A stretch of 64,000 bases of DNA, taken from positions 1 to 64,000 of the forward strand of contig NZ_JADNAT010000009.1 in the NCBI RefSeq assembly GCF_015550425.1. Direction: 5' to 3'. Numbering within the stretch: position 1 is the stretch's first letter; the number at the start of each line of letters is the position of its first letter. The notes under the pieces are model-generated. The model was not told the DNA's origin and ran no database searches. It saw nothing but the letters and a program-made list of their open reading frames with translations. Positions 1-64,000 of the stretch are shown here, one piece after another. A program made the translations under genes and the position numbers. The DNA is from Clostridium sp. 1001275B_160808_H3. GTDB taxonomy: Bacteria > Bacillota > Clostridia > Clostridiales > Clostridiaceae.

Positions 1-27
1 GAGCACGAGTAGTGCCGCCAGTATCAT

Positions 28-80
28 GCCCTTATAGGGCTTAATCAAGCCACCAGCTAAGCTGGTGGTACATGACTTTA
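28..80. repeat. Two short hairpins at the window edge, possible IS200/IS605-type end
   Basis: Two palindromes lie in tandem. GCCCT-TAT-AGGGC is at 28-40 and CCACCAGCT-A-AGCTGGTGG at 50-68, with TTAATCAAG between them. Hairpins of this kind near a TCAA tetranucleotide occur at right ends of IS200/IS605 elements, but no transposase or TnpB reading frame is visible in the few bases available to the left. The local base composition is more GC-rich than the surroundings. It could equally be the 3' end of a structured RNA or a terminator lying outside the window. Confidence 0.3.
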
Positions 81-144
81 TTATAAGGACAATATTGACA
101 AAAATAATAATATATTATAAGATAGCCTTACAAAATCATATTAT

Positions 145-382
145 AAAAGCAATGATAAAGAGGAGTAAGGAATACAATATATAAAGAGAATGAAGGTCAC
201 AGGCTGAAAGCCTTCTATATTTGAGTATCCCGAAGGTAGCTTTTGAGCATCTTTACTGAACTAAAGTAAGTAAAGGCGGCTTTCTTAGTCGTTAATAAAT
301 AAAGAGCTTAATATAATTTTTTTGTATTAAGAAAAAAGGTGGTACCGCGAGTCTTCGTCCTTTTGTGATGAGGGCTTTTTTT
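145..382 (+). promoter_or_regulatory. T-box leader of valS
   Basis: This is a tRNA-sensing transcription attenuator. The conserved T-box sequence AGGTGGTACCGCG is at 337-349. It is followed by a terminator whose arms are 351-359 and 367-375 (nine pairs with G-U wobbles), then seven T. Stem I features such as GGTCACAGGCTGAAAGCC and the long 3' arm ending in AAAGGCGGC are upstream. A GTA valine triplet at 266-268 lies in the expected 3' part of Stem I and is the candidate specifier, but I could not fix it by folding. Uncharged tRNA-Val should favour the antiterminator and raise valS expression. Confidence 0.9.
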
Positions 383-386
383 ATTG

Positions 387-723
387 CTTAAAAATAAATA
401 TTAAGATATACTAAACTATTTTGTTTTATTTCTAAATTACAAAAGTGAATTTATAAATTAATTATGTGAATCTAAAATATATGAACCTTCAAATTATATA
501 AATACTTTATTACCATTTAGTACATATAATGAAATTTGTTAATTATCTTGATATGTTAGTGTTAATATAACTAATTAATAAATATAAATAAATTTTTATA
601 TGAACCTTCAAATTATATAAATACTTTAATTTTTTTATTTAATATAGTTTTATTAACTTTAATATAAGTAAATTTAGGGTATTAGCTTTTAGTCTATATA
701 AAATAAAAAAGGAGGCAAAAAGG
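387..723. other. AT-rich gap between T-box terminator and valS with a 32-bp direct repeat
   Basis: No gene is visible. The stretch contains a perfect 32-bp direct repeat at 478-509 and 597-628 (beginning TATATGAACC), offset by 119 bp. The gap between the T-box terminator and the valS start is unusually long, about 340 bases. A strong ribosome binding site (AAAGGAGG) precedes the ATG at 724. Confidence 0.7.
478..628 (+). repeat. 32-bp direct repeat pair
   Basis: Two identical 32-base copies are at 478-509 and 597-628 in the valS leader gap. They are AT-rich and carry no coding capacity. They may reflect a local duplication of the untranslated region. Confidence 0.75.
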
Positions 724-3366
724 ATGTCTGAAAAGAAAAACTTAGCAACGACATACAATCCAAAGGAGTTCGAAGAAAGAATTTATAAACTTTGGGAAGA
801 AAAAAAATATTTCACACCAATAATCGATAAAAATAAGAAGCCTTTTTCTATAGTTATGCCACCACCAAATATAACTGGAAAGCTTCATTTAGGTCATGCT
901 CTTGATAATACACTTCAAGATATGCTTATTAGATTTAAAAGAATGCAAGGATATTGTACTTTATGGCTACCAGGACAAGACCATGCATCTATTGCAACTG
1001 AAGTTAAGGTTGAAAATGAACTTTTAAAAGAAGGCTTAATTAAAAAAGAAATGGGAAGAGAAGCATTCTTAGAAAAGGTTTGGGAATGGGCTGATGAATA
1101 TAGAGATACAATAAGAACTCAATTAAAGAAAATGGGAGTTTCTTGTGACTTCTCAAGAGAAGCATTTACAATGGATGAAAATCTAAATAAAGCAGTTAGA
1201 ACTGTTTTTGTTAAGCTATATAATGAAGGCTTAATTTATCAAGGAAATAGAATAACTAACTGGTGTCCTAAGTGTACTACAGCACTTTCAGATGCTGAAA
1301 TAGAGTATGAAGAAAAAGAAGGAAGCTTCTGGCATATAAATTATCCATTAGCTGATGGCAGTGGACATTTAGAAATTGCGACAACAAGACCAGAAACTTT
1401 ACTTGGAGATACAGCAGTTGCTGTAAATCCAAATGATGATAGATTCAAACATCTTATAGGAAAAACATTAAAATTACCACTAACAGATAGAGAAATTCCT
1501 ATAGTTGGTGATGACTACGTAGATATTGAATTTGGAACTGGTGCTGTGAAAATAACTCCTGCTCATGATCCAAATGACTTCCAAGTAGGACTTAGACACA
1601 ACTTACCTCAAATAAGAGTTATGGATGATAATGGTGTTATTAATGAACTAGGTGGAAAATATCAAGGTTTAGATAGATATGAAGCTAGAAAGCAAATGGT
1701 TAGTGATTTAGATGAACAAGGCTTATTAGTTAAGGTTAAACCACATAATCATAATGTAGGAACACATGATAGATGTGGAACTGTAGTTGAACCTATAATA
1801 TCAAAACAATGGTATGTTAAAATGGAATCTTTAGCTAAACCAGCTATAGAAGCAGTAAAAAATAATGAAACTAAATTTGTTCCAGAAAGATTTGATAAAA
1901 TATACTTCAATTGGATGGAAAACATTCAAGATTGGTGTATATCAAGACAATTATGGTGGGGACATAGAATTCCAGTTTGGTATTGTAATGATTGTAGAGA
2001 AATTGTAGTTCAAGTAGATGCACCAGAAACTTGTCCTAAGTGTGGATCAAAACATATGCATCAAGATGAAGATGTATTAGATACTTGGTTCTCCTCAGCT
2101 TTATGGCCTTTCTCAACTTTAGGATGGCCAAATGAAACAGAAGACCTTGAATACTTCTATCCAACAAATGTATTAGTTACAGGATATGATATTATCTTCT
2201 TCTGGGTAGCAAGAATGATATTCTCAGGAATACACAATATGGATAAAACTCCATTTGATACAGTTTTAATTCATGGAATTATAAGAGATTCTCAAGGAAG
2301 AAAAATGAGTAAATCTCTAGGAAATGGTGTTGATCCATTAGAAGTTATTGATGAATATGGAGCAGATGCTTTAAGATTCATGCTAGTAACTGGTAACTCT
2401 CCAGGAAATGATATAAGATATATTCCAGAAAGAGTTGAAGCTGCTAGAAACTTTGCAAATAAGATGTGGAATGCTTCTAGATTTGTTATGATGAATCTTG
2501 ATAAAGAAGTAATGGAAAAGTATGCTGATTGCAAAGAATATAGCTTAGCTGATAAGTGGATTCTTTCAAGAATGAATACTTTAATTAAAGAAGTAACTGA
2601 AAACATGGAAAAATATGAACTTGGAATTGCTCTTCAAAAGGTATATGATTTCATGTGGACAGAATTCTGCGATTGGTATATAGAATTAGTTAAAGGCGTG
2701 TTATATGGCGAAGATGAAAAACAAAAAGGTATAGTTTATAATGTTTTAAATGATGTTCTTAAAACTGGACTTAAGTTATTACATCCTGTAATGCCATTTA
2801 TAACTGAAGAAATATATACTACTTTAACAGATGGTGATTCAATAGTAGTTTCAAACTGGCCAGAATACAATGAAAGTTTAACTGATGAAAAAGCTGAAAA
2901 GGATATGGACTTTATAATTGAAGCTATAAAGGGTTTAAGAAACGTAAGAGCTGAAATGAATGTTCCACCATCAAGAAAAGCTAAAGTAATTAGCTATGCT
3001 ACAAGTGAAGCAAAAGATGCATTTATTTCTGGTGTTCACTATATAGAAAAGTTAGCATCTGCATCTGAAGTATCATTTATAGATGATAAAACTATGGTTC
3101 CTGAAAATGCAGTATCACTAGTTGTTAAAGGTGGAGAATTATTTATGCCACTTTTAGATTTGGTAGATAAGGAAAAGGAACTTGAAAGATTAAATAAGGA
3201 AAAGAAAAAGTTAGAAGGCGAAGTAGAAAGAATAGATAAAAAACTATCTAATCAAGGATTTGTAGCTAAAGCACCACAAGCTGTAATTGATGGTGAAAAA
3301 GAAAAGAGAGAAAAATATCAAGAAATGCTTAATGCAGTTTTAGTTAGAATAGATACTTTAAAATAG
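724..3366 (+). CDS. valS: Valine--tRNA ligase
   Basis: This cytoplasmic class I aminoacyl-tRNA synthetase charges tRNA-Val. At 880 residues it has the usual length. The class I HIGH signature appears as HLGH (residues 55-58) after PPPNITGK, and KMSKS is at residues 527-531. The editing (CP1) domain with [17 protein letters not shown] follows the N-terminal half of the catalytic core. The C-terminal 70 residues are Lys/Glu-rich and form the expected coiled-coil arm. The ATG has an AAAGGAGG ribosome binding site. The gene is transcribed alone behind a T-box leader, which fits control by uncharged tRNA-Val. Confidence 0.98.
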
Positions 3367-3515
3367 AATATATTATTTTTAGATATTAAAATAATATTCA
3401 TTGCTATACAACATTAAAAGAATTTATTTTATTATTAAAGAAAATTTTTGTTTCTAATTTAGAGTATTTGGTTTATAATATTTAAGATAAAAGATTTAAT
3501 AAGATAAAAGGCATT

Positions 3516-3546
3516 AAAGGCTCTAGCTTAAGCTAGGGCCTTTAGT
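3516..3546. terminator. Bidirectional terminator between valS and the 3551-3982 gene
   Basis: The inverted repeat AAAGGCTCTAGCTT / AAGCTAGGGCCTTT is flanked by T-rich sequence on the right. It sits in the convergent gap and probably serves both genes. Confidence 0.75.
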
Positions 3547-3550
3547 GTTT

Positions 3551-3982
3551 TTAAAACATTTGTAATATAGTATTAGCTAAAGTACTACTTGGATCTTTTT
3601 CAATAACTTCTTCAGCAATTTTTATTGTATCATATGTTTTTATAAAGTTATTTGGAAGGGTTGAAAAAATAAGAAGCCATTCTTTATATTTAAGTTCATC
3701 TTTATATTTTAATGCTTTATTAATATGATTAAATGCTAAATCTTCATATGATAAAGGTGTTAGGATAATAAAAATAAAGTAAGACATTAAGTAATGAGCA
3801 TATGCTAACTCATCATAAAGTTTTTCATTTTCAAAATAATTTATCTTAGTAATTAACCAAAAATAAAAATTTGTTTGCATATAGTAATCGTAAGACTTAA
3901 GTTCTATTAACTTTTCTTCATCTATTTCAAAAATAGATATTTTATCTAAATTTAACTTTAATGCTTCATTTAAATTGTTCAT
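3551..3982 (-). CDS. Hypothetical helical protein, 143 aa
   Basis: I do not recognise this family. The 143-residue product is acidic, rich in Leu, Ile, Tyr and Lys, and predicted mostly alpha-helical. It has no signal peptide or membrane segment, and helix spacing like a short TPR-type repeat (AFNHINKALKYKDELKYKEW, then AEEVIEKDPSSTLANTI). The minus-strand ATG is preceded by AAGGAG at good spacing, supporting a real gene. It stands alone between convergent valS and a divergent membrane gene. The function is unknown; an adaptor or scaffold role would be a guess. Confidence 0.6.
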   Translation of the reverse strand: MNNLNEALKLNLDKISIFEIDEEKLIELKSYDYYMQTNFYFWLITKINYFENEKLYDELAYAHYLMSYFIFIILTPLSYEDLAFNHINKALKYKDELKYKEWLLIFSTLPNNFIKTYDTIKIAEEVIEKDPSSTLANTILQMF

Positions 3983-4255
3983 AATAAGCTCCTTCTTTAG
4001 GTTTTATATTTATTATTGTAAAGTACCTTAATATAAAATTCAATTAATAAAAAGCAATAAACTAAGATGTAATATTGACAAAAAAAATTAAAAGTGATAA
4101 AAGTAGGGTAATTAATAGTTATTATACAATTAAAAACGTATAGTTTATGATGAATTCAAAAGCTTTTTAAAGTAATTTAAAAATAATATAAATTTTACAT
4201 TATACATTAAAAGGATAGAATTATTTATAATCATGAAAAAATAGGAGATATAAAA

Positions 4256-4501
4256 ATGAAAGATTTTAATATATGGTGGCAGCCATTTAAATCATTAGGT
4301 CAAAAGAGCTTTATAAGAAATTTAATTGTAAGTTTATTAGTATTATTTTATTTGATATTTATACCAGTAGTAATGATAAATAAAATAAATATAATAAATA
4401 GATTTTTAATAACTATTACAATTATAATAAATGTTTTACTTATTATAATTGGGTATTTTTTAGGCAAGAAGTTATGGAAAAAAGGCGAAAGCATTAAATA
4501 A
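4256..4501 (+). CDS. Small two-helix membrane protein, 81 aa
   Basis: The product has a short polar N-terminus containing two Trp, two hydrophobic stretches (about residues 22-42 and 48-68), and a basic C-terminal tail (KKLWKKGESIK). It would therefore span the membrane twice with positive ends in the cytoplasm. The ATG follows AGGAGAT at good spacing. The ATP-grasp gene begins 28 bases downstream on the same strand, so the two may be cotranscribed. No family is recognised. Confidence 0.6.
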   Translation: MKDFNIWWQPFKSLGQKSFIRNLIVSLLVLFYLIFIPVVMINKINIINRFLITITIIINVLLIIIGYFLGKKLWKKGESIK

Positions 4502-4529
4502 ATATTAGTATAGAAAGAGTGGATTACTT

Positions 4530-5423
4530 ATGACAGGATGGATAATTTATAATGGAACGTTAAATATTCCTAAAATAAATAAGCTTGTAAAATCTTTAGT
4601 AACTGAAGGAGAAAAGTTAAATATAAGATTACAGGCAGTTAAAAATACAGAGATAATACCTACATATAATAATGATGGAAAAGCTGAGCTTTTATGTTTA
4701 AAAGAGCTTGAAAGCCCAAGATTTATTATATTTTGGGACAAATATGTATTATTAGCAAGGCACTTAGAAAAGATGGGATTTAAAGTCTTCAATTCAAGTA
4801 AATCTATTGAATACTGTGATCATAAGGGGTTAATGCATTTAGAACTTTCTAATAATGATATACAAATGCCAAGAACAATATTATCACCAATGATATTTGA
4901 TTACTTATTAAATAATGAAGATTATTTAGTAAAATGTTTTGATGAGCTTGGAAAGGATGTAATAATAAAGGAATCAAAGGGTTCTTTTGGAATGCAAGTA
5001 TATTTAATAAAAAATAAAGAAGAGTTTATTAAAAAGGTTACAGAATTAAATAAAAGAAATGTAGACTTTATTATACAAGAAAATATAAAAAGTAGTTATG
5101 GAAAAGATATAAGAGTAAATATCATAGGAAATAAAGTAATAGGGGCTATGCTTAGGGAATCTGATAAAGATTTTAGAGCTAATATATCTCAAGGTGGAAA
5201 AGGTAAATTAATAAATTTAACTAAGGAACAAGAAGAGATTGCATTAAAAGCTCATAATGTATTAGGGTTAGATTTTTCAGGTGTCGATTTATTATTCGGC
5301 GAAGATGATAAGCCTATATTATGTGAGGTAAATTCAAATTTAAACTTCTTAAGTTTTGAAGAACTTTGGGGAAAAAGCTTTGGTGCAGAGATATTAAAAT
5401 ATATATTAGAGGAATGTTTATGA
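4530..5423 (+). CDS. RimK-like ATP-grasp ligase (first of a pair)
   Basis: This 297-residue protein has the ATP-grasp fold that couples ATP hydrolysis to amide or thioester bond formation through an acyl phosphate. Visible signatures are the nucleotide-binding lysine region (VIIKESKGSFGMQVYLI, about 151-167), the adenine-contact strand FIIQENI, GKDIRVNIIGNKVIGAMLRES, the triphosphate loop NISQGGKGK, and the metal-binding end ILCEVNSNLNF. The N-terminal domain is the RimK-type pre-ATP-grasp fold. The substrate is unknown. The stop overlaps the start of a second ATP-grasp gene, and folC follows, so an amide ligase acting on amino-acid or folate-like compounds is possible but unproven. Confidence 0.75.
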   Translation: MTGWIIYNGTLNIPKINKLVKSLVTEGEKLNIRLQAVKNTEIIPTYNNDGKAELLCLKELESPRFIIFWDKYVLLARHLEKMGFKVFNSSKSIEYCDHKGLMHLELSNNDIQMPRTILSPMIFDYLLNNEDYLVKCFDELGKDVIIKESKGSFGMQVYLIKNKEEFIKKVTELNKRNVDFIIQENIKSSYGKDIRVNIIGNKVIGAMLRESDKDFRANISQGGKGKLINLTKEQEEIALKAHNVLGLDFSGVDLLFGEDDKPILCEVNSNLNFLSFEELWGKSFGAEILKYILEECL

Positions 5424-6214
5424 TAAAAGGGTTAGTTATTTATGATGAAATAGATGTAGAAAAAAATAAAAGTTATATAAATTGGTTAATAGAAGATGGA
5501 ATAAAATATAATTTAGATTTGGAACTTATATTAACAAAAGATATAGATTACAAAATTGTAAATTCAAAATATAAATTTGCTATAAATAGATCTAGAAATT
5601 TTAAAATAACTTATAATTTAGAATCATTAGGATTAAGAGTTTTTAATAAATTTAATTTTTGTAGGCTTGGAAATGATAAGTTAGAAGCATATAATTTTAT
5701 GGATACTTTAGATATTAAATATCCAAAGATTTATAGAAGTAATGAGGATATAAAAGGAAATAAAAAGATAATAGAAAAGCCTAAAAATGGACATGGTGGA
5801 ATAGGTATAAATATATTAAAGGGTTTTGATTCCTTAGATTTTAATAAAAATGTTTATCAGGATTTTATTGAGGATTATGTTGGGGATATAAGATTTTATA
5901 TAATAAATAATAAAATAGTTAATTCAGTAATTAGGCTTCCTAAAGAAGATGAAATTTTATCTAATTTTTCAAGAGGTGGCAATGTTGAAGTATATAAATA
6001 TTCATCTTTGCAAAAGGAGATATTAGAAAAGATACTAAATAATATAGATATAGACTTTGGGGGAATTGATTTCTTACTTTTAGAAAATGGTGAAATATTA
6101 TTCAATGAATTTGAAGATGCGGTTGGAAGTAGGATGTTAAGTCATTTAGGTGTAAATAATACTATGGAATTATTTTTAGAACATATAAGAAACAGCGTTA
6201 AAGGAATGAAATAA
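5420..6214 (+). CDS. RimK-like ATP-grasp protein (second of a pair)
   Basis: The start chosen is the ATG at 5420, which overlaps the TGA of the preceding ATP-grasp gene (ATGA) and has GAGGA six bases upstream; a longer in-frame start at 5366 would lie deep inside that gene. The 264-residue product carries ATP-grasp elements: KIIEKPKNGHGGIGINIL, VYQDFIEDYVGDIRFYIINNK, NFSRGGNVEVY and GGIDFLLLENGEILFNEFEDAVGSRM. The metal-binding segment reads NEFEDAVGSR instead of the EVNSN seen in its neighbour, so the two are diverged and may form a heteromer or use different substrates. folC starts two bases after its stop. Confidence 0.7.
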   Translation: MIKGLVIYDEIDVEKNKSYINWLIEDGIKYNLDLELILTKDIDYKIVNSKYKFAINRSRNFKITYNLESLGLRVFNKFNFCRLGNDKLEAYNFMDTLDIKYPKIYRSNEDIKGNKKIIEKPKNGHGGIGINILKGFDSLDFNKNVYQDFIEDYVGDIRFYIINNKIVNSVIRLPKEDEILSNFSRGGNVEVYKYSSLQKEILEKILNNIDIDFGGIDFLLLENGEILFNEFEDAVGSRMLSHLGVNNTMELFLEHIRNSVKGMK

Positions 6215-6216
6215 AT

Positions 6217-7515
6217 ATGAAAGATTTAAAAACATTAAAATATTTAGAGGAGCTAAGAGTATTAGGTTCAAATTATGGGTTAGAACGTACAGAAAGGCTA
6301 TTAGAATTACTTGGAAATCCGCATAAAAAGTTAAAGCTTATACATATAGCAGGAACAAATGGAAAGGGATCAACATCCTCTATATTAGGTAGAGTTTTAA
6401 TTGAACATGGTTATAAAGTAGGATTTTTCAATTCTCCACATTTAGAAGAAATAGAAGAAACAATAAGAATAAATGATGAAAATATACCAGAAGAAGATTT
6501 GGTATATTTATTAAAAGAAATAAAGCCATATGTTAATAAAGTAGTGGAAGAAGGATATAAACATCCTACTGAATTTGAAGTATTAACATGTATTATGTTT
6601 TTATATTTATATAGAAAAAAAGTTGATTTTGGAGTAATAGAAGTAGGACTTGGAGGAAGGCTGGATTCAACAAATGTAATTACACCAATTTTATCAATAA
6701 TAACTTCTATAAGCTTAGATCATACAAATATTTTGGGAAATACAATACAAGAAATAACTAGTGAAAAAGTAGGAATAATAAAAGAATCTACTCCAGTTTT
6801 AACTTGTAATCAAAAAGATGAAGCTATGGATATTATTAGAAGTAAAGCATTATTAACAAAATCTAAATTAACTATTGTAGATTCAAATGATTTTAGTTTA
6901 TTAGAAATAGTAAATGATGATATTCCTTATCAAAGAGTTTCAGTAAATTTTAATAATAATACATATACTTTAGATTTAGGTTTGCTTGGTAAACATCAAA
7001 TAATTAATTTATCTTTAGCAATTAAAGCATTGGAAGAGCTTCAAAATTTAAATTGTATAAAGGTAAATATTAATAAATTATATAAAGGCGTAAAAAGTGT
7101 TAAATGGAAAGGAAGACTTGAAGTTTTAAAGAAAGATCCATATATAGTAATTGATGGGGCTCATAATATTTCAGGTATAGAATATCTTAAAAGAAATATA
7201 GAAGAGTATTTTAAATATAAAAATATATATTTAATACTTGGAATTTTAGCAGATAAAAATGTCGAGGAAATGGTTAAAATAATAGCACCAGTAGCTACTG
7301 AAGTGTACACTGTTACTGCAAATTCAATAAGAGCAGCTAGTGCAAATGAGCTAAAGAAAGTAGTATTAAAATATAACAATAATTGTATTGCTTTTGATGA
7401 TTATGACAATGCAATAAAACTATCATTAAATAAAGCAAAAAAAGATGATTTAATAGTTGCAGCTGGTTCACTTTATATGATAGGAGAAATAAGAAAGAAA
7501 CTTAATAATATATAA
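6217..7515 (+). CDS. folC: Folylpolyglutamate synthase / dihydrofolate synthase
   Basis: This Mur-ligase-family enzyme adds glutamate to dihydropteroate and to tetrahydrofolates using ATP. The 432-residue length is normal. The P-loop GTNGKGS is at residues 46-52; EVGLGGRLDSTNV and SITSISLDHTNILG follow, and the C-terminal Mur ligase domain contains VIDGAHNISG. AAAGGA precedes the ATG. The gene begins two bases after a tandem ATP-grasp pair, which suggests one transcript. No dihydropteroate synthase or other folate gene is nearby. Confidence 0.93.
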   Translation: MKDLKTLKYLEELRVLGSNYGLERTERLLELLGNPHKKLKLIHIAGTNGKGSTSSILGRVLIEHGYKVGFFNSPHLEEIEETIRINDENIPEEDLVYLLKEIKPYVNKVVEEGYKHPTEFEVLTCIMFLYLYRKKVDFGVIEVGLGGRLDSTNVITPILSIITSISLDHTNILGNTIQEITSEKVGIIKESTPVLTCNQKDEAMDIIRSKALLTKSKLTIVDSNDFSLLEIVNDDIPYQRVSVNFNNNTYTLDLGLLGKHQIINLSLAIKALEELQNLNCIKVNINKLYKGVKSVKWKGRLEVLKKDPYIVIDGAHNISGIEYLKRNIEEYFKYKNIYLILGILADKNVEEMVKIIAPVATEVYTVTANSIRAASANELKKVVLKYNNNCIAFDDYDNAIKLSLNKAKKDDLIVAAGSLYMIGEIRKKLNNI

Positions 7516-7517
7516 GG

Positions 7518-7664
7518 TTAGAAGTACCAATAAATCCTCCAGTAAACCCACCAACAACTACCCCAGGTACAGATAAGTATTTAAATTTAAATAAATTAGT
7601 TGCTACTTGGAGAGTATATTCATTAAGTAGAACATCTGTGATAGGAAATGAAGTAGGATTTTAG
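7518..7664 (+). pseudogene. Relic of a GH25-lysozyme-type cell-wall hydrolase (linker plus start of SH3-like domain)
   Basis: One frame directly after folC is open for about 48 codons to a TAG at 7662-7664. It reads as a Pro/Thr linker (VPINPPVNPPTTTPGT) and then KYLNLNKLVATWRVYSLSRT and VIGNEVGF. From memory, this resembles the linker and beginning of the C-terminal SH3-like domain of clostridial GH25 lysozymes. There is no start codon with a ribosome binding site, no catalytic domain and no remaining domain downstream. It therefore looks like a fragment left by a deletion or rearrangement whose left edge lies within about ten bases of the folC stop. Confidence 0.6.
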
Positions 7665-7992
7665 CGCAATTAGTAAAATTAATTTTATTAATTACACTTT
7701 TGTTATAAATTGTGAATTAAACTTAATGACATGTATTAACTTTCCGATTTTTATATAATAGAATTGTAGTTTATTATTATAATAAAATCTCCAATTTAAT
7801 ACATATCATTAATGAGGATAATTCTTAATTTAACTATGTAAATTGGCAGAATAATATATGGTGAAGAGTAAAAATTATTTTATTTTTAATAATAAATATA
7901 ACAATAATAAGATTTTAAAATGAAGAGGTTTATTTGTTTTTAGAAATATGGTAGTATTTTATTAATTATAAATTTAAGGAGGCTTTTAACAT

Positions 7993-8700
7993 ATGGCAAA
8001 GCATTTACACATAATGGCTAATGAAGGAGATATAGCAGAAACAGTATTATTACCAGGAGATCCATTAAGAGCTAAGTTCATAGCTGAAAATTATTTAGAA
8101 AATCCTGTTTGTTATAATGAAGTTAGAGGAATGTATGGTTATACTGGTACATATAAAGGAAAAAGAATATCTGTACAAGGAACAGGAATGGGATTACCAT
8201 CACATTCTATATATGTAAATGAATTAATTCAATTTTATGGAGCAAAGAGACTTATTAGAATTGGATCTGCAGGATCTATGAATGAAGATGTTAATGTTAG
8301 GGATATAGTTTTAGCACAAAGTGCTTCAACAAACTCAGCAATTAATAAGAGAAGATTTCAAGGTATGGACTATGCACCAACAGCAAATTTTGATCTTTTA
8401 TTAGAAGCATATAACAAAGGAAAAGAAAAAGGATTAAACATTAAAGTTGGTAATGTTTTATCTTCAGATTTATTCTACGATGATACTAATGTAGGAATAA
8501 AATTATGGGCTGATTACGGTTGTTTAGCTGTGGAGATGGAATCAGCAGAGCTTTATACATTAGCAGCAAAATTTGGAGTTGAAGCATTAGCTATATTAAC
8601 AATCTCTGATCATATATTTAAAGGAATAGAAACTAGTCCTGAAGAAAGACAAGAAAGCTTTACTGATATGATGGAAATAGCCTTAGAACTAGCAAAATAA
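7993..8700 (+). CDS. deoD: Purine-nucleoside phosphorylase (DeoD type)
   Basis: This cytoplasmic enzyme phosphorolyses purine (deoxy)nucleosides to base and (deoxy)ribose-1-phosphate. The 235-residue length and landmarks match hexameric DeoD: the N-terminal [47 protein letters not shown], the [10 protein letters not shown] substrate segment, and [12 protein letters not shown]. The ribosome binding site is AAGGAGG. It appears monocistronic, with its own terminator. Confidence 0.95.
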
Positions 8701-8720
8701 TTTTTTATATAATTTAAGTG

Positions 8721-8753
8721 AAGACAGTAGATAGTTACTCTACTGTCTTTATT
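8721..8753 (+). terminator. Terminator of deoD
   Basis: An eleven-base-pair stem (AAGACAGTAGA / TCTACTGTCTT at 8721-8731 and 8739-8749) precedes TTTATT. Confidence 0.8.
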
Positions 8754-8908
8754 AATTTATATGTATTAATAAATAAAGGCTATATTTTAGAGTATAAGTT
8801 TAAAATATGATAAATAATAATATAGGTATTAAGTTATTGATTAAGATAAAAATTATTAAAAATATAAATTTTAAATTTACAAGTTTATTAGAAAAGAAGG
8901 TGATTAAT

Positions 8909-9850
8909 TTGATTGATATATCGCTATTAGGATGTGGTGGAGGAATGCCAATGCCAAATAGAAATTTATCTTCACTATTTATAAATTATAAAGGTAGAAA
9001 AATATTAATAGATTGTGGTGAGGGGACACAAGTAGCAATAAGAAAAATGGGTCTTGGATTTAAGGCTATAGATTTAATACTTATAACTCATTGCCATGGT
9101 GATCATATTGTTGGGCTTCCAGGACTTCTTTCAACTATAGGAAATAGCGGAAGAGAGAATCCTTTAACCATAATTGGCCCAATAGGAATTACTAATGTAG
9201 TAAATAATCTTAGAGTTATTGCACCTTATTTACCTTATGATTTAAATATAATAGAAAACCCTAATGAATTATATTTTAATGTGAAAAAGGATTTGATTGA
9301 ACTAGATATAAGTGAAAAAAGTGATTTAATTTTAAAAACTATAGAACTTGAACATTCAGCAGCTTGTTTAGGATATGGGTTTTACTTCAAAAGAAAAAGG
9401 AAATTCGATGTAGAAAAAGCTACTAAAAATAATGTGCCTAAAGTCTTGTGGAATAGATTGCAAAAAGAAGAAGAAGTAATTTATGATGGATTTAAATATG
9501 ACTATACAATGGTTTTAGGAGAAGAAAGAAAAGGTATTAAAATAAGTTTTATTACAGATACAAGACCAACAAATTGTATTGCTAGCTTTATAAAAAATAG
9601 TGATTTGTTTGTTTGCGAAGGTACTTATGGAGATGACAATGATATTGAAAAGGCTATAAAAAATAAACATATGACTTTTAGAGAAGCTGCTAGCTTAGCA
9701 AAGAATGGTGATGTAAGAGAAATGCTTTTAACTCATTTTAGTCCTGCTATGTTAAATCCGAACGAGTATTTAGAAAATGCTACTGAAGCATTTAGTGATG
9801 TAATAATTGGTGAAGATGAAATAACAAAAACCTTAAAGTTTACAGAATAA
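8909..9850 (+). CDS. rnz: Ribonuclease Z
   Basis: This tRNA 3'-processing endonuclease belongs to the metallo-beta-lactamase fold. I place the start at the TTG at 8909, preceded by AAGGTGAT, because the product then begins MIDISLLGCGGGMP, the normal RNase Z N-terminus; the frame is open further upstream to 8807 but encodes only low-complexity residues there. The product has 313 residues. The zinc motif HCHGDH is at residues 61-66. LEHSAACLGYGF, FITDTRPTN and the late LLTHFSP histidine motif complete the active site. Encoding some mature CCA ends, as tRNA-Cys here does, does not remove the need for this enzyme on other tRNAs. Confidence 0.93.
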   Translation: MIDISLLGCGGGMPMPNRNLSSLFINYKGRKILIDCGEGTQVAIRKMGLGFKAIDLILITHCHGDHIVGLPGLLSTIGNSGRENPLTIIGPIGITNVVNNLRVIAPYLPYDLNIIENPNELYFNVKKDLIELDISEKSDLILKTIELEHSAACLGYGFYFKRKRKFDVEKATKNNVPKVLWNRLQKEEEVIYDGFKYDYTMVLGEERKGIKISFITDTRPTNCIASFIKNSDLFVCEGTYGDDNDIEKAIKNKHMTFREAASLAKNGDVREMLLTHFSPAMLNPNEYLENATEAFSDVIIGEDEITKTLKFTE

Positions 9851-9866
9851 GCTTTAAGGTTTTGAT
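9826..9866. terminator. Bidirectional terminator overlapping the rnz stop
   Basis: The arms AAAAACCTTAAAG (9826-9838) and CTTTAAGGTTTT (9852-9863) are complementary. The left arm lies inside the end of rnz. A- and T-runs on both sides suit termination of rnz and of the convergent DUF4003 gene. Confidence 0.7.
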
Positions 9867-9870
9867 AAAG

Positions 9871-10863
9871 TTAATTACTTGAAGCTGCAGCGGCTGCTGC
9901 TGCAGATGTGGCAGCGGTTGCTGCTGCTATTTGCATTACAATAACTATATTTAAAGATATATTGTTAGTTGTCTCTATTAATTTTTCTTTTATTAAAGAA
10001 TTATTATCTTCTATAGATTCTAATGAAAGTAAAGAAGCTATAATCATATTTCTAACATCTCGGCCTAAAGTAAAGCTTCCAAATCCATGTTGTTTCTTTA
10101 AGGAATTATTTATTGAATTTAAGTCAGTAGCAAATTTTTCATAATCAGTATTAGCAACAGCTGCAACTCCTAAAATTGGCAAAGAATAACCTTTTAAAGG
10201 AACAGAGTAATTCCTTAAAACTTTATCTAATAAAATAACTTTATTACATTTTTCCTCTGGAAACCCTTCAAAAAGTGATAGTATATGAGATAAAGCTTGA
10301 AGATTATTACCACCAAAAAAACCATTATTTCTTAAAATATTATAACATTCTTCCATATCTATAAATGTTTGCTCTAAGTTATTGGAAGTTGTTGCAATGA
10401 GAGCTGCAGCACAAATGTCATCTTGGCCAGTTAAAAATAAATGATTTTTTTTCATAGTATCATAAGCTTTTCTAGTATTTATAACTATTAAATCAATATC
10501 ATTTGTATTTTTGTAATTGTATATTATTTGAGCAGCTAAAACTAAAAACTGATTGTTGAAGAAATGATTCTTTAATTTGTCATATATTATCATAATATCA
10601 TTAAAGCTTTCTTCAGGATTAGTTTGCATAGATAAATTAACCGCAGTAGTTAATAGGTTATTTCCTCTAAAGTTAGAAAAAATAGAGGAATTACTCTTAA
10701 TTATATCTATGCAGTTATTAATCTTTTCTACATTTGCCTCAATATTTCGTAATGTTAAATTTAGTGCATTACATTTTTTAAATGTACCCATACCAAAGGT
10801 AGATTTTACATTCTCTAAGTTATTACTATTTTTGATTAGTAATTCAATTTTATTTTCTATCAT
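9871..10863 (-). CDS. DUF4003 family protein
   Basis: The 330-residue product resembles the DUF4003 family found in Bacilli and Clostridia, whose function is not established. Visible family-like segments are the repeated helical blocks with FRGNNLLTTAVNLS, GQDDICAAALIATTS, NNGFFGGNNLQALSHIL and LPILGVAAVA. The C-terminus is a low-complexity Ala/Ser run that may be a disordered tail. There is no signal peptide. The ATG (minus strand) follows GAAAGGAATG. It is monocistronic and convergent with rnz. Confidence 0.75.
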   Translation of the reverse strand: MIENKIELLIKNSNNLENVKSTFGMGTFKKCNALNLTLRNIEANVEKINNCIDIIKSNSSIFSNFRGNNLLTTAVNLSMQTNPEESFNDIMIIYDKLKNHFFNNQFLVLAAQIIYNYKNTNDIDLIVINTRKAYDTMKKNHLFLTGQDDICAAALIATTSNNLEQTFIDMEECYNILRNNGFFGGNNLQALSHILSLFEGFPEEKCNKVILLDKVLRNYSVPLKGYSLPILGVAAVANTDYEKFATDLNSINNSLKKQHGFGSFTLGRDVRNMIIASLLSLESIEDNNSLIKEKLIETTNNISLNIVIVMQIAAATAATSAAAAAAASSN

Positions 10864-10992
10864 AAATTTTCATTCCTTTCAAAATTTTATAATAATATTA
10901 TATAGATAAAATAATATTATTTCGATATTAAAATCTATTTTATATAATAAAAAATAACATATAAAGAAGTGTTAGTATTGATTTTATTGGTT

Positions 10993-11020
10993 TTGAGTAT
11001 ATCAAGATTAATGATATAAT
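10993..11020 (+). promoter_or_regulatory. SigA-type promoter of the ABC importer operon
   Basis: TTGAGT (10993-10998), a 16-base spacer and TATAAT (11015-11020) lie 36 bases before the start codon at 11056. Confidence 0.65.
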
Positions 11021-11055
11021 GGTAATATATAGTAAAAGATGAAGGAGTAGATAAA

Positions 11056-12051
11056 ATGAGAAGAAGCAATAAAATCAAATTAAGCCTTTTCTTTATAGCA
11101 GCTATATTCTTAATGTTTACAGGCTGTAAAGCAAAAGTGGATGAAAATGTAATTCAAGATACAGCAAGAAAAGAAATATCAATAGTTGTCCCTAATGGAG
11201 TTCCATCTACAGCTATATCAAAATTGATAAAAGAAAATACGCAAGTTAACGATAATTATTCAATTAATTACTATATAGAAAACACATCAGATACATTAGC
11301 AACTTCAGTTATGAAAGGAGAACCGGATATAGCTATAGTTCCATCTAATCTAGCAGCACAAGCTTATAATAAAGGGCTAGGTTATAAGTTAGTTGGTACA
11401 ACTGGATATGGAGCTCTATATTTAATTTCAACTGAAGGGAAAATAGATTTTAGCGATATTAAAGGAAAAGAAATATATAATATAGGCAATGGTCTAACTC
11501 CTGATATAGTTTTTAAAGCTTTATTAAAAGAAAGTGGAATATTAAATGATGTAACCTTAAGTTATGTTGGTGGATCCACTGAGTTAGCGCCAGCAATATT
11601 GAGTGGTAAAGCTAAATTTGCAGTCGTTCCTGAACCAGCATTAACTACTATACTAAGCAAAAATCCTAATATAAATATAATAGCTAGTTTAAATGATTTA
11701 TGGAAAGAAAGGTTTGATAATGAAAAAGGATTTCCACAAGCAAGTATAATAGTAAAAGAAGAGATAATAAATAATGATAAGGATTTTCTTAACGATTTTA
11801 TAGATAAAGTAGATAGTTCTATTGAATGGGTAAATGAAAACAATAAAGAAGCTGCAGATTATTCAGTAGAAAATGGATCACAGGTTGAAGCTTCTATAAT
11901 AGAGAAATCAATAAACAATAGTAATATAAACTTTTCAAAGGCAAGAGATAGTAAAGAAGACTATATAAATTATTTTAAAATTTTAGAAAGTGAAAACCCG
12001 AAATCAATAGGAGAAAATATACCAGGTGAAGACTTCTTCTATGAAGGATAA
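11056..12051 (+). CDS. ABC transporter substrate-binding lipoprotein (nitrate/sulfonate/taurine class)
   Basis: This is a type II extracellular solute-binding protein of the SsuA/NrtA/TauA/ThiY-like class. A lipoprotein signal ends at the lipobox FTGC with Cys24 as the predicted lipidated residue. The mature part has the ISIVVPNGVPSTAISKL start, a GEPDIAIVPSNLAAQAYNKG segment and KFAVVPEPALTTIL, typical of the NMT1-like fold. It heads an operon with permease and ATPase (overlapping starts). It lies next to a nitrate reductase island, so nitrate or nitrite is a reasonable substrate guess, but sulfonates, taurine or thiamine precursors fit the family equally. Confidence 0.8.
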   Translation: MRRSNKIKLSLFFIAAIFLMFTGCKAKVDENVIQDTARKEISIVVPNGVPSTAISKLIKENTQVNDNYSINYYIENTSDTLATSVMKGEPDIAIVPSNLAAQAYNKGLGYKLVGTTGYGALYLISTEGKIDFSDIKGKEIYNIGNGLTPDIVFKALLKESGILNDVTLSYVGGSTELAPAILSGKAKFAVVPEPALTTILSKNPNINIIASLNDLWKERFDNEKGFPQASIIVKEEIINNDKDFLNDFIDKVDSSIEWVNENNKEAADYSVENGSQVEASIIEKSINNSNINFSKARDSKEDYINYFKILESENPKSIGENIPGEDFFYEG

Positions 12052-12793
12052 AAAGATTATATTTATATCGCTACTTATAATAGTAGCGATATGGATATTT
12101 TTATCAAATAGAATTAATAATTCTATTTACTTGCCTAAAATAAGTGAGATAATAGATGAAATTTTTATAATAGTAAAAGAAGATAATTTTTTATTAAATA
12201 TAAGCAACTCATTGCTAAGAGGGATTATAAGCTTTTTTATTGCTTTAATAATAGCAATAGTTTTAGGAATAGTTTCAGGATTCAATAAATTTGCATATAA
12301 TTTTTTATATCCAATAAATTCAATATTAAAATCTATACCAACAATAGCTTTTATATTGATTGCGTTAATTTGGCTAAATAAGAATTACGCACCTTATTTA
12401 ATAGGAATAATTATCTCATTTCCTATAATATATGAAACAACTGTGAATTCAATTTTGAATGGAAATAGTGAATTAAATGATATGGTTGAAACTTTTAGAG
12501 TTAATTTTTTAGACAAACTTTTAAATGTACATATTCAATCAATTATCATTAGTATTTCATCTATAGCAACCTCAACATTTTCTTTAGTACTAAAGGTGGT
12601 TATAGCAGGAGAAGTTTATGGGCAACCATTGTATGGAATTGGAACTGCAATTCAAGGTGAAAAAATTAATTTTAATACATCAGGTATATTTGCGTGGATA
12701 ATTATAGTAGCTATATTATGCTATATAACTGATAAGATAATTATTTACTTTACAAGCAAGTTGATTAAGGGTGGGAGATATATAGTTGATTAA
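12026..12793 (+). CDS. ABC transporter permease (nitrate/sulfonate/taurine class)
   Basis: This 255-residue inner-membrane permease has about six transmembrane helices and the binding-protein-dependent transport motif around SIPTIAFILIALIWLNKNYAPY and the EAA-like region near VETFRVNFLDKLLNVHIQS. The start is uncertain: GTG at 12026 (AGGAGA upstream) or ATG at 12041, both overlapping the end of the binding-protein gene, which implies translational coupling. It should pair with the ATPase encoded just after it. Confidence 0.85.
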   Translation: MKTSSMKDKKIIFISLLIIVAIWIFLSNRINNSIYLPKISEIIDEIFIIVKEDNFLLNISNSLLRGIISFFIALIIAIVLGIVSGFNKFAYNFLYPINSILKSIPTIAFILIALIWLNKNYAPYLIGIIISFPIIYETTVNSILNGNSELNDMVETFRVNFLDKLLNVHIQSIIISISSIATSTFSLVLKVVIAGEVYGQPLYGIGTAIQGEKINFNTSGIFAWIIIVAILCYITDKIIIYFTSKLIKGGRYIVD

Positions 12794-13385
12794 CTTTAAT
12801 AATATAAACATAAAGTTTAATGATAGAGTTTTGTATGATGATTTTTCTATAGATTTTGAGGAGAATAATGTAAATTTTATAATGGGTGAATCAGGTATAG
12901 GTAAAAGCACTTTAATAAAATATATAAAAGATAAATTAATTTCAAGTGGAATTAAGGTTAGTGTTGTTTTTCAAGAAAATAGATTAATACCTTGGAAAAA
13001 TATATATAAGAATTTAGATATTGTAATTAAAAATGAATTAAATAAAGATGAAAGAAAAATAAAAATTAATGATATATTACAAAATATGAATCTATTAAAT
13101 TGCAAAGAATTATATCCTCATGAATTAAGTGGAGGTATGAAGCAAAGGGTTAACATAGCTAGAGCAGTAATATATGATGGGGATATCTTTATTATGGATG
13201 AACCTTTTAAAGGATTAGATAAGGAGAATAAAGAAAATATTATTAAACTAATAAAAAAGTATTTTTGCGATAATAAGAAAACAGTTATAATTATAAGCCA
13301 TGATATAAATGAAGCAATGGAATTTACAAATAAAATAATATTATTAAAAAATGAACCAGTAAAAAAAGAAATAATTAAAGTGTAA
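12786..13385 (+). CDS. ABC transporter ATP-binding protein (nitrate/sulfonate/taurine class)
   Basis: This cytoplasmic ATPase energises the importer. It has Walker A GESGIGKS, the Q-loop VFQENRLIPWKN that is characteristic of the SsuB/TauB/NrtD group, signature LSGGMKQR, Walker B IFIMDEP and the switch SHDINEA. At 199 residues it is shorter than the usual 240-260 and ends soon after the switch region. The start is TTG at 12786 behind GGGAG, overlapping the permease stop by eight bases. Confidence 0.88.
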   Translation: MINFNNINIKFNDRVLYDDFSIDFEENNVNFIMGESGIGKSTLIKYIKDKLISSGIKVSVVFQENRLIPWKNIYKNLDIVIKNELNKDERKIKINDILQNMNLLNCKELYPHELSGGMKQRVNIARAVIYDGDIFIMDEPFKGLDKENKENIIKLIKKYFCDNKKTVIIISHDINEAMEFTNKIILLKNEPVKKEIIKV

Positions 13386-13413
13386 AAGAAGTGTGATCAT
13401 GCTTCTTTTTTTA
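13384..13413 (+). terminator. Terminator of the ABC importer operon
   Basis: AAAAGAAGTGTG and CATGCTTCTTTT form a stem with wobble pairs, followed by a T-run. It separates the importer from the reductase operon. Confidence 0.75.
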
Positions 13414-13488
13414 TATAATATTTTTTTGAAGTATAAATAAGAATATATTTTAATAATTTGTTAATTATATAACAATCGATGATGAAAA

Positions 13489-13531
13489 TGTGATAATTGT
13501 CACGGTTTTTAGTGGTAGTTAATGATAGAAT
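13489..13531 (+). promoter_or_regulatory. CRP/FNR-family operator and -10 box of the first nitrate reductase operon
   Basis: TGTGA-N6-TCACG is at 13489-13504. A -10-like TAGAAT is at 13526-13531, so the operator is centred about 41-42 bases before the predicted transcription start. That is the class II activator geometry of CRP/FNR proteins. No good -35 is visible. A regulator of the HcpR/FNR type is the natural candidate, but none is encoded in this window. Confidence 0.6.
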
Positions 13532-13590
13532 TAGAAATCATAAAATAATATAGTGAGTTTATGAAATTGTGAAGTGGAGATGTAAGTTAT

Positions 13591-15675
13591 ATGAAAAAAA
13601 TTCAGTCAACTTGTAATTTATGTGCTTTAGCATGTAACATAGATTTCTATGTAGATAATGGTAAAATTCAAAAGGTTTCACCTACTGTTGATTATCCAGT
13701 TAATAAGGGGTTTTGTTGTATAAAAGGATTAAGTCTGGACAAGCAACAAACAAAAATTAAGGCAAGAAAGTCACCATTATTAAGAGATGCAAATGGCGAA
13801 ATGAAAGAAATATCATGGAACGAAGGTTTCCAAGTCTTTGCTAAAAAAATGACAGAGATTCAAGCTAAGTATGGTAAAGAAAGCGTAGCATATATCAGTA
13901 CTGGTCAAATGACAACTGAAGAAATGGCTTTACTTGGACATGTTGGAAGAAATTATATGGGGATGCATGGAGACGGTAATACAAGATTATGCATGGCAAC
14001 ATCAGTTGTAGCACATAAGCAAAGTTTTGGTTTTGATGCTCCTCCTTATACTTTGAATGATGCTGAGCTTTCAGATACAATTGTTTTAATTGGAGCTAAC
14101 CCAGTTATAGCACATCCAGTTTTTTGGGGAAGAATAAGAAAAAATAAGGATGCAAAAATAATAACTATTGATCCAAGAAAATCTGAAACAGCAATAAATT
14201 CTCATATATGGGTAGATATTAAACCTAAAGCTGATTTAGTTCTATTATATACATTAGCAAATGTATTAATTCAAAATGATTGGATTGATAAGAAATATAT
14301 AGAGGAACATACAGAAGGATATGAAGAATTTAAAAATCATGTATCTAAATTTACCTTAGATAATGTTGAAGAAGAAACAGGAATATCTAAAGAAAGAGTT
14401 TTAGAACTTGCAGAAATAATACATAATGGTAAAAGAGTATCATTCTGGTGGACAATGGGTGTAAACCAAGGATATCAAGCAGTAAGAACTGCACAATCTA
14501 TAATTAACTTAGCATTAATTACTGGTAATATAGGTAGACCAGGGACAGGTGCAAATTCCTTAACAGGTCAATGTAATGCTATGGGATCAAGAGCTTTCAG
14601 TAATACAGCAGGACTTTATGGCGGTGGAGATTTTGATAATCCAGTAAGAAGAAAAGCTGTAGCAGAAGCACTAGAAGTTGATGAAAGTGTATTAGCAACT
14701 AAGCCTACTCTTCCTTATAACGTTATTATAGAAAAAGCAATTGCAGGAGAAATTAAAGGGTTATGGGTAATATGTACAAACCCAAGACATTCTTTTACAA
14801 ATAATGATGAATTCAAAAAAGCAGTAGAAAATTTAGATTTCTTAGTAGTACAAGATATATATGAGGATACACATACTGCAGAGCTTTGCGATTTATATTT
14901 ACCTTCAGTTCCAGCTATTAAAAAAGAAGGAGTTCTAATTAATACTGAGCGTAGATTATCAAAAGTTAATCCAGTAGTAGCAAAAGAAGAAGGCGAATTA
15001 TCTGATTTTGAAATATTCTTTAATATAGGTAAAGCATTAGGAATGGGAAGTTTACTTGATAATTGGAAAACTCCAAGAGATGTATTTGAACTATTAAAAA
15101 AATGTTCTAAAGGAATGCCTTGTGACATAACAGGAGTTACTTATGAAATGTTAGAAGGTAACAATATGGAAGGTTCAAGAGGAGTTCAATGGCCATTTAA
15201 AGAAGGACAAGTTCTAGAAGAAGATGAAAGAAGACTTTATGAAGATGGTAACTATTATACACCATCTAAGAAGGCTAAATTCCATTTTGAAGATATAGCA
15301 GAAAATCCAACAAAGACTTCAGATGAATTCCCGTATATATTAAATACAGGAAGAGGAACTGTAGGACAATGGCACACTCAAGTTAGATCTAGAGAAATAG
15401 AACATAATAGAATTTACAGCAAGGAATCATATGTTTTAATGAACCCAGAGCTAGCAAAAGAATTAAATATAAGTGAAAATGAAAGAGTTAAAATAACTTC
15501 ACAAAATGGGAAAACTAATGAGTTTAATGTTGTTTACTCAGAAAATGTGAAAAAGAATCATATATATGCACCAATGCATTATATTGAAACAAATTCACTT
15601 ACTCCTTCAGTTTATGATCCTTACTCAAAAGAACCATCTTTCAAAACTGTTGCAGTAAATATTTCTAAGAAATAG
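13591..15675 (+). CDS. Nitrate reductase, molybdopterin catalytic subunit (copy 1)
   Basis: This 694-residue member of the DMSO-reductase superfamily has an N-terminal [4Fe-4S] site (C8-x2-C11-x3-C15 and C42 or C43) and Mo-bisMGD domains. The predicted Mo ligand is Cys134 in TRLCMATSVV. The residue after it is Met, as in NapA/NasA-type nitrate reductases; formate dehydrogenases usually have His there. DAPPYTLNDAELSD and NPVIAHPVFWGR also match nitrate reductases. There is no Tat signal, so it should be cytoplasmic. It is followed by a 16-Cys ferredoxin subunit and an FAD oxidoreductase, the organisation known for Clostridium perfringens nitrate reductase (NarA-like). A related substrate cannot be excluded. 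Confidence 0.83.
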   Translation: MKKIQSTCNLCALACNIDFYVDNGKIQKVSPTVDYPVNKGFCCIKGLSLDKQQTKIKARKSPLLRDANGEMKEISWNEGFQVFAKKMTEIQAKYGKESVAYISTGQMTTEEMALLGHVGRNYMGMHGDGNTRLCMATSVVAHKQSFGFDAPPYTLNDAELSDTIVLIGANPVIAHPVFWGRIRKNKDAKIITIDPRKSETAINSHIWVDIKPKADLVLLYTLANVLIQNDWIDKKYIEEHTEGYEEFKNHVSKFTLDNVEEETGISKERVLELAEIIHNGKRVSFWWTMGVNQGYQAVRTAQSIINLALITGNIGRPGTGANSLTGQCNAMGSRAFSNTAGLYGGGDFDNPVRRKAVAEALEVDESVLATKPTLPYNVIIEKAIAGEIKGLWVICTNPRHSFTNNDEFKKAVENLDFLVVQDIYEDTHTAELCDLYLPSVPAIKKEGVLINTERRLSKVNPVVAKEEGELSDFEIFFNIGKALGMGSLLDNWKTPRDVFELLKKCSKGMPCDITGVTYEMLEGNNMEGSRGVQWPFKEGQVLEEDERRLYEDGNYYTPSKKAKFHFEDIAENPTKTSDEFPYILNTGRGTVGQWHTQVRSREIEHNRIYSKESYVLMNPELAKELNISENERVKITSQNGKTNEFNVVYSENVKKNHIYAPMHYIETNSLTPSVYDPYSKEPSFKTVAVNISKK

Positions 15676-15686
15676 GAGGATTCAAT

Positions 15687-16094
15687 ATGAAGAGAATAAA
15701 AATAGATAGATCGAAATGCGTTGGATGTTTAACTTGCACAACTGCATGTATTGTTTCTCATAATTCAGAAGATACAAGAAGTAGAATAACAATAGATAGT
15801 AATGGAAAATATGCTCCGATTTTTTGTAGACATTGTGATAGACCAGAATGTGTTTATACATGTATGACTGGTGCAATGAGCAAAGATAAGGAAACTGGAT
15901 TAGTTACTTACAATAAAGAACACTGTGCAAGTTGCTATATGTGTATAATGGCATGCCCTTATGGAGTTTTAAAAGCTGATAGTAGAGTTCATAAGGAAAT
16001 AATGAAATGTGATGCGTGTAAAGATAAGGGAACACCACAATGTGTAGAAAAGTGCCCAATGGCAGCTATTACATTAGAGGAGGTACCTAATTAA
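15687..16094 (+). CDS. Four-cluster ferredoxin-type electron transfer subunit (copy 1)
   Basis: The 135-residue protein has 16 cysteines in four CxxCxxCxxxC-like groups: 11/14/17/21, 47/50/55/59, 80/83/86/90 and 108/111/119/123. This is the pattern of DmsB/HycB-type subunits carrying four [4Fe-4S] clusters. It should pass electrons between the FAD oxidoreductase and the molybdenum subunit. An AGGAGG site precedes the ATG. The stop overlaps the next start by one base (TAATG), indicating coupled translation. Confidence 0.9.
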   Translation: MKRIKIDRSKCVGCLTCTTACIVSHNSEDTRSRITIDSNGKYAPIFCRHCDRPECVYTCMTGAMSKDKETGLVTYNKEHCASCYMCIMACPYGVLKADSRVHKEIMKCDACKDKGTPQCVEKCPMAAITLEEVPN

Positions 16095-17317
16095 TGAGAT
16101 ATATAGTTATAGGAGCATCAGCAGCTGGAATTAGTGGAGCAAAAACATTAAGAGAGTTAGATAAAGATGCAGAAATAATATTAATTTCAAAAGATACAGA
16201 AGTTTATTCAAGATGTATTTTACATCACTATATTTCAAACCATAGAAATGTAGAACAATTAAATTTCACATCAAAGAATTTCTTTGAAGAATACAATATA
16301 CAATGGATAAATAATGTTGAGGTTACTTGTGTAAATGATGAAAGTAAAACTTTAACTTTATCAAACAATGAAGTCTTAAACTTTGATAAATTAATGATTT
16401 GTAGTGGAGCTTCATCATTCATTCCACCTGTTGAAGGGTTAAGAGAAGGAAATAATGTAGTTGGTCTTAGAAATTTAGAAGATGCAATACTTATAAAAGA
16501 ACAAGCTTCTAAGGTGAAAAACGTAGTTGTATTAGGTGCTGGGCTTGTTGGAATAGATGCAGTAAGTGGACTTATAGATACAGGAGTTAATGTTTCTTTA
16601 GTAGAAATGGGAGATAAAGTTTTACCTATACAGCTAGATAAATATACTTCAGATGTTTATAAAAAGAAGTTTGAAGAAAAAGGTGTAAATTTAAAACTTG
16701 GTGTTAAAGCAGAAAAACTAATATTAGATGAAAATAAAAATCCTAAAGCATTATTAATCAATACTGGTGAAGAAATACCATGTGAATTAGTTATTGTAGC
16801 AACAGGGGTAAGATCTAATATCAATTTCTTAAGTAATAGCAATGTTGAATGTGATAGATTTGGATTAATAATAGATGAAAAAGGTAAAACTAATATTGAT
16901 GATATTTATGGTGCTGGAGATGTAACTGGAAGAAATCCAATTTGGCCAACAGCAGTGAAAGAGGGTATAATTGCTGCAAATAACATGTTAGGAAAAGAAA
17001 TGATAATGACAGATTTCTTTGGAAGCAAGAATACTATGAATTTTGTTGGTATTGCAACTATGTCTTTAGGGGATGTAGAGCCAAAGGATGAAACTTATAA
17101 AGTTGAAATAAGCATTGATGGTGAAAACTATAAAAAGATTATACACAAAGATGGTAAGATTTATGGAGCAATAATTCAAGGTGATTTATCTTATGCAGGT
17201 GTATTAACACAACTTATAAAAGAAAAAATAGATATATCAAAAGTAACAAAAAATATATTTGATATAGATTATGCAGATTTCTTCAATATAAAAAAGAATT
17301 TTGAATTTACTTATTAA
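16094..17317 (+). CDS. FAD-dependent NAD(P)H oxidoreductase of the nitrate reductase module (copy 1)
   Basis: This 407-residue pyridine nucleotide-disulphide oxidoreductase family protein has an N-terminal FAD dinucleotide fold (IGASAAGISGAKTL), a central NAD(P) fold (VVLGAGLVGIDAVSGL) and the late FAD motif DIYGAGDVTG. It is close to the N-terminal part of NirB/NasB-type reductases and lacks the redox disulphide of thioredoxin reductases. By context it should oxidise NAD(P)H and feed the ferredoxin subunit. It is NarC-like in the C. perfringens scheme. Confidence 0.85.
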   Translation: MRYIVIGASAAGISGAKTLRELDKDAEIILISKDTEVYSRCILHHYISNHRNVEQLNFTSKNFFEEYNIQWINNVEVTCVNDESKTLTLSNNEVLNFDKLMICSGASSFIPPVEGLREGNNVVGLRNLEDAILIKEQASKVKNVVVLGAGLVGIDAVSGLIDTGVNVSLVEMGDKVLPIQLDKYTSDVYKKKFEEKGVNLKLGVKAEKLILDENKNPKALLINTGEEIPCELVIVATGVRSNINFLSNSNVECDRFGLIIDEKGKTNIDDIYGAGDVTGRNPIWPTAVKEGIIAANNMLGKEMIMTDFFGSKNTMNFVGIATMSLGDVEPKDETYKVEISIDGENYKKIIHKDGKIYGAIIQGDLSYAGVLTQLIKEKIDISKVTKNIFDIDYADFFNIKKNFEFTY

Positions 17318-17325
17318 TAATAAAC

Positions 17326-17372
17326 TTTATATGGAAATTAGTATTAAAACTAATTTCCATATAAATTAAAAT
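17326..17372 (+). terminator. Long hairpin after the first reductase operon
   Basis: A perfect 17-bp stem (17326-17342 with 17349-17365) lies ten bases after the stop. The T-run is weak but the position fits a terminator. Confidence 0.65.
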
Positions 17373-17501
17373 TTTTAATAATAGTGTACATAAAAGAAGG
17401 ATTATTATAAAAAATCTAGAACATAATAGTTAATAACATATATAATTAAAATTAAATATAGATATTAATGGTTACAAAAATATACTTAAAGGATGAAAGA
17501 T

Positions 17502-18011
17502 ATGCCAAAGGTTATTAATATAGTTGGAGAAAAGTCAAATGTAGGAAAAACATTTGTAATGGAAGGACTAATAAGAGAATTAAAAAGTAGAAACTTAAGT
17601 ATAGCAACAATAAAACATGATGTTCATGGATTTGATATTGATAAAAAAGGAAAAGATACATATAAACATAGAGAAGCAGGGTCAGAAACTGTAATAATAT
17701 CTTCAAGTTCTAGACTTGCAATAATAAAGGAATTAAAATATGAAACTAACTTATATGATCTTATAAATATGGCAAAGGATAAGGATATAATTTTAGTAGA
17801 AGGATATAAGAAAAGTAATTTAAGAAAGATAGAAGTATATAGGAGTGGGGTTAGTAGTAAAATAATAACTACTAAGAATAATCTTATAGCAGTAGCAAGT
17901 GATGTAGATTTAAATTTAAATGATGCCTTAGTTATAAATAAAGATAATTTTAAGGAACTTGCTAATTTAATAGAAAAAGAAAAAGAATTTAAATTTGAAA
18001 ATTATCAATAA
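17502..18011 (+). CDS. mobB: Molybdopterin-guanine dinucleotide biosynthesis adaptor
   Basis: This P-loop GTPase assists MobA in attaching GMP to molybdopterin. The start chosen is the ATG at 17502, with AAAGGA nine bases upstream; an ATG at 17493 is too close to that site. The 169-residue product begins MPKVINIVGEKSNVGKTFVMEGL, where the Walker A region reads GEKSNVGKT. ATIKHDVHGFDIDKKGKDTYKHREAGS and IILVEGYKKSN are family hallmarks. It precedes the riboswitch-terminator of the moeA operon and so seems to be transcribed apart from it. Confidence 0.88.
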   Translation: MPKVINIVGEKSNVGKTFVMEGLIRELKSRNLSIATIKHDVHGFDIDKKGKDTYKHREAGSETVIISSSSRLAIIKELKYETNLYDLINMAKDKDIILVEGYKKSNLRKIEVYRSGVSSKIITTKNNLIAVASDVDLNLNDALVINKDNFKELANLIEKEKEFKFENYQ

Positions 18012-18128
18012 TATTTTCTTGAGCATAGTTTACCTAAGGATTAATCTATGGATTCTATGCCTGAATTTTATATTCACAGGGTGTTAATTTGAAAAGATAG
18101 CATCTCCACGATTTGGGAAGGAAAATAA
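18012..18128 (+). promoter_or_regulatory. Structured leader resembling a molybdenum-cofactor (Moco) riboswitch
   Basis: The region starts directly after mobB. A closing stem pairs TATTTTCTT (18012-18020) with AAGGAAAATA (18118-18127). Inside are a hairpin GCATAG (18023-18028) / CTATGC (18055-18060) and a second hairpin built on CAGGG-TGTTA / TAGCA-TCTCC. The stretch CAGGG-hairpin-TCTCCACGATTTGGGAAGG parallels the E. coli moaA Moco RNA (CAGGG-hairpin-CCTCCCGTATCTGGAAAGG, recalled from memory). The downstream terminator and a moeA-led Moco operon support the assignment. A covariance-model search was not run. Confidence 0.55.
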
Positions 18129-18255
18129 GTTGATTTAAATATATTATACTTATAGAAATATAAGTCTTAAAATAATATTAAGTTTAATTTTATTTTGAGG
18201 TTTATAATTAAGTTGATTTTAGCACTATTACAGTGTTTATTTATATTTAAATTAA

Positions 18256-18297
18256 AAGCTTATTACTCACCAAATTTATGGGTAATAGGCTTTTTTT
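18256..18297 (+). terminator. Leader terminator upstream of moeA (riboswitch expression platform)
   Basis: A 13-bp stem (18256-18268 with 18280-18292, some G-U pairs) is followed by seven T, 45 bases before the moeA start. Lying between the structured leader and the gene, it should act as an attenuator. Confidence 0.8.
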
Positions 18298-18341
18298 GAA
18301 TAGAAAATTTATACACATCAACTTTTTAAAGGAGGAAAAAA

Positions 18342-19547
18342 GTGAAATCCTTTATATCATTAGAAGAAGCAATAGAAATACTAAATAATAACGTAAATAA
18401 TTTGAATATAGAAGAGGTAGATTTAATTAATGGATTAAATAGAGTAATAGGTGAAAATGTATATTCTCAAATTAATAATCCACCTTTTAATAAATCGGCA
18501 ATGGATGGGTATGCATTGATTTCTAGAGATACTGAATCAAACAATAAAAAATTAAAGGTAATAGATAAAGTCTATGCTGGAGGAAATTGTAGTAGTATTG
18601 TAAAAGAAAATACAGCAATTAGAATAATGACAGGAGCACCAATCCCTAAGGGAGCAAATGCTGTTATAAAACAAGAAGATGTAATTTTACAAGATGATTA
18701 TATTATTTTAAAGAAAAGTGTAAAAGAAAATGAAAATATCTGTATAAAGGGAGAAGACATTTCAAAAGGAGCTTTACTTTTAAATATTAATAAAAAGCTT
18801 GATTATGCTGATATTGGAATTTTAGCTAGTTCTGGATTAAAGAAAGTAAATGTATATAAAAAGCCTAAAATAGCTTTTATTAGTACAGGTGATGAAGTTA
18901 TGGATATAGGCTTAGAATTAGAAAAAGGAAAAATTTATAACAGTAATAAATATTCTATTTTATCTAGAATAAATGAATTAGGCTATGAAGCCAAATATAT
19001 AAATCATATAAATGATGATTTTAATGCAATAGGTAGTTATATAGAAGAAATTTCAAAGAAAGTTGATTTGATAATTACAACTGGAGGAGTTTCTGTTGGT
19101 GAGAAAGATTTATTAAAAGATGCTATAAATACAACAAGTGGAGAAAAACTTTTTTGGAAGATAACTATTAAGCCAGGTTCAGCAGTTTTATGTAGCAAGG
19201 TAAATAATTCAATTGTAATTAGTTTATCAGGCAATCCAACAGCAGCTTTAACAACTTTTGAATTATTAGTTAAACCAACACTTGAGAAATTATCTGGATA
19301 TAAAGAAATTAAAATAAATAGGGAAAAAGCAATATTATCACAAGACATAAAAAAGAAAAGTCCTCAAAGAAGGTTCATAAGGGGATATGTAGAAGTTGAC
19401 AATTGCAAACAATATGTACATATAACACAAACTAAATCAGGAAATGGAATACTTAGTTCTACAATAAACTCAAATTGTATAATTGAAATAGAAGCTAATA
19501 ATAATGGAAAAAATCAAGGGGATTTAGTAGATATTATAAAGCTTTAG
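18342..19547 (+). CDS. moeA: Molybdopterin molybdenumtransferase
   Basis: This enzyme inserts molybdate into adenylylated molybdopterin. The 401-residue length is standard. SAMDGYAL is at residues 52-59, MTGAPIPKGANAVIKQED and STGDEVMD follow, and TTGGVSVGEKD and LSGNPTAAL mark the MoaB-like domain. The start is GTG behind AGGAGG. It is the first gene of a tight operon (moeA, mobA, mogA, MoeA-like gene, moaC, moaA, MOSC gene) behind a Moco-riboswitch-like leader. Confidence 0.95.
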   Translation: MKSFISLEEAIEILNNNVNNLNIEEVDLINGLNRVIGENVYSQINNPPFNKSAMDGYALISRDTESNNKKLKVIDKVYAGGNCSSIVKENTAIRIMTGAPIPKGANAVIKQEDVILQDDYIILKKSVKENENICIKGEDISKGALLLNINKKLDYADIGILASSGLKKVNVYKKPKIAFISTGDEVMDIGLELEKGKIYNSNKYSILSRINELGYEAKYINHINDDFNAIGSYIEEISKKVDLIITTGGVSVGEKDLLKDAINTTSGEKLFWKITIKPGSAVLCSKVNNSIVISLSGNPTAALTTFELLVKPTLEKLSGYKEIKINREKAILSQDIKKKSPQRRFIRGYVEVDNCKQYVHITQTKSGNGILSSTINSNCIIEIEANNNGKNQGDLVDIIKL

Positions 19548-19555
19548 GAGAATAT

Positions 19556-20131
19556 ATGATAAATAAAACATTAGCTATTTTAGCAGGTGGAAAAAGTAGT
19601 AGGATGAATTATAATAATAAGGCATTATTACTTTATAAAGAAAAAACTTTTATAGAAAATATAATAAGTGCTGGAGAAGATTTTGATGAAATTATTATTA
19701 TATCAAATAATAAAGAAGTATATAATAAGTTTTCATTGAAGGTATTTAGTGATATCTACTTGGGAAATGGTCCTTTATGTGGAATACATTCAGCACTTAA
19801 AAACTCAAAAAATGATAAAGTTTTATGTATTGCTTGTGACATGCCTTTAATTACAAAAGAGACTTTAAATTTAATAGGAAATGTGGATGAAGAATACGAG
19901 GTTCTAATTCCTAAAATTAATGAAAAGCTACAACCTTTGTGTTCAGTGTATTCTAAGAGGTTAATACCTAAAATTGAAAATGCTTTAATAAAAAATGAAA
20001 ATAAATTGCAAAAATTTATAATGTCAACAAAATACAAAGTATTAGAAGATAAAAAATACGAGAAGTTAAATGAGATAGATTTTTCAAATATAAATACAGT
20101 TAATGATTATAAAGACTTGGAGGAGATTTAA
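19556..20131 (+). CDS. mobA: Molybdenum cofactor guanylyltransferase
   Basis: MobA transfers GMP from GTP to Mo-molybdopterin, giving the MGD form needed by the nitrate reductase subunits. The 191-residue product has the nucleotidyltransferase motif LAGGKSSRM at residues 9-17, GPLCGIHSALK and the metal-binding ACDMPL. RBS TAGGAGA. Its stop shares one base with the mogA start (TAATG). Confidence 0.92.
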   Translation: MINKTLAILAGGKSSRMNYNNKALLLYKEKTFIENIISAGEDFDEIIIISNNKEVYNKFSLKVFSDIYLGNGPLCGIHSALKNSKNDKVLCIACDMPLITKETLNLIGNVDEEYEVLIPKINEKLQPLCSVYSKRLIPKIENALIKNENKLQKFIMSTKYKVLEDKKYEKLNEIDFSNINTVNDYKDLEEI

Positions 20132-20622
20132 TGTATACTGTTGGAATAATAACAAGTAGTGATAAAGGATACGCAGGAGAAAGAGAAGATAAAAGTGGAG
20201 CTGTTATTAAAGAAATAATAGAAAATGCAGGTTTTAAAGTAGAAAAGATGGTTATTGTACCTGATGAAAAGGAAATGTTAAAAAAAGAGTTTATAAATAT
20301 GAGTGATGAATTAAAGGTGAACTTAATATTAAGTACAGGTGGTACTGGATTCTCAAAAAGAGATATAACTCCTGAAGCAACCAAAGAAATAATTGATAGA
20401 GAGGCACCTGGAATATGTGAAGCTATAAGAATGTATAGTCTTCAAATAACTAAAAGAGCAATGCTTTCTAGAGCAGTATCAGGAATAAGAAAAGATACTT
20501 TAATAGTAAATTTACCAGGAAGTCCAAAAGCATGTGAAGAAGCTTTAGATTTTATATTAGACGAGTTAAAACATGGAATTGGTATATTAATTGGAGAAGC
20601 AAAAGAATGTGCAAGAAAATAA
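20131..20622 (+). CDS. mogA: Molybdopterin adenylyltransferase (MogA/MoaB family)
   Basis: This protein activates molybdopterin by adenylylation before molybdenum insertion by MoeA. The 163-residue product has the family core LILSTGGTGFSKRDITPEAT, REAPGICEAIRMYS and IVNLPGSPKACEEAL. Assignment to MogA over MoaB rests on the partnership with moeA here; the families are closely related. RBS GGAGGAG. Confidence 0.9.
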   Translation: MYTVGIITSSDKGYAGEREDKSGAVIKEIIENAGFKVEKMVIVPDEKEMLKKEFINMSDELKVNLILSTGGTGFSKRDITPEATKEIIDREAPGICEAIRMYSLQITKRAMLSRAVSGIRKDTLIVNLPGSPKACEEALDFILDELKHGIGILIGEAKECARK

Positions 20623-20690
20623 GTTCATTCAAAAAAATTATAAAAATGAGTAACTAGACAAATGATTAACTTTATAGGAGATGCATTATA

Positions 20691-21707
20691 ATGAAAATGA
20701 TAAGCGTATATGATTCTGTTGGTTGTATATTATCTCACGATGTTACACAAATAATACCAGGAGAATTTAAAGGAAGACTTTTTAAAAAGGGCCATATTAT
20801 AAAAGCGGAAGACATAGAAAAACTGCTATCTATAGGGAAAGAACACATTTATGTATGGGAGCCTAGTGAAGGAGAATTGCATGAAAATGATGCTGCAATT
20901 AGAATTTCAAATCTTGTACTTGGAGATGGGGTATGTAAGTCAGAAGAAATAAAAGAAGGAAAAGTTGACTTTTTTGCAGATATAGATGGAGTTTTAAAAA
21001 TAGATAAAGAAGAATTATTTAAACTTAATAGCCTTGGAGAAATAATAGTATCAACATTGCATAATAATACTCCAATAAGAAAAGGAGAAAAAATTGGTGC
21101 AACTAGAGTTATTCCATTAATAATTGATGAAGAAAAAATAATTAATGCAGAAAAATTAATAAAAGATAAAATAATTTATATAGAGGAAATAAAGCCTAAG
21201 AAATGCTTACTTATAACAACTGGTAATGAAGTTTATAGCGGAAGAATTAAAGATGCCTTTTTACCAGTTATAAAATCAAAACTTGGATATTATGGTAGTG
21301 AAGTCATTAAGCAAGTTATTTTGCCAGATTCCAAGGAAAGAATAATAGAAGAAATAAAAAATGGCTTTAAAGAAAATGTAGATATGATTATATGTACAGG
21401 AGGGATGTCAGTAGATCCAGATGATGTAACTCCAACAGCAATAAAAGAATGTGGTGGAGAACTTGTTACGTATGGATCACCAGTATTACCAGGAGCTATG
21501 TTTTTACTAGCTTATTATAAAGATATTCCAATACTTGGAGTACCAAGTTGTGCTATGTATTCAAAAAGAACAGTATTAGATTTAGTGCTGCCAAGAATAC
21601 TAGCAGATGAAAAATTAACTTTAGGTGATATAGCAGCTTATGGACATGGTGGAATGTGCTTAGATTGTAAGGTTTGTACTTTCCCACATTGTTCTTTTGG
21701 AAAATAG
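20691..21707 (+). CDS. MoeA-like molybdopterin-binding protein with a C-terminal Cys cluster
   Basis: The 338-residue protein contains a MoCF-binding domain (LLITTGNEVYSGRI, IICTGGMSVDPDDVTPTAIK) related to MoeA/MogA. It lacks the SAMDGYA segment of MoeA domain 1. The C-terminus ends in four cysteines, C323-x2-C326-x2-C329-x4-C334, in MCLDCKVCTFPHCSFGK, which could bind zinc or an Fe-S cluster. It sits between mogA and moaC, so a role in Moco synthesis, storage or regulation is likely; the exact step is unknown. RBS AGGAGATG. Confidence 0.8.
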   Translation: MKMISVYDSVGCILSHDVTQIIPGEFKGRLFKKGHIIKAEDIEKLLSIGKEHIYVWEPSEGELHENDAAIRISNLVLGDGVCKSEEIKEGKVDFFADIDGVLKIDKEELFKLNSLGEIIVSTLHNNTPIRKGEKIGATRVIPLIIDEEKIINAEKLIKDKIIYIEEIKPKKCLLITTGNEVYSGRIKDAFLPVIKSKLGYYGSEVIKQVILPDSKERIIEEIKNGFKENVDMIICTGGMSVDPDDVTPTAIKECGGELVTYGSPVLPGAMFLLAYYKDIPILGVPSCAMYSKRTVLDLVLPRILADEKLTLGDIAAYGHGGMCLDCKVCTFPHCSFGK

Positions 21708-21716
21708 GAGGATATA

Positions 21717-22211
21717 ATGAATAATAAATTTACTCATTTTGATAATAGTGGAAATGCAAGAATGGTAGATGTATCAGAAAAAAATAAAACTGAGAGAGTT
21801 GCAATTGCAGTTTCTAAAATAAAAGTAAGCAAAGAAACCTTAGAGCTTATAAAAGAAGGAAAAATAGGTAAAGGTGATGTTTTAGGTGTAGCTAGAGTTG
21901 CAGGAATAATGGCAAGTAAGCAAACATCTAATTTGATACCTATGTGCCATCCATTAATGATATCTAGTTGTAATATTGATTTTGAGATAAATGATGAAGA
22001 AAGTAGTATTGAAATAAAAGCAACTGTAAAAATAGTAGATAAAACAGGAGTTGAAATGGAGGCATTAACTGCAGCAACAATTTCAGCATTAACAATATAT
22101 GATATGTGTAAAGCTGTAGATAAAAGAATGATTATAGAAGGTACTCATTTACTTAAAAAAACAGGGGGGAAGAGCGGCGAGTTTAATTTTTATGATAGCT
22201 CTTTAAAATAA
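21717..22211 (+). CDS. moaC: Cyclic pyranopterin monophosphate synthase accessory protein
   Basis: MoaC converts the product of MoaA to cyclic pyranopterin monophosphate, the first committed pterin of Moco synthesis. The 164-residue product has the hallmark blocks [36 protein letters not shown] and [31 protein letters not shown]. moaA starts one base after its stop. Confidence 0.96.
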
Positions 22212-22212
22212 T

Positions 22213-23184
22213 ATGAAAGATAAATATAATAGAGAAATAGACTATTTAAGGATTTCATTAACTGATAATTGTAACTTAAGATGTATATATTGCATGGAAG
22301 AGAAGAATAATATTTTTCTTAAAGATGAAGATAAATTAACTAATGATGAAATATATAAAATAGTATGCGAAAGTGCAAAGCTTGGTATAAAAAAAGTTAG
22401 ATTCACTGGTGGAGAACCTTTAGTTAGGAAAGATATAGTAGATCTAATACAAAGGATAAACACTATACCAGGCATAGAAGAAATGTACTTGACTACAAAT
22501 GGAATATTACTAGAAGAAAAAGCAGAAATTCTTGCAAAATCAGGACTAAAAGGTGTTAATATAAGTTTGGATTCATTAAAGAAAGAAACCTTTAAAAGAT
22601 TAACTAGATTAGGAGATTTAAAAAAGGTACTAGCAGCAATAGATAAATGTATTTCACTTGGAATAAAAGTTAAATTAAATACAGTTATGATAGAGGGCAT
22701 TAATGATGATGAAATACTTGATTTTGTAAATTTAACTTTAGAAAAGCCAATAGATGTTAGGTTTATAGAGCTTATGCCTATTGGAGTAGGAAGTAAATAT
22801 AAAGGGATTAATAATGAAGCAATTATAAATATTATTAAAGATAATTATAAAAATTTCGAAGAAGTTAAAAGAATTAATAGTGGTGGACCAGCAACTTATA
22901 TAAAAGTAAATGGCGGTAGAGGTAAGGTTGGATTTATTAGTGCTATAAGCAATTGTTTTTGTGAGGATTGTAATAGGATTAGATTAACTTCAGAAGGTTT
23001 TTTAAAACAATGCTTACACTTTAATTATGGTATTGATTTGAAGGAATTAATTAGAAGCGGAGTTTCAGATAGTGAATTATCACATGCAATAAAAAATAGT
23101 ATTTTTGATAAGCCGGAAAAACATTTGTTTATGCAAAAAAGTAATGATAAAGAATTAAAGTTTATGAATCAAATTGGAGGATAA
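22213..23184 (+). CDS. moaA: GTP 3',8-cyclase (radical SAM)
   Basis: This radical-SAM enzyme rearranges GTP in the first step of Moco synthesis. The SAM cluster cysteines are C20, C24 and C27 (CNLRCIYC), and the C-terminal GTP-binding cluster is C250, C253 and C267. The protein ends in Gly-Gly, as MoaA proteins require for activity. The length of 323 is normal. No clear separate ribosome binding site is visible; translation may be coupled to moaC. Confidence 0.96.
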   Translation: MKDKYNREIDYLRISLTDNCNLRCIYCMEEKNNIFLKDEDKLTNDEIYKIVCESAKLGIKKVRFTGGEPLVRKDIVDLIQRINTIPGIEEMYLTTNGILLEEKAEILAKSGLKGVNISLDSLKKETFKRLTRLGDLKKVLAAIDKCISLGIKVKLNTVMIEGINDDEILDFVNLTLEKPIDVRFIELMPIGVGSKYKGINNEAIINIIKDNYKNFEEVKRINSGGPATYIKVNGGRGKVGFISAISNCFCEDCNRIRLTSEGFLKQCLHFNYGIDLKELIRSGVSDSELSHAIKNSIFDKPEKHLFMQKSNDKELKFMNQIGG

Positions 23185-23188
23185 AAAT

Positions 23189-23644
23189 ATGAGCAAGGTT
23201 TTAGCTATATGTACAAGTAAACACAAAGGAACTTTAAAAAATGAAGTTGAAGAAGCAAACTTCATAGAGGAATTTGGAATAGAAGGTGATGCTCACGCTG
23301 GTAAGTGGCATAGACAAGTAAGTTTATTAGCTTTTGAAAAAATTGATGAATTTAGAAATAAAGGTGGAAATGTTGATTTTGGTGCATTTGGAGAAAATTT
23401 AGTAGTAGATGGAATAGAATTAAATAAACTTCCAGTTGGTCAAAGATTAACAGTAGGAGAAGTACTTTTAGAAGTAACTCAAATAGGTAAGGAATGTCAT
23501 GATAAATGTGCTATATATTATCAAGTTGGAGAATGTATAATGCCTAAAAATGGTATATTTACAAGGGTATTAAAAGGTGGAAAAGTAAGAGTTGGAGATA
23601 AATGTACTTTGTTAGATAATGAAAAGAAAGTATTTACTTTATAA
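23189..23644 (+). CDS. MOSC domain protein
   Basis: MOSC domains are the sulphur-carrier domains of Moco sulphurases and related molybdenum enzymes. I choose the ATG at 23189, with GGAGG at a good distance; the in-frame TTG at 23174 lies inside moaA and in the ribosome binding site itself. The 151-residue protein shows EFGIEGDAHAGKWHRQVSLLAFE, GAFGENLVVDGIEL and the cysteine segment GKECHDKCAIYYQVGECIMPKNGIF. It is the last gene of the moeA operon, followed by a strong terminator. Its precise role with these reductases is not known. Confidence 0.88.
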   Translation: MSKVLAICTSKHKGTLKNEVEEANFIEEFGIEGDAHAGKWHRQVSLLAFEKIDEFRNKGGNVDFGAFGENLVVDGIELNKLPVGQRLTVGEVLLEVTQIGKECHDKCAIYYQVGECIMPKNGIFTRVLKGGKVRVGDKCTLLDNEKKVFTL

Positions 23645-23649
23645 TAAGG

Positions 23650-23699
23650 AAACATCTTGATATTTGGTTTTAATAATCAAATATCAAGATGTTTTTTAT
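23650..23699 (+). terminator. Terminator of the moeA-moaA-MOSC operon
   Basis: A 16-bp stem (AACATCTTGATATTTG and its complement) with an 11-base loop ends in TTTTTT. Confidence 0.9.
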
Positions 23700-23751
23700 T
23701 GTAAAAAAATAAATAGATGAAATTTAAATTATGAGAGGATAAATATAATTA

Positions 23752-23783
23752 ATTGTTTAGCGTGAATATAAAAAGTAAACAAT
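23752..23783 (+). promoter_or_regulatory. Inverted repeat upstream of the second reductase operon
   Basis: ATTGTTTA (23752-23759) and TAAACAAT (23776-23783) are perfect inverted repeats, about 45 bases before the start at 23828. A lone half-site CGTGA lies between them at 23761. A TATAAA -10-like element follows near 23796. The clean CRP/FNR palindrome seen before copy 1 is absent. Confidence 0.4.
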
Positions 23784-23827
23784 ACTAATAATATCTATAA
23801 AATGTTTGTTAAAGAGGGGTAAAAAGT

Positions 23828-25912
23828 ATGAAAGTTGTTAGATCTACTTGTAACTATTGTTCCATAGCATGTAATTTTGATTTTCATGTTGAAGATGATG
23901 GATTTATACAAAGGGTTAAGCCAGCAAAGGATTATCCTGTAAATAAAGGGTTTTGCTGTGTTAAGGGTCTTAATTTAGATAAACAAAATACTATATATGA
24001 AAATCCTGTATTACCATTACTAAGAAATGAAAAAGGGAAATTAGAACATATATCTTGGGAAAAAGCATTTAATATATTTGCAGAAAGAGTAAAAAAAATT
24101 CAAGATGAATATGGTAAAGAAAGTTTTGCATTTCTGAGTACAGGTCAATTATGTACAGAAGAAATGGCATTGGCAGGGCATATTGGAAGAACATTCTTAG
24201 GAGGGAATGGAGATGGAAATACTAGACTTTGTATGGCAACAGCAGTTGTTGCATATAAACAAAGTTTTGGGTTTGATTCTCCACCATACACATTTGAAGA
24301 TTTAGAATTATCTGATGTAATGATATTTATAGGTTGTAATCCTGTAGTAGCGCATCCAATCCTTTGGAGTAGAGTTATAAAAAATAGAAATAAAGATAAA
24401 AAAATAATAAGTATAGATCCAAGAAGAACTGAAACAGTAACTAATTCAGACATGTGGATAGATATAAAGCCTAAAAGTGATTTAAGACTTTTATATACAT
24501 TAGCAAATGTATTAATTGAAGAAGGGTGGATAGATGAAGAATTTATAAAAAATAGTACTGAAGATTTTGAAGGATTTAAAAATCATGTTAAAAAATATGA
24601 CATAAATGATGTTGAAGAGTACACAGGAATATCAAAAGGAAGAGTATTAGAATTAGCTAAAATAATACATGAAGGAAAAAGAGTATCATTTTGGTGGACT
24701 ATGGGTGTAAATCAAGGATATCAAGCTGTTAGAACTGCACAAGCCGTGATAAATTTGGCTCTTATGACTGGAAATATTGGAAGGCCTGGAACTGGAGCTA
24801 ATTCAATAACAGGTCAATGTAATGCTATGGGATCAAGATTGTTTAGTAATACTACTGGACTTTATGGTGGAGGAGAATATACTGATAAAGCTAGAAGAAA
24901 AGTAGTCGCTAAAGCTTTAGGAATTGACGAAGAGATGCTACCTAAAAAGCCTACAATACCATATAATGCAATAATTGAAGGTATAAATAATGGAACAATA
25001 AAAGCCCTTTGGGTACTAGCAACAAATCCAGTTGTATCATGGATAAATAGTTTGGAATTTAAAAAAGCAGCTGAAAAATTAGAGTTTTTAGCAGTGCAGG
25101 ATATTTATAGTGATACAGAAACCTGTAAATATGCTCATCTTATACTTCCTTCAACAAATGGGTTGAAAAAAGAAGGTGTTTTAATAAATACGGAAAGAAG
25201 ATTATCCAAGATTCAGCCAGTGCTTGAAAAGAAAGAAGATGAATTAAGTGATTATGACATATTACTAGGAATAGGAAATGCTCTTGGAATGGGAAGTCTT
25301 TTAGATAAATGGAAAACACCGAGAGATGCCTTTGAAACTTTGAAGGAATGTACTAGAAATATGCCTTGTGATATAACTGGTGTAAGCTATGATATGCTAA
25401 AGGACTCAAAGGGAATTCAATGGCCATTTAAAGAAGGAGATGATATTGAAAAAGAAGAAAGAAGATTATTTGAAGATGGAAAGTTCTATACTCCAAATAA
25501 AAAAGCAAAATTTATTTATGAAGATATAATTAATCCTCCTTTTGAGCAAAGTGAAGAATATCCATATATTTTAAATACAGGTAGAGGAACAGTTGGGCAA
25601 TGGCATACCCAAACAAGAACAAGAGAAATTCCAGATGTAGAAGCTATAATTATGAAGAAAGGGTACATAAATATAAATACTGATTTAGCAGAAGAGCTAG
25701 GTATTAAAGAAAATGATATGGTTAAAGTAAGTTCACCAAATGGAATAAGCAACCAATTCCTTGTTAAGTTAAGTAGAACTGTTAAAAAAGATCAGCTTTA
25801 TGCACCAATGCATTATATAGAAGCAAATTCTGTACTGCCATCAATATTTGATACGTACTCAAAGGAACCTAATTATAAATATGGTCCAGTAAAAATAGAA
25901 AAAATCAATTAG
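23828..25912 (+). CDS. Nitrate reductase, molybdopterin catalytic subunit (copy 2)
   Basis: This paralogue of the 13591-15675 product has the same length, 694 residues, and clear similarity throughout. The N-terminal [4Fe-4S] cysteines are C8, C11, C15 and C43 or C44. The Mo ligand is Cys135 in TRLCMATAVV, again followed by Met. SPPYTFEDLELSD and NPVVAHPILWSR match the nitrate reductase type. There is no Tat signal. It leads a second three-gene module in the same order. The two copies may differ in expression or in substrate. Confidence 0.83.
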   Translation: MKVVRSTCNYCSIACNFDFHVEDDGFIQRVKPAKDYPVNKGFCCVKGLNLDKQNTIYENPVLPLLRNEKGKLEHISWEKAFNIFAERVKKIQDEYGKESFAFLSTGQLCTEEMALAGHIGRTFLGGNGDGNTRLCMATAVVAYKQSFGFDSPPYTFEDLELSDVMIFIGCNPVVAHPILWSRVIKNRNKDKKIISIDPRRTETVTNSDMWIDIKPKSDLRLLYTLANVLIEEGWIDEEFIKNSTEDFEGFKNHVKKYDINDVEEYTGISKGRVLELAKIIHEGKRVSFWWTMGVNQGYQAVRTAQAVINLALMTGNIGRPGTGANSITGQCNAMGSRLFSNTTGLYGGGEYTDKARRKVVAKALGIDEEMLPKKPTIPYNAIIEGINNGTIKALWVLATNPVVSWINSLEFKKAAEKLEFLAVQDIYSDTETCKYAHLILPSTNGLKKEGVLINTERRLSKIQPVLEKKEDELSDYDILLGIGNALGMGSLLDKWKTPRDAFETLKECTRNMPCDITGVSYDMLKDSKGIQWPFKEGDDIEKEERRLFEDGKFYTPNKKAKFIYEDIINPPFEQSEEYPYILNTGRGTVGQWHTQTRTREIPDVEAIIMKKGYININTDLAEELGIKENDMVKVSSPNGISNQFLVKLSRTVKKDQLYAPMHYIEANSVLPSIFDTYSKEPNYKYGPVKIEKIN

Positions 25913-25921
25913 GAGATTATT

Positions 25922-26335
25922 ATGAAAAGGATAAAAATCGATAGAAAGAAATGTATAGGCTGTTTAACTTGTACAACTGCTTGTAAGGTTTCTCATGGAT
26001 GTAGAGATACAAGAGGAAGGATTGTTATTAATAGTGAAGGAAGGTATGCACCAATTTATTGTAGGCATTGCACAAGACCAGAGTGCGTATATTCATGTCC
26101 AACTGGAGCAATGAGAAGAGATGATGAAAGTGGATATGTCATATATGATAAAAGTCGTTGTGCAACATGTTATATGTGCATAATGGGTTGTCCTTATGGA
26201 GTATTAAAAATGGATTATCAAACTAATAGAGAAGTAATGAAATGTGATATGTGTCTATCTACAGATACTAAATATCCACATTGCGTAGATAGATGTCCTA
26301 TGGGAGCATTAACCTTAGAGGAGGTATATAAATAA
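25922..26335 (+). CDS. Four-cluster ferredoxin-type electron transfer subunit (copy 2)
   Basis: The 137-residue paralogue has four cysteine groups at 11/14/17/21, 47/50/55/59, 80/83/86/90 and 108/111/121/125, plus an extra Cys27. The fourth group has two more residues than copy 1. It is predicted to hold four [4Fe-4S] clusters and link the oxidoreductase to the molybdenum subunit. The RBS is AGGAGA; the stop overlaps the next ATG by one base. Confidence 0.9.
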   Translation: MKRIKIDRKKCIGCLTCTTACKVSHGCRDTRGRIVINSEGRYAPIYCRHCTRPECVYSCPTGAMRRDDESGYVIYDKSRCATCYMCIMGCPYGVLKMDYQTNREVMKCDMCLSTDTKYPHCVDRCPMGALTLEEVYK

Positions 26336-27558
26336 TGTCATATGTTATAGTAGGTGCATCAGCATCTGGAATTAATGCTGCAAGAACTATTAGAGAACAT
26401 GATAAAGATTCAGAAATAGTTTTGGTATCTAAGGATGATCATGTTTATTCAAGATGTATACTTCATCATTTTTTAGATGGGAGAAGGGATATTAAAGATT
26501 TAGACTTTACTCCTGACAACTTTTTTGAAATGTATAAAATAAAATGGATAAAAGGAGTAGAAGTTATTGGAATAGATATAAAAGAAAAATTATTAAAATT
26601 ATCTAATGAAGAAAATTTAAGTTATGATAAAGTTTTACTTGCTACTGGATCATCATCTTTTTTGCCTCCAATAGAAAATTTAAGGAGTGCTAATAATGTC
26701 ATAGGATTAAGAAATTTAGATGATGCTATAAAAATTAAAAATATTGCTCGAAAAGTAAAAAATGTTGCAATTCTAGGTGCTGGACTTGTTGGAGTTGATG
26801 CATTAGCAGGATTGCTGGATTATAACGTAAATATATCATTGATTGAAATGGGGGATAGACTACTTCCTCTTCAATTAGATAAATATGCAGCTAATATATA
26901 CGAAGAAAGATTAAAAAAAGAGGGTGTAAATTTAAAATTTGGCGTTAGGGCAGAAAAAGTAATTGTAGATGATGAAAATAATCCTATTTCTATAAAGCTT
27001 AGCACTGGAGAAGAGGTACCTTGTGAATTGATAATTGCTTGTACTGGAGTTCGATCAAATGTAGGCTTTTTAAAAGATAGTGGAGTTGAGTGTGATAAAT
27101 TTGGTCTTATAATAAATGCAAAAGGTGAAACAAATGTTAGAGATGTTTATGGAGCAGGGGATATAACAGGAAGAAATCCAATATGGCCAACTGCTGTTAA
27201 AGAAGGAATGATAGCAGCAAACAATATGGTAGGTAAAGAAAGTTTTATGGAGGATTTTTTTGGAAGCAAAAATACAATGAATTTTTGTGGAGTTGCTACA
27301 ATGTCATTAGGGTTGGTAGTAAAGCCAGATGATAGTTATGAAGAAATAACTGATATCGATGGAAAAGATTATAAGAAGATAATTTATAAAGATGGTGCAA
27401 TTTATGGAGCTATAGTTCAAGGGGATTTATCATATGTTGGAGTTTTGACTCAACTTATAAAGCAAAAAATTAATGTAGATAGAGTTAAAAAGCCTTTATT
27501 TGATATAGATTATTCTGATTTCTTTAATGAAACAGAAAACTTAGAATTTGTATATTAA
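26335..27558 (+). CDS. FAD-dependent NAD(P)H oxidoreductase of the nitrate reductase module (copy 2)
   Basis: This 407-residue paralogue matches the 16094-17317 product in length. The FAD fold is at VIVGASASGINAARTI, the NAD fold at AILGAGLVGVDALAGL, and DVYGAGDITG contacts FAD. GSKNTMNFCGVATMSLG and GAIVQGDLSYVGVLTQLIK are shared almost unchanged with copy 1. A channel-type gene starts 23 bases later, so at least four genes are probably cotranscribed. Confidence 0.85.
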   Translation: MSYVIVGASASGINAARTIREHDKDSEIVLVSKDDHVYSRCILHHFLDGRRDIKDLDFTPDNFFEMYKIKWIKGVEVIGIDIKEKLLKLSNEENLSYDKVLLATGSSSFLPPIENLRSANNVIGLRNLDDAIKIKNIARKVKNVAILGAGLVGVDALAGLLDYNVNISLIEMGDRLLPLQLDKYAANIYEERLKKEGVNLKFGVRAEKVIVDDENNPISIKLSTGEEVPCELIIACTGVRSNVGFLKDSGVECDKFGLIINAKGETNVRDVYGAGDITGRNPIWPTAVKEGMIAANNMVGKESFMEDFFGSKNTMNFCGVATMSLGLVVKPDDSYEEITDIDGKDYKKIIYKDGAIYGAIVQGDLSYVGVLTQLIKQKINVDRVKKPLFDIDYSDFFNETENLEFVY

Positions 27559-27581
27559 TAATAAATACAAAGGAGCAAATC

Positions 27582-28532
27582 ATGGAGAAGAAATCTATAT
27601 TAAAAAAAATAAAAAATATGCCAGTACCAATTTTGCCAACAATGGTTGGGGCAGCTACTTTATCAAATGTGTATCAAATTTTAGGATATACGTGGATAAG
27701 GCATATAACAATGATATGTGCAACTATAATATTAATTGCCTATATCATGAAAATAACACTATATTTTGATACATGTAAAAGTGAATATAGTAATACGGTT
27801 CCATCAAGTCTATATGCTGGATTCACTATGATATTAATGATATTAGGATCTTATTATTTTGATTTTAATAAACTAATAGGAAAAGGTTTGTGGTATATAG
27901 GTATAATATTACATGCAATACATATAATAATTTTTACATATAAAAATGTATTTCCAGGCATAAAAAAAGAAACATTTGTACCTAGTTGGTTTGTTACGTA
28001 TAATGGAATAATGGTTTCTGCTGTAGTAGGAGTTCCTATGAATGAACCTTTTATTTGTAAGATAATAGTGTATTATGGAATAGTAGCTTTTTTATTAATA
28101 ATTCCATTTATGATTTCTAGGTTAAGAAAAGAGCCTATAGATGAAGCACTATTCCATACCCAAGCTATATTATTAGCGCCATCAAGTCTTTGTTTAGTAT
28201 GTTATTTAAATTTTATTAATAATCCTAATAAGGTTCTTATATATGTTCTATATACTATAATATTTTTGACATTACTATTTATTTTATATATGTTACCTAA
28301 GTTTTTTTCTTACACTTTTACACCAGGGTTTGCAGGGTTAACGTTCCCAATGGCAATTGGGATAGTAGCGTCAATTAAGGCATCATCATTTTTTATAAAA
28401 ATGAATAATAATTTCTTAGGTTACATTATAAAAGAAATAAGTGGAATACAAATATATATTACTACAACTATAATAGCTTTTGTTTTATATAAATTTACAC
28501 ATATATTATTTAAAAGCTTAAAAAAAAGTTAA
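27582..28532 (+). CDS. TDT/SLAC1-type transporter (first of a pair)
   Basis: The 316-residue polytopic membrane protein has about ten hydrophobic helices and belongs to the tellurite-resistance/dicarboxylate transporter (TehA/SLAC1) fold. Markers are PVPILPTMVGAATLSN, VPSWFVTYNGIMVSAVVG, FHTQAILLAPSSLC and FAGLTFPMAIG. SLAC1-type plant channels pass nitrate and chloride, and TehA is an anion channel. The position at the end of a nitrate reductase operon makes nitrate or nitrite flux a reasonable hypothesis. RBS AAAGGAG. Confidence 0.8.
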   Translation: MEKKSILKKIKNMPVPILPTMVGAATLSNVYQILGYTWIRHITMICATIILIAYIMKITLYFDTCKSEYSNTVPSSLYAGFTMILMILGSYYFDFNKLIGKGLWYIGIILHAIHIIIFTYKNVFPGIKKETFVPSWFVTYNGIMVSAVVGVPMNEPFICKIIVYYGIVAFLLIIPFMISRLRKEPIDEALFHTQAILLAPSSLCLVCYLNFINNPNKVLIYVLYTIIFLTLLFILYMLPKFFSYTFTPGFAGLTFPMAIGIVASIKASSFFIKMNNNFLGYIIKEISGIQIYITTTIIAFVLYKFTHILFKSLKKS

Positions 28533-28536
28533 AAAT

Positions 28537-28592
28537 AGCACACTTTATTGAACTAGAGTTTTCATAAATGGTTCAGTAAAGTGTGTATTTTA
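28537..28592 (+). terminator. Terminator between the two TDT/SLAC1-type genes
   Basis: CACACTTTATTGAAC and GTTCAGTAAAGTGTG pair with one mismatch over an 18-base loop, followed by T-rich sequence. It separates the second channel gene from the reductase operon. Confidence 0.75.
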
Positions 28593-28612
28593 TTAAAAAT
28601 AAAAATAGAATT

Positions 28613-28654
28613 CGTGATAAAAATCACGGTAATTATATTATTAAATGATATAAT
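28613..28654 (+). promoter_or_regulatory. CRP/FNR-family operator and -10 box of the second TDT/SLAC1-type gene
   Basis: The perfect palindrome CGTGA-N6-TCACG is at 28613-28628 and a consensus TATAAT at 28649-28654. The centre-to-centre distance is 31 bases, against 32 in front of the first reductase gene. This is class II activator geometry. Confidence 0.65.
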
Positions 28655-28774
28655 AATAGCGTTGAATTATGTTTGAAAGGCCTTTTATGCATATCTAAGT
28701 GAAAAAATTAACAATAAGTAACAAAGTTATAATGAGAATTTTATATAATTATTAAAACTGACTTAGGAGGAGTT

Positions 28775-29725
28775 ATGAAAAATAATTTAATTTTTAGAAA
28801 AATTGAAAATTTACCTGTTCCAATATTACCTACAATGGTAGGAGCAGCAACATTATCGAATATTTACTCATCGTTAGGGTATACTTGGGTAAGGCATTTA
28901 ACAATGTGGATAGCAACTTGTATTTTAATAGTATATTTAGTTAAAATTTTAGCATTCTATCCTACTTGTAAAAAAGAATATTCAAATACAGTTCCAGCGA
29001 GCCTTTATGCAGGAATAACTATGATAACAATGATATTAGGATCGTATTATTTTGATTATAATAATTCATTTGGAAAAATATTATGGTTAATAGGTCTTAT
29101 TTTACATGCAATACATATAATCATATTTACATATAGAAATGTAATTAAAGGTGTAAATAAAGATACATTTGTTCCAAGTTGGTTTGTAACTTATAATGGT
29201 ATAATGGTTTCAACAGTTGTAGGTTCTGTTATGAAAGAACCTTTGATAAGCAAGATAGTATTATATTATGGTATATTAGTATTATTATTAATATTACCAT
29301 TCATGATTATAAGATTAAGAAGGTTACCTTTAAAAGAAGCATTTTTCCATACACAAGCAATTCTATTAGCTCCATCAAGTCTTTGTGTAGTTAGTTATAT
29401 AAATGTTGTTAAAGAACCTAATAAAATTGTATTATATTTATTATATATTTTAGTAGTCATTACACTTTTATTTGTAGTGTACAAGCTACCGAAATTTTTC
29501 TCTTACAAATTTACTCCAGCTTTTGCAGGATTAACATTCCCAATGGCTATAGGTACTTTAGCTTCAATTAAAATGTCAGGTTTTTTAATTAATGAAGGAT
29601 ATGAAATGTTGGGAAATATTACAAAGCAAATCTCAGGAATACAAATATATATTACAACTGCTATAATAAGTTTTGTTTTATTTAATTTTTTCACTATGTT
29701 TATGAAAAGTTTTAAAGAAAATTAA
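28775..29725 (+). CDS. TDT/SLAC1-type transporter (second of a pair)
   Basis: This paralogue has the same length as the upstream channel gene (316 residues) and the same landmarks: PVPILPTMVGAATLSN, VPSWFVTYNGIMVSTVVG, FHTQAILLAPSSLC and FAGLTFPMAIG. It is transcribed from its own CRP/FNR-type promoter, with a terminator on either side. One of the pair may serve uptake and the other export, or they may form mixed trimers. Substrate is inferred from context only. RBS AGGAGGAG. Confidence 0.8.
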   Translation: MKNNLIFRKIENLPVPILPTMVGAATLSNIYSSLGYTWVRHLTMWIATCILIVYLVKILAFYPTCKKEYSNTVPASLYAGITMITMILGSYYFDYNNSFGKILWLIGLILHAIHIIIFTYRNVIKGVNKDTFVPSWFVTYNGIMVSTVVGSVMKEPLISKIVLYYGILVLLLILPFMIIRLRRLPLKEAFFHTQAILLAPSSLCVVSYINVVKEPNKIVLYLLYILVVITLLFVVYKLPKFFSYKFTPAFAGLTFPMAIGTLASIKMSGFLINEGYEMLGNITKQISGIQIYITTAIISFVLFNFFTMFMKSFKEN

Positions 29726-29740
29726 AATATGTTTAATTTA

Positions 29741-29781
29741 AAAGAAATTGTATCATAATAACGATACAGTTTCTTTTTTTA
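29741..29781 (+). terminator. Terminator of the second TDT/SLAC1-type gene
   Basis: AAAGAAATTGTATC (29741-29754) pairs with GATACAGTTTCTTT (29763-29776), then a T-run. Confidence 0.85.
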
Positions 29782-29879
29782 TAATTCAAAAAAAGTATTC
29801 ACAAATTAATTAAAATGGAGTATTATATAATTATAATAATAAACATATCGGAGTAGTAGGAAATGGAGGAGAGGTTAAA

Positions 29880-30806
29880 ATGAAAATAGCAAAAAGTTTA
29901 GTTGAATTAATAGGGAATACACCTTTACTAGAATTATCTAATTATAATAAAGAAAAGAAAATTTTAGCTACCATTATAGGTAAATTAGAATATTTCAATC
30001 CAGGTGGAAGTGTAAAAGATAGAGTTGGATACGGAATGATAGATGATGCAGAGAAAAATGGAATTTTAAATAAAGATTCAGTAATTATAGAACCTACAAG
30101 TGGCAATACTGGTATTGCACTAGCATTTGTATCTGCAGCAAAAGGGTATAGATTAATATTAACTATGCCAGAAACTATGAGTTTAGAAAGAAGAAATCTT
30201 TTAAAGGCGTTAGGAGCTGAATTAGTTCTTACTCCTGGGACAGAAGGAATGAAGGGAGCTATTGCTAAAGCTAATGAACTTAAAGATACAATAGAAAATG
30301 CGGTTATTTTGCAACAATTTGATAATCCAGCTAATCCGGAAATTCATAGAAAAACTACAGCTGAAGAAATATTAAGAGATACAGATGGAAAGATAGATAT
30401 TTTTGTAGCTGGAGTTGGTACAGGTGGTACAATAACTGGAGTAGGAGAAGTTTTAAAAGCTAAAAATCCTAATGTTAAAATAGTAGCTGTTGAGCCAATA
30501 AATTCTCAAGTTATCGCCGGTGGAAAGCCAGGGCCTCATAAAATACAAGGTATAGGAGCTGGATTTATACCAAAAAATCTAAATGTTTCCGTAATAGATG
30601 AAATTATTGCAGTAGAAAATGAAGATGCATTTAAAGCATCTAAAGATCTTGCAAGAACAGAAGGCCTATTAGTTGGAATATCAGCAGGAGCAGCTATAGT
30701 AGCAGCCACAGAGCTTGCAAACAGAGAAGAAAATAAGGGGGAAAATATTGTTGTCCTATTACCAGATACAGGAGAAAGATATTTATCAACTGATTTATAT
30801 AAATAA
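29880..30806 (+). CDS. cysK: Cysteine synthase A (O-acetylserine sulfhydrylase)
   Basis: This PLP enzyme makes cysteine from O-acetylserine and sulphide in the cytoplasm. The 308-residue product has the PLP lysine Lys46 in NPGGSVKDR, the phosphate loop [25 protein letters not shown] and [22 protein letters not shown]. It has its own terminator. An Rrf2-family regulator of the CymR/IscR class follows and could control it, as CymR does in Bacillus, but I see no clear operator. Confidence 0.95.
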
Positions 30807-30813
30807 TTCTAAC

Positions 30814-30848
30814 AAAGTCATTGCTATTTATAGTAGTGGCTTTTATAT
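30814..30848 (+). terminator. Terminator of cysK
   Basis: A 13-bp stem with G-U pairs (30814-30826 with 30831-30843) is followed by TTTTATAT. Confidence 0.75.
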
Positions 30849-31069
30849 ATTAAATATATGAGTTATAATAGAAGTTATATGATTAAATAAAAGACATAAT
30901 AATAGAGTATTTAAATAAAGATATTATTTAATAACTTATAAAAAATTAAAGTTAATCTTTCAATTTTACTATTTGTATTGAACAAATTTATTAACTATTT
31001 ATTTTATATTATATTTGTTTAGGAAGATATTAATTGAAATATATAAAATAATAAGAAAAAGGTGATTAT

Positions 31070-31501
31070 GTGAAGATTTCAACTAAAGGAAGATATGGTT
31101 TGCGAGCATTAATTGATCTAGCTATAAATATGGATTGTGAAAATGTGAGTATAAAGACAATATCTGAAAGACAAAATATTTCAGAACGATATTTGGAACA
31201 AATATTTTCTTTGCTAAGAAAGGGCGGTATTATAGTTGGTCGAAAAGGAGCTCAAGGGGGATATACAATAGGAAAAAATCCAAGTGAATTAACAATTAGT
31301 GAAATTTTAAAAGTTCTAGAAGGTGAAAATATATTCATAGATATAAATGAAGAAGAAGAAAATGAGGTAGAAGATTTTATAAATAAAAATTTATGGAAAG
31401 AGATAAATTGTTTAATAAGCAAATATTTTTCTTCTATAACATTAGAAGATTTAGTAAATGATTATAAGAAATCAAAAGATACAATTATATATTATATTTA
31501 A
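31070..31501 (+). CDS. Rrf2-family transcriptional regulator (CymR/IscR-like)
   Basis: The 143-residue winged-helix protein has the Rrf2 N-terminus MKISTKGRYGLRALIDLA, the recognition helix SERYLEQIFSLLRKGGII and the wing GRKGAQGGYTIGK. The three cysteines that hold the cluster in IscR are absent from the usual place, so it is more CymR-like than IscR-like. Its position after cysK fits a role in cysteine metabolism. The start is GTG at 31070 behind AAGGTGATT. Confidence 0.85.
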   Translation: MKISTKGRYGLRALIDLAINMDCENVSIKTISERQNISERYLEQIFSLLRKGGIIVGRKGAQGGYTIGKNPSELTISEILKVLEGENIFIDINEEEENEVEDFINKNLWKEINCLISKYFSSITLEDLVNDYKKSKDTIIYYI

Positions 31502-31529
31502 AAAGAAGTGGCAAAGCCACTTCTTTTTA
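31501..31529. terminator. Bidirectional terminator between the Rrf2 gene and heme oxygenase gene
   Basis: AAAAAGAAGTGGC and GCCACTTCTTTTT form a perfect 13-bp stem with a three-base loop. A- and T-runs on either side serve both convergent genes. Confidence 0.9.
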
Positions 31530-32150
31530 AAAGCATTTAGAATCTAATTCATTTGAAATTGCTATATTATAAATATATGAATTACAAATCTCAATGATAA
31601 ATTCATCTTTTTCATCTTCTGTAAGAGTAAGTGTATTTAACATATTATGATAATTCATTATATAAGATTTCATATCTCCAAGATTTTTATAAGAGTAGTA
31701 GTTTAGGCAATTGTTATTTATATTATAATGGTCTTTTAGCAAACTATAAAACATTCTACCACCAAATAAATCTGCTAAAAATCTTGTATATGCATGAGCA
31801 ATGATTAATTTTGGATTCTTTTCGCAAACATTATTAATTCTATTTACATATGCTATGGTAGATGAAAGCGGGGTGAATGAGTTAATAGATAAAATATTTT
31901 TTAAATCTTCTTTAATTAATTCAGATCTGTATAATTCTGTTGTCACAAATGGGGTAATTGTTTCTATATCCTTTAAATTGTCCAAATTATTTTCAATAGC
32001 TTTATATACATAATATAAGTTATAGATATATTCGGCATAACTTTCAACGGTAGCATTTTTATCAAGAAGTCTTCTTGTGAAACCAGTATTTTCTGCTGCT
32101 TTGTGTAATATATTACTTCTATTTTTAATTTCTATCATTAAATTATTCAT
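31527..32150 (-). CDS. Heme oxygenase
   Basis: Heme oxygenases cleave heme to biliverdin, iron and carbon monoxide. The start chosen is the ATG at 32150, with AAGGAG upstream; a GTG at 32159 lies within that site. The 207-residue all-helical product has the proximal-heme-ligand region ILHKAAENTGFTRRLL (His16 as candidate) and the distal segment AYTRFLADLFGGRMFYSLL typical of the family. It is transcribed alone. Clostridial examples help to use heme iron and lower oxygen toxicity; the role here is inferred. Confidence 0.85.
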   Translation of the reverse strand: MNNLMIEIKNRSNILHKAAENTGFTRRLLDKNATVESYAEYIYNLYYVYKAIENNLDNLKDIETITPFVTTELYRSELIKEDLKNILSINSFTPLSSTIAYVNRINNVCEKNPKLIIAHAYTRFLADLFGGRMFYSLLKDHYNINNNCLNYYSYKNLGDMKSYIMNYHNMLNTLTLTEDEKDEFIIEICNSYIYNIAISNELDSKCF

Positions 32151-32159
32151 TTTATTCAC

Positions 32160-32627
32160 TCCTTAAAAAGTACAATTAAATAAAGATTATTAACTAAATC
32201 TTTATATTAATAATACTTTTTAATATTTAAAATATCAAATTCTATAATGATTCAAAATCTTTTAGATTTTGCCTTAAAAAGTCAATTTGATAGATTATCA
32301 TAACATATCTTGAACGTCGTTCATAATAGTTTGAATATGAACAGAATTAATGCTAGGGATGGAAATTTGAAAAACAGTATTTCTAATTAATAAGTAAGTT
32401 AATTGTGAAAGAAAAATTTTTAAAAGTACAAAAAATATATTTATATGATAAAACATTTGTACATAGTTTAAATTATAAAAAATAATATATACAATAAATG
32501 CTATTTTATTTAAAGATAATTAGGAAATTTTATAATATTAATAATTTAAATATATATTGAAAGTTTAGTAGGTGTTGTAAGGAAATGGCTAGAATGCTAT
32601 AATGTAATTGATTTCAAAGAAGGGTGG
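32160..32627. other. Divergent intergenic region with a 13-bp palindrome
   Basis: No gene is seen. TGAACGTCGTTCA (32311-32323) is a perfect six-base inverted repeat around one base, with TTGAATATGAAC just to its right. It lies about 160 bases upstream of the heme oxygenase start. The rest is AT-rich with no recognisable RNA element. Confidence 0.6.
32311..32323. promoter_or_regulatory. Candidate operator TGAACGTCGTTCA
   Basis: A perfect short palindrome in an AT-rich region that contains hardly any other G or C clusters. It resembles operators of TetR-family repressors. The target may be the heme oxygenase gene or the divergent membrane-protein gene. Confidence 0.4.
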
Positions 32628-33014
32628 ATGGTGATTCTTATGATTAAAAAGAATTCAAAAACTTTATCAAAATTTATAACTATTTTTATTATTAGTTTGA
32701 TAGTTTCTTTTAGCTTAGGAGAAATTATTTCTAACTTTAAGGGGTACAATTTTAGAGATGTACTTTTTGTTGAAGGCATAATAATATTAATGATGGGGAT
32801 ATTTTCTGCAGTAGGAGGAAATCCTATGAGCTTATCGCTTCAAGATTTTGGTCGAATTAATCCACAGTGGCTAGCTAATATAAGCTTAGAAACAAATGAA
32901 ATCGATAGAAGAAGAATAATCGATTCTTGTAAAGTTAATATAAATATCGATATTACAACTGTATCTTTAGTAATTGGAGGATTAATATCTTCATTAATAA
33001 GCTCCATTTTGTAG
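32628..33014 (+). CDS. Small membrane protein, 128 aa
   Basis: The product has three hydrophobic stretches, about residues 17-35, 46-64 and 110-128, with a polar middle part (SLQDFGRINPQWLANISLETNEIDRRR). I recognise no named family. The start is uncertain: ATG at 32628 lies immediately after GAAGGGTGG, while ATG at 32640 follows GGTGAT more closely. A terminator follows. Confidence 0.6.
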   Translation: MVILMIKKNSKTLSKFITIFIISLIVSFSLGEIISNFKGYNFRDVLFVEGIIILMMGIFSAVGGNPMSLSLQDFGRINPQWLANISLETNEIDRRRIIDSCKVNINIDITTVSLVIGGLISSLISSIL

Positions 33015-33030
33015 AAATGTATAAAGTTTG

Positions 33031-33067
33031 GGTAAATATTCTGGTTTTAGAATATTTACCTTTTTTT
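33031..33067 (+). terminator. Terminator after the 32628-33014 gene
   Basis: GGTAAATATTCT and AGAATATTTACC form a perfect 12-bp stem with a six-base loop and seven T. Confidence 0.9.
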
Positions 33068-33119
33068 CATAATAATTTAAGAATGAGAAATAATATATAA
33101 TTATAAAACGGTGATAGAT

Positions 33120-33749
33120 TTGAAATTAGAAAAAATTTTATTAATAATGCTTCCTATAGGTCTTTTTATTATATTAATATTATGTAGGGAAAATATAAGA
33201 AACTATTTTAAGATAAGTTATAGATATTTTTATAATATAGATATTAGTTATAATGATCTTAACTTATTAGAAAAAGATTTAAATACTATATATATAGATT
33301 ATAAGTGGAAAGAAAGCTTAGAATTAACTAATAATCCAAATAAGATAATATATCATCACTCTGCAAGAAGTAAATGGAGTCCTGAAGAGATAAATGAATA
33401 TCATAAATCTAAAGGTTGGAAAGGAATTGGATACAACTATTATATAAGAAAAGATGGCAGTATATATTCTGGAAGACCAGAAAATGCAGAAGGTGCTCAT
33501 ACAAAAGGCGAAAATAATAGTTCAATCGGAATTTGTTTGGAAGGAAATTTTGAAGAAGAATATCCAACAGGAGAACAATTAGAAAGCTTATATAATCTAT
33601 CATTATATATATCATTAAAATATGATATATATAAAATAATAGGACATAGAGATGTTTATAGTACACTTTGTCCAGGAAAAAATTTTCCTCTCGAAGATAC
33701 TAGGGATAAAGTAATAAATTTAATTAAAAATTATAATAAAAAGGAGTAA
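33120..33749 (+). CDS. N-acetylmuramoyl-L-alanine amidase (PGRP/Amidase_2 family), membrane-anchored
   Basis: This enzyme cleaves the amide bond between muramic acid and the stem peptide of peptidoglycan. A single N-terminal hydrophobic segment (LLIMLPIGLFIILILC) should anchor it outside the cell. The catalytic domain has the zinc ligands IIYHHSARS, HTKGENNSSIGICLEGNF and IIGHRDVYSTLCPGKNFP. The start chosen is TTG at 33120 after GGTGAT, the same arrangement as in rnz; GTG at 33111 is the alternative. The product has 209 residues. Confidence 0.85.
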   Translation: MKLEKILLIMLPIGLFIILILCRENIRNYFKISYRYFYNIDISYNDLNLLEKDLNTIYIDYKWKESLELTNNPNKIIYHHSARSKWSPEEINEYHKSKGWKGIGYNYYIRKDGSIYSGRPENAEGAHTKGENNSSIGICLEGNFEEEYPTGEQLESLYNLSLYISLKYDIYKIIGHRDVYSTLCPGKNFPLEDTRDKVINLIKNYNKKE

Positions 33750-33767
33750 CTAGTACTCCTTTTTATT
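33738..33767. terminator. Bidirectional terminator between the amidase and TSCPD genes
   Basis: AAAAAGGAGTA and TACTCCTTTTT pair around ACTA, directly at the ends of two convergent genes. Confidence 0.85.
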
Positions 33768-34014
33768 ATGCAGATTTTTTATATTCTTCTAATGCTTTAG
33801 ATAATTGATCAGGACAAGATGTACCTCTACCTTTACAATCGATTCCCTTTAATTTTTCAATAGCTTCATCGATTTTCATGCCTCTTACTAAAACTGATAT
33901 CCCCATAAGGTTTCCAGAACATCCTCTAACAAATTCAACATTTTTAATAATATTATCTTCTACATCTAAATGTATTTCTGTAGAACAAACCCCATTAGTT
34001 TTATAAACGAACAT
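33766..34014 (-). CDS. TIGR03905 family TSCPD domain protein
   Basis: The 82-residue product matches the small TSCPD-domain family (named for its TSCPDQLS motif, present near the C-terminus). It also has GVCSTEIHLDVED and FVRGCSGNLMGIS with conserved cysteines. The same domain occurs at the C-terminus of vitamin-B12-dependent ribonucleotide reductases, where it contacts nucleic acid or nucleotide; the free-standing protein has no established role. RBS AGGAGG. Confidence 0.85.
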   Translation of the reverse strand: MFVYKTNGVCSTEIHLDVEDNIIKNVEFVRGCSGNLMGISVLVRGMKIDEAIEKLKGIDCKGRGTSCPDQLSKALEEYKKSA

Positions 34015-34216
34015 TTTATATACCTCCTAAATATTGTACAAGTAGTATTATATATCTATATCAAGTAGAAATGAAGAGAAAATGTGGAAATTTGAAATAA
34101 AAGATAAAAAGTTGTTACGTTTAACTAAATAAATCATATACTGTAAGTGTACATAGTATTTATAGAAATTAGATATCTATTAATCTTTATTCAATTTCTA
34201 GAAAGGAAGGTGTGAT

Positions 34217-35113
34217 ATGAGCTCTTTAATTGTATGTAATACAGGTAGTGATTCTATAAGCAAAGTATCTATAGATGAAGATTTTGGTGAAGAAGAATTA
34301 GCAACTAAAGAAATATTATTAAAAAATGAAGACAAGCCTTTAGGTCCTAGTAGTATTTGTTTAGCCAACAATATAGCTTATACTGCAAATAGTTATAGTA
34401 ACTCAATATCTATAATAAATATGGATACACTTAAAGAGGAAAATAGTATTTATGTAGGAGCTCATCCAAATGACTTGGCTATAGATAAAAACTATTTATA
34501 TATTGCATGTTCTGAATCTAATTCAGTTGTTATTTATGATATAAAGGAAAAAAAGATAGTACTGGATATAACTGTTAATAGTTGGCCTCATAATATAGAA
34601 TTATGTAAAAGTCTTAATTTGTTATTTATCTCAAATTTTCAAAGTAATAATGTGTCTATTATAGATATTACTACAAATAAAGTAATAAATGAGTTAACTA
34701 CATTAGAATATCCAACCAAAATTAAAGTTTCTAATGATAAAAAATTATTATATGTATGTGAAAGTTATATGGGTGACGATAAAAATGGATATATAGAGGT
34801 GTTTGATATAAAGACATTTGAATCTATAAATAGAATAAAGGTTGGAAAATCACCTGTAGATATCTTGGAAGATGAAGGAAGTATTTATATTTGTAATTTT
34901 GGAGATGGAACTCTTACTATAATAGACCGTAGCAATTATAAGAAATTTAGAAAAATGAGTTTGGGTGGCATGCCTAAATCAATAATAAAATTAGGGGAAA
35001 TAGCTTTTGTATCAGATTATTTAAATGGCAGAATTATATGCATTAATTTAAATATAAATAAAACAAAAGTCATAACAGTAGGTAAGGAGCCTAATGCTAT
35101 GACTTTATATTAA
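34217..35113 (+). CDS. YVTN-type beta-propeller repeat protein
   Basis: The 298-residue product is built of about seven repeats of 40 residues with signatures such as NSISIINMDTLKEENSIYVGAHPNDLAID, SWPHNIELCKSLNLLFISNF and NVSIIDITTNKVINEL. These fold as a seven-bladed propeller. There is no signal peptide, so it is cytoplasmic or, as for several clostridial relatives, part of the spore. RBS GAAAGGAAGG. The gene overlaps the 3' end of the DUF4364 gene by four bases. Confidence 0.75.
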   Translation: MSSLIVCNTGSDSISKVSIDEDFGEEELATKEILLKNEDKPLGPSSICLANNIAYTANSYSNSISIINMDTLKEENSIYVGAHPNDLAIDKNYLYIACSESNSVVIYDIKEKKIVLDITVNSWPHNIELCKSLNLLFISNFQSNNVSIIDITTNKVINELTTLEYPTKIKVSNDKKLLYVCESYMGDDKNGYIEVFDIKTFESINRIKVGKSPVDILEDEGSIYICNFGDGTLTIIDRSNYKKFRKMSLGGMPKSIIKLGEIAFVSDYLNGRIICINLNINKTKVITVGKEPNAMTLY

Positions 35114-35643
35114 TCATCGTCACTAAATAAAGAGTTCATTATTTTAGTATAAATCTCAGAAGGGTTACTTTTCCATCTATTACATAAGGATAGAGCTTGT
35201 TTTTTAGATGGAACAGATACTTTTAGAGAAATTAAAAGATTTTCATTTTCTAATGCTTGTAAATCTACTATAAAAGTATCATCTTTTCCTAATGTATAAT
35301 CACTATTAATAGTTAACTCCTTTTTTATAGAGTCAATCATTGCAAGAAGATAGTCATCGATTATCTTCTTTTTCATTGCAGAAATTCTATCAGAAAAGAA
35401 AGAAAGAACATTTGATCCTTTTTCTGTTATATAAATTAAATTTTTATCATTTACAACGTCATACCTTAAAAATTCTGATGAAACAAGTTCACTAATATAT
35501 TGCTGAAGAGTAAAATAATTTATAAAGTTATTTTCTAATATAATTTCAGTAAGTTGGGTATTGGTAACGGGGGATTTTAAAGATTCCATTACATATAAAA
35601 CTAATAATTTGTTTTCTGCTAATTCTGCTGAGTTTTCGTACAT
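35110..35643 (-). CDS. DUF4364 family protein
   Basis: The 177-residue product has a winged-helix-like N-terminus (ENKLLVLYVMESLKSPVTNTQLTEIILENNFINYFTLQQYISEL) and an alpha/beta C-terminal part ending in acidic residues. It matches the DUF4364 family of Clostridia, possibly transcription regulators. RBS TGGAGG. The 3' end overlaps the convergent beta-propeller gene. Confidence 0.8.
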   Translation of the reverse strand: MYENSAELAENKLLVLYVMESLKSPVTNTQLTEIILENNFINYFTLQQYISELVSSEFLRYDVVNDKNLIYITEKGSNVLSFFSDRISAMKKKIIDDYLLAMIDSIKKELTINSDYTLGKDDTFIVDLQALENENLLISLKVSVPSKKQALSLCNRWKSNPSEIYTKIMNSLFSDDD

Positions 35644-35765
35644 ATTAAACCTCCATTTTAGAAAGTATAAATTAATTATATCATAAATTTTACTAAGTTG
35701 TTATTATAGTCATTAATATTATTTTTTAGAATATAAATAAATAATAGCAATTTTAGGAGTTTTTT

Positions 35766-36524
35766 GTGAAAAGGAGATATAGAGTAGTAATAAGTTTACT
35801 ATTATTAGCATGTACTATGGTTTTCTCTATTCTATTTAAAGATGGATTCAAAGAGGTTTCCGTAGAAGTATCTAATGATAAGCCAATTTATAGAGTTAAT
35901 AAAGATGAAAAAGTTATAGCATTAACTTTTGATATAAATTGGGCTGAAAAAGATGAAATTTATAACATATTAGAGGTACTAGATAAATATAATGTAAAGG
36001 CAACCTTTTTTATAATGGGAGGCTGGGTAAATTATAGTGAAGAAAATAGAGAAAAGCTTGTGAAGATAAAGGAGGGAGGTCATGAGATAGGAAACCATAG
36101 TTACATTCATCCAATGTTTACAAAAATAGATGAAACAAGGATGAAAGAAGAACTAGATAAAACAGATAAGATAATAGAAGAAACAGTAGGGATTAAGCCT
36201 AGCTTGTTTAGATTTCCAAGTGGAGACTATAATAAAAAATCTTTGGATTTTGTAAGTGGTCAAGGATATAAATGTATTCAATGGGATGTTGATTCAGTTG
36301 ATTGGAAGCAAGTTGGTGCAGATGAAGAGTATAATAGGGTTATGAAGAGAGTAACTTCAGGATCTATTTTACTTTTTCATAATAATGCAAAGTATACACC
36401 GGGAAATCTAGATAGAATAATAAAAAAACTTAGTGAAGATGGATATAGCTTTACTCAAGTTGGTCAAATGATATATGAAGATAATTATTATATTGATGAT
36501 AAAGGTGAACAAATAAAAAAATAA
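35766..36524 (+). CDS. Polysaccharide deacetylase, PdaB-like
   Basis: The NodB-fold product has a single N-terminal hydrophobic helix (ISLLLLACTMVFSILF) that should export or anchor it. The catalytic motifs appear as LTFDINWAEKDE (a DI instead of DD, as in sporulation-type PdaB), HEIGNHSYIHP and FRFPSGDYN. PdaB-type proteins act on spore cortex or cell-wall glycan in sporulating Firmicutes. The start is GTG with AGGAG upstream. The length of 252 is typical. Confidence 0.85.
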   Translation: MKRRYRVVISLLLLACTMVFSILFKDGFKEVSVEVSNDKPIYRVNKDEKVIALTFDINWAEKDEIYNILEVLDKYNVKATFFIMGGWVNYSEENREKLVKIKEGGHEIGNHSYIHPMFTKIDETRMKEELDKTDKIIEETVGIKPSLFRFPSGDYNKKSLDFVSGQGYKCIQWDVDSVDWKQVGADEEYNRVMKRVTSGSILLFHNNAKYTPGNLDRIIKKLSEDGYSFTQVGQMIYEDNYYIDDKGEQIKK

Positions 36525-36535
36525 ATGAAAAAATA

Positions 36536-36565
36536 TTGAAAAATGATGATATAATGTATTATAAT
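36536..36565 (+). promoter_or_regulatory. SigA-type promoter of the SSB-like gene
   Basis: TTGAAA (36536-36541), an 18-base spacer and TATAAT (36560-36565) lie 70 bases before the start at 36636. Confidence 0.6.
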
Positions 36566-36635
36566 GGAAATGTATCCGGTGGGGTTAAAAAGTATAACTA
36601 ATTAAAATTATTACTAAGGGAGAGAGGGGTTAGAG

Positions 36636-37301
36636 ATGGACAACTTGATGTTAAATAACAAGATTTATTTAGAGGGACAAGTAATATCAGAACTAGAATT
36701 TAGCCATGAAATGTATGGGGAAGGGTTTTATACATTTTCAATGGAGGTTATGAGACTTAGTGATTCAGTTGATGTTTTAAACATAACAGTATCAGAAAGA
36801 TTAATAGCTAATATGGATTTATCTATTGGTAAGGAAATAATAGTAGATGGACAATTAAGATCTTATAATAAGTTTGTTGATGGGTCAAATAAACTTATAT
36901 TAACTGTATTTGCTAGAAATATAGAACCTTGTATTGAAAGAAGTAAAAATCCAAATGAAATTTTCTTAGATGGATATATATGTAAGGAGCCTGTTTATAG
37001 GACAACTCCATTTGGAAGAGAAATTGCTGATGTTTTATTAGCTGTAAATAGAGCGTATAATAAATCAGATTATATTCCTACAATTGCTTGGGGAAGAAAT
37101 TCAAGATTCTGCCAAACTCTAGAAGTTGGAGATAATATTAGAGTTTGGGGAAGATTACAAAGTAGAGAATATCAAAAGAAGGTAAATGATACTGAGGTAA
37201 TTAAAAAAATTGCTTATGAAGTATCTGTGTCAAAAATGGAAAAGGTTCAAAATGATCATTTAGAATCAGAACATGAAGGAAATGAACAAGAAGTCATGTA
37301 A
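36636..37301 (+). CDS. SSB-like protein with two OB folds
   Basis: The 221-residue product has two similar OB-type halves. Each carries the pattern of single-stranded-DNA-binding proteins: NKIYLEGQVISELEFSHE with ADMDLSIGKEIIVDGQLRS-like text in the first, and NEIFLDGYICKEPVYRTTPFGREIADVLLAVNR with VGDNIRVWGRLQSREYQKK in the second. The tail is acidic but ends in EQEVM, not the DDDIPF type used by housekeeping SSB to recruit partners. It is probably an accessory SSB. RBS GGGAGAG. Confidence 0.7.
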   Translation: MDNLMLNNKIYLEGQVISELEFSHEMYGEGFYTFSMEVMRLSDSVDVLNITVSERLIANMDLSIGKEIIVDGQLRSYNKFVDGSNKLILTVFARNIEPCIERSKNPNEIFLDGYICKEPVYRTTPFGREIADVLLAVNRAYNKSDYIPTIAWGRNSRFCQTLEVGDNIRVWGRLQSREYQKKVNDTEVIKKIAYEVSVSKMEKVQNDHLESEHEGNEQEVM

Positions 37302-37306
37302 TATGA

Positions 37307-37342
37307 AATAAAGGTGAAAAGCTATGCTTTTCACCTTTTATT
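37307..37342. terminator. Bidirectional terminator between SSB-like gene and dapH
   Basis: AATAAAGGTGAAAAGC and GCTTTTCACCTTTTATT form a long stem with a three-base loop between the convergent genes. Confidence 0.85.
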
Positions 37343-37351
37343 ATGTAGGAG

Positions 37352-38065
37352 CTATTTTCTAAGATCTTCTAAAAGTTTTGTCTTATCTTTTGTTTGCTCA
37401 TCTACTATTTTAATAATCTTAGCTGGGCTACCGGCAACTACAACACCGGAAGGAACATCTTTAACTACTACTGATCCAGCTGCAACGACAGATCCACTAC
37501 CAATTTTTACTCCCTCTAGAATAACAGAGTTAGCACCTATTAAAACATCGTCTCCAATTTCACAAGGAGATTTACTTGGAGGTTCTAGAACTCCTGCAAC
37601 TACGGCTCCAGCTCCTAAATGTACTCTTTTACCAAGTTTTCCTCTAGCGCCAACCACTGCATTCATATCTACCATGGTACCTTCTCCTATTTCAGCGCCT
37701 ATATTAATTACGGCACCCATCATAATAACAGCATTTTTGCCAATTTTCACCCTATCTCTTATTATTGCACCAGGTTCTATTCTTGCATCTATATCTAAAA
37801 TGTTTAGCATAGGAATAGCTGAATTTCTTCTATCATTTTCAAACCTAAAGTGGTTAATAAGATGTTTATTTTCTTTTATAAATTCATTAATTATATTAGA
37901 CTCGCCAAAAAGTATATAAAAGTTATTATTACCATACCATTCAAGATCTTTTAAATCTGAGTTGCTTAGATCTCCATTAATATAAGCTTTTACTGGTGTT
38001 GTTTTTTGTGTATCCCTTATGAATTTTGCAATTTCATAAGGATCTGTTAACTCATTATAGTTCAT
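37352..38065 (-). CDS. dapH: Tetrahydrodipicolinate N-acetyltransferase
   Basis: DapH acetylates tetrahydrodipicolinate in the acetylase branch of lysine and meso-diaminopimelate synthesis. The 237-residue product has the family N-terminus ([26 protein letters not shown]), then left-handed-beta-helix hexapeptide repeats ([27 protein letters not shown]) and [42 protein letters not shown]. asd, dapA and dapB lie 9-12 kb away on the same strand. Confidence 0.95.
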
Positions 38066-38179
38066 ATTATACCCTCCTATACTATAAGGTTAGAATGAAG
38101 AAATTATATCAATATATTCAATGTATATCAATAGGAAAGAAGTAAAAATATGTTAAAATATATTTGATTTACAATAGAG

Positions 38180-38196
38180 TTGTACATAATGTACAA
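38180..38196 (+). promoter_or_regulatory. 17-bp palindrome upstream of cobO
   Basis: TTGTACATAATGTACAA is a perfect eight-base inverted repeat around one base, 24 bases before the cobO start. It has the look of a GntR- or MarR-type operator. It overlaps the expected promoter region. Confidence 0.5.
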
Positions 38197-38219
38197 TTTA
38201 TAAAAAGGAGTTGATAATA

Positions 38220-38756
38220 TTGAAATTAGATAAAGGACTAGTTCAAGTTTATACTGGAGATGGAAAAGGAAAAACTACTGCAGCCATAGGTCAAGGTATG
38301 AGGGCATATGGAAATGGGTTAAAAATATATATGCTTCAATTTCTAAAAGGTGGACCAACTGGTGAACTAAAAACAATTGATGAGCTTGGAGAGAGCTTTA
38401 AGTTGTTTAGATTCGAAAAACCAAGGGATTTTGTTTGGAATTTAAATGAAGCTGAGAAAGAAGAATTGAAGCTTGAAATTAGAGAAGGTTATAAATTTAT
38501 TTTGGATACTATAAAAGAAAATAAATGTGATGTTTTAATAATAGATGAGATAATGGGAGTTTTGCATAATAAGTTCTTAACAGTGGAGGAAGTAATATAT
38601 ATTATTGATAATAAACCAAAAACTATGGAGCTTATACTAACAGGAAGAGATATACCAGAAGAAATTTTAAAAAAGAGTGATTTAGTTACAGAAATGAAGT
38701 GCATTAAGCACTATTTTGAAGACGGAGTTGAGGCAAGAAAAGGAATAGAATATTAG
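38220..38756 (+). CDS. cobO: Cob(I)yrinic acid a,c-diamide adenosyltransferase
   Basis: This enzyme transfers adenosyl from ATP to cob(I)alamin-type corrinoids (CobO/BtuR/CobA family). The start chosen is TTG at 38220 with AGGAG nine bases before it; a TTG at 38211 abuts that site. The 178-residue product begins MKLDKGLVQVYTGDGKGKTT with the P-loop GDGKGKTT at residues 13-20, and has VLIIDEIMGVL. No other cobalamin gene is nearby. RBS and context suggest a single-gene unit. Confidence 0.9.
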   Translation: MKLDKGLVQVYTGDGKGKTTAAIGQGMRAYGNGLKIYMLQFLKGGPTGELKTIDELGESFKLFRFEKPRDFVWNLNEAEKEELKLEIREGYKFILDTIKENKCDVLIIDEIMGVLHNKFLTVEEVIYIIDNKPKTMELILTGRDIPEEILKKSDLVTEMKCIKHYFEDGVEARKGIEY

Positions 38757-38777
38757 TATAAAAATAAGAACATTTTC

Positions 38778-38932
38778 ATAATGGATAATCGATAATGAAT
38801 AATGGATAATTAAGGGGAAAATCCTAAGGATTTTAAAATAAAGGTGCAATGAACCAATTAAATCTAAGTTTTGATTTGCAAATCATCCTAAATGGACAAT
38901 TGTCCATTGTCAATTGTCCATTGTCAATTGTC
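38778..38932. repeat. 155-bp MITE-like element with 14-nt-periodic arms
   Basis: The left arm (38778-38811) is 34 bases made of two 14-base units plus six: ATAATGGATAATCG, ATAATGAATAATGG, ATAATT. The right arm (38899-38932) is also 34 bases with period 14: two copies of ATTGTCCATTGTCA plus ATTGTC. Read in reverse complement, the right arm matches the left with mainly C/T differences, so the arms are degenerate inverted repeats. A small hairpin AAAATCCTAAGGATTTT lies inside. There is no coding frame. Confidence 0.6.
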
Positions 38933-38950
38933 AAATAGGGGGCTATTAGA

Positions 38951-40093
38951 ATGAATGAAAATTTGAATAATGTTGAAATATCAGGTATAAGAAGATTTTT
39001 TAATAAAGTAAAGGAAGTAGATGGGGCAATTTCATTAACCTTAGGGCAGCCAGATTTTAAAACTCCAAAGGAAATAAAAGATGGTATGATAAAAGCTATT
39101 AAAGAAGATAAAACGGTTTATACAGATAATTTTGGACTTTTAGAATTAAGAAAAGAAATTTCTACTTATTTAAATAGAAAAGGTATTAATTATTTAATGG
39201 AAGAAATATGTATTACGGTAGGTGGAAGTGAAGCTTTGTATTCATCAATTTCTTCATTAATAAATAAAAACGATAAAGTACTTATTCCTAATCCAAGTTA
39301 TCCTGCTTATGAAAATATAGTCAATATTTTAGGTGGAGAAGTTATTAGTTACAATTTAAATGATGATTTTTCTATAAATTTCGATAATTTAAATGATCTA
39401 TTAAAAAAGCAAAATATAAAATACATGGTATTATCATATCCATGTAATCCTACAGGTGCAGTTCTTAAGAAAAATGAGTATAACAAATTAATAGATTTAA
39501 TAAAAAGATATAATATAACTGTTATTAGCGATGAAATATATGAAGCTTTTTGTTATGATGATTATTATAGTGTAGCAATGTGCAGTGAAATAAAAGAAAA
39601 TATCATTTATATAGGAGGATTTTCAAAAATGTTCTCTGCAACTGGTATTAGAATAGGTTTTATTGCTGCAAGTGAGAAATATTTAAAAGAAATAGCAAAA
39701 GTTCATCAATACAATGTATCTTGTACTAACTCAATTGGACAGTATGGTGTTTTAGAAGGGTTAAAGCATGGTTTATACAATGTAGAAAAAATGAAAGAAG
39801 AATTTATAAAGAGAAAAACATATGTAGAAAATAGGTTAAATTCTATGGGGATAGAGTGCCTTTCGCCTAGTGGAGCGTTTTATATATTTCCATCTATAAA
39901 GCGATTTAATAGTAGTTCAGAAGAATTTTGTGAAAATTTATTAAAAAAAGAAAAAGTTGCATGTGTACCTGGAAGTGCTTTTGGTAGTAAGGGAGAAGGA
40001 TATATTAGAATATCATATTGCTATTCTATTGAAGAACTAGAAATTGCATTAAACTCTTTAGAGAGGTATATTAAGAAACTTAATATAAGATAA
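38951..40093 (+). CDS. PLP-dependent aminotransferase class I/II (candidate N-acetyl-diaminopimelate aminotransferase)
   Basis: The 380-residue fold type I aminotransferase has GQPDFKTPKEI, the PNPSYPAYENI segment, SYPCNPTGA, SDEIYEAFCY and the PLP Schiff-base lysine Lys226 in GGFSKMFSATGIRIGF. It belongs to the PatA/AspC-like group. In the acetylase lysine pathway, DapH is followed by an aminotransferase of this class. The neighbouring dapH makes that role plausible, but substrate cannot be read from sequence. Its terminator follows. Confidence 0.8.
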   Translation: MNENLNNVEISGIRRFFNKVKEVDGAISLTLGQPDFKTPKEIKDGMIKAIKEDKTVYTDNFGLLELRKEISTYLNRKGINYLMEEICITVGGSEALYSSISSLINKNDKVLIPNPSYPAYENIVNILGGEVISYNLNDDFSINFDNLNDLLKKQNIKYMVLSYPCNPTGAVLKKNEYNKLIDLIKRYNITVISDEIYEAFCYDDYYSVAMCSEIKENIIYIGGFSKMFSATGIRIGFIAASEKYLKEIAKVHQYNVSCTNSIGQYGVLEGLKHGLYNVEKMKEEFIKRKTYVENRLNSMGIECLSPSGAFYIFPSIKRFNSSSEEFCENLLKKEKVACVPGSAFGSKGEGYIRISYCYSIEELEIALNSLERYIKKLNIR

Positions 40094-40116
40094 GACTTTT
40101 TAAACTTATTCGAAAT

Positions 40117-40149
40117 AAAAAGCTGATTACATAGTTAATCGGCTTTTTG
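40117..40149 (+). terminator. Terminator of the aminotransferase gene
   Basis: AAAAAGCTGATTA and TAATCGGCTTTTT pair over 13 positions, with the T-run included in the 3' arm. Confidence 0.85.
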
Positions 40150-40355
40150 TTTTGAATAAATATTCTTATTTTATTACATAATACTTCAATAAAATACATT
40201 TAATATTGTTCATGGATTACGAACATATTTCAATAAATGTCCGCAAAATAAAAAGAAAGAATAAATATAATATATCAAAAAAATAATAGATTAATAATAA
40301 TTAGAAAAATGAAAGATTAATAATTATACTTGCAGAAAACTAGAAAAAAAGCAAT

Positions 40356-40369
40356 TGTAAGCGTTTACT
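40356..40369. promoter_or_regulatory. CcpA catabolite-responsive element (cre) candidate
   Basis: TGTAAGCGTTTACT matches the cre consensus TGNAANCGNWNNCW at every fixed position. It lies about 100 bases upstream of the oppB promoter -35. Confidence 0.65.
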
Positions 40370-40460
40370 AGAAATGTGGATATTCTTTTATGAATTATAA
40401 AAAAAAATCCGATATTATTGATATATTATTAAAATAGTGGATAGAAATTTAAAATGTTAA

Positions 40461-40488
40461 TTGACAAATTTTAATAATATAATATAAT
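40461..40488 (+). promoter_or_regulatory. SigA promoter of the opp operon
   Basis: Consensus TTGACA (40461-40466), a 16-base spacer and TATAAT (40483-40488), 56 bases before the oppB start. Confidence 0.8.
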
Positions 40489-40544
40489 TATTAATATCTA
40501 CAAAATGGAATGTGCGTAGAATCATGAATGGGGGTTGAAAACAA

Positions 40545-41462
40545 ATGGTAAAGTATATAGGAAAGAGGCTTTTAACTAGTATAGTTACTGTTTGGGCAGT
40601 TGTAACTATAGTATTCTTTCTAGTAAGAATGATGCCAGGTGGTCCATTTGATGGAGAAAAAATAACACCGGATATGAAAGCCCAACTTAACGAAAAATAT
40701 GGGTTGGACAAACCTGTTGGAGAACAATATACAATTTATATGAAGAATCTTTTAAAAGGTGACTTCGGTAAATCAATGAAGTATAAAGGAAGAGAAGTTT
40801 TAACAACGATAAAGAAGAGTTTTCCAAACTCAGCGAAAGTTGGTATGGCATCAATAGCATTTTCTGTTGTAGTTGGAGTTTTACTTGGAATAGTAGCTGC
40901 TTTAAAAGCGGACAAGTGGCCAGATAGAGTTTGTATGGTACTAGCTACTTTAGGAATAACAATACCAAGTTTTGTTATGGGAACATTTTTAATTTATATA
41001 TTTACAGTCACATTTAAATTATTACCGGCGACTGGATTAAGTAAACCAAGTAATTATATTATGCCAGTTATAGCTCTTTCAGGAAGCTCAATGGCATTTA
41101 TAACAAGATTAACAAGAAGTAAATTAATAGAAGTATTAAAGTCAGATTATATAAGAACTGCAAAGGCTAAAGGGCTAAGTGGAAAAACAATTATATTTAA
41201 ACATGCATTAAGAAATTCATTAATACCTGTTGTTACATATTTAGGACCATTAGTAGCAGGAGTATTAACAGGATCATTTGTAGTTGAAAAAATATTTGCA
41301 ATACCTGGACTTGGAAATGAGTTTACATTATCTATAACTAATAGAGATTATACTTCATTACTAGGAGTTACTGCATTCTATTGTACATTAATAGTAATAT
41401 GTAACTTATTAGTGGATATTTTATATGTATTAATAGATCCAAGAATTAAGCTTGAAGGATAA
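40545..41462 (+). CDS. oppB: Oligopeptide ABC transporter permease
   Basis: OppB is one of two inner-membrane permeases of the peptide importer. The 305-residue product has the family N-terminus (YIGKRLLTSIVTVWAVVTIVFFLVRMMPGGPF), six transmembrane segments and the EAA loop (YIRTAKAKGLSGKTIIFKHALRNSLIPVV). RBS GGGGTTG. It starts a five-gene operon, oppBCDF-oppA. Confidence 0.95.
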   Translation: MVKYIGKRLLTSIVTVWAVVTIVFFLVRMMPGGPFDGEKITPDMKAQLNEKYGLDKPVGEQYTIYMKNLLKGDFGKSMKYKGREVLTTIKKSFPNSAKVGMASIAFSVVVGVLLGIVAALKADKWPDRVCMVLATLGITIPSFVMGTFLIYIFTVTFKLLPATGLSKPSNYIMPVIALSGSSMAFITRLTRSKLIEVLKSDYIRTAKAKGLSGKTIIFKHALRNSLIPVVTYLGPLVAGVLTGSFVVEKIFAIPGLGNEFTLSITNRDYTSLLGVTAFYCTLIVICNLLVDILYVLIDPRIKLEG

Positions 41463-41476
41463 GAGGGGGTAAAGAC

Positions 41477-42436
41477 ATGGAAGATTTAAAAATGGATATA
41501 AACATAGATAAAGAATTATTTACTCCTTTAAGTGAAGAGGAAAAGAATTTTGAACAAATAGTTAGACCAAGTGTTGGATATTGGGCAGATGCTTGGAGAA
41601 GACTAAAATGTAACAAAGTGGCATTATTTTCATTAATTATTATTGTGCTTGTAGTGTTGTTTGCATTTTTAGGACCAGTGATAATGGAAAAAGTAATGGG
41701 ATATACTTATTATGATACAAATTTAAGTGCAACCGATTTAAGACCAAGTGCACAGCACTGGTTTGGGACAGATAACCTAGGTAGAGACTTATTTGTAAGA
41801 GTTATGTATGGATCTAGATACTCTCTTATAATTGCAATTTCCGCAGCAGCTATAAACTTAGTTATAGGTGTATTATACGGAGGGGTAGCAGGTTTCTTCG
41901 GTGGGAAAATAGATAATATAATGATGAGAATAGTAGATGTATTATATTCTATTCCTACACAAATATATGTAATAATTTTAATGGCAACATTTAAAAAGGA
42001 AGGATCAACAGGATTAACTACTATTATATTAGCTATGGCAATTTCTTATTGGGTTGGTATGGCAAGAATAGTAAGAGGAGATATCCTTTCATTAAAACAA
42101 CAAGAATTTGTTCTTGCAGCAAAAGCACTTGGAGCTTCAAAAACAAGAATTTTATTTAGACACTTAATTCCTAACTGTTTAGGATCTATATTAGTAACAT
42201 TAACGTTATTCGTACCACAAGCAATCTTTACAGAAGCGTTCTTAAGCTTTATAGGACTAGGTATAAATGCACCACTTGCATCTTTAGGTACTTTAGCAAA
42301 TGATGCTAGTGGACTATTGAGTACTGCTGCATATCAATTATTATTCCCAGCAGGAGCAATTTGTATAATTATTTTAGCATTTAACTTGTTTGGTGACGGA
42401 TTAACAGAAGCTTTAGATCCAAAGAATAAGAGATAG
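41477..42436 (+). CDS. oppC: Oligopeptide ABC transporter permease
   Basis: OppC is the partner permease. The 319-residue product has the N-terminal cytoplasmic part SVGYWADAWRRLKCNKVAL, the HWFGTDNLGRDLFVRVMYGSRYSL signature, and the EAA loop FVLAAKALGASKTRILFRHLIPN. RBS AGAGGGGG. It lies 14 bases after oppB. Confidence 0.95.
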   Translation: MEDLKMDINIDKELFTPLSEEEKNFEQIVRPSVGYWADAWRRLKCNKVALFSLIIIVLVVLFAFLGPVIMEKVMGYTYYDTNLSATDLRPSAQHWFGTDNLGRDLFVRVMYGSRYSLIIAISAAAINLVIGVLYGGVAGFFGGKIDNIMMRIVDVLYSIPTQIYVIILMATFKKEGSTGLTTIILAMAISYWVGMARIVRGDILSLKQQEFVLAAKALGASKTRILFRHLIPNCLGSILVTLTLFVPQAIFTEAFLSFIGLGINAPLASLGTLANDASGLLSTAAYQLLFPAGAICIIILAFNLFGDGLTEALDPKNKR

Positions 42437-42448
42437 GAGGAATTACAG

Positions 42449-43456
42449 ATGAGTAGATTATTAGAAGTTAAAAATTTAAAGACCTCCTTTAGAACACATA
42501 TAGGTGATGTACAAGCGGTAAGAGGAGTATCATTGCACTTAGATAAAGGAGAAGCATTAGGAATAGTTGGTGAATCAGGTTGCGGTAAATCAGTAACTAT
42601 GATGTCTTTAATGAGATTATTAGCTGATAATGCAATTATTGAATCAGATAACATTATGTTTAATGGTCAAGACATAACTAATCCTACAGAAAAAGAAATG
42701 CAAAAAATAAGAGGAAATGAAATGGCAATGATCTTCCAAGATCCTATGACTTCATTAAATCCATTATTTACAGTAGGAGAACAATTAACTGAGCATTTAA
42801 TTAAACATAAAAAAGTTTCTAAAAAAGAAGCAATTGATTTAGCAATAAAGATGCTTGATATGGTAGGAATTCCAAGTCCTGAAAAGAGACTTAAACAATA
42901 TCCACATGAATTCTCAGGTGGTATGAGACAAAGAGTTATGATAGCTATGAGTCTTATTTGTGAACCTAAACTTATAATAGCTGATGAACCAACAACGGCT
43001 TTAGACGTAACAATTCAAGCACAAATATTAGATTTAATGAAAGATTTAAAAGAAAAAGTTAATAGTTCAATTATATTAATTACACACGATCTAGGGGTAG
43101 TTGCGGACCTTTGTACAAGAATAAATGTTATGTATGGTGGAATAGTAGTAGAAGAAGGATCAGATGAAGATATATTCTATAATGCAAAACATCCATATAC
43201 TTGGGGATTATTAAATAGTGTTCCTAATCCAAAGAGTGAGATTAAGGAAAAATTAACTCCAATAGAAGGACAACCACCGGATCTTTTAAAACCACCAGTA
43301 GGATGTCCATTTGCGGCAAGATGCAAATATACAATGAAAGTTTGTATAGAAAAGCAACCACCGTTATTTGAAATATCAGAAGGACATAGAGCAGCATGTT
43401 GGTTATGCCATGAAAATGCACCAAAGGTTGAATCACCAATAAGGAGGGAAGAATAA
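42449..43456 (+). CDS. oppD: Oligopeptide ABC transporter ATP-binding protein
   Basis: This 335-residue ATPase has Walker A GESGCGKS, Q-loop MIFQDPMTSLNPL, signature FSGGMRQR, Walker B LIIADEPTTALD and the Opp-specific C-terminal extension with PPVGCPFAARCKYTMKVC. The cysteines in that tail match members known to hold an Fe-S cluster. The stop overlaps the oppF ATG by one base. Confidence 0.95.
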   Translation: MSRLLEVKNLKTSFRTHIGDVQAVRGVSLHLDKGEALGIVGESGCGKSVTMMSLMRLLADNAIIESDNIMFNGQDITNPTEKEMQKIRGNEMAMIFQDPMTSLNPLFTVGEQLTEHLIKHKKVSKKEAIDLAIKMLDMVGIPSPEKRLKQYPHEFSGGMRQRVMIAMSLICEPKLIIADEPTTALDVTIQAQILDLMKDLKEKVNSSIILITHDLGVVADLCTRINVMYGGIVVEEGSDEDIFYNAKHPYTWGLLNSVPNPKSEIKEKLTPIEGQPPDLLKPPVGCPFAARCKYTMKVCIEKQPPLFEISEGHRAACWLCHENAPKVESPIRREE

Positions 43457-44439
43457 TGGAAAAGAAAAATGATGTTATTTTAGAGGTTAAAAACCTTTGT
43501 AAATACTTCCCTGTAAATAAAGGAATGTTTGCTAAAAAGAGCTTTGTTAAAGCTGTTGATAATGTTTCTTTTAGTATAAAAAGAGGAGAAACATTAGGAC
43601 TAGTTGGTGAATCAGGTTGTGGTAAAACTACAACTGGAAGAACTATATTGAAGCTGTATGAGCCAACTTCTGGGCAAATAATATTTAATGGTGAAGATAT
43701 AACTAATTTTAATGAAAAGAAAATGGTTTCTTTAAGAAAGAATATGCAAATGATATTCCAAGATCCATATGCTTCATTAAATCCAAGAATGACTGTAGGT
43801 GATATCATAGGAGAAGCTATAGATATTCATGGATTATATAAAGGTGAAGATAGAACTAATAGAATAAGATATCTTTTAGATAGAGTTGGATTAAATGGAA
43901 GCCATATAAATAGATATGCTCATGAATTTTCAGGTGGGCAAAGACAAAGAATAGGGATTGCAAGAGCACTTGCAGTACAACCAGATTTTATAGTATGTGA
44001 TGAGCCTATATCAGCACTTGACGTATCAATTCAAGCTCAAGTTATAAATATGTTAGAAGAACTTCAAGAAGAATTTGGATTAACATATTTATTTATAGCA
44101 CATGACTTATCAATGGTTAAGCATATATCAACACATATTGGAGTTATGTATTTAGGACAAATGGTTGAAAAGGGTCCTGCTGATGATGTTTATTTAAAAC
44201 CTAAACATCCTTATACACAAGCATTACTTTCAGCAGTACCAATTGCTGATCCTAAGGTAGCTAAAAGTAATAAAAGAATAGTTCTAGAAGGTGATATTCC
44301 ATCACCAATAGATCCAGAACCAGGATGTAGATTTAAAGGAAGATGTAAATATGCTAAACCAATTTGTGGTGAAGTTGATCCAGAACTTAAGGAAGTTGAA
44401 CCAGGTCACTTTGTAGCATGTCATTTGTTCAATGAGTAG
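43456..44439 (+). CDS. oppF: Oligopeptide ABC transporter ATP-binding protein
   Basis: This 327-residue ATPase is the partner of OppD. It shows Walker A GESGCGKT, Q-loop MIFQDPYASLNPRMT, signature FSGGQRQR, Walker B FIVCDEPISALD and the C-terminal PGCRFKGRCKYAKPIC. RBS GGAGGGAAG. oppA follows after 56 bases. Confidence 0.95.
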   Translation: MEKKNDVILEVKNLCKYFPVNKGMFAKKSFVKAVDNVSFSIKRGETLGLVGESGCGKTTTGRTILKLYEPTSGQIIFNGEDITNFNEKKMVSLRKNMQMIFQDPYASLNPRMTVGDIIGEAIDIHGLYKGEDRTNRIRYLLDRVGLNGSHINRYAHEFSGGQRQRIGIARALAVQPDFIVCDEPISALDVSIQAQVINMLEELQEEFGLTYLFIAHDLSMVKHISTHIGVMYLGQMVEKGPADDVYLKPKHPYTQALLSAVPIADPKVAKSNKRIVLEGDIPSPIDPEPGCRFKGRCKYAKPICGEVDPELKEVEPGHFVACHLFNE

Positions 44440-44495
44440 ATATCTATTGCATATAAGCAATTAGTATAAATTTCATATATTAAGGGGGAAAAACA

Positions 44496-46142
44496 ATGAA
44501 AAGCAATAAGCTTAGAAAAATTTGTGCAGTTGCACTAACACTTACGCTTGGAATGTCTGTTTTTGCAGGTTGTGGAAATAGTGATTCAGCAGATGGTGGA
44601 AGAAAGTTGATTTATAATTTAGGAGAAGATCCAGAAACAATCGATCCTACATTAAATACTTCATCAGGAGCAGGATCAGTTATTGAAAATGCTTTTGAGG
44701 GATTAATGAGACTTGATGAAAATGAAAAGGCTAAGCCAGGCGCAGCTGAAAAGATGGAAGTATCTGATGATCAATTAGTGTACACATTTACTTTAAGAGA
44801 AGATGCTAAGTGGTCAGATGGAGAGCCAGTTACAGCTAAAGATTTTGAATATTCATGGATTAGAGCTCTAACTAAGGAAACAGCATCAGAATATGCTTAC
44901 CAATTATTCTATATAAAGAATGCAGAAAATTTCTATGAAGGAAAAGCTACTAGAGAAGATGTAGGTATTGAAGTTGTAGATGATCATACATTAAAAGTTA
45001 CTTTAGAAGCACCTACAGCATACTTTGCAGAACTTACTGCATTTACAACATACTTCCCATTAAGAGAAGATATCGTTTCTGCTAATCCAGAAGGATGGGC
45101 TACTGAACCAGAAACTTACGTATCAAATGGACCTTTCAAACTAGTACAATGGGATATGAAAGATCAATTAGTATTTGAAAAGAATGAAAATTATTGGAAT
45201 AAAGATGAGATAAAGCTTCCAGGAGTAGTATTTAAGCTAGTTACTGATCAAAATACTGCATATGCTTCATTAAAAGCTGGAGATTTCGATATGGTTGATA
45301 CAGTTCCACCAGCAGAAATTCAAAATGGTAAAAATGAAGGTTTAGTTACAATTTATCCAAATCTTGCAACATACATGTTAGTATTAAATGTTGGTAAACA
45401 AGATACATTATCAGAAGATGCTAAAAAAGCATTAAGTAATGCAAAAGTTAGAAAGGCATTAAGTATTGCAATTGATAGAAAAGGTATTGTTGAAAATGTT
45501 ACTAAAGCAGAACAAGTCCCAGCATATAGCTTTGTTCCAAAAGGAATTTTAAATGAAAAGGGCGAAGAATTTGCAAACAAAGAGTACTATGATGCAAATG
45601 TAGCTAATATCGAAGAAGCTAAGAAGTTATTAGCAGAAGCAGGATACCCAAATGGAGAAGGTCTTCCAACATTAGAATTTATGTATAACACTGAAGGAGA
45701 CCACAGTTTAATAGCTCAAGCGGTTCAACAAGACTGGGCTAAGATTGGTGTAAAAGTTGAGTTAGCTAACCAAGAATGGAAAGTATTCTTAAATTCAAGA
45801 CAACAAGGACAATACCAAATTGCTAGACATGGTTGGTCTGGAGATTATGTTGATCCAATGACATTCTTAGATTTATGGGTAACTGGCGGAGGAAATAACG
45901 ATGCTGGATATTCAAACCCAGAATATGATAAGATAGTTGCACAAGCTAAGGTAGAAGATGATCAAGATAAGAGATGGGAATTAATGAGACAAGCAGAAGA
46001 TATTATTATGGAAGATATGCCTATCATCCCATTATATTACTATACTAAAGTAAAAGGATTTAAGCCAGAAGTTAAGGGCGTTAGAGTTTCAACTTTAGGA
46101 CACGTATTCTTTGATAAAGCATACATCGAAGGCGAAGAATAA
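44496..46142 (+). CDS. oppA: Oligopeptide-binding lipoprotein
   Basis: The 548-residue extracellular solute-binding family 5 protein has a lipoprotein signal ending in VFAGC with Cys26 as the predicted lipid site. The mature part has NLGEDPETIDPTLNTSSGAGSV, AFEGLMRLDE and RKALSIAIDRKGIV, typical of OppA. RBS AAGGGGG. Being last in the operon and having its own long spacer, it may be expressed above the permease genes. A strong terminator follows. Confidence 0.95.
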   Translation: MKSNKLRKICAVALTLTLGMSVFAGCGNSDSADGGRKLIYNLGEDPETIDPTLNTSSGAGSVIENAFEGLMRLDENEKAKPGAAEKMEVSDDQLVYTFTLREDAKWSDGEPVTAKDFEYSWIRALTKETASEYAYQLFYIKNAENFYEGKATREDVGIEVVDDHTLKVTLEAPTAYFAELTAFTTYFPLREDIVSANPEGWATEPETYVSNGPFKLVQWDMKDQLVFEKNENYWNKDEIKLPGVVFKLVTDQNTAYASLKAGDFDMVDTVPPAEIQNGKNEGLVTIYPNLATYMLVLNVGKQDTLSEDAKKALSNAKVRKALSIAIDRKGIVENVTKAEQVPAYSFVPKGILNEKGEEFANKEYYDANVANIEEAKKLLAEAGYPNGEGLPTLEFMYNTEGDHSLIAQAVQQDWAKIGVKVELANQEWKVFLNSRQQGQYQIARHGWSGDYVDPMTFLDLWVTGGGNNDAGYSNPEYDKIVAQAKVEDDQDKRWELMRQAEDIIMEDMPIIPLYYYTKVKGFKPEVKGVRVSTLGHVFFDKAYIEGEE

Positions 46143-46149
46143 TTTTAAT

Positions 46150-46180
46150 AAAAAGAAGAGTCATATGACTCTTCTTTTTT
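46150..46180. terminator. Bidirectional terminator after oppA
   Basis: The 30-base palindrome AAAAAGAAGAGTCAT / ATGACTCTTCTTTTT with T-run ends oppA and also the convergent small gene. Confidence 0.85.
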
Positions 46181-46344
46181 TAATTACCTGCTCTATTAAA
46201 ATGTTGACTTGAAACTCCTTCTTGTTTGATAGATTTATGTTTTGCATTAGGATTATGATTATGTCCTTCTTCAGTTAAAGGAGTTTGATAATTACATTTT
46301 TCCATTCTAGCTTTTTTATTATCGGGTTGACTATCTTTAGTCAT
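46180..46344 (-). CDS. Small hydrophilic protein, 54 aa
   Basis: A minus-strand frame with the ATG at 46342-46344 and stop at 46180-46182 is preceded by a perfect TAAGGAGG ribosome binding site seven bases from the ATG. The 54-residue product is polar and basic with several His and Asn (MTKDSQPDNKKARMEK, GHNHNPNAKHKS, QEGVSSQHFNRAGN) and one Cys. It has no membrane helix. It is likely to be disordered or to bind metal or nucleic acid; no family is recognised. Confidence 0.65.
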   Translation of the reverse strand: MTKDSQPDNKKARMEKCNYQTPLTEEGHNHNPNAKHKSIKQEGVSSQHFNRAGN

Positions 46345-46426
46345 AATATAACCTCCTTATAATTATTGATATTATAGTTTTTCACTATAATAAATTTTTA
46401 AACTGGAAAAAGATTCTTAAGTTAAA

Positions 46427-46590
46427 AGGGGCTGTCGCATAAAGTAATACAATGTAAAGTTTTAAATTTAAAATTAAAGTAGTATTTCATACTAAAATAC
46501 TTAAATTTATATTATTTAAAAATTACTTTCAATAGTTTTCACATTAATTCTACATTCTAACTTTTACATTTTAATTATGAAACAGCCCCT
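46427..46590. mobile_element. 164-bp MITE-like element
   Basis: Terminal inverted repeats AGGGGCTGTCGCATAA (46427-46442) and TTATGAAACAGCCCCT (46575-46590) match at 14 of 16 positions. GGGGCTGTC-type ends are seen in several insertion sequence families. The interior is AT-rich and non-coding. The element ends 12 bases from the dapB stop. I do not see a clear target duplication. Confidence 0.65.
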
Positions 46591-46602
46591 GTATACTTTT
46601 AT

Positions 46603-47358
46603 TTAAATTCCTAATACATCATCCATATTATATAGTTTAGGAGTATTAACATTACTCATAAACTCACATGCTTTTAATGCACCAACTGCAAAAACTTCCC
46701 TTGATATTGCCTTATGAGATAATTCGATTATTTCTCCAGAACCTGCAAATATAACGTCATGATCTCCAACTATTGAACCACCTCTAATTGCATGAATTCC
46801 AATTTCATTTTTTTCTCTTTTACTTTTTCCACTTCTGCCATATACATAATTTGAGTTTATTTGAATAGAATTACTTATTGTATCTGCAAGTAGAAGGGCA
46901 GTTCCACTTGGTGAATCTACCTTTTGATTATGATGTTTTTCTATTATTTCAATATCATAATTTTCATATAGTATAGGAGCGACTTTCCTTAGCAATGAAT
47001 TTAATAAATTCACTCCTAATGACATGTTAGCTGATCTAAATAAAGGTATAACTTTACTTTTTTCTGAAATAAGTAGTAATTCTTCATCTGTATATCCTGT
47101 AGAACATAATATAGCAGGTTTATTATTTTTCAATGATAATTTTAAAATATCAGCAAGTGCTTCTGGTCTAGAAAAGTCCAATAAAACATCGTAATCTATA
47201 TCAACATCATTAGTACTAGTATATATCTTAAAACTTAATTGATTATTTGGATATTTATCAATTCCTGCCACTATATCTATATTAGGAAAGTTTTTAGCTG
47301 CTTCTATAATTACTTTCCCCATTTTTCCACAACAACCATTTAGTAAAATTTTTATCAT
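46603..47358 (-). CDS. dapB: 4-hydroxy-tetrahydrodipicolinate reductase
   Basis: DapB reduces hydroxytetrahydrodipicolinate with NAD(P)H in lysine/diaminopimelate synthesis. The 251-residue product has the Rossmann start [18 protein letters not shown], the catalytic [23 protein letters not shown] and a late [17 protein letters not shown]. It is last in the minus-strand asd-dapA-dapB operon. RBS AAGGAGTC. A MITE-like element lies immediately beyond the stop. Confidence 0.95.
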
Positions 47359-47368
47359 AATAGACTCC

Positions 47369-48247
47369 TTAAATTAAATTATATTCTTTTAAAGAATGTT
47401 TTAGTATATCTAGATTTTTATCATCCATATCGCATAATGGCAATCTAAATGTACCAACATCTTTTCCCATTAAATTTAATGCTGTTTTTACAGGGATTGG
47501 ATTAGTTTCTATAAATAATTTATTTGCTATATCTAAAGTATCTAATTGAATTTGTAGAGCTTTTTTAGTGTTACCAGACAAAAATGTTGTAGCCATATCA
47601 TGAACTTCTTTAGGCATTATATTGGCTAAGACAGAAATAACTCCTAAACCGCCAAGAGCCATAATAGGAACTGCTTGGTCATCATTGCCAGAGTATATAT
47701 CTATACTATCTTTGCATAAAGCCTTCATTTGAGCAACTTGACTTATATTGCCACTAGCTTCTTTTATGGCAACAACATTTTTAAGTTTAGATAATTCTAA
47801 TAGTTGAATAGGGGTAATATTTACTCCAGTTCTACTTGGAACATTATATAATATTATAGGGGTATCTACAGCATTATTTATCGCTTCAAAATGTTTAAGA
47901 AGTCCTTTATTGTTTGTTTTATTGTAATAAGGTGTTATAACTAAAAGTGCATCTACGCCTACACTTTGAGCATACTCACTCATTTCAACAGAGGCACTAG
48001 TGTTATTAGTACCTGTTCCGGCTATTACAGGTATTCTTTTATTTACTACATCAACTGTGAATTTTATAGCCTTTTTTCTCTCTTCATTACTCATTGTACT
48101 AGCTTCGCCAGTTGTACCACAAATTACAATAGCATCTGTTCCTTCTTCTATATGCCATTCTATTAATTCTTTAAGTTTGTCAAAGTTTACACCTGATTCT
48201 TTAAATGGCGTAATTATAGCAACAGCAGAACCTTTAAAAATTGACAT
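47369..48247 (-). CDS. dapA: 4-hydroxy-tetrahydrodipicolinate synthase
   Basis: DapA condenses pyruvate with aspartate semialdehyde. The 292-residue TIM-barrel protein has [41 protein letters not shown] and the Schiff-base lysine in [23 protein letters not shown]. Its ATG overlaps the asd stop by one base. Confidence 0.96.
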
Positions 48248-49239
48248 TATATATCACTCCTTATTAATAATTCAGCTATTTGAACTGCATTTAAAGCAGC
48301 TCCTTTCCTAATATTATCAGCAACTACCCATAGATTTAATCCGTTATCTATACTAAAATCTCTTCTTATACGACCAATGAAAACATCATCTTTTCCAGAT
48401 ACCATTAAAGCAGTTGGATATTTGAGTTCGTTTATATTATCATAAACAGTAAGCCCTTTAGTGCTGTTAAACAGTTTAATTACATCATTTAACTCATAAG
48501 ACTTTTCTAGTTCAACATTTATACTTTCACTATGGCTATTAAGAACAGGTACTCTGACAGCTGTAGCTGTAATTTTTAAATTACTATTATGAAGTATTTT
48601 TTTTGTTTCCTCAATCATTTTTATTTCTTCCTTCGTATATCCATTATCTAGGAAAACGTCTATATGAGGTAAGCAATTTCCTGATATTGGATAAGGGAAT
48701 TTTTTAGGTGCAATACCTTTAATTCCATCTTCTAAGTCAGCTATACCTTGCATACCAGCGCCTGAAACTGCTTGGTATGTAGAATATACAATTCTTTTAA
48801 TACCGTAATTATCCAATAGAACTTTTAAAGGCACCATAGCTTGTATAGTAGAACAATTAGGATTTGCTATAATACCATTGTGCCAAGTTATATCTTCAGG
48901 ATTAACTTCAGGAACTACTAAAGGAACATTTTTATCCATTCTAAATGCACTAGAATTATCAATTACGATAGCACCATAAGATGCAAAAATTGGTGAAAAT
49001 TTTAAACTTACATCTCCACCTGCTGAAAATAAAGCAAAATCTATTTTTTTATTTTTAATATTTTCCTCCAAAGTTTCTTCTACTATTATCTCGTTTTCTT
49101 TAAATCTTAGTTTAGTGCCTTCTGATCTTTTCGAAGCAAAAAGATATAGATTTTTTATTGGAAAGTTCCTTTCTTCTAAAATTTCTAAAAACTTTCTACC
49201 TACATTACCAGTAGCCCCAACTATTGCAACATTGTACAT
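48247..49239 (-). CDS. asd: Aspartate-semialdehyde dehydrogenase
   Basis: Asd makes aspartate semialdehyde from aspartyl phosphate. The 330-residue product has the Rossmann start [40 protein letters not shown], the catalytic cysteine in [13 protein letters not shown] and [23 protein letters not shown]. It is first in the minus-strand operon. No lysine riboswitch is visible upstream. Confidence 0.95.
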
Positions 49240-49605
49240 AAGTTTGTCCCCCTTTTTACTAATCTAGATATATATGTTCCAATAATATACATAATTCGAA
49301 TTAATAGTATATAAATGATTGATACATTTGTTTTTAATAACATATCAAAATTGAAAACATATATTGTTCTATTTTTATATAAGTTACTAAGATGTAAATA
49401 GTTATTTATAACTATCTAAATGTTAATGTTTATAGTACTTTTATAAAAATATACTTACTAATACTATAGTTAAATATTTCTATAAATTCAATACTTTATT
49501 ATAATATATAGAATTTTGAAGTGTATAGTGAATAATTAATTTTAATAGTATATTAGAAAAACTTTTGGAAAAAATATAAATATTATATTTATAGGGGGTA
49601 TTAAA
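49240..49605. other. Divergent intergenic region between asd and the SASP gene
   Basis: AT-rich sequence of about 366 bases with no reading frame, riboswitch or strong palindrome. The right part holds a SigG-like promoter candidate for the spore protein gene. Confidence 0.6.
49522..49550 (+). promoter_or_regulatory. SigG-like promoter candidate of the SASP gene
   Basis: TGTATA (49522-49527), 16 bases, then AATAGTA (49544-49550) resemble the forespore SigG boxes TGAATA and CATACTA with one and two differences. The position, 56 bases before the start, suits the product. Confidence 0.35.
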
Positions 49606-49857
49606 ATGAGTAAAACACCATTAAAAAAAATAATAAAATCAAAAATAAAATCAAATAAAGAATTATCAGAAGCAGAAGTTTTAAGAGAAAAAATAAAGTA
49701 TGAAATAGCTGATGAATTAGGTTTAAAGGATAAAGTAGATCAATATGGATGGGGAGGTTTAACAGCAGAGGAAACAGGCCGTATAGGAGGTATAATGACA
49801 AAAAGAAAGAGAATGTTAAAGATACCTACAAATGATGAAATACTAGGCAGAAAATAA
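49606..49857 (+). CDS. Small acid-soluble spore protein, alpha/beta type
   Basis: The 83-residue product carries the SASP landmarks KYEIADELGL and GLTAEETGRIGGIMTKRK, the latter containing the GPR protease cleavage region and the conserved Gly-Arg-x-Gly-Gly. Alpha/beta SASPs coat DNA in the forespore and protect it from UV and heat. The N-terminus is longer and more basic than in the major SASPs, as in the clostridial Ssp4-like proteins. RBS AGGGGG. Confidence 0.88.
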   Translation: MSKTPLKKIIKSKIKSNKELSEAEVLREKIKYEIADELGLKDKVDQYGWGGLTAEETGRIGGIMTKRKRMLKIPTNDEILGRK

Positions 49858-50080
49858 AAATAATTCTAAACTATATGCAAATAACAACGTGAAAAATAAA
49901 GAATAAAATAAATGTTACTTTTATTTATGTGTTTTAACTTAAAATCAAATTTTATATAGAGAAAAAGTATATAATAAAAAGTACATAAAAATTTTTATTT
50001 TTTTGTATAGATTGACTAAAGGAAATTTTACATTTAATATAGTTTTAGAAAACTCTATAAAAAGGGGGAGGGAAATTTTT

Positions 50081-50815
50081 TTGACATATGGAGAGTTTGC
50101 TAAAATATATGATGAGCTAATAAATGAAGATATAAATTATGAAGAAATGTGCTTTAAGATTATTGAAATTTGTAAAGAAGAAAATATAGACTTCAATAAT
50201 TATTTAGACATAGCATGTGGAACTGGAAATGTTACAGTGAAGTTAGCTAGAAATTTCAAAGAATCTTTTGCTGTAGATTTATCGGATGACATGCTTAGAG
50301 AAGCTTTTGATAAATTGAAAAAAGAAAAAATTAAATGTAAGTTAATTTGTCAAGATATGAGTGAACTAAGTCTAAATAGAAAATTTGATTTAATAACATC
50401 AGTTTTGGATTCGTCTAATTATATAATAGAAGAATCTAAATTTGTTGATTACTTAACAAGAGTAAAAGAGCATTTAAATGATAATGGTATCTTTATATTT
50501 GATATAAATTCATATTATAAGCTTTCAGAAATATTAGGTAATAATATATATACATATAGTGAAGATGAGGTATTTTATACTTGGGAAAATACCTTTGAAG
50601 ATGATCTTTTGAGTATGTTTTTAACTTTTTTTGTTAAAAAAGGTGAATTGTACGAAAGATTCGAAGAAGAGCATTTAGAAAGAGCATACAAAGAAGATTT
50701 TATAGAAAATAAGCTTAAAGAATTAGATTTAAAAATAATAGGTAAATTTGATGGATATTCAAATAAAAAAGTAGAAAATCAAACAGAAAGAATAATGTAC
50801 GTAGTTAAAAAATAA
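50081..50815 (+). CDS. Class I SAM-dependent methyltransferase
   Basis: The start chosen is TTG at 50081 because GGGGGAGG stands ten bases before it and the product then begins MTYGEFAKIYDEL, a common start in this family; a longer frame to 50003 lacks a site. The 244-residue protein has the SAM-binding motif LDIACGTGNVTVKLA, acidic post-motif AVDLSD and FDLITSVLDSSNYI. The substrate is unknown. It is followed 13 bases later by hslO, so both may be in one transcript. Confidence 0.8.
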   Translation: MTYGEFAKIYDELINEDINYEEMCFKIIEICKEENIDFNNYLDIACGTGNVTVKLARNFKESFAVDLSDDMLREAFDKLKKEKIKCKLICQDMSELSLNRKFDLITSVLDSSNYIIEESKFVDYLTRVKEHLNDNGIFIFDINSYYKLSEILGNNIYTYSEDEVFYTWENTFEDDLLSMFLTFFVKKGELYERFEEEHLERAYKEDFIENKLKELDLKIIGKFDGYSNKKVENQTERIMYVVKK

Positions 50816-50828
50816 TGGAGGAATATAA

Positions 50829-51710
50829 ATGGATAAGATTATAAGAGCAACAGCAAAAGATGGAATGGTAAGAATTATTGCTGGAGAAACTACCGACTTA
50901 GTTAATACAGGAAGTAAAATACATGAATGTACACCAGTAGCAGCAGCTGCACTTGGTAGAATGCTTACTGCAGGAGCTCTAATGGGGACTACATTAAAAT
51001 CAGAAAAGGAAGTAATGACTTTAAAAATAAATGGTGGTGGAGAAGCTAAAGGAATTACTGTAACAGCATATGAAGGAGGAAAGGTTAAAGGATTTATTGG
51101 GAATCCATATGGAAATCTTCCTTTAAATGCAAAAGGAAAATTAGATGTAGGTGGATATGTAGGTGTAAATGGTGAATTTACAGTTATTAAAGATTTAGGA
51201 ATGAGAGATCCTTATGTAGGTCAAGTTCCTATATATACAGGAGAAATTGGTGAAGATTTAGCATATTACTTTACAGTTTCAGAACAAACACCATCTGCCG
51301 TAGCTTTAGGGGTTTTAGTAGATAGGGATTATTCAATAAAGGTTGCAGGAGGATTTATAATTCAAATGATGCCAAATGCTGACGATTTATTATCAGATTT
51401 AATAACATATAGATTAGAAGAAATTCCTTCAATAACTCAAATGTTACAAGAACATGGAAGTATAGATAAGGTATTAGAATATATTTTTGAAGGTATGGAT
51501 TTAAAAATTTTAGAAGATGCGACACCTGAATATACTTGCAATTGTTCAAGAGAAAGAGTTGAAGCAGCTTTAATATCTATTGGAGAAAAAGAGCTTCAAG
51601 AAATATATGATGATGGAAAAGAAGAGGAAATTAAATGTAATTTTTGTAATACTGCATATAATTTTTCAAATAAAGAAATTGGTGAATTATTAGATAAGGC
51701 AAGAAAATAG
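50829..51710 (+). CDS. hslO: Redox-regulated chaperone Hsp33
   Basis: Hsp33 prevents protein aggregation during oxidative stress. The 293-residue product has the N-terminal [17 protein letters not shown], a conserved [27 protein letters not shown] segment and the C-terminal zinc switch with C237-x-C239 and C270-x2-C273. RBS TGGAGG. A terminator follows. Confidence 0.96.
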
Positions 51711-51717
51711 AAAAACT

Positions 51718-51745
51718 AAAGGCTTAGATTAATCTAAGCCTTTTT
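51718..51745 (+). terminator. Terminator of hslO
   Basis: AAAGGCTTAGATT and AATCTAAGCCTTT form a perfect 26-base palindrome ending in T's. It also lies directly downstream of the minus-strand tRNA gene and can serve both. Confidence 0.85.
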
Positions 51746-51749
51746 AATT

Positions 51750-51824
<75 letters not shown>

Positions 51825-51922
51825 GAGCTTTATAATTATATCTTATGTAATAACATTTATTTTGATACCAAATTAAAATAAAAAAATTAATTAGTACAAA
51901 TAATAAACTAGGAGGTGAAAGT

Positions 51923-52597
51923 ATGCAAGTGGAAATATTTGATGAAATAAATAAAATATTAATTGAAAGCGATAAACCATCTATAGAAATAGATAAACTA
52001 ATGAAAAGTGAAGAATTTAAAAATAGTGACTTTAGTATAATATCTAAGCTTAAGGATATCCCTCAAGAAAAAAAGTTTCATCCTGAAGGAAATGTTTGGA
52101 ACCATACTAAAATGGTAATAGATGTGGCGGCTAAGATAAAAGGGTTTTCTAGTGATAGTAGAAAATTCATGTGGGCTGCATTGTTGCATGATATTGGTAA
52201 AATACCTACAACTAAATTTATTAAAGGAAGATATAGATCTTATGAGCACGATATAGAAGGAGCAAAAATGGCATATGAACTTCTAGAAATGTATGAAGAT
52301 ATTAGATTCGTAGAAGATATAAGGGAAATTGTAAGATTTCATATGCATCACATTTATATATTGAAAAATTTACCTTTCTCAAATATTACTAAATTATTGG
52401 ATAGTAAAAATTTTAATGATATAATTTTACTTTTTATTTGTGATAAATTAGGTAGAGGTAATCAGGAAATACATGAAAATAGGAAAAGTATAAAAGAGGT
52501 TATTACTATACTAGATATACTTGAAAAAGAAAGCAATAAAAAATATCAAGATTTAAGAAAAAACATTAGTGAAATAGAGAAAATTATATTAAGTTAG
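51923..52597 (+). CDS. HD domain protein
   Basis: The 224-residue product has a metal-dependent phosphohydrolase HD domain: HPEGNVWNHTKMVIDVA, ALLHDIGKIPTTKF and later EIVRFHMHHIYIL. HD proteins cleave phosphomonoesters or diesters of nucleotides or tRNA ends. The N-terminal HPEGNVWNHT region resembles the HD domain of tRNA CCA-adding enzymes, but the transferase part is absent. RBS AGGAGGTG. Substrate unknown. Confidence 0.8.
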   Translation: MQVEIFDEINKILIESDKPSIEIDKLMKSEEFKNSDFSIISKLKDIPQEKKFHPEGNVWNHTKMVIDVAAKIKGFSSDSRKFMWAALLHDIGKIPTTKFIKGRYRSYEHDIEGAKMAYELLEMYEDIRFVEDIREIVRFHMHHIYILKNLPFSNITKLLDSKNFNDIILLFICDKLGRGNQEIHENRKSIKEVITILDILEKESNKKYQDLRKNISEIEKIILS

Positions 52598-52679
52598 AGG
52601 CCGATTTTAAATATAATTTATTTAGCTAATACAATCTTGTATAAGCAAATTTTATTTATAATATTTTAGATTCAAAGTG

Positions 52680-52730
52680 CTAATTATAGTAATGCTTGAA
52701 TAATTATCATTTTAGCATTACTATAATTAG
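52680..52730. repeat. 17-bp perfect inverted repeat between the HD and kinase genes
   Basis: Arms 52680-52696 and 52714-52730 are perfect complements with a 17-base loop. There is no T-run, so it may be a terminator-like structure or the core of a small mobile repeat. Confidence 0.75.
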
Positions 52731-52846
52731 AAAAATGAATTTTATATAATATTTAAAATAAATATTGTTGTAATACAAAATAATTATGTACTTAGTTAAA
52801 AAATGACAAAAAAATTAAAAACTTTATTACTTTAAGGAGGATACTT

Positions 52847-53368
52847 ATGATGAAGTACATATCAATATCGGGAGGGGCAGGACATGGAAAAGATACTCTT
52901 GCTAATAAATTAAAAAATATACTTGAGAAAGAAGGAAGAAGAGTATTTATAATTCATTATGCTGATTACTTAAAAATGATTGCAACACAAGTATACAATT
53001 GGAACGGTTTAAAGGATGAGTATGGAAGAGATCTGCTTCAAAAATTAGGTGATAGAATGAGAGAAAGTGATGAAATGTTTTTAATAAATGAACTATTAAA
53101 AATACTTAATTTAGTTAAAAATGATTTTGATGTAGCAATTATACCAGATGCAAGATTTCCTAAAGAAATAGAATGTTTAAAATCAATAGGAAAAACTATA
53201 TCAATACATATTACTAGGATGGATTATAATAGTACTTTAACAAAGGAACAAAGTAATCATAATACAGAAGTAGCTCTTAAGGATTATTCTTATGATTATA
53301 AGATTAATTCTTATACAAATAAAGAAATTGATTCAATAGATTTAATAATAAAAGATGTATTGCAGTAA
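52847..53368 (+). CDS. Deoxynucleoside monophosphate kinase-like P-loop protein
   Basis: The 173-residue product begins with a P-loop (SISGGAGHGKDTLANKLKNIL) and has the DEYGRDLLQKLGDRMRE and VAIIPDARFPKEIECL segments seen in phage-type dNMP kinases and their cellular relatives. It should phosphorylate a nucleotide or coenzyme. RBS AAGGAGG. It is alone in its unit. The substrate is not determined. Confidence 0.7.
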   Translation: MMKYISISGGAGHGKDTLANKLKNILEKEGRRVFIIHYADYLKMIATQVYNWNGLKDEYGRDLLQKLGDRMRESDEMFLINELLKILNLVKNDFDVAIIPDARFPKEIECLKSIGKTISIHITRMDYNSTLTKEQSNHNTEVALKDYSYDYKINSYTNKEIDSIDLIIKDVLQ

Positions 53369-53396
53369 AAGTATATTATATAATTTCTTAGTTTAC

Positions 53397-53434
53397 TTTA
53401 TAGCTATATAATTTTCTAATTATATAGCTATAAA
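53397..53434. terminator. Hairpin between the kinase-like gene and the DUF6873 gene
   Basis: A perfect 17-bp stem (53397-53413 with 53418-53434), four-base loop, in a convergent gap. It is all AT except two central GC pairs. Confidence 0.65.
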
Positions 53435-53580
53435 AATTAAAAAATCTTATATATTTTTCTATAACTTTCTTATCTTATTTTTATCATATTCAAAACTTTA
53501 CAATAAATAAAGAATTATAAATTAAATTGTTAAATTAATACTAGAAACATTTATATATATGAAACGTATTATATAAAAGG

Positions 53581-54282
53581 CTATAAAACAAGTAGGCTTC
53601 CTCTATCATGGAGTTTTTCATTCATCAAATAAATAGGGCTTACTCCATACTTTTTTAAAAATGATTTTACTTTATCACCATAAATATATAAATCTAAACT
53701 ACCATAGAAAGCCATTAAATTTTTATTAATAAGGCCACCTACACCACCAATAAAGCCATAATCTAAACCCTCTAATATTATATCGCCTGGAGGTAATAGC
53801 AAAATATCAAAACCATGATTTTTTAATGCATTATATATTCCTATATCGCTTGTTATAAAAGCTTTATCACTTACAGGTAAGCAAGAGCATTTAGTATATC
53901 CTTGTTTAACATTAATCAAATTTTTATTGGATTGAGTTGAAAATAAATTTTTGTCAGTATATTTTAAATTATGTACAAAATGATCTTCTAATATCAATGC
54001 ATTTAAAAAGACATTATCAGGGTAAGCATTTTTTAAAGAGCTTGAACTTTCTATATAATTTATATTAAAAAAATCAAGTTTTTCCTTGAAATCTTTTGAT
54101 ATATCTTTATGAATTATTACTTTTTTCGACTTTTTATCTAATATATTCAATTGTATGTCCACATGACCATCAATAGCTTTGTACAAATTATTACACTTTG
54201 GTATTTCTAATATTGATAAATCAAGAGATTTAAGTATTTTTTTTTCTAATTCAGTGATTCTATAATCAACAAAACAAATCAT
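53581..54282 (-). CDS. DUF6873-like GME-fold protein
   Basis: The 233-residue product resembles the DUF6873 family of Clostridia, which shares the fold of guanidino-group-modifying enzymes. Visible segments are NVKQGYTKCSCLPVSDKAFITSDIGIYNAL, ILLLPPGDIILEGLDYGFIGGVGGLI and YGSLDLYIYGDKV. The catalytic cysteine of arginine deiminases is not evident. RBS AGGAG. The role is unknown. Confidence 0.75.
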   Translation of the reverse strand: MICFVDYRITELEKKILKSLDLSILEIPKCNNLYKAIDGHVDIQLNILDKKSKKVIIHKDISKDFKEKLDFFNINYIESSSSLKNAYPDNVFLNALILEDHFVHNLKYTDKNLFSTQSNKNLINVKQGYTKCSCLPVSDKAFITSDIGIYNALKNHGFDILLLPPGDIILEGLDYGFIGGVGGLINKNLMAFYGSLDLYIYGDKVKSFLKKYGVSPIYLMNEKLHDRGSLLVL

Positions 54283-54418
54283 AGATAGGCTCCTAAAATT
54301 AATAATAAATATAAATTAATTATAGATTAGATATGTATCTTTGTCGATTGCTAAGAAATATTTTTTGAATATAGTTTTAAAATTTATACATACTATTACT
54401 AGGAAGGGAGTGGAATCC

Positions 54419-55309
54419 ATGCTTGTACTAAAGCTTGTTTATAACGACGATCTAGACTTTGTAAGTGAAATTCAGGAATTAAGGACTATTCTAAAGAAAA
54501 AAGACATAAAGATTGGGATAGTAGAAAGTGTGGAACTTGATAATCATATAGTTAAAATATTATGTGATGATGATAGTTATAATAAAAGAATAAAAGATAT
54601 CATAAATTTATATATAAGTAATGTGTTATACAAAATTGTTATAGAGGAATATAAAGATAAAGAAATTTTTGATTTTTTAACTGAAAATTATTTCTTTCTT
54701 AAACAAGAGGAAGTAATAGAAGTTGAAGAGGAAATTATGAAAGTATTATTAGGTGAAGAATCATTAAAGTTTGATAACTTGATTTATTGTATGAATAAAA
54801 TGAATAGTATTATAGAAAAAATTAAAAATTGTTTAGAAGAAAATTCTGAAATAAATATAAATGGATTTATCAGATTTAGAATGAAAGAGTTAAGGGAAGA
54901 TATAGAAAACATAATAGATAAGGTTATTGAAAGCTACATGGTAGAAAAAGAATATAGGGAATTTGTTAAATTACTAAAATATTTTGTAGATATTCAAGAA
55001 AGTAAAATAGATGAAGTAAATATATTAATCGATGAAATTGGCAATTACTCAATAAAAGATAAAAATAAAGAGGATATATTTAATGAATTTATGAAAGAAT
55101 TAGTGGAGTGTAGAATAGATACAGATGCGAAGATGGAAGATATAATAATAAGTGGATTAATAACTAATGCTCCTAAAAAAGTAATAATACATGGAAAGAA
55201 AAATTGCTTAAATAAAGAATTTATAGATACTATAGAAAATGTATTTGAAGATAAGGTAAGCTATTGCACTGGGTGTTCTTTATGTATAGAAAAACAAGTT
55301 AAATTTTAA
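54419..55309 (+). CDS. ytxC: Sporulation protein YtxC
   Basis: The 296-residue product matches the YtxC family, named for its phylogenetic restriction to spore formers. I choose the ATG at 54419 behind GAAGGGAGTGG, giving MLVLKLVYNDDLDF; a longer frame to 54341 adds 26 residues without a site. It is mostly helical with FRMKELREDIENIIDKVIESYMVEKEYREFV and a Cys-rich end (YCTGCSLCIEKQ). It is usually found just upstream of the thrS/infC region, as here relative to rpmI. Confidence 0.8.
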   Translation: MLVLKLVYNDDLDFVSEIQELRTILKKKDIKIGIVESVELDNHIVKILCDDDSYNKRIKDIINLYISNVLYKIVIEEYKDKEIFDFLTENYFFLKQEEVIEVEEEIMKVLLGEESLKFDNLIYCMNKMNSIIEKIKNCLEENSEININGFIRFRMKELREDIENIIDKVIESYMVEKEYREFVKLLKYFVDIQESKIDEVNILIDEIGNYSIKDKNKEDIFNEFMKELVECRIDTDAKMEDIIISGLITNAPKKVIIHGKKNCLNKEFIDTIENVFEDKVSYCTGCSLCIEKQVKF

Positions 55310-55316
55310 AATTATG

Positions 55317-55345
55317 TTGACAAGTTTTTTGACAGATAATATAAT
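55317..55345 (+). promoter_or_regulatory. Consensus SigA promoter of the rpmI-rplT operon
   Basis: TTGACA (55317-55322), a 17-base spacer and TATAAT (55340-55345) are a perfect consensus match immediately after ytxC. Confidence 0.9.
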
Positions 55346-55349
55346 TACA

Positions 55350-55478
55350 AGTGTTAAGAAGAAACAAAGCCGTTTCTCACCTTACGGCAGAGCTTAGTAA
55401 GGTAGTATATTCTTATTTTAATTTATTATTTAAATTAAAGCGTGAGTATTATGAGGACGGCATATTGCTGTCTTTTTT
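55350..55478 (+). promoter_or_regulatory. Ribosomal protein (L20-type) leader with attenuator
   Basis: The leader folds long-range: GCCGT (55369-55373) with ACGGC (55457-55461), and CTCAC (55376-55380) with GTGAG (55442-55446). ACGGC is also the 5' arm of a terminator, GACGGCA-TAT-TGCTGTC (55456-55472) followed by six T. The antiterminator and terminator are therefore mutually exclusive. In Firmicutes the infC-rpmI-rplT operon is autoregulated through such a leader by L20. A covariance search would confirm the family. Confidence 0.65.
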
Positions 55479-55738
55479 ATTTTGTCTAAATATAGTAAGT
55501 TACAAGATAAAAAAGAGGTTTAATATTTAGCATTATTAGAGATGCATAAAATGCAATTTAAAAGTGATTCTAAATAATTCGATATAATAGAGTTAATTTA
55601 AAATTACTACTTACAGTTAAGGGGTCAATAAAGATCAGAAAATTATTAAGTAAATATTTTTCTAATTGATTTATGATATTTTTTATTATTAGTTTTTATT
55701 CCCCTTAATATAGCATAATCTGAGAGGAGGATTTTATT
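55479..55738 (+). other. Gap between the leader attenuator and rpmI; no infC gene
   Basis: About 260 bases hold no reading frame of any length, although infC normally stands here. The inverted repeat TTAAGGGG (55617-55624) / CCCCTTAA (55701-55708) and a TATAAT at 55583-55588 without a good -35 are the only structures seen. Confidence 0.7.
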
Positions 55739-55936
55739 ATGCCAAAAATGAAAACGCACAGAGGTGCAGCAAAAAGATTTAAAAAAACAGGTACAGGAAA
55801 GTTAAAAAGAGCAAAAGCTTTCAAGAGTCATATCTTAACAAAGAAAAGCTCTAAGAGAAAGAGAAACTTAAGAAAAACTGCTTATGTTTCAACTACTCAA
55901 GAAAAAGCAATGAAGAAATTATTACCATATTTATAA
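55739..55936 (+). CDS. rpmI: 50S ribosomal protein L35
   Basis: The 65-residue very basic protein has the family text [23 protein letters not shown] and [29 protein letters not shown]. It is the first protein gene of the operon, followed by rplT after 20 bases. Confidence 0.98.
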
Positions 55937-55956
55937 GATAGTAGGAGGTTTGAAAC

Positions 55957-56316
55957 ATGGCAAGAGTTAAAAGAGCAGTAAATTCACGTAAAAATCATAA
56001 AAAAGTGTTAAAGCTTGCAAAAGGTTATTATGGTGGAAAGAGCAGATTATTTAAAACTGCTAATGAATCAGTAATAAGAGCTTTAAGAAATGCTTATGTT
56101 GGAAGAAGATTAAAGAAGAGAGATTTCAGAAGACTATGGATAGCAAGAATTAATGCTGCTACAAGAATGAATGGTCTTTCATATTCAAAATTCATAAATG
56201 GAATCAAGTTAGCTGGAATTGATATGAACAGAAAAATGTTATCAGAAATAGCTATAAATGATCCTAAGGCATTTGCAGATTTAGTAGAAGTAGCAAAAAG
56301 CCAACTAAACAAATAA
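55957..56316 (+). CDS. rplT: 50S ribosomal protein L20
   Basis: The 119-residue protein is an early assembly protein of the 50S subunit and the likely autoregulator of this operon. It has [21 protein letters not shown] and [17 protein letters not shown], with a canonical globular end. RBS TAGGAGG. Confidence 0.98.
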
Positions 56317-56321
56317 TCTAT

Positions 56322-56345
56322 TGCGACCATAGGGTCGCATTTTTT
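56322..56345 (+). terminator. Terminator of rpmI-rplT
   Basis: TGCGACC-ATAG-GGTCGCA followed by TTTTTT. Confidence 0.95.
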
Positions 56346-56572
56346 GTAAATAAATATAAATAATATATATATAAACAGTTTATAATAATTAATATTAGAA
56401 TATAAATTATAAAAATATAATATTTAATATGATTTTTATAAAGTTATGTTAATAATTTATATAAAAATAATAACTATATTTTCTTTAAATAATTTAATTT
56501 ATACTATACTAATATTAATTATATGATTATTAATTTAAATATATATAGTTAGTATATCTAAGAGGTGAAGAT

Positions 56573-57913
56573 ATGCAGTTTAGTTTGAAAAAAAAATTTA
56601 GGCTAAAAGGAGTTCAAATATTAGCATTAGGATTCTTAATAGCAATTTTAATAGGTGGAATTATACTATCTCTACCTATTTCATCGAGAACAGGTGAGCC
56701 AACTAATTTTTTAGATGCTATTTTTACATCTACATCTGCAGTATGTGTAACTGGATTAATAACATTAGATACTAGTACACATTGGAGTGTTTTTGGGCAA
56801 AGTGTTATTATGACATTGATAGAAATTGGTGGGCTTGGATTTATGTCTTTTGCAGTTCTTATATCCTTGATATTAGGTAAGAAAATAACTTTAAGAGAAA
56901 GACTTGTTATGCAAGAAGCAATGAACACATATTCAATTCAAGGTCTTGTAAAAATGGTTAAGTATGTTTTAGTTTTTACTGTATCAGTCCAATTTTTTGG
57001 AGCCTTATTGTTATCAACTCAATTTGTGCCTGAATATGGTATTGCTCGAGGTATGTTTTACAGTGTTTTCCATTCAATTTCAGCCTTTTGTAATGCAGGA
57101 TTTGATTTGCTTGGAACAAGCCTTGTAGGGTATTCAAGTAATAGCGTAGTGATTTTAGTAATAAGTGCGCTAATAATAATTGGAGGATTAGGCTTTACAG
57201 TTCTTTTAGAAATATATGAATTTAAAGGGATTAAGAAATTGTCACTTCACTCTAAATTAGTACTAATAACTACGGCAATATTAGTATTCGGTGGAGCAAT
57301 CTTAATGTTTATATTTGAATATAATAACGTTGAAACAATAGCAAATATGAATATTAAAGATAAACTATTAAATTCATTTTTTGCATCTGTTAGCCCGAGA
57401 ACTGCAGGATTTAATAGTGTATCAACTAGTGGTATGACTTTAGCAAGTAAATTCTTAACTATAATATTAATGTTTATTGGAGGGTCTCCTGGATCAACTG
57501 CAGGTGGTTTGAAGACAGTAACTTTCGGTATATTAGTATTAACTGTTATATGTGTAATAAAAGGAAGAGAAGATACTGAAGTGTTTGGACGAAGATTTAC
57601 AAAAGAAATCGTATATAAGTCATTTACATTATTATTTATAGGAGTATCTTTAGTAATATTTGCAACAATGATTTTATCTTATACTGAAGTTGGCTCTAGC
57701 TTTATAGACTTGTTGTATGAGACAACATCTGCATTTGGAACTGTAGGTTTAACATTAGGTCTTACTCCTAACCTAAGTTCTATAGGTAAAATTTTAATTA
57801 TGCTTATGATGTATTTTGGAAGAGTTGGTCCTCTTACTGTAATGCTTGCATTAACAAGAAAACGTAAAAAATCTGGTTATAAATATCCAGAAGGAAAAAT
57901 TTTGATTGGTTAG
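56573..57913 (+). CDS. ktrB: Potassium uptake protein, TrkH/KtrB family
   Basis: The membrane subunit of a K+ uptake system of the SKT superfamily. The 446-residue product has repeated membrane-pore-membrane units; the four P-loop-like segments appear near TSTSAVCVTGLITLDT, SISAFCNAGFDL, SVSPRTAGFNSV and TTSAFGTVGLTLGL. The length near 450 is KtrB-like rather than TrkH-like. RBS AGAGGTGA. The gating subunit gene follows directly. Confidence 0.92.
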   Translation: MQFSLKKKFRLKGVQILALGFLIAILIGGIILSLPISSRTGEPTNFLDAIFTSTSAVCVTGLITLDTSTHWSVFGQSVIMTLIEIGGLGFMSFAVLISLILGKKITLRERLVMQEAMNTYSIQGLVKMVKYVLVFTVSVQFFGALLLSTQFVPEYGIARGMFYSVFHSISAFCNAGFDLLGTSLVGYSSNSVVILVISALIIIGGLGFTVLLEIYEFKGIKKLSLHSKLVLITTAILVFGGAILMFIFEYNNVETIANMNIKDKLLNSFFASVSPRTAGFNSVSTSGMTLASKFLTIILMFIGGSPGSTAGGLKTVTFGILVLTVICVIKGREDTEVFGRRFTKEIVYKSFTLLFIGVSLVIFATMILSYTEVGSSFIDLLYETTSAFGTVGLTLGLTPNLSSIGKILIMLMMYFGRVGPLTVMLALTRKRKKSGYKYPEGKILIG

Positions 57914-57926
57914 GAGATGAATTCAA

Positions 57927-58595
57927 TTGTCTAACAAACAATTTGTAATTATAGGACTTGGAAGATTTGGGTCTTCAATAGCAAAAACCTTATATTCTTT
58001 AGGTAATGATGTGTTAGCAATAGATAGAGATGAAGATATAGTACAGGAAATAGCTGATAGTGTTACACATGCTGTACAGCTAGATGCAACAGATGAAAAT
58101 GCTTTAAGAGCATTAGGAATAAGAAATTTTGATGTAGCAGTAGTTACTATAGGTGATAATATTCAATCAAGTATTATGGCTACGTTATTAGTAAAAGAAT
58201 TAGGAGTTAAATATATTATAGCTAAAGGGCATAGCGATTTACATGCAAAAGTTCTTTATAAGATAGGAGCAGATAGAGTTGTACTACCAGAAAAAGATAT
58301 GGGAGTAAGAGTTGCTCATAATTTAGTTTCTGCAAATATATTAGATTATATTGAACTTTCAGAAGATTACAGCGTTATGGAAATTCAAGCTTTAGATGAA
58401 TGGTCAGGCAAAACTCTAAATGAATTAAGACTTAGAAGTAAATATGGAATAAACGTTATGGCAATTAAAAGAGGTGATGATGTTAATTTATCACCATCAG
58501 CAGAAGATATAGTTGAAGATAATGACGTAATTGTTGCTATAGGATCAGCAGAAGATCTAAATAGATTAGAAGGTATGATAGCTAAATCAAATTAA
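57927..58595 (+). CDS. ktrA: Potassium uptake regulatory subunit, KtrA/TrkA family
   Basis: The cytoplasmic gating ring subunit. The 222-residue product has an RCK-N Rossmann domain (FVIIGLGRFGSSIAKTLYSLGNDVLAIDRDEDIVQE) and an RCK-C domain, the single-copy layout of KtrA. The start is TTG with TAGGAGATGA upstream. It is probably cotranscribed with ktrB and followed 13 bases later by the rRNA methyltransferase gene. Confidence 0.92.
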   Translation: MSNKQFVIIGLGRFGSSIAKTLYSLGNDVLAIDRDEDIVQEIADSVTHAVQLDATDENALRALGIRNFDVAVVTIGDNIQSSIMATLLVKELGVKYIIAKGHSDLHAKVLYKIGADRVVLPEKDMGVRVAHNLVSANILDYIELSEDYSVMEIQALDEWSGKTLNELRLRSKYGINVMAIKRGDDVNLSPSAEDIVEDNDVIVAIGSAEDLNRLEGMIAKSN

Positions 58596-58608
58596 CGAGG
58601 TGTAAATT

Positions 58609-59391
58609 TTGATTTATATAGAAAGTAAGGATAATAATTTTTTTAAGTCTACAAAAAAACTTAAGGAAAGAAGATTTAGACAAAAAGAAGGTAAATTTAT
58701 TTTAGAAGGATTTAGATTAATAGAAGAAGCTGTGAAAGCTAATATGGAAGTAGAATATATAGTTTTATCTCAGGGTGATGAGGAAAAATTTAATAGTAGC
58801 AGTTTAAAAGAAACTATTAATGGTAATAATATATATGTTTTTTCAAATAATTTATTTTCACAAATATCTTCTACAGAGCATCCTCAAGGAATTGTAGCTG
58901 TTGTTAAAAATAAAGAAATGTCTATTGATTTAAAAGGTAAGTTTTTCTTGGTATGTGATAAGGTTCAAGATCCTGGCAATTTGGGCACTATAATAAGAAC
59001 TGGTCATGCAGCTGGAGTAGATGGAATAATACTTACAAAAGGAACTGTAGATATTTATAATGATAAAACAATAAGATCTACTATGGGATCTATATTTTAT
59101 GTTCCAATTTTTTATGATAATGAAGATTTTAGTATTATTAAAGAACTTAAATATAGTGGAGTTTCATTAGTAACAACATCTCTTGAGGAATCTAAAAACT
59201 TTTTTGAAGAAGATTTAAGTGGAAAGATTATGTTAGCTGTAGGTAATGAAGGTAATGGAATAAGCAATGAACTTTTTGAACTTGCAAATAAAAAAGTTAA
59301 AATTCCAATGCCAGGTGGAGCGGAATCTTTAAATGTAGCAGTAGCAACATCCATAATTTTATTTGAAAAAGTAAGACAAAATTTAATATAG
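58609..59391 (+). CDS. TrmH/SpoU-family RNA 2'-O-methyltransferase
   Basis: The 260-residue product has an N-terminal substrate-binding domain (RFRQKEGKFILEGFRLIEEAVKAN) and a SPOUT catalytic domain with the trefoil-knot motifs DKVQDPGNLGTIIRTGHAAGVDGIIL, LAVGNEGNGISNEL and VKIPMPGGAESLNVAVATSIILFE. It is rRNA-type (RlmB-like). The start is TTG behind CGAGGTGT. The exact target base is not readable from sequence. Confidence 0.9.
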   Translation: MIYIESKDNNFFKSTKKLKERRFRQKEGKFILEGFRLIEEAVKANMEVEYIVLSQGDEEKFNSSSLKETINGNNIYVFSNNLFSQISSTEHPQGIVAVVKNKEMSIDLKGKFFLVCDKVQDPGNLGTIIRTGHAAGVDGIILTKGTVDIYNDKTIRSTMGSIFYVPIFYDNEDFSIIKELKYSGVSLVTTSLEESKNFFEEDLSGKIMLAVGNEGNGISNELFELANKKVKIPMPGGAESLNVAVATSIILFEKVRQNLI

Positions 59392-59459
59392 AAATAAATA
59401 GAAACTTTCTATTGAAATTAATAAAGTTTATTTGTATAATAAATTATAAATTAAATATA

Positions 59460-59709
59460 AAAAGACTGTGAATGAGAAAGTAGATATAAAGGACTTTGCA
59501 GGGAGAAATAGTCTAAGACTGGAAGCTATTTTAAAGAAATTTATATTGAAGTTCCCTCAGGAGTCCTAGAAGTGAAATTAACAGTAGTTTCTAGCGGTTT
59601 TATCCGTTATTTAAATTTGAGTTGGGTTATAAAATTACAAAATTTTATAACCAATTAGGGTGGTAACGCGGCACTTCGTCCCTTTTATATAGGGGACGGA
59701 GTTTTTTTA
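59460..59709 (+). promoter_or_regulatory. T-box leader of pheS-pheT
   Basis: The T-box sequence AGGGTGGTAACGCG is at 59657-59670. The terminator arms CTTCGTCCC (59674-59682) and GGGACGGAG (59693-59701) are followed by seven T. The Stem I specifier loop carries TTC at 59552-59554 after GAAG, a phenylalanine codon, matching the downstream genes. Confidence 0.93.
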
Positions 59710-59734
59710 TTTTAATCAAAAAGGAGGAACAAAT

Positions 59735-60754
59735 ATGCAAGAAAAGTTAATGGCTATTAAAGAAAATGCATTTAATGAATTAACAAATGTCAACACTAGC
59801 TCAGAATTAGAAGAAATAAGAGTAAAATATTTGGGTAAAAAAGGAGAGCTAACTACTATATTAAGAGGAATGGGATCATTATCTCAAGAAGAAAGACCAA
59901 TAGTAGGAAAGCTTGTAAATGTAGTAAAAAAAGAAGTTGAAGATAGAATTGAAGAAATATCAAGAGGAATTAAGGAAAAAGAAAAAAATGCTAAATTAGC
60001 ATCTGAAGTTATAGATATATCTCTTCCAGGAAAAAAGAACTTAATTGGTAAGAGACATCCATTAGATTTAACTCTAGAAAGTATGAAGAGTATCTTTATA
60101 TCAATGGGTTTTACAGTAGAAGAAGGACCAGAAGTAGAATTAGATCATTATAATTTTGAAGCCTTAAATATTCCAAAGGATCACCCAGCAAGAAGTGAGC
60201 AAGATACTTTTTATATAAATGATAATTTAGTATTAAGAACACAAACTTCACCAGTTCAAATTAGAGTTATGGAAAATCAAGCTCCACCAATAAAAATGAT
60301 AGCGCCAGGTAAAGTATATAGATCAGATGCAGTTGATGCAACTCACTCACCTATATTCTATCAAATGGAAGGATTAGTTATTGATAAGGGAGTTACATTT
60401 GCAGATTTAAAAGGAACTCTAGAGCTTTTTGCAAAGAAGATGTTTGGAGATAAGGTTAAAACTAAATTTAGACCTCACCACTTCCCATTTACAGAACCTT
60501 CAGCAGAAATGGATGCAACTTGCTTCGTATGTGAAGGTAAAGGATGTAGAGTTTGTAAAGGAAGTGGATGGATAGAACTTTTAGGTTGTGGAATGGTTCA
60601 TCCACAAGTATTAAGAAATTGTGGTATAGACCCAGAAGTTTATAGCGGATTTGCCTTCGGATTTGGCGTTGATAGAATGGTTATGCTTAAATATGGAATA
60701 GATGACATCAGACTATTATACGAAAGTGATATGAGATTTTTAAATCAATTTTAA
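59735..60754 (+). CDS. pheS: Phenylalanine--tRNA ligase alpha subunit
   Basis: The catalytic subunit of the alpha2-beta2 class II synthetase. The 339-residue product has an N-terminal coiled coil that binds tRNA-Phe, motif 2 around [28 protein letters not shown], and motif 3 [23 protein letters not shown] Cys-rich insertion ([17 protein letters not shown]) typical of Gram-positive PheS is present. RBS AAAGGAGG. Expression is controlled by the T-box. Confidence 0.98.
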
Positions 60755-60773
60755 TTAGAGGAGGTAAAAAAAG

Positions 60774-63152
60774 ATGAAAGTACCATTTAATTGGTTAAAA
60801 GATTATGTTGAAGTGAATATAGATGCAAAAGAGCTTGGAGATAGATTAACATTAACAGGTTCAGCAGTAGAAGAAGTTATTACTCAAGGGGATGTAATTA
60901 AAAATGTAGTTACTGGAAAAATCGTTGAGATAACTACACATCCAGATGCTGATAAATTAAAGGTGTGCCAAGTTGATATTGGAGCAGATGAAAAGATTCA
61001 AATTGTTACAGCTGCAACAAATATGAAGGAAGATGACGTAGTACCAGTTGCACTTCATAAATCAATTTTAGCAGATGGAACAGAAATTAAGAAAGGTAAA
61101 CTTAGAGGGGTAGTGTCTAATGGTATGTTCTGTTCAGAAGAAGAACTTGGAATAGCTGGCGATGAACCAGTTCATGGTTTAATGATTTTACCTAAAGATG
61201 CACCGCTAGGGATGGATATTAAAAAATATTTAGGTCTTAACAAATCTATATTAGATTTTGAAATAACTTCAAATAGACCAGATTGCTTAAGTATAGTTGG
61301 GATGGCAAGAGAAACTGCAGCAACTCTTTCTACATCTTATAAAATGCCAAATTTCAACTATGAAGTAAAGAATTCTGAAAATATTAATGATAAATTAAAA
61401 GTTGAAGTTAAAGATTCTTTATGTAGAAGATACATGGCAAGAGGAGTTAAAAATGTTAAGGTTATGCCTTCACCAGGTTGGATGCAAGAAAGACTATTAG
61501 AAGCTGGGGTTAGACCTATAAACAATATAGTTGATATAACTAATTTTGTAATGTTAGAACTTGGGGAACCAATGCATGCTTTTGATGCAAGAGAAATTCA
61601 AAGTGGAAAAATAGTTGTAGAAAGAGCTAAAGATGGAGAAACTTTCGTTACTTTAGATGAAACTGAAAGAAACTTAGATTCTAGCTTCTTATGCATAAAA
61701 GATGGAGATAAAACTATAGCTTTAGCAGGAATAATGGGTGGATTAAATTCAGAAATTAAAGAAGATACAACTGAAGTTATTTTTGAATGTGCAAACTTTG
61801 ATGGAACTAATATAAGAGTTAACTCTAAAAAACTTAACTTAAGAACTGAAAGTTCATCAAGATTTGAAAAAGATATAGATCCAAATCTTGCAAGTCTTGC
61901 AATAGATAGAGCTTGTGCTTTAATCTGCGAGCTTGGATGTGGTGAAGTAATGGAAGGAACTATTGATGTATATACTCAAAAGAAAGAAGAAGGAAATATT
62001 ACAGTAGATTCTAACTGGATAAATAAATTTTTAGGAACAGAAATAGCAAAAGAAGATATGAAAAAATATCTTGATTCTTTAGATTTAAAAACAGAAGTTG
62101 TAAATGATGATTTAGTTATAAATATACCAACATTTAGAATTGATATAGCAATTAAAGAAGATATAGCTGAAGAAGTTGCAAGAATATATGGATATGATAA
62201 GATTCCAACTACAATATTTAAGGTATCTACTGAAAGAGAGCCTAAATATAAAAATGAAATATTAACTGAAGAAGTTATAAATACTATGATAGGAAGTGGA
62301 TTAAATCAATCTATAAGCTATTCTTTTGTATCACCTAAAGTTTTTGATAAAATCAATTTACCAGAAAATAGTGAGCTAAGAAATGTTGTAAAGATTAAAA
62401 ATCCACTTGGCGAAGATTATTCTGTAATGAGAACAACTACTATTCATTCAATGATGGAATCTTTAGGAAGAAACTATTCAAGAAATAATGAATATGCTAG
62501 ATTATTTGAGGTTGGTAAGATATATATACCAAATGAAGATGAAACTGTTCTTCCAACTGAAAAGAATATATTAACAATTGGTATGTATGGAAACTGCGAT
62601 TATTTAGATTTAAAGGGAGTTGTAGAAAATATTGTTGAAGCTTTAGGTTTAAATAAAGTAACATTTGCTCGTGAAGCTGAAAATCCTAGCTATCACCCAG
62701 GTAAAACTGCTGCTTTAATGATTGGTAAATCAAAAGTAGGGGTATTAGGTGAAGTTCACCCTGACGTTTCAGAAAACTATGGCGTTGATGTTAATTGCTA
62801 TTTAGCTGAATTAGATTTAGATTTATTATTTAATAGTGCTGAAACAACTAAGAAATATAAGCCACTTCCAAAGTTCCCAGCAGTTACAAGAGATATAGCT
62901 TTATTAGTAAATGATGAAGTATTAGTGCAAGAAATAGAAGATACTATTAAAAAAGCTGGTGGAAACTTAGTTGAAAAAGTAAAATTATTTGATATTTACA
63001 AAGGAACTCAAATACCAGAAGGTAAAAAGAGTATAGCTTATGCAATTGCATATAGAGATGAGAAAAAGACGCTTACAGATAATGATGTTAATAAAGTTCA
63101 TGATAAAATATTAAGAAGTCTTGAGTATAAATTAGGTGCTACTTTAAGATAA
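60774..63152 (+). CDS. pheT: Phenylalanine--tRNA ligase beta subunit
   Basis: The non-catalytic and editing subunit. The 792-residue product begins [21 protein letters not shown], followed by a tRNA-binding OB fold ([25 protein letters not shown]), B3/B4 editing domains with [27 protein letters not shown]5, and a C-terminal ferredoxin-fold anticodon domain ([21 protein letters not shown]). RBS AGAGGAGG, 19 bases after pheS. Confidence 0.98.
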
Positions 63153-63197
63153 TGTATAAATTTATTTATATAATAAATAAATTTATATAAGAAGATT

Positions 63198-63246
63198 AAT
63201 AAGCTGTATTATAAGAAAAATTCTTAAAATACAGCTTTATTATTTT
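63198..63246 (+). terminator. Terminator of pheS-pheT
   Basis: AATAAGCTGTATT pairs with AATACAGCTTTATT around an 18-base loop, followed by T-rich sequence. The remaining 250 bases to the next gene show no structure or frame. Confidence 0.75.
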
Positions 63247-63505
63247 TATATAATTATACAATAAACATTTAATTACTAAAATTTTATTTAAATAATTAAT
63301 ATCCAATATATAGTTGCTATTTGGAAACATACATAAAAGGAAATAAACCATTTTATTTAAACAAAAAATATATCTTAACTATTCATTATATTATTACTTG
63401 AATTTTGTATATTATAAGTTGAAATATTTATATATAATATATTTTTTACAGTATAAAATTTGTGATAAAATAAAACATATTTATATTTATGTAAAGGAGA
63501 AAAAT

Positions 63506-64000
63506 ATGAATTATTTAATTAATGTATTAAAAGGAATGGTTATAGGAGTATCAAATGTTATTCCAGGAGTAAGTGGTGGAACTATGGCTGTTGTAATGGG
63601 GATTTACGATAAAATAATATATTCTGTTAATAACTTCTTTAAAGATATAAAGAAAAATATGTTATTTTTAGCCTCTCTTGGTATTGGAGCTGTAGTAGGA
63701 ATATTATTATTTACTAATTTAATTGATTATTTACTTAAAAGTTATAATGAACAAACTAACTTTTTCTTTATTGGATTAATATTAGGTACAGCACCATTAT
63801 TATTAAAAAAAGCAACAGAAACAAAAGTAAGTGGTGGAAATTGGATAGGATTAGTAATAGGATTTATAATTGTTGCTGGACTAGGGTTATTAGAAAAAAT
63901 AAATCCTGATGCCGCATTTTTAAGCTCAATATTTAAGCCTAATGCAATAGGATTCTTTGTAGCTGGATTTATTGCAGCTGCAACAATGATATTACCTGGA
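63506..64000 (+). CDS. DUF368 membrane protein (PopT-like), partial
   Basis: An open frame runs from the ATG at 63506 (AAAGGAG upstream) to the window end; 165 codons are visible. The product is a polytopic membrane protein beginning MNYLINVLKGMVIGVSNVIPGVSGGTMAVVMGIYDK, the DUF368 signature, with repeated IPGVSGGT / AAATMILPG half-motifs. DUF368 proteins have recently been implicated in recycling undecaprenyl phosphate across the membrane (PopT). The C-terminal part lies outside the window. Confidence 0.85.
   Translation, partial: MNYLINVLKGMVIGVSNVIPGVSGGTMAVVMGIYDKIIYSVNNFFKDIKKNMLFLASLGIGAVVGILLFTNLIDYLLKSYNEQTNFFFIGLILGTAPLLLKKATETKVSGGNWIGLVIGFIIVAGLGLLEKINPDAAFLSSIFKPNAIGFFVAGFIAAATMILPG

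Follow-up and report, generated by a model that had tools for sequence, protein, structure and literature searches.

Two SLAC1/TDT-family membrane proteins are encoded after a nitrate reductase module in the 64,000-nucleotide stretch of Clostridium sp. DNA analysed here (the window). Their position raises the question of what they carry, and for which step of nitrate reduction.

Organization of the Locus

The window was found to possess two narA-narB-narC sets (13,591–17,317 and 23,828–27,558); these and the other features located in this paragraph are on the plus strand. The first set consists of ORFs for a nitrate reductase catalytic subunit (narA1, 13,591–15,675), a 4Fe-4S subunit (narB1, 15,687–16,094) and an FAD/NAD(P)H oxidoreductase subunit (narC1, 16,094–17,317). 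The second, assigned with Pfam models, consists of narA2 for the molybdopterin catalytic subunit (23,828–25,912), narB2 for the 4Fe-4S electron-transfer subunit (25,922–26,335) and narC2 for the FAD/NAD(P)H oxidoreductase subunit (26,335–27,558). The ORF of TDT1 (27,582–28,532) begins 23 bp past narC2 and is the final gene of the four-gene unit narA2-narB2-narC2-TDT1. TDT2 (28,775–29,725) begins 242 bp past TDT1 and has its own upstream region, in which an exact-site search identified a CRP/FNR-type palindrome, GTGATAAAAATCAC (28,614–28,627), with similar sites before the stand-alone TDT genes of relatives; a terminator-like hairpin (29,740–29,777) lies between TDT2 and a cysK-like gene. The first-pass annotation, which had placed one TDT gene in the operon and the other on a CRP/FNR-type promoter, was therefore correct on both counts. 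A second palindrome, GTGATAATTGTCAC (13,490–13,503), is located 5′ of narA1. Molybdenum cofactor genes occupy the region between the two nar modules (17,493–23,644), and their homologs adjoin TDT-nar genes in relatives; judged by eye, they are taken to be mobB, moeA, mobA, mogA, moeA2, moaC, moaA and a MOSC gene. Genes for an ABC transporter (11,056–13,385), comprising a permease, an ATPase and a lipoprotein binding protein of NMT1/VitK2 type, are located about 200 bp 5′ of narA1.

The TDT1/TDT2 pair is retained at five related loci (L001–L005). In a tree of TDT proteins each copy falls in a starred four-row branch with its own counterparts from L001, L004 and L005, which indicates that the pair predates these species and that of the window. 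C. saudiense, C. cuniculi, C. celatum and their kin possess one nar set, followed by the cofactor genes and then a stand-alone TDT with the same operator (L008, L009, L013, L014, L016), and a second narA is found elsewhere in some genomes of this group. The layout of the window looks like this single-nar layout with a second narABC-TDT unit placed ahead of TDT2. A heme oxygenase family protein (PF01126, 130 bits; 31,527–32,159) is also encoded in the window, that is, in an anaerobe, 3′ of genes presumed to be cysK-like and Rrf2-like.

Identity of the Reductase

Passages of two published reports on C. ljungdahlii provide the reference for these genes. Deletion of a three-gene nar cluster was described as abolishing nitrate reduction, with nitrate use restored by complementation (PMC9124969). 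The nar set was placed 3′ of strongly nitrate-induced asr-like genes, suggested as the nitrite reductase, together with a candidate proton/nitrate symporter (PMC5640608). Exactly this gene order, with NarK in the symporter slot, was found at locus L130 of genome G517, which is taken here as C. ljungdahlii from operon order and identity. The NarABC proteins of the window have the same order and are 60–73% identical to those of L130 (64% for NarA1 and 62% for NarA2), so that by way of this locus all three subunits are homologous to the genetically proven set.

The best scores of NarA are with models and structures of formate dehydrogenase, yet this identity was rejected on the basis of a Cys-Met motif. 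An NTR motif was readable in 71 of 75 NarA ORFs, all of which have Cys-Met (NTRLCMA or NTRLCMS, the former in NarA2). The L130 enzyme, taken as the proven one, has LCMA too, while five aligned formate-dehydrogenase-type chains have selenocysteine/Cys-His or Cys-Gln at this position. The Cys-Met pair is assumed here to mark nitrate reductases. NarA of the window has no evident export signal, the Fe-S domain beginning right at the N-terminus.

Features of the TDT Proteins

TDT1 and TDT2, both of 316 aa, are 66% identical, have the TehA/SLAC1 fold and score 58.4 and 54.2 bits with PF03595 (SLAC1), for which the Pfam gathering score is 27.9; their earlier description as two paralogous TDT/SLAC1-type proteins after the second reductase module is thus upheld. 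PF03595 was the only profile matched, with no homology to NarK (MFS) found in either protein. The cut-offs of the TehA/tdt subfamily were missed (50.2 and 37.2 bits vs. 237 for TIGR00816; 49.2 and 36.9 vs. 342 for PRK10764). Haemophilus influenzae TehA (HiTehA; PDB 3m71 and others) is 16–18% identical to the window proteins, which, unlike it, share an operon with nitrate reductase, fall below these cut-offs and have the main-clade residues T139 and N141. The large N- and C-terminal regulatory regions of plant SLAC1/SLAH3 are absent from them. For one relative, P0011, one source gives the name "exfoliative toxin A/B", probably a transferred misname; its listed domain is SLAC1 (PF03595) only.

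The comparison of the pore phenylalanine that had been proposed in the first-pass annotation aligns the gating residue F255 with TehA F262 and SLAC1 F450. F255 is invariant in alignment A3 and across the main, mid, second, and low groups, 68 TDT rows in total; it was rejected as a mark of nitrate specificity, unlinked paralogs being among these rows. T139 and N141 are present in all 42 main-clade rows, and the latter residue, judging by the spacing to the conserved Gly of the fifth pore helix, would take the place of the gate residue Val336 that precedes Gly337 in AtSLAC1. These two residues mark the main clade, yet N141 is missing from other nar-linked TDT lineages and the pair is therefore no general nitrate signature.

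Association of the TDT Clade with nar Genes

Contigs were scanned for TDT relatives, and the best 80 of 179 were taken with up to 10 kb on each side. Homologs of narA, narB or narC were found at 78 of these 80 loci, the other two (L010 and L015) being cut by contig ends, and at 67 of the 80 narC is immediately 5′ of the TDT gene in the same orientation, less than 400 bp away and with a median gap of 35 bp. The same best 80 loci include asrA at 38, asrB at 39, asrC at 42 and a CRP/FNR-type regulator gene at 40; one example of each Asr subunit was tested and scored far above the cut-off of its model. Named hosts include Clostridium, Lachnospiraceae, Tissierella, Holdemanella, and Fusobacterium mortiferum. 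A plasmid of Cetobacterium somerae carries an isolated narA-narB-narC-TDT unit between ribose genes and an alpha-glucoside gene group, as expected if the unit is self-sufficient. As a control, 13 low-score TDT loci (L148–L160) had no gene labelled nar. At one nar-TDT locus (L040) several ABC transporter genes are nearby and no asr gene was labelled in the stretch.

Among 199 Clostridiaceae genomes narA (E ≤ 1e-200) was found in 44 and the clade TDT (≥386 bits) in 21, all of them among the 44 and none among the 155 without narA (Fisher p = 2e-16, kinship ignored). In Clostridium sartagoforme AAU1 (L053/G433) the TDT beside narC is interrupted, with two matching pieces; it is included in the counts. 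Several TDT-positive genomes (e.g., G004, G006, G007) have a second narA lacking its own TDT. In a class-wide draw of 393 genomes, searched for TDT only, any TDT at E ≤ 1e-5 was present in 29 and clade scores (>500 bits) were reached only in G001, G004, G018, and G174.

Outside the Clostridiaceae, three taxa were searched for narA: the family of Hungatella effluvii (G026; Lachnospiraceae; 9 of 299 genomes positive), the order of Tissierella praeacuta (G018; 4 of 130) and that of F. mortiferum (G024; 15 of 89). The clade TDT (≥375 bits) is present in 27 of these 28 narA-positive genomes, and NarK was found in none of the 28. In the sole exception, G624, the contig stops about 1 kb past narA. 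Six of the 28 had been reached via TDT loci (G015, G016, G018, G021, G024, G026); when these are excluded, the count is 21 of 22. The gap from narA to TDT, taken in 26 genomes (G624 and G985, the latter with a second-type narA match, were left out), is 1660–1829 bp in 24, which is space for narB and narC, and 3.4 and 4.0 kb in the other two. The co-occurrence survey suggested by the first-pass annotation accordingly came out against a clade scattered away from nitrate genes.

A second, divergent narA (887–936 bits) was identified in six genomes of the F. mortiferum order (L174, L176, L177, L181, L182, L183), where a TDT of a very different branch lies 11–19 bp 3′ of it and narB and narC are not adjacent. 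As this narA has its own, very divergent TDT, more than one recruitment of SLAC1-type proteins to NarA-type enzymes seems to have taken place. At a further group of loci (L136–L141) a narA-type gene is followed directly by molybdenum cofactor genes, without adjacent narB or narC, and at three of them (L139–L141) a divergent TDT reads away from narA, with GTGA-N6-TCAC sites between the two genes.

Alternation with NarK

Twenty nar loci were taken, namely 16 without a TDT right at narA, that of G580 and three with a divergent TDT. An MFS protein was found in 13 of loci L122–L135, and the seven of these proteins that were scanned have the NarK nitrate/nitrite family TIGR00886 as best match, with E values of 2e-47 to 5e-56 that are below the strict cut-off. 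With nine MFS queries, NarK (≥714 bits) was detected in 19 of the 199 Clostridiaceae genomes, all narA-positive, within 5 kb of narA in 14 and at least 20 kb away or on a different contig in five (G416, G428, G437, G456, G575). A NarK fragment of 177 bits in G488 had no narA match with it.

Of the 44 narA-positive genomes, 25 have only a nar-linked TDT, 16 only NarK, three both (G174, G437, G580) and none neither (Fisher p = 2e-9, kinship ignored). This split includes divergent TDTs beside nar or molybdenum cofactor genes (G258, G435, G432, G461, G437, G462, G580). In G462 the TDT adjoins cofactor genes on a contig lacking narA, and the nar-linked TDT of G580 scores just 145 bits; low-score TDTs away from nar in the NarK-only genomes G416, G428, G456, and G575 were not counted as nar-linked. 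The divergent lineages supply 7 of the 28 nar-linked TDTs, and without them five narA-positive genomes have neither NarK nor a clade TDT, the split for the clade TDT alone being 20 with TDT only, 18 with NarK only, one with both and five with neither (Fisher p = 5e-7, kinship ignored).

A NarA tree of 65 chosen rows, in which the three genomes with both transporters were uncounted, requires at least seven TDT/NarK swaps (6–8 across 1000 bootstrap trees), and the exchange has therefore recurred. It can also be followed in the operons, where crp-asrABC-TDT-narABC (L012) corresponds to crp-asrABC-NarK-narABC (L129–L132) and narABC-TDT-mob/moe (L073) to narABC-NarK-moe/mob (L124–L126); the position after narC is taken by TDT in most loci and by NarK in L124–L126. 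By the split and the swaps, the TDT replaces a known nitrate transporter. The two share operon slots, operator and reductase partner and are nearly mutually exclusive, but belong to unrelated sequence families, and the three genomes carrying both imply that they need not be strictly interchangeable. This alternation goes beyond what had been proposed for the locus.

A Shared Operator

The exact sequence GTGA-N6-TCAC occurs at two sites in the window, before TDT2 and before narA1, and a search of the window found no exact site before the narA2-TDT1 unit. In relatives it is located 77–173 bp (from the site centre) 5′ of main-clade stand-alone TDT genes, and it is also found 5′ of narA, asrA, and stand-alone NarK genes. 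Among genes of chosen nar loci that have 60 bp or more of intergenic DNA before them, the operator precedes narA in 25 of 64 cases, asrA in 30 of 45, TDT in 18 of 41, NarK in 6 of 9 and crp in 9 of 27, as against 7 of 602 unlabelled genes and 0 of 6 cysK genes; it preceded none of the seven testable TDT paralogs in the 13 control loci. From the shared operator, TDT and NarK appear to be in the same regulon. HcpR was not adopted as the regulator, the clostridial HcpR2 motif GTAACnnnnGTTAC, as given in a passage of the report describing it (PMC1274295), being different from GTGA-N6-TCAC. A likelier regulator is the product of the CRP/FNR-type gene found at half of the best 80 loci, mostly just before asrA. 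At one locus (L019:19706) the site is 67 bp before a modA-like gene, which suggests that molybdate uptake may be in the same regulon in some species.

Other Candidate Transporters

The first-pass annotation had overstated the absence of other candidate transporters, as FNT genes occur widely at other sites in these genomes and module 1 adjoins an ABC transporter of NMT1 type. The FNT family (FocA/NirC, PF01226), small anion channels like TDT but a separate family, was found in 22 of 29 nar-TDT genomes (L009 left out); in the 18 genomes where both positions are known, narA is on a different contig from FNT or lies 59 kb or more away. The remaining seven have no FNT, and a search of these seven, with G517 as positive control, found no NarK, so that TDT is the sole one of the three candidates there. 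Homologs of the NMT1-type ABC transporter were present beside nar1 in 5 of 10 upstream stretches, all of the C. tertium group (L162–L165, L171), in which it may perhaps be a second nitrate importer; none was labelled in L166–L170, which keep TDT.

Proposed Role in Nitrate Reduction

The reading favoured here, with a probability of roughly 0.8, is that the soluble, NAD(P)H-linked NarABC nitrate reductase of clostridia has TDT1 and TDT2 as its transporter of nitrate (and/or nitrite), the two proteins filling the role that NarK has in related genomes without TDT. It draws on the computed family, fold, gate residue, operon membership, shared operator, and NarK alternation. The association with nar supports the part in nitrate or nitrite flux first proposed for these proteins, transport itself being inferred. 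The substrate is very probably nitrate or nitrite, and nitrate entry would be the main task on somewhat better than even terms.

Nitrate would reach the cytosol through the SLAC1/TehA-type pore and be reduced to nitrite by NarABC, and the AsrABC-type reductase, for which many nar-TDT operons also have genes, would convert the nitrite to ammonium. Alternatively, nitrite would leave the cell, perhaps via the same TDT pore, and in the species of the window such exit may add to nitrate entry. Where narABC and asrABC share operons, the whole route from nitrate to ammonium would be cytosolic, so that the need is for nitrate to be brought in. Since anions leave the cell through plant SLAC1 channels, a pure channel would take up nitrate only if something draws it inward; fast reduction, exchange for nitrite, or ion coupling could keep up such influx against a membrane potential that is negative inside. 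In a passage of a published account, SLAC1 relatives are treated as voltage-dependent pores and their yeast relative Mae1 is argued to work without use of the proton gradient (PMC6765260). Given this precedent, it is plausible that reduction draws nitrate through a pore, or that nitrate is exchanged for nitrite, though channel and carrier are given about equal weight.

Uptake of nitrate is considered likelier than a role as nitrite exporter only, with nitrate entering by another way, here through the ABC transporter beside module 1. Such a role is unlikely but the strongest of the alternatives: SLAC1-type proteins favour anion efflux, the ABC genes just before narA1 are conserved in the C. tertium group, and no asrABC homolog was labelled in the window. 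Against it, the AsrC-like gene at 42 of the best 80 of 179 TDT loci means that nitrite export is not an obvious shared need, the five stretches without a labelled ABC transporter beside nar1 keep TDT, and the C. ljungdahlii gene in the slot of TDT is described in the cited passage as a candidate proton/nitrate symporter (PMC5640608). It is improbable that TDT carries some other anion for nitrate metabolism (a chloride counter-ion, formate, or a C4-dicarboxylate). Chloride or C4-dicarboxylates are indeed mentioned as cargo of its relatives TehA and Mae1 (PMC6765260), and the gate phenylalanine is no substrate mark, but a protein that alternates and exchanges slots with NarK is predicted to share its substrate. 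Least probable of all is movement of sulfite or another sulfur oxyanion, with asrABC encoding true sulfite reductases: the SLAC1-family protein Ssu1 of yeast is noted as a sulfite pump (PMC6765260), the AsrA/B/C matches are far above cut-off and a cysK-like gene is 3′ of TDT2, but C. ljungdahlii forms stoichiometric ammonium from nitrate, the asr-like genes of its operon of the same type are described as nitrate-induced and suggested as nitrite reductase (PMC5640608), the hairpin terminator separates TDT2 from cysK, before which the operator was never seen, some nar-TDT units (L081) have no asr nearby, and the NarK alternation again speaks against it.

With nitrate or nitrite transport retained as the preferred role, a broader and more tentative proposal, held at rather less than even odds, may be put forward. 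In fermentative nitrate reduction by Bacillota and Fusobacteriota, a bacterial SLAC1 branch would serve as a pore dedicated to nitrate entry (or to nitrate/nitrite exchange); it would have been exchanged with NarK repeatedly, and more than one SLAC1 lineage would have supplied partners for NarA-type enzymes. Its central gate would be polar, with Asn141 for the valine of SLAC1, and uptake would proceed by a reduction-pulled channel and not by a proton-coupled carrier. Among the open-access papers searched, judged by title or the start of the abstract, no tie of the TDT family to a bacterial nitrate reductase was found.

In fermenting anaerobes, gut Clostridia, Lachnospiraceae, and Fusobacteria among them, the reduction of nitrate to ammonium starts with nitrate entry. 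If the role proposed here is true, a gene known just as a "TDT family transporter" would be predicted to encode the nitrate transporter in dozens of species, NarK being absent from many of them, and the plant nitrate channel SLAC1 would gain bacterial relatives with the same cargo.
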